Source of the DNA: a virus
Length of the DNA stretch: 30,825 nucleotides
Direction: 5' to 3' (one strand)
IMG/VR virus record: IMGVR_UViG_3300029624_000173
Location: 1-30,825 of that record
The notes beneath the pieces were generated by a model. That model saw only the letters and a program-made list of their open reading frames with translations. It made no database searches and was not told where the DNA came from. A program made the position numbers and the translations under genes. This document shows positions 1-30,825 of this stretch, one piece after another (positions within the stretch are counted from its first letter, which is position 1; each line of letters starts with the position of its first letter).

Positions 1-165
1 CATCACTTTCTGGGAAACCATAACAGGTGAGAAACCTTTATCACCCTTAGCCTTTACCACCTCATAAACAAGATTAGAGACTGGGAAAAGCTGAGATAAT
101 TCTTTGACAACTCGATATTCTAGGGCGCGGGGGTCGGCGTCGGGGGCGCACGGGGCAGGGGTCAT
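1..165 (-). CDS. Partial RRXRR / IscB-like protein fragment, C-terminus beyond window
   Basis: The reverse strand is open from an ATG at 165 to the window edge (55 codons). The AT-rich part reads EYRVVKELSQLFPVSNLVYE and then a stretch ending GFSPVMVSQKVM. From memory this resembles the RRXRR/IscB-like proteins of cyanobacteria and IS200/IS605-associated elements, which carry an EYRVxKEL...GFSPVMVxQK stretch; no search was made. The first 15 codons are GC-rich like the host and the remaining 40 are AT-rich, with the change at about 122. The true start could lie elsewhere if the junction is a recombination or assembly break. What is seen is an open frame with strong composition contrast; the family name is an inference of moderate strength. 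Confidence 0.42.
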   Translation of the reverse strand, partial: MTPAPCAPDADPRALEYRVVKELSQLFPVSNLVYEVVKAKGDKGFSPVMVSQKVM

Positions 166-240
166 GGGCGGCCTCGCGGGCTCGGCGCCGCCGGCGGCGG
201 GTGCGGGCGGTGCATCGGTGTGACGAGAGAGCCTTAGCAG

Positions 241-1305
241 ATGATCTTTCGCAGCGACAACGTGGCCGGCGTCGCGCCGGAAATTCTCGACGCGATCGTC
301 CGCAACGCGGGCGGGACGGCCGCGCCCTACGGCGCCGACGACGCGACCGCCCGGCTGCACGACGCCTTTGCCGAAGCGTTCGAGACCGACGACCTCGCCG
401 TCTTCCCGCTCGTCACCGGCAGCGCGGCCAACGCCCTCTCGCTCGCCCTGCTGACGCCGCCCTGGGGCGCGGTCTACGCCGAGGCGTCCGCCCACGCGAT
501 CGTCGACGAATGCGGCGGTCCCGAGCTGCAGACCGGCGGGGCCCGGCTGGTCGGGCTGCCGGGACGCCACGGCAAGCTCGACGCCGAAACCCTCGACGCG
601 GCGTTGGCCGACTCGGGTGCGGGCGACGTCCACCATGTCCAGCCGGCGGCCCTGACGCTGACCCAGGCGACCGAGGCGGGCACGGTCTACACCCCCGACG
701 AGGTCGCGGCGCTGGCCGCCGTCGCCCGCCGCCGCGGGCTGGGCGTCCACATGGACGGCGCGCGCTTCGCCAATGCGGTCGCGGCCGGTACGGCCGCGCC
801 GGCGGACCTGACCTGGCGCGCCGGCGTCGACGTCCTGAGCTTCGGCGCGACCAAGAACGGCTGCCTGGCGGCCGAGGCCATCGTGCTGTTCGGCCGCGAT
901 CCGGCGCGCGAGGCGGAGTTGGGCTTCCGGCGCAAGCGTGCCGGGCATCTGCTGTCGAAGATGCGCTTCGTCTCCGTCCAGCTCGAGGCGTATCTGGCCG
1001 GCGGCCTGTGGCTCGACCTGGCGCGGCGGGCCAACGCCGCCGCGGCGCGGCTCGGTGCGGGGCTGGCCGCGCTGCCGGGCTGCGCGCCGGTCCACCCGGT
1101 CGAGGCCAACGAGGTCTTCGCCCCGCTGCCCGAGGCGGTGCGGCGGGCCTACGACGACAACGGCATCGGCTGGGGCCCCTGGGATTCGGCCACGGCGCGC
1201 ATGGTCGCCGCCTTCGACACGACCGACGCCGACGTGGACCGGGCGGTCGCCGTCGCCCGCGACGCGCTGGCCGCCGCGGCGCTCACCGCCGCGGCCGGCC
1301 GCTGA
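241..1305 (+). CDS. ltaE: Low-specificity L-threonine aldolase (PLP-dependent)
   Basis: Predicted cytosolic fold-type I PLP enzyme that splits L-threonine or L-allo-threonine into glycine and acetaldehyde. The 354 residues match the usual length of about 340-360. The N-terminus has the RSDNVAG start typical of the family. HMDGARFANA at residues 170-179 supplies the aspartate that contacts the pyridine nitrogen and an arginine. SFGATKNG around residue 205 holds the Schiff-base lysine (K205). The ATG at 241 is chosen because the family motif starts within five residues; a weak GAGAG lies upstream. The gene converges on the FkbM gene with a 23-base overlap of 3' ends. It looks like an intact host gene unrelated to the prophage. 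Confidence 0.9.
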   Translation: MIFRSDNVAGVAPEILDAIVRNAGGTAAPYGADDATARLHDAFAEAFETDDLAVFPLVTGSAANALSLALLTPPWGAVYAEASAHAIVDECGGPELQTGGARLVGLPGRHGKLDAETLDAALADSGAGDVHHVQPAALTLTQATEAGTVYTPDEVAALAAVARRRGLGVHMDGARFANAVAAGTAAPADLTWRAGVDVLSFGATKNGCLAAEAIVLFGRDPAREAELGFRRKRAGHLLSKMRFVSVQLEAYLAGGLWLDLARRANAAAARLGAGLAALPGCAPVHPVEANEVFAPLPEAVRRAYDDNGIGWGPWDSATARMVAAFDTTDADVDRAVAVARDALAAAALTAAAGR

Positions 1306-2092
1306 CCGACCCGCCATCGCCCGGGCCGGCGGCGGGGCCCGCCGGCAGCCGGGCGAAGACGTCGACGTGGCCCGGCTCGCCGGAGAGCCGGGCCCGAAGG
1401 GTCGGCGCGTCGACCCAGTCGGGAAAGGCGAAGGCGCCGCCCTCGCCGCGCACCAGGTTGTAGCGGTAGGCCCCGAGGGCCTCGAGCCGCCGCAACGCCG
1501 CCTCGGCGGCCGCCGGCGCGGCGGCCAGCGCCTCGAAGCTGATGAGGTCGAGCGGCGTGTGAAGCCCGGCGAGGACGTCGGCCTCGCCGCCCTCGACGTC
1601 GATCTTGACGTAAGCCGGCCGGCCGTAGCGGGCGATCAGCCGGTCCAGGGTCTCCACCGGCACGTCGGCCGTGCCGTCCCACCGGACCTGGCTGAACCCG
1701 GGATCGGTCCGGACGGCGCCGATCCAGTCGGCGTGCAGCGTGCTGACCGTCGGGTGCCGCCGGCTGATGCGCAAGACGGCCTCGCCCGCGGCGCCGCCGA
1801 GCGCCGCCCCGACCAGGATCACGCGCGGCTCGCCGGCGAACAGACGACGCAGCAGGGCCAGGAACACGGGCTGGGGCTCGATCGCGACGACGCGCGCCCC
1901 GGCGTCGATCAGCGCGCGCGCCCGGTGTCCGACATGGGCGCCGACGTCGAAGACCAGCGCGCCCTCGGGAAGGATGCCGGCGTAGAAGCGGACGTGCCGC
2001 CGCCGGGCGCCGCGGTCGGCCCAATAGATCCGGATCGACCGCGCCAGGCCGAGGGCGGTGGCGACGCCGTCGGCAAGCCGTCGGAAGCTCAC
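1283..2092 (-). CDS. FkbM family SAM-dependent methyltransferase
   Basis: Predicted class I methyltransferase of 269 residues. VFDVGAHVG at residues 47-55 is the glycine-rich SAM-binding loop, IEPQP follows as the acidic ribose-binding strand end, and VKIDVEGGE at 162-170 is the signature of FkbM proteins. Members O-methylate sugars or polyketide-type substrates; the substrate here cannot be told. The start is a GTG at 2092 that overlaps the TGA of the upstream yceI-like gene (GTGA), so the two are probably translationally coupled. The frame stays open upstream to 2905, but that stretch is an antisense-free read-through of the yceI gene and not coding. The 3' end overlaps ltaE by 23 bases. 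Confidence 0.85.
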   Translation of the reverse strand: MSFRRLADGVATALGLARSIRIYWADRGARRRHVRFYAGILPEGALVFDVGAHVGHRARALIDAGARVVAIEPQPVFLALLRRLFAGEPRVILVGAALGGAAGEAVLRISRRHPTVSTLHADWIGAVRTDPGFSQVRWDGTADVPVETLDRLIARYGRPAYVKIDVEGGEADVLAGLHTPLDLISFEALAAAPAAAEAALRRLEALGAYRYNLVRGEGGAFAFPDWVDAPTLRARLSGEPGHVDVFARLPAGPAAGPGDGGSVSGRPRR

Positions 2093-2796
2093 TCCTGACG
2101 CCGGGCCTCGGCCTCGATCAGCAGGCTGACCCGGTCGCCGACCAGGCCCGAGTCGACGCCGTAGGTCATGCCCCAGTCCGACCGGTCGATCGCGCCCCGG
2201 ACCGAGACGCCGACGACGTACGCGGGCGGGAATCCGGGGGGGTACGCGCCGATCTTGTTCAGCGTGACGTCGAGGGTGATCGGCCGGGTCTCGCCGCGCA
2301 GGGTCAGGTCGCCGGTGACCGTGCCGGTCGTCTCGCCGGAGGCCTCGGCGCCGGTCATGACGAAAGTCATCTCGGGATGGGTCTCGGCGTCGAGGAAGTC
2401 GCCGCTGCGTACATGCTCGTCCCGGGCCTCGTGGAAGGTGTCGACGCTGGCTGTGCGCACGACGACCTCGAGGTCGGAGAGCGTGCGCGTGGCTTCGTCG
2501 AAGACGAAGGACCCCTCGACGTCGCGGAACAGGCCCAGCGTATCGGCGTAGCCGATGTGGCTGACCAGGAAGCCGACCGTCAGGTGCTCGGGATCGAGGA
2601 CGAAGCGCTGCGGCTCGGCCCGGGCGCCGGAGGGCGCCGCGACGATCGCGGCGGCCAGCGCCACGCCCGCGACAGCGGTCGACAGCCCCGGTCGCCGGCT
2701 CGAAGACTCGTCCCGACGGGATGACGGGCGTGCGGGCGACGGGCGCGTCGCGGACGGGCGGCAGGTGGCGGCGCGGCGGGCGGGCAGGGGCGTCAT
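2089..2796 (-). CDS. YceI family periplasmic lipid-binding-like protein
   Basis: YceI-domain lipocalin-like beta-barrel of 235 residues, probably periplasmic. A long N-region rich in Arg and Ser is followed by a hydrophobic stretch and an ARA/EPQ signal peptidase-like site near residue 65. The mature part starts RFVLDPEHL and contains FLVSHIGYADTLGLF, which matches the YceI pattern (DxxHS.v.F.v.H.g.s...G.F). The family binds isoprenoid-like lipids; no particular ligand is implied here. The start at 2796 is chosen over upstream in-frame codons because AGGAG lies eight bases before it. It overlaps the FkbM start by four bases, so the two likely form one transcript. Confidence 0.85.
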   Translation of the reverse strand: MTPLPARRAATCRPSATRPSPARPSSRRDESSSRRPGLSTAVAGVALAAAIVAAPSGARAEPQRFVLDPEHLTVGFLVSHIGYADTLGLFRDVEGSFVFDEATRTLSDLEVVVRTASVDTFHEARDEHVRSGDFLDAETHPEMTFVMTGAEASGETTGTVTGDLTLRGETRPITLDVTLNKIGAYPPGFPPAYVVGVSVRGAIDRSDWGMTYGVDSGLVGDRVSLLIEAEARRQE

Positions 2797-3014
2797 CTGT
2801 GTCTCCTGGGCGATCGGCCGGACGGCGCGGTCTCGATCCCTGGAGATAGGCGATCGCGTCGACGAGGAAACCCGTTCCGGCACGCCGGCGCGCCCAGCGA
2901 CGCACCAGCGGACCGGCGCCGCCGCGTCGGCAGCCTGGTAAGGCACGGGAGTCGGCCCGGACGCCCCCTTGCGTTCCCGCGCCGATTGTCCTATCTCTCC
3001 GGCCACTGCCTCGG

Positions 3015-3090
3015 GTCCCCTTCGTCTAGAGGCCTAGGACACCGCCCTCTCACGGCGGCAACAGGGGTTCGAATCCCCTAGGGGACGCCA
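3015..3090 (+). tRNA. tRNA-Glu (anticodon CTC)
   Basis: Full cloverleaf. The acceptor arm GTCCCCT pairs with AGGGGAC, then comes a G discriminator and an encoded CCA (3088-3090). The anticodon stem CCGCC/GGCGG encloses CTCTCAC with anticodon CTC. The T arm has GGTTCGAATCC. A tyrosine-integrase remnant starts 50 bases downstream, so this tRNA 3' end is the probable prophage attachment gene. Confidence 0.95.
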
Positions 3091-3120
3091 GCACTTAGCC
3101 GAATTTGGAGACCCCGTTTC

Positions 3121-3136
3121 TGTGACACGTGTCACA
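3121..3136. promoter_or_regulatory. Perfect 16-bp palindrome TGTGACACGTGTCACA
   Basis: A perfect palindrome lies between the tRNA end and the integrase stop codon. It fits the TGTGA-N6-TCACA pattern bound by CRP/FNR-type regulators exactly. Given its place at the presumed attachment region it could instead be an arm-type site for the integrase or excisionase. The symmetry is seen; the binding protein is inference. Confidence 0.5.
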
Positions 3137-3139
3137 GTT

Positions 3140-3520
3140 TCAGCCTTCCAGCGCCCGCACGGCGTCGGTGAGGTAGTCGGGGTCGAACTTGCGGTACACC
3201 CTTCTAAGCGTGTCGGGGTCGCAGGCCAGCAGGTCGGCCGCCTCGTCGATCGGAATTCGCGCCATCGCCAGCCACGAGGCCGCGGTGTGGCGCAGGACGT
3301 GCGGGGTGACGTCCGGCCCCAGGCCCGCGCGCGCTCGTGCGCGCTGGAACGGCCAGCGACTGACGGTCACGGGCTGTCCGTTCCATTCGATCACGTGGCC
3401 GCTGGTCCGCGCCCTGTAGGCTTCCTCCATCGCCGCGCGGAGCTTCGGGCCCATCGGCACGATGCCGCGGCGCTTGGCGTGCTCGACCTTGCCGGGCAGC
3501 GCGCCGCGCCGGGCTGGCGG
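3140..3520 (-). pseudogene. int: Tyrosine recombinase (integrase), C-terminal catalytic fragment
   Basis: The reverse strand encodes the C-terminal catalytic half of a phage tyrosine recombinase. HVLRHTAASWLA carries the HxxR box, and RRVYRKFDPDYL near the end carries the nucleophile tyrosine. The readable homology goes back to about 3520 (AKRRGIVPMGPKLRAAMEE and the residues before it). The N-terminal arm- and core-binding domains are missing: upstream the frame stays open but reads low-complexity residues opposite a plus-strand gene end. Full enzymes of this type are about 350-400 residues and barely a third remains, so it is unlikely to be active. The gene points at tRNA-Glu, as expected for an integrase beside its attachment site. 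An intact downstream Met at 3460 could still give a 106-residue product. Confidence 0.8.
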
Positions 3521-3595
3521 GATTGGTCCGACGCCGAGGGCGGCCGCTGGGTGCTGCTGCCCGTCCTCATCTTCACGGCCGCCGGGTCGGGGTGA
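3506..3595 (+). pseudogene. 3' remnant of an unidentified phage gene
   Basis: The plus frame ending at a TGA at 3595 reads RWVLLPVLIFTAAGSG before its stop, and that stop overlaps the GTG start of the next gene as GTGA, the spacing style of real phage operons. Upstream of about 3506 the same frame only reads antisense to the integrase remnant, so the 5' part was probably lost where the two fragments were joined. The gene cannot be identified from about 25 residues. Confidence 0.3.
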
Positions 3596-3792
3596 CGGGC
3601 ATCGGCGTCGCGCCGAATGGCGGGGCGGACGGGCGGGTCATTGCCGCGCTGGCGCCCGGCGATCCGGTCCCGATCAAGGGGCCTTGCGTCCGCCTGGGTG
3701 GGCCGCCGGCGCCGGTCGGCGACGGCCGTTGCGCCAAGATCGCCCTGATAGAGGATCCCCTGACCGCCCTGCGCCTCGCCGCGACCGGCTAG
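3592..3792 (+). CDS. Small phage hypothetical protein, 66 aa
   Basis: Unrecognised 66-residue protein starting at a GTG that overlaps the previous stop (GTGA). It is rich in Gly, Pro and Ala, with an AALAPGDPVPIKGPCVRL stretch and two Cys, and no signal peptide or membrane segment. Its support is the translational coupling, the position at the head of a plus-strand phage cluster, and codon use like its neighbours. No function can be proposed. Confidence 0.45.
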   Translation: MTGIGVAPNGGADGRVIAALAPGDPVPIKGPCVRLGGPPAPVGDGRCAKIALIEDPLTALRLAATG

Positions 3793-3831
3793 TCCGTCTG
3801 GGCGCCGGTGCCGGGAACGGCTTGGACGGAG

Positions 3832-4050
3832 ATGAAGGAACTCGCCCTGCCGCCGGAGATCAGTCTCGTCTTCGTCCCGCACGAGGCGACGGATGACGGC
3901 CACCTGCGCCGGCTGCGCGGCGGACTCTCAAGGCCCGACGTAGCTGGTGGGTGGGGCCGCCAGGTCTTCTCCCTGCCGGAGCGGGAGATCCGCTCTGCGC
4001 TCGCCTTCTGCTGGACGCCGCCCCGGGCCCGGCGGGGCGGTCGGGTATGA
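3832..4050 (+). CDS. Small phage hypothetical protein, 72 aa
   Basis: Unrecognised protein beginning MKELALPPEISLVFVPHEAT. The ATG at 3832 has a GGACGGAG directly before it; a GTG at 3808 would add eight residues but has no visible ribosome-binding site. The stop overlaps the ATG of the cupin-like gene (ATGA at 4047), which supports a real, coupled gene. The C-terminus is basic and proline-rich. It is probably part of the same early phage transcript as the cupin-like and methyltransferase genes. Confidence 0.5.
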   Translation: MKELALPPEISLVFVPHEATDDGHLRRLRGGLSRPDVAGGWGRQVFSLPEREIRSALAFCWTPPRARRGGRV

Positions 4051-4607
4051 GGATCCCCGAGACCCTGCGCCGTCGGCTGGCCGCCCGGGCCGCGCGGATC
4101 ATGGGCACGCGGCGGCCGGACGTGGTGATCGGCCCGGGCGCCGATCCGTACCTCCTGCGCTGGCACCTGATCCCGCGCAACCGCCTGTGCAACGTCTATC
4201 TCCACCGGTTCTGCCGGTCGGACGACGATCGCGCGCTGCACGACCACCCGTGGGCCTCGGTCTCGGTGATCCTTGTCAACGGGTACTACGAGGCCGTGCC
4301 GGCGGACCTGCGGCGGCCCGCGGGCACCAAGCGCCTGGTCGACCGGCCGGAGGGCTCGGTCTCGGCCCGGCGCGCGCGCTCGGCCCACCGGATCCTCCTG
4401 CGCGCGCCGGCCGCAACACGGGTCGGTCGGCTGGCGCAGGAACTGACACTCTCCCCGCGAGGCCGCGTTCCCGAGGCGACGACCCTTTTCCTGACCGGGC
4501 CGAAGGTCCGCGACTGGGGCTTCTGGTGCCCGAAGGGATGGATTCCCTGGCAGCGCTTCGTCGATCCGGGGAATTCCGGACAGATCGGCCCGGGATGCGA
4601 AGGATGA
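4047..4607 (+). CDS. Phage cupin-like protein with HDHPW and WGFWCPKGW motifs
   Basis: A 186-residue protein of a type often seen in phages and prophages, with the small beta-barrel pattern of a cupin-like fold. YLHRF at about 51-55 leads to a HDHPW motif at 65-69. A further His lies in RSAHRI (H114), and a tryptophan-rich WGFWCPKGW sits at 157-165. The histidines could form a metal site; no substrate is known to me. It starts at an ATG overlapping the previous stop and ends in an ATGA overlap with the adenine methyltransferase, so the two proteins are made from one message and may act together on phage DNA or nucleotides. The joint role is inference. Confidence 0.65.
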   Translation: MRIPETLRRRLAARAARIMGTRRPDVVIGPGADPYLLRWHLIPRNRLCNVYLHRFCRSDDDRALHDHPWASVSVILVNGYYEAVPADLRRPAGTKRLVDRPEGSVSARRARSAHRILLRAPAATRVGRLAQELTLSPRGRVPEATTLFLTGPKVRDWGFWCPKGWIPWQRFVDPGNSGQIGPGCEG

Positions 4608-5227
4608 CCGAGGCGCCGCCGCTCGACAGCCTGCCGGCGGGGCGCTGGCCGGTGATCCTGGCCGATCCGCCGTGGCGGTTCGCGACGTGGTCGCACCGCG
4701 GGCAGGGCAAGGGCGCCGAGCAGCACTACCGCACGATGCCGACGGCGGATATCGCCGCCCTGCCGGTCGGACCGCTGGCGGCGCCGGGGGCGCAGCTCTT
4801 CGTGTGGGCGCGCTGGCCCATGCTGCCCGATGCGCTGGCCGTCATGTCGGCTTGGGGGGCGCCCTACAGGAGCGGCGCGTTCGTCTGGGTGAAGACGGGT
4901 GGCGGTTCCGCGCGGCGACTGTTCCTGACGGAGCAGGACGTGCGCATGGGCCTCGGCTACGGCACCCGCATCGACACGGAGGTCGTGCTGCGCGGCGTCT
5001 GGCCCGGCCGGCAGCCCAAGGTCCGCGACCACGGCGTCCGCCAGACCGTCTTCGCGCCGGTCGCCCGACATTCCGAGAAGCCGGAGGCGATCCAGGACGA
5101 CATCGAGCGGCTCTACGCCGGCCCCTACCTCGAGCTCTTCGCGCGGCGCGTGCGGGCGGGCTGGAGCGCGTGGGGGGACGAGGTGGGATTCGTGGAGGCG
5201 GTACCGGAGCAGGAGATGGTGGGGTGA
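4604..5227 (+). CDS. MT-A70 family adenine-specific methyltransferase
   Basis: A 207-residue N6-adenine methyltransferase of the MT-A70 type found in many phages. WPVILADPPWRFATWS carries the catalytic DPPW at residues 21-24. SAM-binding and target-recognition stretches follow (LFVWARWPMLPDALAVM; RGVWPGRQPKV; RHSEKPEAIQDDIERLY). The ending, with an ELFARR motif near the C-terminus, is typical. No restriction partner is adjacent, so it is probably an orphan phage enzyme that protects or marks phage DNA, or regulates. The start at 4604 is chosen for its ATGA overlap; an ATG nine bases earlier is possible. The recognition sequence cannot be predicted. Confidence 0.85.
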   Translation: MTEAPPLDSLPAGRWPVILADPPWRFATWSHRGQGKGAEQHYRTMPTADIAALPVGPLAAPGAQLFVWARWPMLPDALAVMSAWGAPYRSGAFVWVKTGGGSARRLFLTEQDVRMGLGYGTRIDTEVVLRGVWPGRQPKVRDHGVRQTVFAPVARHSEKPEAIQDDIERLYAGPYLELFARRVRAGWSAWGDEVGFVEAVPEQEMVG

Positions 5228-5229
5228 GA

Positions 5230-5856
5230 CTACAGCATCTTGTCACTACGCGACCCGCCCATGCGGTTGAGCGCGGCTGCATATCGGGTCTCGACGTATT
5301 GGCGCCCCGGAATCACCTCTGCCTGGGTGATCGAGCCGATGCGCGCCTCCTTGGCCAGCATCTCGGCTGTCCTGGGCAGGGCGCGTACGACGTGCTGCAG
5401 GAGCTCACCTGTCTCAATACGATTCTCAAGTGCCAGCTCGACAGAAACGTACTCGATCTCCTCGATTGGCTCGATGTCTTCAAGAAGCGCGTTCATCGCG
5501 GCGTAGAGACTTGTTACGCGCTGAGCAAGTTCAGCGGGAAGAAGCCCGATTTTATCGATATTGCCCTTGAATACTGGAAAATACTCTTTCCTGGCGCGAA
5601 ATCCCCACGATATGGGCCTTCCTTCGCGGGTCATGTCGTCGATGGTGAGATCCAGGCTCTCGCGATAAGCCCTGAACTCGATCAGGGCATGAATACTCGA
5701 AAGCTCGGCGGCCAGCGCCGCCGCAAGCGCACGCCGCTGGTCCTTGTCCCGCCTGATCGACAACGAGCGCTGAGCCCAGAAGCTCGCAGCGCCGCCGGCA
5801 AGAGCACCGATCAACGCGCTGGCGACCGGGATCAACCACAGCAAGGTGTCCTCCAT
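5230..5856 (-). CDS. Membrane-anchored hypothetical protein, 208 aa
   Basis: Unrecognised protein. An N-terminal membrane helix (about residues 6-30, LIPVASALIGALAGGAASFW) precedes a basic RSLSIRRDKDQRR stretch, then a long helical cytosolic region likely to form coiled coils. This 'one membrane helix plus helical domain' form is common among cargo proteins in prophages and hosts. The gene runs against the flanking phage genes and lies tail to tail with the methyltransferase only two bases away. Its GC content is lower than that of its neighbours, which suggests separate acquisition. There is no clear ribosome-binding site before the ATG at 5856. A role as a moron or defence protein is possible but unsupported. 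Confidence 0.6.
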   Translation of the reverse strand: MEDTLLWLIPVASALIGALAGGAASFWAQRSLSIRRDKDQRRALAAALAAELSSIHALIEFRAYRESLDLTIDDMTREGRPISWGFRARKEYFPVFKGNIDKIGLLPAELAQRVTSLYAAMNALLEDIEPIEEIEYVSVELALENRIETGELLQHVVRALPRTAEMLAKEARIGSITQAEVIPGRQYVETRYAAALNRMGGSRSDKML

Positions 5857-5937
5857 GGCGGTGTGCGTCCGTTCGCGCCTTTGGTCGTGGTCCTGGCGGT
5901 GCTCGATCTCTTTGCGCGAGGCCGAAGTCGGGGCCGG

Positions 5938-6372
5938 TCAGCCCGACTCCACCGTCAGCACGACGCGGCGGCCCATTCGGGCCAGCGCCCATTCGAGCCG
6001 GCCGATCTTGGTGGCGTGGCGGGGGTCGAGCATGCGGCGGGCCTCGGTCTCCTGGACGCCGAGGCGGGCGGCCAGGGCCGTCGTGGTCAGGCCGGCCTCG
6101 CGCACCGCCTCGTAGAGCGCGACCTTGGCCGCGATCAGCGCGCCCGGGGTCGTCGTCGGACGGCCGCGCGCCGGGCTCGCCGCCGGGATCGCCTCGCGCC
6201 GGGCGATCCGGCCGGCCAGGGCCTCCTCGAGGCAGTCGGCCGCCTCTTCGAGGGCCGCTTCCCGCGTGGGGCCGCCGGTATGGGCGGCGGGCACGTCGGG
6301 GAAGCCGACCAGCCACCAGCCGTCCTCGTCCGGCGTCAGATCGACCGGATAGCGATACTGGGTTTGCGCCAT
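5938..6372 (-). CDS. hicB: HicB family antitoxin with C-terminal helix-turn-helix
   Basis: A 144-residue antitoxin. The N-terminal partial RNase H-like fold starts YRYPVDLTPDEDGWWLVGFP (residues 6-25), the usual HicB pattern, with PDVPAAHTGG following. The C-terminal third (about 90-140) has a helix-turn-helix, TTTALAARLGVQETEARRML, so this is the DNA-binding type of HicB that can repress its own promoter. It starts 12 bases after the hicA stop, in the order hicA-hicB, and both are transcribed away from the primase gene. It should neutralise HicA by covering its active site. The paired GCACA-N4-TGTGC sites upstream of hicA are candidates for its operator. Confidence 0.88.
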   Translation of the reverse strand: MAQTQYRYPVDLTPDEDGWWLVGFPDVPAAHTGGPTREAALEEAADCLEEALAGRIARREAIPAASPARGRPTTTPGALIAAKVALYEAVREAGLTTTALAARLGVQETEARRMLDPRHATKIGRLEWALARMGRRVVLTVESG

Positions 6373-6384
6373 GACTCTCTCCCC

Positions 6385-6591
6385 TCAGATGTCGGTGGGC
6401 CGAAGCCCGAGGTCCCGGCACAGGGCATGCAGGAGCCCCTTCTTGATCTCGCCCGTCGGCACGACGGTGTGACGGTCCCCGTAGTAGAGCGTCTGGTGCC
6501 CGCCCTTGCCGCGCGTCGGGTCGACACGGACGTCGACGCCCGCCTTGCGGCCTTGCTTGCGCACCCTGCGGATGAATTCGGCCCCGTTCAT
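6385..6591 (-). CDS. hicA: HicA family toxin (mRNA interferase)
   Basis: A 68-residue toxin with the double-stranded RNA-binding-like fold. It begins MNGAEFIRRVRKQG, and GKGGHQTLYY around residue 30 holds the catalytic histidine (H32). TVVPTGEIKKGLLHALCRDL is the usual C-terminal helix segment. The ATG at 6591 is chosen because the family starts there; upstream in-frame codons would add 17 residues that fall in the operator region. It is a type II toxin that cleaves mRNA when HicB is lost. The pair may stabilise the prophage or act as an abortive-infection module. Confidence 0.88.
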   Translation of the reverse strand: MNGAEFIRRVRKQGRKAGVDVRVDPTRGKGGHQTLYYGDRHTVVPTGEIKKGLLHALCRDLGLRPTDI

Positions 6592-6603
6592 GGGCCGAAC
6601 GTC

Positions 6604-6617
6604 GCACATTCCTGTGC
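6604..6617. promoter_or_regulatory. Inverted repeat GCACA-N4-TGTGC, operator-like copy 1
   Basis: GCACATTCCTGTGC lies 13 bases upstream of the hicA start. It shares exact half-sites and spacing with the copy at 6637-6650, with centres 33 bases apart (about three helical turns). This fits a dimeric helix-turn-helix repressor such as HicB. The binding protein is inferred from position. Confidence 0.55.
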
Positions 6618-6636
6618 GGCACGCAACGGCGAAATC

Positions 6637-6650
6637 GCACAAATTTGTGC
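6637..6650. promoter_or_regulatory. Inverted repeat GCACA-N4-TGTGC, operator-like copy 2
   Basis: GCACAAATTTGTGC is a fully palindromic version of the copy at 6604-6617. It sits 18 bases before the primase start and on the far side of the hicA promoter region, so one repressor bound here could affect both hicAB and the primase-helicase transcript. Confidence 0.55.
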
Positions 6651-6668
6651 TGTTCCGGGGCGCCGGGA

Positions 6669-7826
6669 ATGACCGGCCGCGACCTCTCCCGCCTCGCCGC
6701 CGACGCCAAGGCGCGGGTGCCGCTGTCCGAGTTGGTGCGCGAGGTCGTGGCGCTGCGCCGGCAGGGCCGGGACCTGGCCGGGCTGTGCCCGTTCCACGCC
6801 GAACGGACGCCGAGCTTCACGGTCGTCGACGACCGCGGCTTCTACTGGTGCTTCGGCTGCGGCGCCGGCGGCGACGCGGTGGACTGGCTTCGGGCGATCC
6901 ACGGCCTCGATTTCGGCGAGGCCGTCGCCGAACTGGCGGCGCGGGCCGGGCTCGACCCGCCGGAGGGGGCGACTCCTCAGACGCAACGGCCCCGCAAGCC
7001 GCGCCCCCTGGCGGTCCGACCAGATCCTTCGGCCCTGGTGGCGCGGGATCGCGAGGCGATCAATCGGGCTCGCGGGCTCTGGCGCGCCGGTGTCCCGGTG
7101 CCGGGGACTGTGGCCGCGGCCTATCTGCGACGAAGGGGCATTGCCATTGATCCGCCGGCAAGCCTGCGGGCGGCGCCCACGCTCGATTACTGGGCTTGGG
7201 ACGAAGAAGCCAAGCAGGCGGTCCGCGTCGGTGCCTGGCCGGCCTTGCTGTGCGCCGTCCAGGCGCCCGGCCCGGCCGGGGCGCCGGTCCAGGCCGTCCA
7301 GGCGATCTGGCTGGCGTCCGACGGGTCGGGCAAGGCGCGGCCGGTGCATCCGGGAACGGGCGAGGTCCTGCCGGCCAAGCGCAGCTTCGGGCGGTTCGCC
7401 GGCGGCGCCCTGCGCCTCGGTCCCGGCGACGGGCCGGCGCTCGACCTGGCGGAGGGGCCGGAGACGGGGCTGTCGCTGGTCCAGGCGCTCGGCCGGCCGG
7501 TCTGGGCGACGCTGTCGCTGGCCAACCTCGCGGGCGGTGGGCGGGGCCGGGGCCGGCCGCATCCCGACGGGCCGGGCCCGGACGGCCGGCCCCGCCGCCT
7601 GCCGAGCCCGCGCACGGACCCCGACCGGCCGGGCGTGATCCTGCCCGCGACGGTGCGCCTGGTGCGCATCGCGGAGGACGCGGACAACGGCGACCCGGCC
7701 GCCGCCGACTGCCTCTACGCCCGCGTCGCCGCCCGCTGGACGGCGGAGGGCCGGCGCGTCGAGCGCTACCGCCCGGCGCCGGGGACGGACTTCAACGACA
7801 TGCTGATGGCGGAGGACGCGGCGTGA
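6669..7826 (+). CDS. Phage primase with CHC2-type zinc finger and Toprim domain
   Basis: A 385-residue DnaG-like primase that would make RNA primers for phage replication. The zinc-binding motif is C40-x2-H43 (LCPFHAERTPSF) and C61-x2-C64 (WCFGCGAGGD). A Toprim-like half follows: DLAEGPETGLS near 255 gives the catalytic glutamate, and RIAEDADNGD near 333 gives the metal-binding acidic pair. The end GTDFNDML is common in phage primases of this type. The ATG at 6669 is preferred over one 24 bases upstream because the latter lies in the operator region. It heads a transcript with the D5-type helicase 28 bases downstream. The gene appears intact. Confidence 0.85.
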   Translation: MTGRDLSRLAADAKARVPLSELVREVVALRRQGRDLAGLCPFHAERTPSFTVVDDRGFYWCFGCGAGGDAVDWLRAIHGLDFGEAVAELAARAGLDPPEGATPQTQRPRKPRPLAVRPDPSALVARDREAINRARGLWRAGVPVPGTVAAAYLRRRGIAIDPPASLRAAPTLDYWAWDEEAKQAVRVGAWPALLCAVQAPGPAGAPVQAVQAIWLASDGSGKARPVHPGTGEVLPAKRSFGRFAGGALRLGPGDGPALDLAEGPETGLSLVQALGRPVWATLSLANLAGGGRGRGRPHPDGPGPDGRPRRLPSPRTDPDRPGVILPATVRLVRIAEDADNGDPAAADCLYARVAARWTAEGRRVERYRPAPGTDFNDMLMAEDAA

Positions 7827-7828
7827 GG

Positions 7829-7843
7829 GCGAACGGCGTTCGC
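7829..7843. repeat. Palindrome GCGAACGNCGTTCGC, copy 1 (N=G)
   Basis: A 15-bp element with perfect 7-bp arms, starting three bases after the primase stop codon and ending 11 bases before the helicase start. The same palindrome occurs at 16828, 19850 and 26656. Its function is unknown. Confidence 0.7.
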
Positions 7844-7854
7844 GGAGGTCGGTC

Positions 7855-9201
7855 GTGACCGGAGACGACACCGAGGGGGCGGACCCGTCCGCCGGCGACG
7901 CCCTCGGCGACGCGGCGGAGGGTGGGCCGCCGGCGGGCGGGGAGGCGGCGATCCGGGCGGCCGCGGCGGCGGCCGACGGCGGAGAGCCGGACGATCTGGA
8001 GCTCGCGTGGAAGCCGCGCAGCGACCTGGGCAATGCCGAGCGGCTGATCGCCCGGCACGGCCGGGACCTGGTCTACGTCACCCAGGGCGACTGGGCCGCC
8101 TGGGACGGGCGGCGGTGGAACCGGGAGGACGGCGCGCCGGAGGCCCGGATCCGGTTCCACCGGACCGTGCGGGCCATGCGCGGGGAGGTCGACGCCCTGG
8201 CCGCCGCCGGCGCCGACAAGGACACGCTCGACGCCCTGCGCCGGCATGCCAACAGCTCCGGCAACAACGGCAAGGTCGAGGGAGCCCTGAAGAACGCCCA
8301 GCCCTATCTCCGCGTGGCGGCCCGGTCGATGGACGCCGATCCGCTGGCGGTGACGGTCGCCAACGGCACCCTGCGCCTGCGCGGCGCGGCCGACGTGAGC
8401 CTGACGCCCCATGCGCGGGGCGACCTGATCACCCGGCTCGCCGGCGCCGGCTATCGCCCGTCGGCCGACGCGCCGGAGTGGCAGCGCTTCCTCGCGGCGA
8501 TCCAGCCGGACGGGGCGGTGCGGGCGTTCGTTCAGCGGTTCATGGGCTACTGTCTGACCGGGCTCGTCTCCGAACAGGTGATGCTCGTGTGCTACGGCAC
8601 CGGGGCGAACGGCAAGTCGACCCTGGTCAAGCACGTGGCGCGGGTTCTGGGCGACTACGCGGCGACGCTGCCGATCGCCTCGCTCCTTCAGGACGAGCGC
8701 CGGTCGGGCTCGGAAGCCTCGCCCGATCTGGCGCGCCTGCCCGGCGTGCGCCTGGTCATGGCGTCGGAGCCCGAGCGCGGCGCGAAGCTGTCGGAGAGCA
8801 CGATCAAGCAGATCACCGGCGGCGAAGCGCTGGCGGTCCGGCACCTGTTCCGCGAGCAGTTCGAGTTCCCGCCGGCCTTCAAGCTCGTGATCACGACCAA
8901 CCACAAGCCGCGGGTGCAGGGCCAGGACGAGGGCATCTGGCGGCGCCTGCTGATGGTGCCGTTCCATACCTTCATTCCGTATGGCCGCCGGGACCCGGAC
9001 CTGGACGCCAAGCTGGAAGGGGAGGCCGACGGCATCCTCAACTGGTTGCTCGACGGCTATCGGATGTGGCGGGAGCAGGGGCTGTCGCCGCCGGACGTCG
9101 TCCGCGAGGCGACGGACGAATACCGGGTGGAGAGCGATCCCGTCGCCGACTTCCTGGCCACGTGCACCCGGCGGGTGCCGGGCACGTATGTCCGCGCCGA
9201 T
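7855..9201 (+). pseudogene. D5/P4-type phage DNA helicase, C-terminally truncated
   Basis: SF3 helicase of the phage/plasmid primase P4 family. After an acidic low-complexity leader (residues 1-50) comes the D5_N-like region. Walker A GTGANGKST is at 248-256, the Walker B-like strand RLVMASEPE at about 299-307, and ITTNHKPRV (346-354) and the IWRRLLMVPF arginines follow. The homology stops after VPGTYVRAD (codon 449, base 9201), exactly before the winged-helix domain that normally ends these proteins. The frame stays open to 10188 only because it reads tape-measure DNA out of frame, giving 328 Arg/Gly-rich residues with no family resemblance. A deletion has fused it to the tape measure gene. 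The ATPase core is intact, so some activity cannot be excluded. Confidence 0.8.
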
Positions 9202-10897
9202 GTCGGCGATCGCCGGCGCCGGTGCCGCCTACGGCCTGGGCCGCGTCGTCACCGGCTTCGCGGCGGCCGGCGACGGCGCGGCGAAGACGGCCCGCCGCCT
9301 CAACATGGGCGTCGAGGGCTATCAGGAGCTCGCCTACTGGGCCGAGCGCAACGGCATTGCCCAGAACCAGATGAACCAGGGCCTGCGCCAGCTCTCCGTC
9401 CGCCTGGGCCGCGCGGCCGCGGGCGAGAACGAGAAGCTGGCGGGCCTGCTCGAGCGCCTGGGCATCGGCCTGCGCGACGCGGAGGGCGCGGCCCGGCCGG
9501 TCGAGGCGATCATGGGCGACCTGGCCGAGGCGTTCGCGCTCAACGAGGACCCGATCCTGCGCAGCCGCATGGCGACCGAGCTGTTCGGGGAGGAGATGGG
9601 CGTGAACTTCGTCGACGCGCTCAGCCAGGGCCGCGAGGCCCAGCGCGCGCTGCGGCAGGAAGCCCGCGACCTCGGCATCGTCATGAGCGGGGAGGCGGCG
9701 ACGGCGGCCGAGGCGCTGACCGACGCTCAGACCAACCTCGCCGGCGCGGCCCGGGGGCTGGGCCTCGTCATCGGCGCCAAGCTGGCGCCGGTGCTCACGC
9801 CGATGATCGAGGACCTCGCCGCCTGGATCGCCGCCAACCGGGAACTGATCGGCCAGCGCGTGTCCGAGGTGGTGGGCGCCCTGGCGGAGACCCTTCGCGG
9901 CGTGGACTGGGGCGCCGTCGCCGAACGGATCGGCAGGATCGCCGGCACGGTCGAGAGCGTCGTCGAGGCCATCGGCGGCTGGGACCGCGCGGCCGTCGGC
10001 CTGGTCGCCCTGCTCAACGCCGACCTGCTGGTCGCCATCGGCGCGGTCGCCAAGGCGCTGGGTGCGCTGGCCGTCACGCTGCTCGCCAACCCGATCGGCC
10101 TCGCCGTCTTGGCGATCGCCGGCGGCGCCTACCTGATCGTGCGCAACTGGGAGGGCATCGGCCGGTGGTTCGGGGAGCTGTGGGATAGCGTGAGAACGAT
10201 CTTCCGAGGCTTCGGCAATTGGCTGGGCGGGATCTTCACCGGGGATTTCGGCCGGGCCGCCGACGGCGTGCGCGAGATGTGGTCCGGCATCGAGGACTAC
10301 TACGCCACGCTCTGGAACGGCGTGACGTCGGTGTTCCAGGGCTTCGCGACCTGGATCGAGACGACCTTCGGCGTCGACCTCTCCGCCGCCGTGGCGCCGA
10401 TCCGGGAGGCCTGGGCGCCCATCGGCCGGTTCTTCGACGACCTGATGACCCGGATCGCCGACGCCTTCCGCAGGGTCTGGGAAGTGGTCGGCCCGATCGT
10501 GGAGGACCTGCGCCTGGCTGTCGGCAAGATCACCGAATGGACCGGCCGGATCGGCGAGGCGCTGAGCGACAACGCCATCACCCGCGGTGCCGGCGCCGTG
10601 GCGGACATGGCCGACCGGCTGTTCGGCGGGGACGAGGCGGACGACGCCCTGGCGGCCGGGGCGGGGCAGGGCGCCGACGCCGCAGCGACCGGCCCCCGAG
10701 CCGCACCCGGCGGCCCGCCCGACCTTGTCGGCCGCTCCGTCGCCGCCGGCGTGGGCGCGCCGGGTGGGGGCGAGGTGCGGGTGCTCAACCGCGTGGAGAT
10801 CCCCAACGCACCCGAGGGGACGCGGGTCACCACCGAGACCGAGGGCCCCGGCGGGCAGCGGGAGCGGGAGAGCTTCTGGCCGGCGGGGTGGTTTTGA
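9188..10897 (+). pseudogene. Phage tail tape measure protein, C-terminal part
   Basis: A frame of 569 residues whose content is the C-terminal part of a Mu/P2-like tape measure protein. AKTARRLNMGVEGYQELAYW and the following AERNGIAQNQMNQGL are the recognisable 'is the object close to this helix' repeats of these proteins. ELFGEEMGVNFVDAL follows, then a long region with a hydrophobic span (LVALLNADLLVAIGAVAKAL, then an ANPIGLAVLAIAGGAYLIV stretch near 315-330), and repeated W-x-GI/V-F segments. The N-terminal part is missing: the in-frame ATG at 9188 lies in helicase DNA. Its last 60 codons are duplicated at 12.9-13.1 kb. The next backbone gene (DNA circularisation protein) is now 7 kb away, separated by cargo. 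Confidence 0.75.
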
Positions 10898-10900
10898 GGG
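10718..10900 (+). repeat. Tape-measure 3' end repeat, copy A
   Basis: The last 183 bases of the tape measure gene, including its stop, recur at 12924-13115 in the same orientation. The final 120 or so bases are nearly identical; upstream the copies differ by small insertions. The two copies bracket the sce7726/beta-family cargo. Confidence 0.85.
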
Positions 10901-11015
10901 TGCAACCAGTGACCGTGGCCCGATGATCGCCTATTATTGAAAGTCGCACTGACGGAATCGACCTGTTCGTGAGCGGGGCCGCGTGCCGGCCCCGAAGCCA
11001 GGGAGCATCCCGAGG

Positions 11016-11729
11016 ATGCGCGACGCCGATGTTCGCCGCGCCCTGCTTTGCACGCTCGAAGACCAGCACGGCGACGAACCCGATACGCGCATCGTCCAGG
11101 AGATGGGCGTCTGGTCGGGGTCGGTCCGAATCGACGTGGCGGTCATCAACGGCGAGCTGACGGGCTTCGAGATCAAGAGCGACCGCGACACGCTCGACCG
11201 CCTGCCGGTGCAGGCCGACCTCTACAGCCGCGTTTTCGACCGCGTCCATCTCGTGGTTGGGGAGCGGTACGCCGCCAAGGCGCGGAGGCTTCTGCCCGAC
11301 TGGTGGGGGATCACGGTCGCCCGCGCGCGGGCCGACTCGCTGGCCCTGTTCGAGGACCGGGAGGCGGGCCGCAACCCCGATCCCGAGCCCTATCTGGTCG
11401 CGCAGTTGATGTGGCGCGCCGAGGCGCTGGCGCTCCTGGACCGCTACGGGTTGGCCAAGGGCTTCCGGTCCAAGACGGCCGAGGTGATCCACAACCGCCT
11501 GGCCCGCGAGCTGCCGTTCGACGTCCTGGCCCGGCACGTCCGGGAGACGCTGAAGCGGCGGGAGGGCTGGCTAGGGAAGTCGGTCGGCGACAAGCCAGAG
11601 GTGCCGGTTGACCATGATGCCGGCCCAGGTGACGCGGCTGCCGGCATTGGTCGTCCCGTTGGCGATGGCCCGGATATGCTGGTCGGCGACGCACCCGCGC
11701 AGTCCGCCGAACGCCGGCTCGTCCAGTAG
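11016..11729 (+). CDS. sce7726 family protein, predicted PD-(D/E)XK nuclease
   Basis: A 237-residue protein that I match to the sce7726 family. It starts MRDADVRRALLCTLEDQHGD, and SVRIDVAVINGELTGFEIKS at about 36-55 gives the nuclease-like D40...E52-x-K54 arrangement. QADLYSRVFDRVHLVVGERY follows as in the family. An in-frame GTG at 10983 exists, but GGGAG ahead of the ATG at 11016 and the family start favour the latter. From about residue 190 (REGWLGKSVGDKPEV onward) the sequence is unlike the family and lies opposite the end of the beta-family gene, a 159-base convergent overlap. The natural C-terminus may have been replaced by read-through. Family members sit in variable regions and are suspected of a defence role; that role is not proven. 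Confidence 0.7.
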   Translation: MRDADVRRALLCTLEDQHGDEPDTRIVQEMGVWSGSVRIDVAVINGELTGFEIKSDRDTLDRLPVQADLYSRVFDRVHLVVGERYAAKARRLLPDWWGITVARARADSLALFEDREAGRNPDPEPYLVAQLMWRAEALALLDRYGLAKGFRSKTAEVIHNRLARELPFDVLARHVRETLKRREGWLGKSVGDKPEVPVDHDAGPGDAAAGIGRPVGDGPDMLVGDAPAQSAERRLVQ

Positions 11730-12569
11730 TTTCGTGGCGTGGCCCCGGTACTGCAGCTCCATCTTCCGACCGCTGGGGCCGGCCGTCGGCCGGCCCTTCA
11801 AGACGACCCAGGCGTCGTCGATCGCGTACTTCACGCTGACGGTCGCCCGCCCCATCGCCGGGCCGGGCGGCTCCGTCAGGTCGGGATTGGCATGGGCGTA
11901 GTCCCCGTAGTCGAGGGCGAACGGCACGGCCTCGGCGACGGCGGACCACAGGTGCCAGTCGCTGCGCCGCAGCTCGGACCGGCCGAAGGGGAGCGCGGAC
12001 AGATCCCGGGGCGCGGCCGCGGAAGCGAGCGCGATAGAGCGCCAGCGATCGGGGTGAGGGAGCTTCTGCGTCAGCACGTAGCGCAGGTAGTCGGCGACGC
12101 CGGCCACACTGCCGGGAGTGATTTCCCCCGCGTCGACGACGAGGTCGATGTCCTCGGGACGCCAGCCGTGGTCGGCCGTTCGAGCCGCCAGGGCGCCGAC
12201 CTCCTCGGGCGCGGCCTTCACCACGAGGCCGGGCCCGTAGCGCCCGATCATGCTGCGGGCGGCCTGGACGTAGCCTCCCGGCGCGGAGAGCGGGATCGAC
12301 GGGATCACCGGGACGCCCGCCGCGCCCAGGGCCGCGAACAGGCTCGAGAACGTGCCGGCGCCGCCCACTGTGTCGAAGTGGAAGCGGCCGTCCAGAGCGA
12401 TCGGGCGATTGCGCCATGCGTCGGCGAACTTGGATGCGAACCGGCTTGTCGGCTTCTCCGGCAGGTGGATGACGGGGAAGATCCGGTCCGTGGCCGCCTG
12501 ATCCAGGTCTCTCAGCGCAACGGCCTCGCCCGCCTTCGAGCGGAGCAGGGGAACATAGCGACGGCGCAT
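11571..12569 (-). CDS. Beta family protein (Beta_protein fold), candidate defence partner
   Basis: A 332-residue protein with the features of the 'beta family' (Pfam Beta_protein). The start is RRRYVPLLRSKAGEAVALRD, then RIFPVIHLPEK, and a TIM-barrel-like alternation with FHFDTVGG, GVPVIPSIPL and DIDLVVDAGEI strands. The C-terminal third has a RGHATKLL and a tryptophan-rich VTWAGIMVNRHLWLVADRLP ending. It points towards the sce7726-like gene and overlaps it by 159 bases. From memory, genes of these two families often lie side by side. The ATG at 12569 has AGAGGA upstream. An inverted repeat sits just before it. The family's activity is unknown to me. Confidence 0.7.
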   Translation of the reverse strand: MRRRYVPLLRSKAGEAVALRDLDQAATDRIFPVIHLPEKPTSRFASKFADAWRNRPIALDGRFHFDTVGGAGTFSSLFAALGAAGVPVIPSIPLSAPGGYVQAARSMIGRYGPGLVVKAAPEEVGALAARTADHGWRPEDIDLVVDAGEITPGSVAGVADYLRYVLTQKLPHPDRWRSIALASAAAPRDLSALPFGRSELRRSDWHLWSAVAEAVPFALDYGDYAHANPDLTEPPGPAMGRATVSVKYAIDDAWVVLKGRPTAGPSGRKMELQYRGHATKLLDEPAFGGLRGCVADQHIRAIANGTTNAGSRVTWAGIMVNRHLWLVADRLP

Positions 12570-12923
12570 CGGTCCTCTTTCGTGTGAGTCGATCGGCTGA
12601 CCAAGCGGCCGTTCACACGAAGATCACAGCACTCTCCGCAACTCAAGTGCGTAGTGCGCTTCTCTTGCTATCGTCGGCGCGGGAGATCCGGGTCGGCCCG
12701 CGAAACGGTGCGCACGGTTCGCAAGTAGAGGACGTCGGTCTCGGGTACACGATTGCGGTTTGGGGGGTGGCCGGTTTCGGCCGGGACTCTCCACCCAACG
12801 CTTTGATTTTGTTGAGTAATGGGGTGGCCGGTTCTCCGTTGTGACGATGCGGTTGTCGGAGATTCCGGCAGACTGGCGACGGGAGCCCCGGCAGGGCAGG
12901 TGCCGCCGCAGCGAGGATCAGCC
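12570..12923. other. Non-coding stretch upstream of the beta-family gene, with short repeats
   Basis: No convincing gene. It holds the inverted repeat at 12579-12621 and two direct copies of GGGGTGGCCGGTT (12764-12776 and 12821-12833), with a CCACCC/GGGTGG pairing between them. An open frame across it (12584-12844) has no family resemblance and no ribosome-binding site. Towards the right it grades into degenerate tape-measure sequence before the good repeat begins at 12924. Confidence 0.5.
12579..12621. promoter_or_regulatory. Inverted repeat TTCGTGTGA / TCACACGAA upstream of the beta-family gene
   Basis: Two perfect 9-bp inverted arms (12579-12587 and 12613-12621) separated by 25 bases begin ten bases before the beta-family start codon. 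They could be an operator or an mRNA leader stem. No adjacent regulator clearly belongs to it. Confidence 0.4.
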
Positions 12924-13115
12924 CCCGACCTTGTCGGCCGCTCCGTCGCCGTGGGCGTCGCCGGCGTGGGAGCGCCGGGCGGGGGCGAGGTGCGGGTGCT
13001 CAACCGCGTGGAGATCCCCAACGCACCCGAGGGGACGCGGGTCACCACCGAGACCGAGGGCCCCGGCGGGCAGCGGGAGCGGGAGAGCTTCTGGCCAGCG
13101 GGGTGGTGGTGAGGT
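12924..13115 (+). repeat. Tape-measure 3' end repeat, copy B (gene-end duplicate)
   Basis: Encodes the same tail as the tape measure gene, from PDLVGRS to RESFWPAGWW and a TGA at 13110, without the rest of the gene. It differs from copy A by a small insertion (VAGVG for AG) and a few bases. It is the right border of the 2-kb sce7726/beta cargo. Which copy is ancestral cannot be told from the window. Confidence 0.85.
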
Positions 13116-13234
13116 CGACGATTAGACGAGAGCACTCCAGCGGACCCGGACATGAGGGGCTTGAAAATTATCCGTCGCCGTGAACACTCTTCTGTTCAAC
13201 AATTCTGAAGAGAGCTGGGAGAGGTTTGGAAGCG

Positions 13235-14287
13235 ATGCCGACCGCGTACAAGACAGTCCACTATAGAAGGTTGAAGCGCGAAGCATTTCCCGACAAGACG
13301 CTCGCCGTCGCACTCGACGACGCGATGAAAAGTGATGTCGGCAATGGCACGACCTATATCCAAGATTGGCAGAGTCGTAGAGCTCCAGCACCACGCGGAG
13401 ATGGTTCAGAGAGATTCATAAACTATTACGAACCGGTTGATGAGAATGGTATCTCTTTCGGCACACTTTGCGTGTTCTCTCCTGGTCAGATGCAAGCTCT
13501 CTTGGATATAAGTGCGGGCACATCCTCTCCGACCGCACCTGTCGATATGGTCGGAATTGCCGAAGAGACCGCTCCAAGCGGGATGGAGTTTCTTCATGGG
13601 ATCACGTATTGGCTCTGCATTCACGATCATTTCTTGATGGCTCAACACATTTCTTTGAAATCAAAAGCTATAGAAGAATACTTTACTTGGTTTCTGCGCG
13701 ATAAAACCGGTCAGATTGCCTCAAGCGACTATGTTATTCTTGACGCGGCCTTCGATCTCGCTTCGATTGGCGGAGATCTTGGAGAAATAAACAAAATTCA
13801 CGTTGGTGGATTAGTTCCAGAGACCATACCACAGGTAGGAGATGAGCAACCTCAAACACGGGAATCGTTTACCGTAAGAGATGTAGAGGAACATCGGTCA
13901 CTTTTTAAGGGGCAGCCGGCCCTTGGCAGGGCGCGTAATATATTGGATGCGGTTTTTGGAGACACAGATGCGCAGAGGATAATGAATTCGGTTCCAGAAG
14001 ATGCTGCACTAGAAGTAAGTGTAAATGTCGGATATAGTTCAACAAAAAGAAAGATTGATAAAAATTTCATGTCGGAGATGGCAACTAGTTTGCGTAATTT
14101 TGAAGATGGAGAGGTTCGTATTGAGGGAAAGGATACAAAAATTAAGGGAGATAGCGCGTTTATTCAGGAAAAGATGCCATTCGCTTTACTCCACGATGGC
14201 AGTTCACTCCTGGATCTACCGGATACGAGGGACAAGCTGATTAAAGTGTACACCAGGCTCATGGAGGATGGTAGACTCCCTATGTGA
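13235..14287 (+). CDS. Unrecognised 350-aa soluble protein, first gene of an AT-rich pair
   Basis: No family recognised. It begins MPTAYKTVHYRRLKREAF, and an early polar region is followed by SGMEFLHGITYWLCIHDHFL and IEEYFTWFLRDKTG (about residues 115-155), a pattern reminiscent of host-defence proteins of unknown function. The rest is mixed alpha/beta with no membrane segment or known catalytic motif. Base composition is close to 45-50% GC, far from the flanking phage genes, so it was acquired separately. The ATG at 13235 (with GGGAGAGG upstream) is preferred over a TTG at 13226. The membrane-protein gene starts 18 bases downstream, so the two form an operon. Kiwa has a comparable soluble-plus-membrane layout, but neither order nor sequence lets me assign it. 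Confidence 0.7.
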   Translation: MPTAYKTVHYRRLKREAFPDKTLAVALDDAMKSDVGNGTTYIQDWQSRRAPAPRGDGSERFINYYEPVDENGISFGTLCVFSPGQMQALLDISAGTSSPTAPVDMVGIAEETAPSGMEFLHGITYWLCIHDHFLMAQHISLKSKAIEEYFTWFLRDKTGQIASSDYVILDAAFDLASIGGDLGEINKIHVGGLVPETIPQVGDEQPQTRESFTVRDVEEHRSLFKGQPALGRARNILDAVFGDTDAQRIMNSVPEDAALEVSVNVGYSSTKRKIDKNFMSEMATSLRNFEDGEVRIEGKDTKIKGDSAFIQEKMPFALLHDGSSLLDLPDTRDKLIKVYTRLMEDGRLPM

Positions 14288-14305
14288 ACGTTTTAGGAAC
14301 AAGGC

Positions 14306-14893
14306 ATGCTCTGGCGTGTGCAGATCGTTGTCCCTCTCTCATGTGGTGTGATGGCGTTCTTCGTAATGAAGCCGCACCATTGGGTCGAGGTGCGCCAGGG
14401 TCTCTTGGTAATCCTCTCGATCATCGCAGGCGCAGTTATGGTGCGTCTTGCGCGTGGTGTTCCAGCCATTGAAACAGAGTATCTTTCGTCGGATGAAGTT
14501 GCCAAGTTTCGGATGGCTGTAGAGAAAGTCACTATTCGTTTAGTGGTAATGCTAATCGCCACATTATTAGCGGTGCTTGGGCTGGCACTTATTTCACTAT
14601 TCCAACAAATCATTCTAGAGATTTCTTGGCTCAAAAAAGAAAGTATTGAGTTGTCATTATCATTAGTGAGCGGAGCGCTTGGTGCTCTAGTTTCGTATGT
14701 GTTTGTGCGTGTATACTTCCTAGTAAGGGCGGATCGGAGTCTGATGAGAATTCAGGGGGATTTTCTATTGCAAAATATCGAAAGAAGAGAGAATAAAGAG
14801 AAAGCAAGGCAATTTGAACTTTCCGTAGAAAATAGTGTTACGCAAAGACGTCAGAAAAATCCGGAGAATTATGGCCGGAGAATTGAACATTAG
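14306..14893 (+). CDS. Multi-pass membrane protein, second gene of an AT-rich pair
   Basis: A 195-residue protein with three to four predicted membrane helices: about 5-18 (VVPLSCGVMAFFVM), 30-48 (GLLVILSIIAGAVMVRLA), 75-100 (LVVMLIATLLAVLGLALISL) and 118-140 (LSLVSGALGALVSYVFVRVY). A charged cytosolic tail rich in Glu, Lys and Arg ends it. It follows the soluble 350-residue gene by 18 bases with AGGAA upstream of the ATG. A soluble sensor plus small membrane effector is a repeated architecture in antiphage modules, and that is the basis for treating the pair as a candidate system. There is no sequence proof. AT-rich like its partner. Confidence 0.7.
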   Translation: MLWRVQIVVPLSCGVMAFFVMKPHHWVEVRQGLLVILSIIAGAVMVRLARGVPAIETEYLSSDEVAKFRMAVEKVTIRLVVMLIATLLAVLGLALISLFQQIILEISWLKKESIELSLSLVSGALGALVSYVFVRVYFLVRADRSLMRIQGDFLLQNIERRENKEKARQFELSVENSVTQRRQKNPENYGRRIEH

Positions 14894-14954
14894 AGCGGGA
14901 ATCTAGTGTTCATCTAGTTGTACAGTCGCGATTCATGTGGCGGTTAGGACTGGG

Positions 14955-15182
14955 TTAGGGGCTTCTTAACCTCACTCCCGGCCCGCCGCCGTTCGCGTCG
15001 ATGAACTCGACGCCGGCGGCCTCGAAGGCCGCCCGGACAACGGCAATCGTCGACGCGTTGGTGCGCTCGCCTCGCTCGATCCGTGTCACCGTGTTCGGCG
15101 AAACCTTGGCTCTCGCGGCGAGCTCGCGGACCCCGAGTTGCAGGGCAGCCCGCGCCATCCGGCATTGTTCTGGTGTCAGCAT
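14955..15182 (-). CDS. Small XRE-type transcriptional regulator, paralogue 1
   Basis: A 75-residue helix-turn-helix protein: MLTPEQCRMARAALQL, then GVRELAARAKVSPNTVTRIE as the recognition unit (about 17-36). The tail AAGVEFIDANGGGPGVRLR is shared exactly with the neighbouring paralogue at 15208. It converges on the AT-rich two-gene cargo. The family is common in alphaproteobacteria as short stand-alone regulators. Its target is unknown, but the position suggests control of the cargo or of the phage genes to its right. Confidence 0.85.
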   Translation of the reverse strand: MLTPEQCRMARAALQLGVRELAARAKVSPNTVTRIERGERTNASTIAVVRAAFEAAGVEFIDANGGGPGVRLRSP

Positions 15183-15207
15183 GATCGGATCGTGCTCTCG
15201 GGTGGGC

Positions 15208-15441
15208 CTACGGCTGCCTCAGCCTCACCCCCGGCCCGCCGCCGTTCGCGTCGATGAACTCGACGCCGGCGGCCTCGAGGACTTTGCAGATGTCGGCCAA
15301 GGTCCGGTCGTAGGGCTTCCTCCTGCCGGCTTCGAACTCGGTGAGTGTCGCCCTGGAAACTCGGGCAGCGCTTGCGAGCTCTTCCTGAGAGAGGCCCACG
15401 AGACCACGCGCGGCGCGGCACTGTGCCGGAGTTATCTTCAT
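15208..15441 (-). CDS. Small XRE-type transcriptional regulator, paralogue 2
   Basis: A 77-residue helix-turn-helix regulator: MKITPAQCRAARGLVGLSQE then ELASAARVSRATLTEFEAGR, ending AAGVEFIDANGGGPGVRLRQ. The Met at 15441 is chosen over a farther one at 15489 because it matches the paralogue's start. It lies 25 bases upstream of paralogue 1 on the same strand, and their last 58 bases are nearly identical at DNA level, so the pair arose by tandem duplication or by gene conversion at the tail. A third truncated member lies at 30621-30692. Confidence 0.85.
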   Translation of the reverse strand: MKITPAQCRAARGLVGLSQEELASAARVSRATLTEFEAGRRKPYDRTLADICKVLEAAGVEFIDANGGGPGVRLRQP

Positions 15442-15531
15442 TTCGCCCAACTCTATTCGGAATGCGTTGACTTGGCTGAAAAGCGGCATTATGGCTAACC
15501 GTAGGCGGAGCGCATTGGAAGGGCAACGGGC

Positions 15532-15966
15532 ATGACGGACACTCTCTATCGACAGACCAAGTCGCCGAACTCGCCCGAGTCACTGGAGCCGGATCATCAG
15601 CGCAGTTGGTCCGATAGCGCAGAGATGTCGGTCACTGTCGTCGCCTGGCGCCGCTGGCACGCCGCCTTCCAGGCCCTCCAGTCCGCTTGGATCGAGGCCG
15701 ACACGACCCCGTCGCCCGCGGCCGACGCGGTGGTGGCCGAGGCCGACCGGGCGGAGGAGGCGGCGCGGGCTGCGGTGCTGGCGCGCCGCGAGCTTACGCC
15801 GGCGGCGATCGGCGCGCGGCTGCACATCGTCTTCACCCTGGCCGAGGTCGTCGACGACCCGGCCAACGAGCCGCTGCGCGACCTGGCGCGGCTGACCGAG
15901 CCGCTTGTCCCGGCAGACCTTGCCCGCGCCCTGCGCGAGTCCATCGATCCGATCGAAGAGGAGTGA
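15532..15966 (+). CDS. Phage hypothetical protein, 144 aa
   Basis: Unrecognised protein. It has an N-terminal polar 30-residue leader, then an alanine-rich helical body (ADAVVAEADRAEEAARAAVL, about 64-83) and an acidic end (ESIDPIEEE). The alternative ATG at 15625 (MSVTVVAWRRWHAAFQ) would remove the leader. It precedes the antirepressor-like gene by four bases, with that gene's GAGGAG ribosome-binding site lying in its last codons, so they are probably co-transcribed. It could be a small phage regulator or tail accessory protein; no claim is made. Confidence 0.55.
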   Translation: MTDTLYRQTKSPNSPESLEPDHQRSWSDSAEMSVTVVAWRRWHAAFQALQSAWIEADTTPSPAADAVVAEADRAEEAARAAVLARRELTPAAIGARLHIVFTLAEVVDDPANEPLRDLARLTEPLVPADLARALRESIDPIEEE

Positions 15967-15970
15967 CACC

Positions 15971-16828
15971 GTGACCGCCATCGTCGAGCAGGTCGAGTTC
16001 CAGGGGCAGACGCTGTGGGCTGCCAGCGAGGACGGTGCGATCTACGTCGCCGTCAAGCCGATCTGCGAGGCGCTCGGCCTCTCGCTAGAAGGCCAGCGCC
16101 AGCGGATCAAGCGGGACGAGGTACTGTCAGAAGGGGCGTGTGTCATACACGCCCCTTCGCCGGGAGGGGTCCAGCCGACCTATTCCCTCCGACTCGACCT
16201 CCTGAATGGCTGGCTGTTCGGGATCGATGACCGGCGCGTCCGGGACGCGGCGACGCGGGAGCGGGTGCTGACCTACAAGCGCGAGTGCTACCGCGTCCTG
16301 TTCGAGCACTTCCACGGCCGCGCCGCCGAGGCCGTCGGCGATGCGGCGGACGGGGAGGAGAGAGCGGCGGCGGCCGGCCCGCTCGACCTGCCGGCCGACG
16401 CCCGCATCTGGGTGGAGCTGGTGCGCGAGGCCCGCCTGCTGCGGGGCAGGCCCGCCGCCGAGGCCCTGTGGCTCGCCTCGCCCCTGCCGCCCCTGCCGGA
16501 GGGCGAGCGGCGCGACGGCGCGGCGGGCGGAGGGTCGGCCGGCGGCGCCGACCCGGCCGCCCGGGCGATCGGCACCTTCCTCGCCGAACGCACCGAGCCT
16601 GCCCCGGGCCACCAGACCCCCGCCGGCGCCCTCTACCGCGCCTATGCCGCCTGGTGCGCCGACCACGCCCTCGACCCCGTCACCACCACCGCCTTCGGCC
16701 GGGCGCTCGGGGCGCGAGGTTACGCCAAGCGGAAGGCGGGGACGGTGTTCTACACGGGGCTGCGGGTGCGGGAGGCGAGGGCGGCCGCCCCGGCCGACGA
16801 GATCGCCCTGAGCGCCACGGGCGGATAG
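15971..16828 (+). CDS. Phage antirepressor (P22_AR_N) with D5-like winged-helix C-terminus
   Basis: A 285-residue protein in two parts. Residues 1-118 match the P22 antirepressor N-terminal domain: AIYVAVKPICEALGLSLEGQ and RQRIKRD, later LLNGWLFGIDDRRV and YKRECYRVLFEHF. After a linker rich in Gly, Ala and Pro, residues 210-275 (TPAGALYRAYAAWCADHALD, then TTTAFGRALGARGYAKRK) resemble the winged helix that normally ends D5/P4 helicases. The GTG at 15971 has GAGGAG seven bases upstream. Antirepressors bind and inactivate phage repressors. The winged-helix part adds a DNA- or protein-binding module, and it is the piece missing from the truncated helicase at 7855. Confidence 0.7.
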   Translation: MTAIVEQVEFQGQTLWAASEDGAIYVAVKPICEALGLSLEGQRQRIKRDEVLSEGACVIHAPSPGGVQPTYSLRLDLLNGWLFGIDDRRVRDAATRERVLTYKRECYRVLFEHFHGRAAEAVGDAADGEERAAAAGPLDLPADARIWVELVREARLLRGRPAAEALWLASPLPPLPEGERRDGAAGGGSAGGADPAARAIGTFLAERTEPAPGHQTPAGALYRAYAAWCADHALDPVTTTAFGRALGARGYAKRKAGTVFYTGLRVREARAAAPADEIALSATGG

Positions 16829-16842
16829 CGAACGGCGTTCGC
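16828..16842. repeat. Palindrome GCGAACGNCGTTCGC, copy 2 (N=G)
   Basis: Overlaps the last base of the antirepressor stop codon and is identical to copy 1 at 7829. It separates the GC-rich phage gene from the AT-rich DUF6615-like cargo. Confidence 0.7.
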
Positions 16843-16894
16843 GTTTGCCAAGAAAGGCCCTGAACCAACTTTCACGCACGTTTAGAAATGATTC

Positions 16895-17827
16895 TCAGTA
16901 ATCACCATTCAATATTCTCCGATAATCATCGTCATCACGTGTCAATTGTGTCCAAAAGATGATGCGCTTGTGTTGAATGTTATTACGATCTTCATCGGTC
17001 ATTTCGTTATGTATTGATCTTCTAATATCTGGAGCGATTTCCATCTCCGGCGAGGCGCGCCGAGCGATTTCCATTGACTGGGTTCGATCAGTGCTATCCG
17101 CCATACGATCAAGCAACCTGTTAACGCGTTTGGCGACAAAATCTGGATGAAAGTTCCCACTTAGCAACCTTCCTGAACTTGAATCTTCGCCTAAATCTGG
17201 AAGAGCTATGAATCCAATGTACTGATCGGCATTATTGAACCAACTCTCGATAAATTTATCGTATTCTGGAAAACACAACAGAGAATGAAGTGGAAGGAAA
17301 TACTTTCTCCATCTAGATACATATTTTTCCTTTGTGCTGCATTTTTTTGTTGCAATCGGAAAAACATAATTAGCTGGTACTATATTTACGCCTTCAATAT
17401 CCGGAAGATATCGTGATCCAGAATCGAGAATAGATAATGGATGATAAAACATATAAAAACACAACGTTGTGCTTCCAGCATTATTCATCAAGGTTTTTGC
17501 TTGATCTCCATGATTCTTGCCATAATCTAGATGATTGTAATATCCATATGTTGTTCTCTTGGTTTTTCTGATCTTAGCTCGTTTCGATTGAATGAGAAAC
17601 TTCCTCATTATATTATCTCTGGGTGCGGCGAATATCCATTCCATGTCTGCGCCAGTTTTTGACTCAATTGGAAAGTCAAATTTCACAAAATAAGGCTGTA
17701 TCGAAATAAGACTTGCCAAAAATAGGTCAGTAACAGATTCCTCGCGAAAATTTCTTTTAAGTGTCCTGTCCATCTCTAAAAAGCGAGCGACTGTGTGCGG
17801 GAATTGTTTCGAAAATTGGCAGAGCAT
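16895..17827 (-). CDS. DUF6615-like protein, PD-(D/E)XK-type nuclease candidate
   Basis: A 310-residue, AT-rich gene on the strand opposite to the phage operon. NFREESVTDLFLASL (26-40), KTGADMEWIFAAP (57-69) and FLIQSKRAK (77-85) follow the DUF6615 pattern. The acidic and lysine residues (E30, D61/E63, Q80-x-K82) fit a restriction-endonuclease-like core. The rest is mixed, with a proline- and tyrosine-rich middle (YMFYHPLSILDSG). The ATG at 17827 has GGAGGAG eight bases upstream, a strong site, so the gene looks intact and expressed. DUF6615-type genes lie in variable regions of genomes; a defence role is inferred from fold and context. It lies between the antirepressor and the first distal tail gene. 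Confidence 0.65.
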   Translation of the reverse strand: MLCQFSKQFPHTVARFLEMDRTLKRNFREESVTDLFLASLISIQPYFVKFDFPIESKTGADMEWIFAAPRDNIMRKFLIQSKRAKIRKTKRTTYGYYNHLDYGKNHGDQAKTLMNNAGSTTLCFYMFYHPLSILDSGSRYLPDIEGVNIVPANYVFPIATKKCSTKEKYVSRWRKYFLPLHSLLCFPEYDKFIESWFNNADQYIGFIALPDLGEDSSSGRLLSGNFHPDFVAKRVNRLLDRMADSTDRTQSMEIARRASPEMEIAPDIRRSIHNEMTDEDRNNIQHKRIIFWTQLTRDDDDYRRILNGDY

Positions 17828-17956
17828 GTAGCGTCTCCTCCCATTATGGCGCTTGTCTCAGATTGGCCGGCTGGGCGGCCAAGGATGCGCAACCTAAAGT
17901 GAAAAATGCTTTGCATAATTTGACCAAAGAGACAATCACTTACCCCGCCCGATAGA

Positions 17957-17984
17957 CTCCCGCACCGACCATCCGATGCGGGAG
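17957..17984 (+). promoter_or_regulatory. Hairpin covering the ribosome-binding site of the tail operon
   Basis: CTCCCGCA (17957-17964) pairs with TGCGGGAG (17977-17984). The right arm holds the GGAG that serves the ATG at 17993, so when folded the stem should hide the ribosome-binding site. It could also be a remnant terminator, but no T tract follows. Confidence 0.45.
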
Positions 17985-17992
17985 CCCTGCCC

Positions 17993-19294
17993 ATGTCCTG
18001 GAGAGCCGAAGCCCGTCCGGCCGCGTTTCGCGGCGTGCCGTTCTGGGTGGAGGATGCCGGCGCGTCGGGCGGCCGCCGGGGGGAGGATCACGAGTACCCG
18101 CAGCGCGAGCGCGGCTGGGCGGAGGACCTGGGCGCGGCCGCGCGGCAGGGGACGCTCGCCGGCTACCTGATCGGGCCGGACCACCGGGCGCAGGCCGCGC
18201 GGCTGGAGGCGGCGCTGGGGCGGGCCGGGCCGGGGACGCTCGACCATCCGCACCGGGGCGAGCTGCGCGTCCAGGTCCGCCGCTGGCGCTTCGCCGAGCG
18301 CGCGGCCGAAGGCGGGATGACGCGGGTCCATCTGGACTTCGTCGAGGCCGGGGAGAACGTCCAGCCGACCGCCGCGCCCGACACCGGGGCCGAGGCGGGC
18401 CGGGCGGCCGATGCCGCAGAGGCGGCCGCCCGCCGGGCCTTCCGGGTGGCCGCGCGCCTCGCGACCATGACCGACACGGTGCGTGCCGCCCTGCGCGGCG
18501 ACATCGGCGCGATCGTCGCCGTGACGGGCGAGGCGCTGGCGATGATCCCGGTGCGCGACATCGCGGCCGCCGCCGGGCTCGACCGGGCGCTCGCCGGGCT
18601 GGCGGCGGCGGCGGACCGGGATATCGACCTGGGCGATGCCGCCGCGCTCGCCGGCCGGGTGGGCGACGCGGTCGACCTGCTGCGCCGGTCGGGGGCCGTC
18701 GACGTCGCCCGGCCGGCGCTCGCCCGGCTCGGCTGGGCCGACGGTGCGGACGGGGCGCTCGGCATCGTCGATACCGCCTCCGGCGGGGTCGGGGCGCGGG
18801 ACGCGCCGACGGCCGCCCGGCGCGGGCTCGACCGGCTGGCCGGTTTCGGCACCCTGCCGGCACCCGGCAGCGGGCCGGCTGCGACCGCGGCGGCCAACGG
18901 CGCGGCCGTGACCCGGCTGGTGCGCCGCGTCGCCACCGTCGCCATCGCCCGGGCAACCCTTGACCGACCGAGCGACGACCGGCCCCCGGGCGACCGGGCC
19001 GACGCGCTCGCCCTGCGCGACGATGTGCTGGGCGCGCTCGACCGCGTCGTGCTCGATGCCGGGGAGACCGGGGAGGACGCGGTCGCCGGTGCCTTCGCCG
19101 GGCTGTCGGTCGCCGTCGCCCGTCATCTCTCCGGCCGCGCCGACCGCGCTCGGCCGGCGCCGGCCGAAACGGGCGCGGCCCTGCCGGTCCCGTCGCTGGT
19201 CGCGGCCTACCGGGCCGCCGGCGACGCCGCCGGGGCGCCCGCGCTGGCGGCGGGCGCCTGGCATCCGGCGTTCGTCGGCGGGGTGGGATCGTGA
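17993..19294 (+). CDS. Mu gp43-like DNA circularisation / tail protein
   Basis: A 433-residue member of the DNA_circ_N family, the first gene of the distal tail cluster in Mu-like phages. The start SWRAEARPAAFRGVPFWVED followed by HEYPQRERGWAEDLG is characteristic of the N-terminal domain (about 5-95). The remaining three quarters are alanine-rich helices. In Mu the homologue sits at the tape-measure/baseplate interface. Here the tape measure gene that should lie directly upstream is 7 kb away behind cargo. It overlaps the next gene as GTGA and is therefore coupled to it. Confidence 0.82.
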   Translation: MSWRAEARPAAFRGVPFWVEDAGASGGRRGEDHEYPQRERGWAEDLGAAARQGTLAGYLIGPDHRAQAARLEAALGRAGPGTLDHPHRGELRVQVRRWRFAERAAEGGMTRVHLDFVEAGENVQPTAAPDTGAEAGRAADAAEAAARRAFRVAARLATMTDTVRAALRGDIGAIVAVTGEALAMIPVRDIAAAAGLDRALAGLAAAADRDIDLGDAAALAGRVGDAVDLLRRSGAVDVARPALARLGWADGADGALGIVDTASGGVGARDAPTAARRGLDRLAGFGTLPAPGSGPAATAAANGAAVTRLVRRVATVAIARATLDRPSDDRPPGDRADALALRDDVLGALDRVVLDAGETGEDAVAGAFAGLSVAVARHLSGRADRARPAPAETGAALPVPSLVAAYRAAGDAAGAPALAAGAWHPAFVGGVGS

Positions 19295-20415
19295 CGGCCC
19301 TCCCTGCGGAGCCCGCCCACCCGGACGGCACCATCCGGCTCGAGGTCGGCGGGCGGATCTACGCCGGCTGGACGGCCGTCCGGGTCACCCGCGACCTGCA
19401 ACGCGAGGCGTCGGAGTTCGAGGTCTCGGTGACGGAGCGCTGGGCCGACCGGGACACGCCCTGGATCGTGCGCCCGGGCGCGGCCGCGCGGCTGACGCTC
19501 GACGACGCGCCGCTGGTGACCGGCTGGATCGACACGGTGGAGCCGTCGATCGACGGGCAGCGCCACGGCGTCACCTGGCGCGGCGCCTCGCGCACCGTCG
19601 ATCTGGTCGACTGCTCGGCGATGGTGCCGGGCGGGCAGTTCGTCGGCTACGACCTGGCGGCGATCGCCCGCGCGCTGGCCGGGCCGTTCGGGCTGGAGGT
19701 CGCGGTCGAGGCCGGGGTCGGGCGAGCCTTCGCGGAGGTCCAGATCAACCAGGGGGAGCGGGCGGCCCAGCTCCTCCAGCGGCTCGCGGCGCTGCGCCAG
19801 GTGCTGGTGACCGACGACGCCGACGGCCGGCTCGTCCTGACCCGGCCGGGCGAACGCCGTTCGCCCGAGCCGCTGGTGCTGGGCGAGGGCGGCAACGTGC
19901 TGGCCGCCCGGGCGCGACTGTCCCAGGCGGCACGGCACAGCGCCTACACCGTCAAGGCCCAGGCGGCGGGCACCGACTTCGCCTTCGGCCCGGCGGCGGC
20001 GGAGGTGCGGGGCGAGGCGACGGACCCGGCCGTCACCCGCCACCGGCCGCTGCTGCTGATCGCCGAGGCCGGCACCGACGCGGCCGGGGCGGGCGAGCGC
20101 GCCCGGTGGGAGGCGACGGCCCGGGCGGCCGGCGGCACCGCGGCGACCGTCACCGTGCGCGGCTGGCGCCGGGCCGACGGCACGCTCTGGCGGCCGAACG
20201 AGCGGGTGCGCGTGACGATCCCGCCGCTCCAGCTCGACCGCGAGCTGCTGGTCCTGCGCACGGTGCACGCCCTCGACGCCGCGCGCATGGTGACGGAGCT
20301 GACGCTCGCTCCGCCCGAGGCCCTGGCGCCCGAGCCGGCCGGGCCGGAGCCGCGCGGCGACGGGGCGGGCGCGGCCGAGGCCGACCCGTGGAAGGACGTG
20401 GAGGCGATCCGATGA
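19291..20415 (+). CDS. Mu gp44 (P)-like baseplate hub protein
   Basis: A 374-residue baseplate protein. RLEVGGRIYAGWTAVRVTRD and FEVSVTERW at the N-terminus, LVTGWIDTVEPSIDG, and the VQINQGERAAQLLQRLAALR segment near residue 150 are the landmarks of the P/gp44 family, which forms the trimeric hub where the tail tube meets the baseplate. It starts at a GTG overlapping the previous stop and ends in an ATGA overlap with the gp45-like gene. One copy of the 15-bp palindrome lies inside its coding region. The gene appears intact. Confidence 0.82.
   Translation: MTALPAEPAHPDGTIRLEVGGRIYAGWTAVRVTRDLQREASEFEVSVTERWADRDTPWIVRPGAAARLTLDDAPLVTGWIDTVEPSIDGQRHGVTWRGASRTVDLVDCSAMVPGGQFVGYDLAAIARALAGPFGLEVAVEAGVGRAFAEVQINQGERAAQLLQRLAALRQVLVTDDADGRLVLTRPGERRSPEPLVLGEGGNVLAARARLSQAARHSAYTVKAQAAGTDFAFGPAAAEVRGEATDPAVTRHRPLLLIAEAGTDAAGAGERARWEATARAAGGTAATVTVRGWRRADGTLWRPNERVRVTIPPLQLDRELLVLRTVHALDAARMVTELTLAPPEALAPEPAGPEPRGDGAGAAEADPWKDVEAIR
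19850..19864. repeat. Palindrome GCGAACGNCGTTCGC, copy 3 (N=C)
   Basis: The only copy inside a coding region, spanning codons of the gp44-like gene. It has perfect 7-bp arms and C at the centre. Confidence 0.65.
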
Positions 20416-20975
20416 CCCTGCCGGCCTGGGGCCGCGACGCCCTGGTGCGCCTGCGCAACCTGGTGGCGCGCGGGACGCTCAAGGGCACCGACGACGGCGG
20501 CAAGATGCAGCGCGTCGATCTCGGCCTGATGGCGGACGAGTCCAAGCGCGGGGTCGAGCACTTCCAGCCCTACGGCCTGACCGCCCATGCCCGGCCGGGG
20601 GCGGAGGCGGTGGTCGTCTTCCCCGCCGGCGGGCGCGAGCACGGCCTGGTGGTCGTGATCGACGACCGCCGCTACCGCCTCCAGGGCCTCGCGGAGGGGG
20701 AGGTCGCGCTGTACTCCGACGAAGACGGGCAGGGCGGCCACCGGGTCCACCTGCGGCGCGGCCGGGTCGTCGAGGTCCGCTGCGCCCGGCTGGAGATCAA
20801 GGCCGACACGGTGGAGATCGACGCGGCGGAGACCCGGGTGACCGGCGCACTGACGGAGATGACCGGCCAGGGCAACGCGACCGCCGTGCACGAGATGCGC
20901 GAGCGCTTCAACGCCCACCGCCATCCGGAGAACGGCGGCGGCGGGCCGACCGACACCCCCGACCGGACGATGTGA
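20412..20975 (+). CDS. Phage baseplate assembly protein V (Mu gp45-like)
   Basis: A 187-residue gp45/V family protein that forms the central spike region of the baseplate. RLRNLVARGTLKGTDDGGKM and QRVDLGLMADESKRGVEHFQ at the N-terminus and the OB-fold-like PYGLTAHARPGAEAVVVFPA stretch are typical. The C-terminal part has short beta repeats (LEIKADTVEIDAAETRVTG) of the spike helix, and the end has HEMRERFNAHRHPE. The ATG overlaps the gp44 stop. The next gene starts 13 bases downstream with GAGGAG before it. Confidence 0.85.
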   Translation: MTLPAWGRDALVRLRNLVARGTLKGTDDGGKMQRVDLGLMADESKRGVEHFQPYGLTAHARPGAEAVVVFPAGGREHGLVVVIDDRRYRLQGLAEGEVALYSDEDGQGGHRVHLRRGRVVEVRCARLEIKADTVEIDAAETRVTGALTEMTGQGNATAVHEMRERFNAHRHPENGGGGPTDTPDRTM

Positions 20976-20987
20976 GGAGGCGCGGCC

Positions 20988-21533
20988 GTGGCGGACATCC
21001 TGACCCTGTGGGATCCCGAGACCCTGTCCGCCGACTGGCGCGTCGCCGGCCCCGACGGCGCCGCGCTCGGGCCGGGCGGAACGGGCGAGGGCGGCGCGCT
21101 GGCGGAGGACGCCGAGCTCGTCTCCGCCGTCCTCCTCAGCCTGTTCACCGACGCCCGCGCCCGCGACGACGACCGCCTGCCCGACGCCCCGGAGGACGGC
21201 CCCGCCCCCGGCACCCCCGGCGACCGCCGCGGCTGGTGGGCCGACGCCGAGGCACCCGAGGGCGCGCTGGGCAGCCGCCTGTGGCTGCTGTCCCGGGAGA
21301 AGGCGACCGAGCGCACGCGGCGCCGGGCGGAGCAGTATGCCGAGGAGGCGCTGGCGTGGATGGTGGAGGATGGGCTGGTGGAGGCGGTGCGGGTGGAGGC
21401 GGACTGGACGGCGCCCGAACGGCTCGACCTGGCTGTCACCCTGGCGCTTCCGGGTGGCCGCCCGGTGCGTCGGACTTGGGCCTGGTACACTGGCGAGACC
21501 ATTGGCGCGTTTCGCCAACCGGATCTGTTCTGA
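20988..21533 (+). CDS. Mu gp46-like baseplate protein
   Basis: A 181-residue GP46-family protein. LVSAVLLSLFTDARARDDDR then RGWWADAEAPEGALGSRLWL are the family's central motif, followed by a helical EQYAEEALAWMVEDGLVEAV and the final strand DLAVTLALPGG. The GTG at 20988 has a GAGGAGG site eight bases upstream. In Mu-like phages the next gene is gp47; here a terminator and an XRE-ImmA gene separate them by about 1.5 kb. Confidence 0.82.
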   Translation: MADILTLWDPETLSADWRVAGPDGAALGPGGTGEGGALAEDAELVSAVLLSLFTDARARDDDRLPDAPEDGPAPGTPGDRRGWWADAEAPEGALGSRLWLLSREKATERTRRRAEQYAEEALAWMVEDGLVEAVRVEADWTAPERLDLAVTLALPGGRPVRRTWAWYTGETIGAFRQPDLF

Positions 21534-21551
21534 ACCCATCCGGTTGATTTT
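21516..21551 (+). terminator. Intrinsic terminator spanning the gp46 stop codon
   Basis: CAACCGGAT (21516-21524) pairs with ATCCGGTTG (21538-21546) around a 13-base loop that includes the gp46 TGA, followed by ATTTTT. This is a standard Rho-independent terminator, placed in the middle of what would otherwise be one tail operon. Confidence 0.75.
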
Positions 21552-21571
21552 TCGCCTGGCCGGATTATATG
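21544..21571 (+). promoter_or_regulatory. Candidate sigma70-type promoter for the XRE-ImmA gene
   Basis: TTGATT (21544-21549) and TATATG (21566-21571) are 16 bases apart and lie about 30 bases upstream of the XRE-ImmA start. The -35 box overlaps the terminator stem. Found by eye only. Confidence 0.4.
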
Positions 21572-21602
21572 GTGGGGGTGCGGATGTTCCGCAGGGAGGA
21601 CG

Positions 21603-22505
21603 ATGATGCTTACGCCTTTCGGTGTGACCCTCAGAAAGCTGCGTCTCGACAAGCAGATGCGGCTCCTGGACCTTGCGCGCGCGCTCGGGCACTCGTCGTC
21701 TTACGTCTCCGCCATCGAAACGGGCCGCAAGCCGATCCCGGACGGCTACGTCCAGTCGGTGGCAGGTGTAATGAAACTGAGCACGGCCGAAGCGGCCGAG
21801 CTTCAGCGTTCCGCCGATCGAACCCGGGAGGAGGTTGCGGTGGCCGACCTCGACGAGCCAAAGAAAGAGCTCGTCGCGGAGTTCGCACGCAAGGTGAGCA
21901 CGTTCGACGAACGGCAACTGGAGCGGATAAAGCGCTCGTGGGTCTTCAAGAGCGATGGCTCCGAGCCTTTTAACCGACGCCGGCGCGGCCTGCTCGTCGC
22001 GCCGGCGAGTTACGACAAGCTCTGGAATGCTGCTGACACGGTCAGGTCCGCTCTCGTGCCGGATGATCAGATCTACGCACCAGTGGACGAGATCGTCGAA
22101 TCAAAACTTGGGGCCTTCTTCGAAGGCTATTGCTTCGATGTGCTTGAAGAGCACGAGATGCGCAATGAAGAAGGTCGAGCAATCCCGAGCACCAATACAA
22201 TCGAGATTCGTAACGACGTATATCAGGCTGCATGTGATGGCGAGCCAAGGCCCCGCTTCACCCTCGCTCACGAGCTCGGACACTTCCTTCTTCATCGGCA
22301 CGTGGCGATGCCGCGATCGAGCGATGACCATCCGATCTATCGCGACGCTGAATGGCAGGCGGACACCTTTGCCGGCGCATTCCTTATGCCTCGCCGGCAT
22401 TTGGCGCGCTTCGACAGCATCCGTACTGCGGCGTCAATGTGCGGCATCTCTGTCCGCGCCGCAGAAGTGATGTGGGGAAAGTACAGGGAGCGCGGCTATG
22501 TCTGA
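21603..22505 (+). CDS. XRE regulator fused to ImmA/IrrE-type metallopeptidase
   Basis: A 300-residue protein. The N-terminal XRE helix-turn-helix (about 5-65, with LLDLARALGHSSSYVSAIET) and a linker precede a zinc metallopeptidase domain with LAHELGHFLLHRH (HExxH at 223-227) and a likely third ligand in AEWQADTFAGAFLMP (E250). ImmA-type proteases cut repressors, for example to induce mobile elements or relieve toxin-antitoxin repression. Here regulator and protease are one chain, as in many stand-alone stress or phage-response regulators. GGGAGGA lies three bases before the ATG; a second ATG follows directly. It sits alone between gp46 and gp47 with its own promoter candidate and terminators. 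Confidence 0.88.
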   Translation: MMLTPFGVTLRKLRLDKQMRLLDLARALGHSSSYVSAIETGRKPIPDGYVQSVAGVMKLSTAEAAELQRSADRTREEVAVADLDEPKKELVAEFARKVSTFDERQLERIKRSWVFKSDGSEPFNRRRRGLLVAPASYDKLWNAADTVRSALVPDDQIYAPVDEIVESKLGAFFEGYCFDVLEEHEMRNEEGRAIPSTNTIEIRNDVYQAACDGEPRPRFTLAHELGHFLLHRHVAMPRSSDDHPIYRDAEWQADTFAGAFLMPRRHLARFDSIRTAASMCGISVRAAEVMWGKYRERGYV

Positions 22506-22509
22506 GATT

Positions 22510-22543
22510 GAGGCGATCGCGAGTTGCCGCTCGCGATCGCCTC
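22510..22543 (+). terminator. Long perfect hairpin after the XRE-ImmA gene
   Basis: GAGGCGATCGCGAG (22510-22523) and CTCGCGATCGCCTC (22530-22543) form a perfect 14-bp stem with a six-base loop, starting five bases after the stop codon. There is no T tract, so it may end transcription with help or protect the message 3' end. Each arm also contains the palindrome GCGATCGC. Confidence 0.6.
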
Positions 22544-22680
22544 ATACTCTGGTCGGGTAACGGGGCTTGCCGATCAGGGCACTTGCCCACCCAACGTACA
22601 GACAGCGGGACGATAGTTCCGCACGTCGGGTTAAGCAAGTGTGACCGCGCCCCGCTCGCATAGGCAAAAAGGAGGAGCTG

Positions 22681-22824
22681 ATGCCCAATAAGCACAGCCT
22701 CCCGCCTGCGCCCCCGGGACGTCGGTACATCTTCCGGCCCTGGCGGCGGTGTCCGAAGACGGGGCGTCGAATACACGCCTCTGAGTACGGGCTCAAGGCG
22801 TTCCCGATCCTGATCCCGGAATAG
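22681..22824 (+). CDS. Small basic protein, 47 aa, with strong ribosome-binding site
   Basis: A short gene with AAGGAGGAGCTG directly before its ATG, the best ribosome-binding site in this stretch. The product is basic and proline-rich: RRYIFRPWRRCPKTGRRIHA then SEYGLKAFPILIPE. From memory, small proteins with an R-Y-x-F-R-P-W...KTGKRI...YGxKAFPI pattern occur widely in bacterial genomes, so it is probably conserved. It sits between the XRE-ImmA gene and gp47, bracketed by hairpins. Its function is unknown. Its size keeps it below usual annotation cut-offs. Confidence 0.7.
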   Translation: MPNKHSLPPAPPGRRYIFRPWRRCPKTGRRIHASEYGLKAFPILIPE

Positions 22825-22841
22825 CGTGATGGATCGGTGCT

Positions 22842-22870
22842 CGGGGTCGCTGGCGATCGCGGCGACCCCG
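22842..22870 (+). terminator. Hairpin after the small basic protein gene
   Basis: CGGGGTCGC (22842-22850) pairs with GCGACCCCG (22862-22870) around an 11-base loop, 17 bases after the stop of the 47-residue gene. A CT-rich stretch follows but not a clean T tract. It is a likely transcription end. Confidence 0.55.
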
Positions 22871-22966
22871 ATCTCCTCTTATCTAGGTGGTCGTTTCTGA
22901 GGAGCAATCCCCTGCCCCGATTGCACCCGGCCGCCAAATCCCCTACCTTGGCTTACAGTCACGCGC

Positions 22967-22998
22967 AGCCCGCCCGGCCCCCGGCCGCGGCGGGCTTT
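22967..22998 (+). terminator. GC-rich hairpin with T tract before gp47
   Basis: AGCCCGCC (22967-22974) pairs with GGCGGGCT (22989-22996), with an inner GGCC pairing, then TTTGT. It ends 35 bases before the gp47 start. A similar hairpin lies before the endolysin gene. Confidence 0.6.
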
Positions 22999-23032
22999 GT
23001 CGTTTCCGCACCCCCGCATTCCGAGGCGCCCC

Positions 23033-24115
23033 GTGCCCTTCGCCAGACCCTCCCTCCAGGCCCTGCGGGAGCGGGGCCGGGCGGCGTTCGCCGCGCGGCT
23101 CGGCGGGCCCGGCGGCCTGCCGCGGCACAGCAACCTGCGCGTCCTGGCCGACGTCATGGCCGGGCTGATGCACGAGCAGTACGGCTTCCTCGACCGGGTC
23201 GCCCGGCAGATCCTGCCCGACACGGCCGAGGGGCCGTATCTCGAGCGCCAGGCCGCCGTCTGGGGGCTCGCCCGCAAGCCGCCCGCCTTCGCCGCCGGCC
23301 CGGTCGCCTTCGCCGGCGCCGACGGCGCGGCCGTGCCGGCGGGCACCGCGCTCCACGCCGCCGACGGCCGGGCCTATCGCGTGGTCGACGGCGTGACGCT
23401 CGCCGGCGGCACCGGCACCGCGACCGTCGAGGCGGCCGAGCCCGGGGCGGCCGGCAACCGGGCGGCGGGGGCGGCGCTCGGCCTGAGCGTCGCGCTGGCC
23501 GGCGTCGAGGCGCAGGCGACGGTCGGGGCCGGCGGCCTCGCCGGCGGGGCGGACGCGGAGGCGGACGAGAGCCTGCGCGACCGGCTGCTCTACCGCATCC
23601 GGCGGCCGCCGCACGGCGGGGCGGCGGGGGACTACCGCGCCTGGGCGCTCGAGGTGCCGGGTGTCACCCGGGTCTGGGTGCGCGCCGGCGCGCTGGGGCC
23701 GGGCACGGTCGTGGTCTACGTCGCCATGGACGACGCCTATCCCGACGGCATCCCCCAGGGCACGGCCGGGCCGGCGGGCCACACCGGCGACCTGGCGGCC
23801 GTGTTCGACCATATCGAGCCGCTGCGCCCGGTCACGGCCGAGGTGACGGTCCTGGCGCCGACGCCCCGGCCGCTCGCGCTGACAATCGCCGACCTGGAGC
23901 CCGACACGCCGGAGACCCGCGCCGCCGTCGCCGCGGAGGTCGCCGACCTGATCCGCCGCAAGGGCGAGCCCGGCGGCACGATCCGGGTGAGCTGGCTGTG
24001 GGAGGCTGTGTCCGTCGCCGCCGGCGAGCGCTCCCACCGGATCGTCGCGCCGGCCGGCGACGTCGCCCACGCCCCGGCCGAGCTGCCCGTCCCGGGCGCC
24101 GTCGCCTACGCCTGA
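23033..24115 (+). CDS. Baseplate J-like protein (Mu gp47-like)
   Basis: A 360-residue baseplate wedge protein. The start RPSLQALRERGRAAFAARLG and LRVLADVMAGLMHEQYGFLD are typical N-terminal gp47 motifs. LPDTAEGPYLERQAAVWGLA and a mid-domain ADESLRDRLLYRIRRPPHGG then GDYRAWALEVPGVTRVWV (about 175-220) are the J family's hallmark. The GTG at 23033 is chosen because the family motif begins a few residues later and GAGG lies upstream; a TTG 36 bases earlier would fall at the end of the terminator. The gp48-like gene follows after 26 bases. Confidence 0.85.
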   Translation: MPFARPSLQALRERGRAAFAARLGGPGGLPRHSNLRVLADVMAGLMHEQYGFLDRVARQILPDTAEGPYLERQAAVWGLARKPPAFAAGPVAFAGADGAAVPAGTALHAADGRAYRVVDGVTLAGGTGTATVEAAEPGAAGNRAAGAALGLSVALAGVEAQATVGAGGLAGGADAEADESLRDRLLYRIRRPPHGGAAGDYRAWALEVPGVTRVWVRAGALGPGTVVVYVAMDDAYPDGIPQGTAGPAGHTGDLAAVFDHIEPLRPVTAEVTVLAPTPRPLALTIADLEPDTPETRAAVAAEVADLIRRKGEPGGTIRVSWLWEAVSVAAGERSHRIVAPAGDVAHAPAELPVPGAVAYA

Positions 24116-24141
24116 CCGGCTCCGCCCGACCCGATCCGACC

Positions 24142-24783
24142 ATGCCCGGCCTCATGCCCGCGCCGGCGGCCCTGCGCCGCGTCGGCCGCGCCGCCTATCG
24201 CGACGCGCTGCTCGCCCTGCTGCCCCTCGGCCGCGCCTGGCGGGCGGAGCCGGAGTCGGTCCAGGGCCGGGTGTGCGACGCCCTGGCGGCGGAGCCGGCA
24301 CACCATCACGGCCGTGCGACGGACCTGCTGGAGGAGTCCTGCCCCGACCGGATCGTCGAGCTGCTGGCCGACTGGGAGCGCGCCTGCGGCCTGCCGGACC
24401 CGTGCACGCCCCAGGGCGACGCCACGGCGGAGGAGCGGCGCGCCGCCGTCGTCGCCCGGCTGACGGCGACCGGCGGGCAGACGATCGCCTACTTCCGAGC
24501 CCTGGCCGAGCGCCTCGGCTACGCGGTCGCGATCCGCGAGGTTCGGCCGTTCGAGGCCGGCTGGTCGGACTGCGGCGGGACGGCCGAGTGCGGACCGCCG
24601 GAGATCCGGCATGTCTGGCACGTCGCCGTCGCCGGCCCGCGCGTCACCCACTTCCGCGCCGGCGAGAGCGAGGCCGGCGGCGACCCGCTGGTCACCGTGC
24701 GCGTGGCCGAGGACCTGGAATGCCTGCTGCGCCGGTGGAAGCCGGCGCAGTCCCTGCTGGCGGTCGACTACGAAGGAGCGTGA
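24142..24783 (+). CDS. Mu gp48 / YmfQ-like tail protein (DUF2313)
   Basis: A 213-residue DUF2313-type protein that follows gp47 in Mu-like phages. ALLALLPLGRAWRAEPES near residue 25 and the ELLADWERACGLPDPCT segment near 75 are characteristic. ERRAAVVARLTATGGQTIAY and FRALAERLGYAV follow, and the end contains ECLLRRWKPAQSLLAVDY, also a family trait. The ATG at 24142 follows gp47 by 26 bases. The fibre gene starts five bases after its stop. Confidence 0.85.
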   Translation: MPGLMPAPAALRRVGRAAYRDALLALLPLGRAWRAEPESVQGRVCDALAAEPAHHHGRATDLLEESCPDRIVELLADWERACGLPDPCTPQGDATAEERRAAVVARLTATGGQTIAYFRALAERLGYAVAIREVRPFEAGWSDCGGTAECGPPEIRHVWHVAVAGPRVTHFRAGESEAGGDPLVTVRVAEDLECLLRRWKPAQSLLAVDYEGA

Positions 24784-24788
24784 GAGCG

Positions 24789-25493
24789 ATGGACTACGTC
24801 GTGCCCTACGGCAACGCCGGGCCGGGCGGCGAGTACCTGGACCGGCAGACGAGCCCGGCGATCGTCCAGGGCTCGATCCCGCCGGCCGCCGCGATCGAGC
24901 ACCCGATGCGCGAGATCGTAGAGGTCATCCGGCATTGGCTGGGCGACCAGGCGCCCGATGCCGGCGACCTCACGCAACTCCGTCAGGCGATCGCGACGGC
25001 CGTGGCGGCCGTGCCGGGCAGCCCCGCAGGGGCAGTAATGCCGTTCGCCGGGCCGTCGGCCCCGGCCGGCTGGCTCAAGGCCAACGGTGCGGCCGTTCCG
25101 GTGGCGGGCTATGCCGCCCTGGACGCGGCGATCTACTGCGGCGACGTCGCCAACGACACAGCCGACTGGGGTTTCCGGTGTACGGACCCGCTGAATCCCC
25201 CGGCGACCCGAGCGGTGGACGGGACCCACGTCGTGCTGCCGGACCTCCGCGGCGAGTTCACTCGCGGCTGGGACGACGGTCGCGGCGCGGACGGCGGCCG
25301 GTCGCTCTGGGCCTGGCAGCCGGGTACGGCGATCGGCGAGGCGAACTCGGGTTACTTCCGGGACGTCAAGAACGGCGACGGCACCGACGGGAGCTTCTCG
25401 ACCAACTTCGTAACCGGCGACGGCAGCGCGAGCTACACCTACCGGCTCCTCCGGCCGCGCAACCTGGCGCTGCTCTGGTGCATCAAGGTGTGA
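24789..25493 (+). CDS. Tail fibre protein with tail-collar domain
   Basis: A 234-residue fibre-type protein. The N-terminal third has AIEHPMREIVEVIRHWLGDQ, which probably joins the baseplate. A phage tail-collar domain follows (about 77-145): GAVMPFAGPSAPAGWLKANG, then AALDAAIYCG and VVLPDLRGEFTRGWDDGRG. It ends YRLLRPRNLALLWCIKV, the usual end of short collar fibres. It is small compared with receptor-binding fibres (often over 400 residues), so it may be a minimal fibre. A fibre-assembly-like gene follows in 11 bases. Confidence 0.82.
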   Translation: MDYVVPYGNAGPGGEYLDRQTSPAIVQGSIPPAAAIEHPMREIVEVIRHWLGDQAPDAGDLTQLRQAIATAVAAVPGSPAGAVMPFAGPSAPAGWLKANGAAVPVAGYAALDAAIYCGDVANDTADWGFRCTDPLNPPATRAVDGTHVVLPDLRGEFTRGWDDGRGADGGRSLWAWQPGTAIGEANSGYFRDVKNGDGTDGSFSTNFVTGDGSASYTYRLLRPRNLALLWCIKV

Positions 25494-25504
25494 TGGAGGG
25501 ATCG

Positions 25505-26260
25505 ATGCGGATTTGGCACTACAGCGCGGCCACAGGCGAGCTTCTTGGCGCCGGCACGGCCGACCCCGATCCCAGGCAGCCCGACAGCCATCTGGTCCCG
25601 GCCAACGCCACGTCCGTGGCCCCGCCGGACACCGGATCCGACGCCGTGGCCCGGTTCGATCCGGCGGCGCGCCAGTGGTCGGTGGTCGAGGACCATCGGG
25701 GGGCCACGGCCTACGACATCGCCACGGGCGAGGCGGAGACCGTCCACGTCCTGGGCTCGATTCCACCGGATCGCACCCTTGCGGTGCCCGGCCCCGACGA
25801 TCGATGGGACCTCGAGGTCGGGGCATGGGTGGAGGATCCCACCCGCCGCGCCGACCGGCTGACGGCCGCGCGGGCCGAGGCCGCCGCGGCGCTGGACCGG
25901 GCCGCGGAGCGGGCACGCCTGGCGGGGATCACCTCGGGCGACGGGCAGGCGATGGTCTACGAGGCCAAGGCGCAGGAGGCGGCGGCCGCCGTGTCGGCCC
26001 GGGCGGCGGGGGCGAGTCTCGAGCCGGCAGACTATCCGTTCCTGGCCGCGGAAGTCGGCATCACCGGCGACGTCCTGGGCGACGTCGCCGTCGTGATCCT
26101 CGCCAGGCGGGCCGAGTGGACACGGACCGCCGCCGCCATCGAGGCCGCGCGCCTCGGCGGCAAGGCGGCGATCGAGGCCGCCGCCGACCCGGACGCCGTC
26201 GCCGCCGCGCGCGACCGGGCGCTGACGGATCTGGCCGCGCTGGCGACCGCGCCGGCCTGA
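25505..26260 (+). CDS. Tail fibre assembly-like protein
   Basis: A 251-residue protein directly after the collar fibre gene. The N-terminal half has short beta elements (MRIWHYSAATGELLGAG; DRWDLEVGAWVEDPT) like those of fibre-associated proteins. The C-terminal half is an alanine-rich helical region (about 115-250) with EWTRTAAAIEAARLGGKAAI. Position and layout fit fibre assembly or attachment proteins, but the sequence alone does not settle it. GGAGGG lies before the ATG at 25505; an in-frame ATG 12 bases earlier is less likely because it would contain that site. Confidence 0.6.
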   Translation: MRIWHYSAATGELLGAGTADPDPRQPDSHLVPANATSVAPPDTGSDAVARFDPAARQWSVVEDHRGATAYDIATGEAETVHVLGSIPPDRTLAVPGPDDRWDLEVGAWVEDPTRRADRLTAARAEAAAALDRAAERARLAGITSGDGQAMVYEAKAQEAAAAVSARAAGASLEPADYPFLAAEVGITGDVLGDVAVVILARRAEWTRTAAAIEAARLGGKAAIEAAADPDAVAAARDRALTDLAALATAPA

Positions 26261-26292
26261 GCCGACCGACCTTCGACTTCCGGAGAGGCCCC

Positions 26293-26652
26293 ATGGACCC
26301 CGTCTGGCTGGGCGCGGCGACCGCCGCCGTCTCCGCGATAATCAGTGGCGGCGCCTTGACGTTCTCGCTCTGGCGCTGGTGGCTTTCGCGCTTGGAGAGC
26401 CTGCGCCGGGAGACGCAGGCCGAGTTGCGCGAATTGGACGAGCGCCGGCGCCAGGACACCGTGGCGCTGCACCAGCGCATCAAGGAGGTCGACGAGGCCT
26501 CGGTCGGCAAGTCGGAGCTGCACCGGGAGGTCGGCCGGATCGAGACCGCGATCGGCGAGGTCCTCAAGGAGGTTCGCGACCTCAACAGCCGCCTGTTCAC
26601 GGTCGCCCAGGCCCGATCGATCACCGGCAAGTCGCTCTCCCCCCACGACTGA
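26293..26652 (+). CDS. Small membrane protein with coiled coil, 119 aa
   Basis: One N-terminal membrane helix (about 5-30, VWLGAATAAVSAIISGGALT) leads to a charged helical region with heptads (RRETQAELRELDERRRQDTV through EVRDLNSRLFTV). This form, beside the endolysin gene, is shared by phage membrane proteins such as holin-like or superinfection proteins. No specific family is recognised. GGAGAGG precedes the ATG at 26293. The palindrome copy 4 begins three bases after its stop and a terminator-like hairpin follows. Confidence 0.6.
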   Translation: MDPVWLGAATAAVSAIISGGALTFSLWRWWLSRLESLRRETQAELRELDERRRQDTVALHQRIKEVDEASVGKSELHREVGRIETAIGEVLKEVRDLNSRLFTVAQARSITGKSLSPHD

Positions 26653-26655
26653 CCC

Positions 26656-26670
26656 GCGAACGACGTTCGC
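26656..26670. repeat. Palindrome GCGAACGNCGTTCGC, copy 4 (N=A)
   Basis: Begins four bases after the stop codon of the membrane protein gene and precedes a GC-rich terminator-like hairpin. It has the same arms as the other three copies, with A at the centre. Confidence 0.7.
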
Positions 26671-26698
26671 CCCCGTTCGTCGACCCGACCCGACACGC

Positions 26699-26732
26699 GC
26701 CCCGCCCGGCACCCCGCCGCGGGGGGGCTTTT
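26699..26732 (+). terminator. GC-rich hairpin with T tract before the endolysin gene
   Basis: GCCCC (26699-26703) and the following GCC pair with the G-rich block at 26719-26728, ending in GGGGC then TTTT. It resembles the hairpin before gp47 in sequence and position, and it separates the tail operon from the lysis genes. Confidence 0.6.
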
Positions 26733-26772
26733 CGACTCCGCGCCCCGACCCGTTCCGACAAGGAGACCGACC

Positions 26773-27516
26773 ATGCACGCCGCCGAGACCGCCGCCGCCC
26801 CGCACGCCCCGGCCCGCCCGGTGCCGATGAGCCACCCCGCCTGGATGCCGATCGCCCAGGCCGAACTGGGCACGAAGGAGGTGCCGGGCGCCGGCCACAA
26901 CGCCGCGATCCTGGGCTACTTCGATGCCGTGACCTACCGGGCGACGACGGACGAGACGCCCTGGTGCGCCGCCTTCGCGAGCTGGGCGCTCGAGCGGGCG
27001 GGCGTGGCCTCGACCCGCTCGGCCCGGGCGCGCAGCTATGCCGAGGGCTGGGGCGTCGAGCTGGAGGCGCCGCGCTACGGCGCCGTCGCCGTGTTCTGGC
27101 GCGGCCGGCGCGACGGCCCGGCCGGGCATGTCGGCTTCTACGTCGGCCGCGGGCCGGACGGCCGGCCGCTGATCCTTGGCGGCAACCAGTCCGACGCGGT
27201 CACGGTCGCGCCGATCGGGGAGAAGCGGCTGCTGGGCTACTACTGGCCCGGCGGCGTGGCCCTCGACCTGCCGGACGCCCCGCCGCCGCCGCGCCGCTCC
27301 CCGGCGGAGAGCCGGACGGTCCGCGCCGCCGGCGCCGTCGGGCTGGGCGGCCTGCTGTCGGCCGTCTCGACCCTGACGCCGCTGGCGGGCGACCTGGCCG
27401 CCGCGGTGGAGGGCAATCCGGCCGGCGCGATCCTCATCGCCGGCCTGGCGGCGGTCGCCGTCGCCGCCCTGTTCGCATGGCTGCGCCTGGACGACTGGCG
27501 CCGGGGCCGGCGGTGA
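26773..27516 (+). CDS. TIGR02594-type endolysin with C-terminal membrane helices
   Basis: A 247-residue cell-wall hydrolase with an NlpC/CHAP-like catalytic domain. WMPIAQAELGTKEVPGAGHN starts the domain. TPWCAAFASWAL holds the catalytic cysteine (C65), and AGHVGFYVGRG holds the histidine (H119). LLGYYWPGG ends it near 162. The C-terminal region (about 178-235) has two hydrophobic segments, VGLGGLLSAVSTLTPLAG and AGAILIAGLAAVAVAALFAW, unusual for a soluble endolysin and suggestive of membrane tethering or a fused holin-like part. AAGGAG lies nine bases before the ATG. It overlaps the Rz-like gene as GTGA. Confidence 0.8.
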   Translation: MHAAETAAAPHAPARPVPMSHPAWMPIAQAELGTKEVPGAGHNAAILGYFDAVTYRATTDETPWCAAFASWALERAGVASTRSARARSYAEGWGVELEAPRYGAVAVFWRGRRDGPAGHVGFYVGRGPDGRPLILGGNQSDAVTVAPIGEKRLLGYYWPGGVALDLPDAPPPPRRSPAESRTVRAAGAVGLGGLLSAVSTLTPLAGDLAAAVEGNPAGAILIAGLAAVAVAALFAWLRLDDWRRGRR

Positions 27517-27791
27517 GCGCCGTCCTCGCCCTGCTCGCCGGCCTGCTCCCGGGCCGGCGGGCGCGCCTGTGGCTGGCCGCCGCCGCACTGGTGGCGGCCG
27601 CCGTCGCCCTGGCCGTCCTCGGCGCCCGCCGCGCCGGCGCCCGCGCCGCCCGCCAGGCGGCCGAGCTCGACGCTCTGCGCCGCACGCTGAACGCCAAGGA
27701 GACCCGCGATGCCGTGGAAGACGACCTGCGCCGCGCTGGCGATCGCGCTGTCCGCGACCGCCTGCGCACCCGCTGGACCCGCCGGCCCTGA
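27513..27791 (+). CDS. Rz-like inner-membrane spanin
   Basis: A 92-residue protein starting at a GTG that overlaps the endolysin stop. An N-terminal membrane helix (about 20-42, LWLAAAALVAAAVALAVLGA) is followed by a charged helical region (AARQAAELDALRRTLNAKET then EDDLRRAGDRAVRDRLRTRW) like the periplasmic coil of i-spanins. The Rz1-like gene starts inside it in another reading frame, the classic nested arrangement of Rz/Rz1 pairs. Assignment rests on shape and position. Confidence 0.65.
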   Translation: MSAVLALLAGLLPGRRARLWLAAAALVAAAVALAVLGARRAGARAARQAAELDALRRTLNAKETRDAVEDDLRRAGDRAVRDRLRTRWTRRP

Positions 27792-27915
27792 GGCGGCCTG
27801 CGCCGCGTTCCGGCCGATCTACCTGGCGCCGGCGGAGGTCGAGGCCCTGACGGCCGAGACCGCGGCGGCCGTGCTGGCGCACAACGAGACGGGGGTGCGG
27901 GTGTGTGGGTGGTGA
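27709..27915 (+). CDS. Rz1-like outer-membrane lipoprotein spanin (nested)
   Basis: A 68-residue protein whose start lies inside the Rz-like gene in a different frame, with AAGGAG eight bases before its ATG. It has a lipoprotein-type signal peptide (TTCAALAIALSATAC, lipid Cys at 19), then a short periplasmic part with C30, FRPIYLAPAEVEALTAETAA and HNETGVRVCGW. The FxPI...S/AxxE...T...HN...C pattern is one I know from small proteins that follow Rz genes in alphaproteobacterial phages. Its 3' half is duplicated, with a frameshift, at 28460-28605. Confidence 0.65.
   Translation: MPWKTTCAALAIALSATACAPAGPAGPEAACAAFRPIYLAPAEVEALTAETAAAVLAHNETGVRVCGW
27759..27905 (+). repeat. Rz1-like gene-end repeat, copy A
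   Basis: The last 147 bases or so of the Rz1-like gene. About 80% identical by eye to 28460-28605, same orientation. The two copies bracket the HEPN toxin locus. Confidence 0.75.
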
Positions 27916-28077
27916 GGGGAGGCGAAGCGATCCGCCGCGCACTGGCACGGAACTTATGCGTCGGCCGGGGTGTCTCGCCTAAGTGGATTTGAAACGTGCT
28001 GCTCCCACCTTCATGATCAGGAGCGATTCACGGTGACGGTCGACCGTGATGCAGTCTGCGCGTGGGAGCGACGTCCG

Positions 28078-28377
28078 ATGGTCGACAGGGATGTTGAACG
28101 CTTGCGCGAGCTCGTGAGAGCGGTGCTCGAGGAACGGTTCGACGACGTCGAATTCGTGGCCATCAACGTCCACCCGGACGTGGACGATGACGGCATGGAG
28201 TACCTGGAGATCGCGATCGTCTTCGACAGCCAGCGGACGTCGCTCGACGCCCGCAAGACCTCGGGCCTGGTCCGCCACCTCCGGCCCCGCTTGGCGGAGG
28301 TCGGCGAGACGGCTTTCCCGATCCTCTCCTTCATCGCGAAATCCGACCTGGGGAACACGAGCCCTGAGGCCGCTTGA
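28078..28377 (+). CDS. Antitoxin-like partner of a HEPN toxin
   Basis: A 99-residue acidic protein: DVERLRELVRAVLEERFDDV, then EFVAINVHPDVDDDGMEYLE and IAIVFDSQRTSLDARKTSGL. I recall proteins of this kind encoded just before small HEPN-domain genes. The ATG at 28078 is chosen for its GGGAG and for the family-like start; an in-frame start at 27970 would add 36 residues without resemblance. Its stop overlaps the beginning of the truncated HEPN gene. Whether it still works without an intact partner is unknown. Confidence 0.6.
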   Translation: MVDRDVERLRELVRAVLEERFDDVEFVAINVHPDVDDDGMEYLEIAIVFDSQRTSLDARKTSGLVRHLRPRLAEVGETAFPILSFIAKSDLGNTSPEAA

Positions 28378-28459
28378 TCTGCTCGATACGGCGCGGGATC
28401 TGGTCGGCGCCGGCCGGCGCAAGCCACGGCAAGCCAATCTGCGCCGGGCCGTCAGCACG
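28364..28459 (+). pseudogene. HEPN-domain toxin, truncated after 32 codons
   Basis: The frame reads LRPLDLLDTARDLVGAGRRK then PRQANLRRAVST, which is the start of a HEPN protein where RRAVSTAYYA(L/M)FH should follow. Instead, at 28460 the sequence switches to a duplicate of the Rz1-like gene. It starts with CTG where ATG would be expected, possibly a point change. It overlaps the upstream gene's end by 14 bases, as in intact toxin-antitoxin operons. The catalytic part is gone, so it is non-functional. Confidence 0.6.
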
Positions 28460-28605
28460 CGCCTGCGCACCTGCTGGACCGCCGACCCTGAGACGGCGCG
28501 TGCGGACTTCCGGTCGATCTACCTGACACCCGGGGAGGTCGAGGCCCTGTCTGCCGAGACCGCTACGACGGTGCTGGCGCATAGCGAGACGGTGGCGCGC
28601 GTGCG
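28460..28605 (+). repeat. Rz1-like gene-end repeat, copy B (frameshifted gene remnant)
   Basis: Encodes PETARADFRSIYLTPGEVEA and the following LSAETATTVLAHSETVARV, a diverged duplicate of the Rz1-like C-terminus. One base is missing near 28477 relative to copy A, so the remnant is out of frame with its start. It is fused directly to the truncated HEPN gene. The following 240 bases up to the ApeA-like gene hold no gene I can support. Confidence 0.75.
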
Positions 28606-28851
28606 GGGCGCGGAGCGGAGGTATAGAGCCGATACATCCTCAATCTTACCGGTGACTGTAGCGTTATCAGGGCCTATATTGGTCGGGGCGGTTAGGTTGC
28701 ACTGGGTCCTGTTGGGGCTGAGCATGAACTGTAGATCGTCCTAATGGTAGGATCAGTGAGCTTAACAGTGATCAATATCCCTTCCGTCTATTTTCCTAGA
28801 GCGTATTTCTCTCTAGAATTAGGCGAATAAAAACAGCATGAGAGTTTTGAA

Positions 28852-30327
28852 ATGAGGTTTAATCTAAACGAAAAATATTCCGGTACTTTTGAGGTTGGGG
28901 ATCAGGAATTACTGGGGGAGTTGACGTTTGCAAAGAAAGATTCACTATTAAAGGTGGTGGGCAATATACCCTTCCCGAGGTATAATCCGGTAAATGTTGA
29001 CATACACGGTCAATTAATTGATGGACATAAAGTTTCATTGCTTCATTGTGTATGCACACAGAATGGAACAATGCTTGTTGACGGGGTGAGGAAGTATTAT
29101 GCTCACTACTTTCCGCATTTTGTTATATCGAGATCGGACAAAGTCTGTTCTGAAAAGAAAATTGTAAAAAGTATTGTGTTCAAAGTAGATGATGCGGTAC
29201 GGGCATTTAACGATTTTGGCGTATTTGGAGAAATCTTCAATCCAAGCGAGCCGCTTCGGACGAAAATTGAAGAAGAGTCACCTTATCAAGGTATCAAATT
29301 AAATGAGAAAAGTGCTGTATATTATTACTCGGGTAAAAGGGAAATTTTCAGTAGCTATACATCCTCTTGTCGAATTGAAGGGTATTATGCTCCAAATTTC
29401 ACGGTTGGTGGGGTCGGTGGATTCTCAATTGATAGTGATATAAAGTTTAAAATTAGTTATGAATCAGCGGTGAACTTTGAAAAATCTATAGATGATGTTC
29501 TGCATCTGGTAAAATTCATCGAAGTTATATGCAATAGAACTCAAAACATAGATGATTTAATAATAGAAGTATCTCTAGACAATGAACAGTCTGAGTTTTG
29601 CATTGTTCATTGGTCCATGAAGCAAGAGCGTAAGTCTGAGAATGAGCTCGATGTTTTTCATTCCGTAGACGTTCTAATCTCACCTTTAGAAGAAAAAAAG
29701 CAATTTGAGCAGATATTATTAGGGTGGTTTTTGACAAAAGAAAAGATGGCGTTTTCGAGGAATCAATTCTTTAGTTCTTTCTCTATGCGGGGTAGAATTG
29801 ATATCAATCGATTAGTTGTTAGTGTCAATATGTTCGATACTTTGCCGTCCGAGTTGTTTCAGATTGGTAGCGAATTGCCCGATGACTTTGTGCGGATCTG
29901 TGATGAGTTTCGTGATAGATTAAAAGATCAACCAAATATACCTGAAAGGGATTCAATTTTATCTACAATTGGTCAGATTAAGAAGCCAAGACTAAAGAGA
30001 AAAATCCGAATGAGATGCCAAATTGTTCAGGACGCAGTATCGAGTAAGTTCGATGATTTGTCAGTGGTAACTGACGAAGCAGTAAACTGTAGGAATTTTT
30101 TTGTGCACGGGGGAAAATCAAAGATTAACTACGAAGGAAACCCTAACCTCATTGCGTTTTTTATTGAAATTATGGAATTTTTTTATATTGCCTCTCAGTT
30201 TGTGGAATTTGGGTGGGACGTGAATAAATGGATTAAGGCCGATACTGTTGGCTCCCATAGATTCTGTAATCTAAAGATTGATTACAATGATAAGATTAAG
30301 AAGTTTCATGCGTTGATATCACCATAA
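28852..30327 (+). CDS. apeA: ApeA-like HEPN-domain antiphage protein
   Basis: A 491-residue, AT-rich gene. The N-terminal part (about 1-200) has the beta-rich look of the ApeA N-terminal domain, beginning KYSGTFEVGDQELLGELTFA. The C-terminal third is helical, with CRNFFVHGG at 413-421. This gives the HEPN RNase motif R-x4-H (R414, H419). ApeA acts alone in defence, with its HEPN nuclease thought to cleave RNA on infection. The gene lies downstream of the lysis cassette, a usual place for lysogenic-conversion genes, and its composition sets it apart from the phage. The identification rests on domain layout and the HEPN motif. Confidence 0.72.
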   Translation: MRFNLNEKYSGTFEVGDQELLGELTFAKKDSLLKVVGNIPFPRYNPVNVDIHGQLIDGHKVSLLHCVCTQNGTMLVDGVRKYYAHYFPHFVISRSDKVCSEKKIVKSIVFKVDDAVRAFNDFGVFGEIFNPSEPLRTKIEEESPYQGIKLNEKSAVYYYSGKREIFSSYTSSCRIEGYYAPNFTVGGVGGFSIDSDIKFKISYESAVNFEKSIDDVLHLVKFIEVICNRTQNIDDLIIEVSLDNEQSEFCIVHWSMKQERKSENELDVFHSVDVLISPLEEKKQFEQILLGWFLTKEKMAFSRNQFFSSFSMRGRIDINRLVVSVNMFDTLPSELFQIGSELPDDFVRICDEFRDRLKDQPNIPERDSILSTIGQIKKPRLKRKIRMRCQIVQDAVSSKFDDLSVVTDEAVNCRNFFVHGGKSKINYEGNPNLIAFFIEIMEFFYIASQFVEFGWDVNKWIKADTVGSHRFCNLKIDYNDKIKKFHALISP

Positions 30328-30620
30328 ATTATTTTATATATTCATAAGAATCAAAATAACTTACTGGCAAATGAATTATTTAATAAATCATATAGGTTCT
30401 GTCAGTTGGATGTAAATGAGCTTAATACATTAATCGAAAATATTATTTTTCATGTGTCTGAATTCGCATCATGAGCGACGGTATCACCGCTCTCGAAGTT
30501 CGTAATGGCCAACTTGTTTGTCTGCGATCGCGCCTGCCGAGCGCTGCGCCAGCTTTTGAATGTCAGCCGGCATTATTGCCCAGTGCTGAATCAAGTGTCG
30601 CCCGGGCCGTCCGGAACCGG
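30328..30620. other. Stretch without a supported gene downstream of the ApeA-like gene
   Basis: The first 140 bases are very AT-rich and contain no clear terminator hairpin. From 30470 composition returns to GC-rich. A 29-codon open frame on the reverse strand (MPADIQKLAQRSAGAIADKQ...) around 30480-30570 is too short to support. Confidence 0.5.
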
Positions 30621-30692
30621 TTATCGTTGTCTGAGCCTGACACCGGGCCCACCGCCGTTCGGTTCGATGAATTGCACACCGGCGGCCTCTAG
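30621..30692 (-). pseudogene. C-terminal fragment of a small XRE regulator, cut by an IS
   Basis: The reverse strand encodes LEAAGVQFIEPNGGGPGVRL and RQR before a TAA, the same tail as the two XRE paralogues at 14955 and 15208. Upstream coding is missing because sequence of an IS5-type element starts at about 30693. Like the other pair it converges on a plus-strand defence-type gene. Confidence 0.75.
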
Positions 30693-30825
30693 GTCACGAA
30701 CTCATAAAGGGGATTCCCTTTGGCGGCCCGCCGTGATTCAAGGTCCTCGAAGGAGGGGCCATGACCCAGACACGGCGCTACGAACTGACGGACTTCGAAT
30801 GGTCGATCATCGAGCCGCTGTTGCC
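30693..30825 (+). mobile_element. Left end of an IS5-family insertion sequence
   Basis: The XRE homology stops at about 30692 and a transposase start follows 68 bases later. The exact terminal repeat cannot be fixed because the other end lies outside the window. Confidence 0.6.
30761..30825 (+). CDS. IS5-family transposase, N-terminus only
   Basis: The first 21 codons are MTQTRRYELTDFEWSIIEPL followed by LP. The YELTDxEWxxIxPLLP start is typical of IS5-family transposases with an N-terminal DUF4096 domain. GAAGGAGGGG lies directly before the ATG. The gene continues past the window end, so its completeness is unknown. Confidence 0.85.
   Translation, partial: MTQTRRYELTDFEWSIIEPLL

Follow-up and report, generated by a model that had tools for sequence, protein, structure and literature searches.

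A detached tape-measure gene end and cargo genes between the late genes of a degraded provirus

The 3' end of the tape-measure protein (TMP) gene occurs twice in the stretch of DNA analysed here (the window, 30,825 nucleotides): once as the end of the gene itself and again as a detached copy, with a pair of cargo genes between the two and further cargo beyond. A second, weaker gene-end repeat accompanies other cargo in the same provirus. To account for both repeats, we lean towards a stacking of cargo by homology-driven recombination between related phages, whereby the displaced gene end would be the scar of such an event.

The repeated tape-measure gene end and the genes between its copies

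The TMP open reading frame (8981–10897, plus strand; PHROG tape measure, E 3e-54) lacks its N-terminus, and its TMP homology begins at ~9194. A blastn search of the window against itself revealed that the last 182 nt of the gene (10718–10899; copy A, in the PHROG/TMP frame) are repeated on the same strand at 12924–13114 (copy B). Both copies contain the stop codon, and copy B has no gene body upstream. This repeat is by far the top self-match of the contig (286 bits, E 6.6e-78), and the copies are 93% identical over 191 columns with their starts 2206–2215 nt apart. These data bear out the first-pass annotation, which had described ~180 bases recurring 2.2 kb downstream in the same orientation.

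Copy B differs from copy A by one 9-nt in-frame insertion and five substitutions, which comprise single changes at 10756, 10765 and 10882 and a TT/GG change at 10893–10894. The longest identical run, 116 nt, starts at 10766, in agreement with the near-identity that had been claimed for the final ~120 bases. Four of the five substitutions fall at third codon positions, and an amino acid is altered in the last codon only; our own binomial estimate for this bias, which uses the positions alone and few sites, is ~0.045. The third-position bias and the in-frame indel, at these few sites, hint that the copies may have diverged in two functional genes. Upstream of copy B, likeness to TMP continues as a faint gapped extension to ~12890 only, with a score reached by 1/500 single-base shuffles. 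Two exact GGGGTGGCCGGTT motifs (12764–12776 and 12821–12833) are located just 5' of copy B. We presumed that these might represent an IS21-type element end, a candidate that was dropped when they gave no significant plasmid match and none in 81 genomes or viral contigs.

Two genes lie between the copies, and profile searches assigned them to the families that the first-pass annotation had named. The first is an sce7726 family gene (10983–11729, plus strand; NCBIfam NF033832, E 7e-46) with a promoter-like site ahead of it (10909–10937), and the second is a Beta_protein gene (11571–12569, minus strand; PF14350, E 5e-46). The two are convergent with overlapping 3' ends, and PADLOC matches to PD-Lambda-2_C and beta agree with the Beta-family assignment. 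The stretch from the Beta 5' end to copy B (12570–12923) is apparently non-coding. In the satellite P4, cII (annotated as sce7726 family) and beta follow gop in the same convergent layout, and gop-beta-cII of P4 is a tested anti-phage system (Rousset 2022, PMC9122126). By tblastn, P4 cII matched the window gene weakly (E 3e-14, 27% identity), while P4 gop gave no significant match in the window, the stretch ahead of copy B included, and the window Beta was recognised by profile only. The pair is thus a known module minus gop, with a predicted defence role; unlike the P4 locus, it sits in the tail operon of a degraded provirus. The closest plasmid matches to the pair are from Agrobacterium (57% and 41% identity), where the two genes are adjacent and convergent by tblastn position and the annotation covers sce7726 only. 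Our literature search recovered almost nothing on the sce7726/beta pair.

The segment between the TMP copies gave no match to a recombinase, transposase or reverse transcriptase, which upholds the earlier claim that integrase and transposase genes are absent there. Across the entire contig there was no resolvase or reverse transcriptase match, and the sole integrase match is a C-terminal remnant at 3224–3352.

The degraded provirus, its further cargo and its relatives

The contig is a degraded provirus, as seen from its tRNA-Glu site, its integrase stub and a primase gene fused to the truncated TMP gene. Bases 1–3014 hold an alphaproteobacterial gene with best matches of ~60% identity, followed by the tRNA-Glu (3015–3090), which together with the integrase remnant (3015–3352) probably marks the provirus attachment site. 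At ~9200 (9150–9250) the primase homology stops and the N-truncated TMP homology starts, the two being fused out of frame. The primase C-terminus and the TMP N-terminus are both absent at this junction, as are the head and early tail genes, and the junction may reflect either decay or a misjoin.

Copy B is followed by 4.9 kb of additional cargo, partly of low GC. Gene-by-gene profile matches describe this second block (13226–17827) as a low-GC phrog_3482 gene without a Pfam or PADLOC match (13226–14287, plus strand), an ORF (14306–14893, plus strand), two HTH genes on the minus strand, a P22_AR_N protein gene (15905–16828, plus strand) and a DUF6615 gene (16895–17827, minus strand). Next comes the DNA-circularisation/baseplate hub gene (17993–19294, plus strand; phrog_184, E 7e-62), which in relatives normally adjoins TMP, and after it the Mu/SfV-like baseplate genes, the later of which have a repressor-like HTH/peptidase gene (21603–22505) between them. 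The C-terminal end of an HTH regulator is present in three copies (14964–15025, 15217–15278 and 30630–30691). Over 56 nt, the first and second copies share 98% identity, whereas the remainder of the two proteins differs; the third is a fragment adjoining the start of an IS5-family transposase gene at the contig end (30760–30825; 76% to an IS5-family gene of a Methylocystis plasmid).

Self-blastn also revealed a second, weaker gene-end repeat, at the lysis end of the provirus, which the earlier annotation had overlooked (27759–27922 and 28460–28621, 80%, E 1.5e-35). Its first copy is the end of a plus-strand ORF (27709–27912) that we take to be an Rz1-like spanin gene because it overlaps an Rz-like spanin frame. 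The other copy, also on the plus strand, is a degenerate end that has lost the stop codon and is followed by an ApeA gene (28852–30327; PF18862, E 2e-17). A small ORF without a family match (28081–28378, plus strand) lies between them. The two copies differ at 9/6/13 sites by codon position, a weak third-position bias.

For comparison of the TMP junction, loci were fetched by the circularisation protein and supplemented with two phage records, which gave 112 relatives with a recognisable upstream TMP and 99 distinct ends; all are distant, and the empty form of this exact site is not represented among them. The gap from TMP to the next gene was ≤60 nt in 97 of the 112, 60–350 nt in nine and >350 nt in six, with a maximum of 670 nt. 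Inspection of the six longest gaps and of one shorter gap showed a single short candidate gene in each; none of the 112 matched the cargo proteins of the window. A cargo hotspot at the TMP end, which had been suggested, thus finds no support in these relatives. The first-pass annotation had further reasoned that an ordinary tandem gene duplication should show both copies in all relatives, and a second TMP end was found in 0/112 of these distant relatives, which yielded four weak off-site matches of 27–42 nt. Since the 112 relatives have a short gap and lack a second end, the 7.1-kb block between TMP and the circularisation gene is an insertion relative to them and not an ancestral tandem duplication.

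The nearest TMPs recovered in genome searches are ~41% identical, which precludes a nucleotide-level comparison of the repeat. When viral contigs and genomes were searched with a 24-mer, with peptide patterns of TMP and with a degenerate pattern for its end, no close relative was returned, and the searches yielded neither a donor phage, a single-copy form nor other cargo between the same ends.

Proposed cargo stacking and alternative origins of the repeats

Under cargo stacking, we infer a resident phage in which TMP end B would have been followed by the second cargo block and then the circularisation gene, and a related donor phage whose incoming DNA would have carried TMP end A and the sce7726/Beta pair. 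On the left side, a crossover by homology within TMP would have kept the gene intact with end A, a complete TMP gene being retained because the incoming DNA brought a replacement end. On the right side, homology would have played little or no part: the far flank of beta would have been joined to a point shortly before the TMP end of the resident, and that end would survive as copy B. No dedicated integrase would be required. A similar event at the Rz1-like end could account for the partial copy that precedes ApeA, and decay of the provirus would have come later.

This order of events is consistent with the presence of two gene ends as direct repeats, cargo being located both between the copies and beyond them, and with the finding that each end copy has its own cargo directly after it, while relatives have TMP adjoining the circularisation gene and a single end. 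The third-position bias and in-frame indel of the TMP copies would be expected if both had diverged as working ends in two phages. Against stacking stand the failure to find a donor, the weak third-position bias of the Rz1-like copies and the other rearrangements in the contig, on account of which a chimeric assembly could mimic the pattern. Temperate phages and defective prophages form mosaics by homology-driven exchange, for which even short and diverged stretches can serve (De Paepe 2014, PMC3945230), and recombination has been proposed as the means by which defence loci are exchanged in P2/P4 (Rousset 2022, PMC9122126). The first-pass annotation had offered two options for the TMP repeat; the data agree best with recombination between related phages, to which the second gene-end repeat lends weight, while an element inserting at the gene 3' end found no positive support.

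Phage mosaicism and morons are already known, and detached gene ends at two loci would be an unusual trace of them. As described for morons (PMC3945230), the window has conserved late genes separated by additional genes that its relatives lack; unlike them, it retains a detached partial end of the neighbouring gene at two loci. A limited literature search turned up no earlier description of phage cargo flanked by duplicated gene ends. The phage resembles the P2-like and P4 defence hotspots (PMC9122126) in carrying the defence-type genes Beta, sce7726 and ApeA, but those hotspots adjoin cos and recur in many genomes, whereas at the TMP site the sampled relatives have either nothing or a single short candidate gene. 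If stacking is correct, detached gene ends would be a legible trace of defence genes that phages acquired with no dedicated integrase, and any phage collection could be screened for such ends. The claim is based on a single contig without close relatives, and the two cases in this one provirus make it testable. A broader and distinctly speculative extension is that late-gene 3' ends serve as reusable docking sites, at which units of gene end and defence cargo move by homologous recombination and stack. It is comparably doubtful that each insertion would restore the gene and leave the older end as a marker, which could also allow clean loss of cargo.

Chimeric assembly, in which two related phage populations were joined at their common TMP end and the primase–TMP fusion is another misjoin, is an unlikely source of the pattern. 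In its favour, the window is an IMG/VR record, the identical core is long and both the primase C-terminus and the TMP N-terminus are missing at the junction near 9200. However, the pattern occurs at two gene ends, an assembler could hardly be misled by Rz1-like copies of only 80% identity, and the host flank, tRNA and integrase stub make sense together as parts of a genuine degraded provirus. Integration of a circle is quite unlikely as well: circular cargo bearing one TMP end would, by a single homologous crossover, generate precisely the order end, cargo, end, and could loop out again. The 116-nt identical core would suit such a crossover, but the copies differ on both sides of it, so the circle would have to stem from another TMP lineage; in addition, the homology of copy B fades upstream rather than continuing, and no circular form or excised site was seen.

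A partial duplication of the TMP end in place, followed by separate cargo insertions, would make a second phage unnecessary. We regard it as very unlikely, as the substitution pattern and in-frame indel suggest coding constraint on both copies and no tandem end was present in any of the 112 relatives. Integration into tRNA genes or gene 3' ends can restore the end, and the TMP arrangement may recall such integration if a site-specific element that carried a replacement end had inserted in the 3' end of TMP and a recombinase had acted in trans. Unlike integrative elements at gene 3' ends, however, the TMP segment has no integrase, resolvase or other recombinase of its own between the copies, the 112 relatives show no trace of a comparable insertion at this site, and one site-specific enzyme would not account for the recurrence of the pattern at another, unrelated gene end, which together make this origin highly improbable.

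A diversity-generating retroelement, in which the downstream copy would serve as template for a variable repeat at the gene end, shares with the window the repetition of a gene 3' end downstream and was rejected as having next to no chance, since the contig has no reverse transcriptase match and no adenine bias (only two of the five substitutions coincide with adenines in the supposed template, where the majority of adenines are unchanged). A similar arrangement is present in one relative (L135), in which a gene end (16767–16914) and its downstream repeat (17374–17521) apparently differ mainly at adenines, as in such retroelements.
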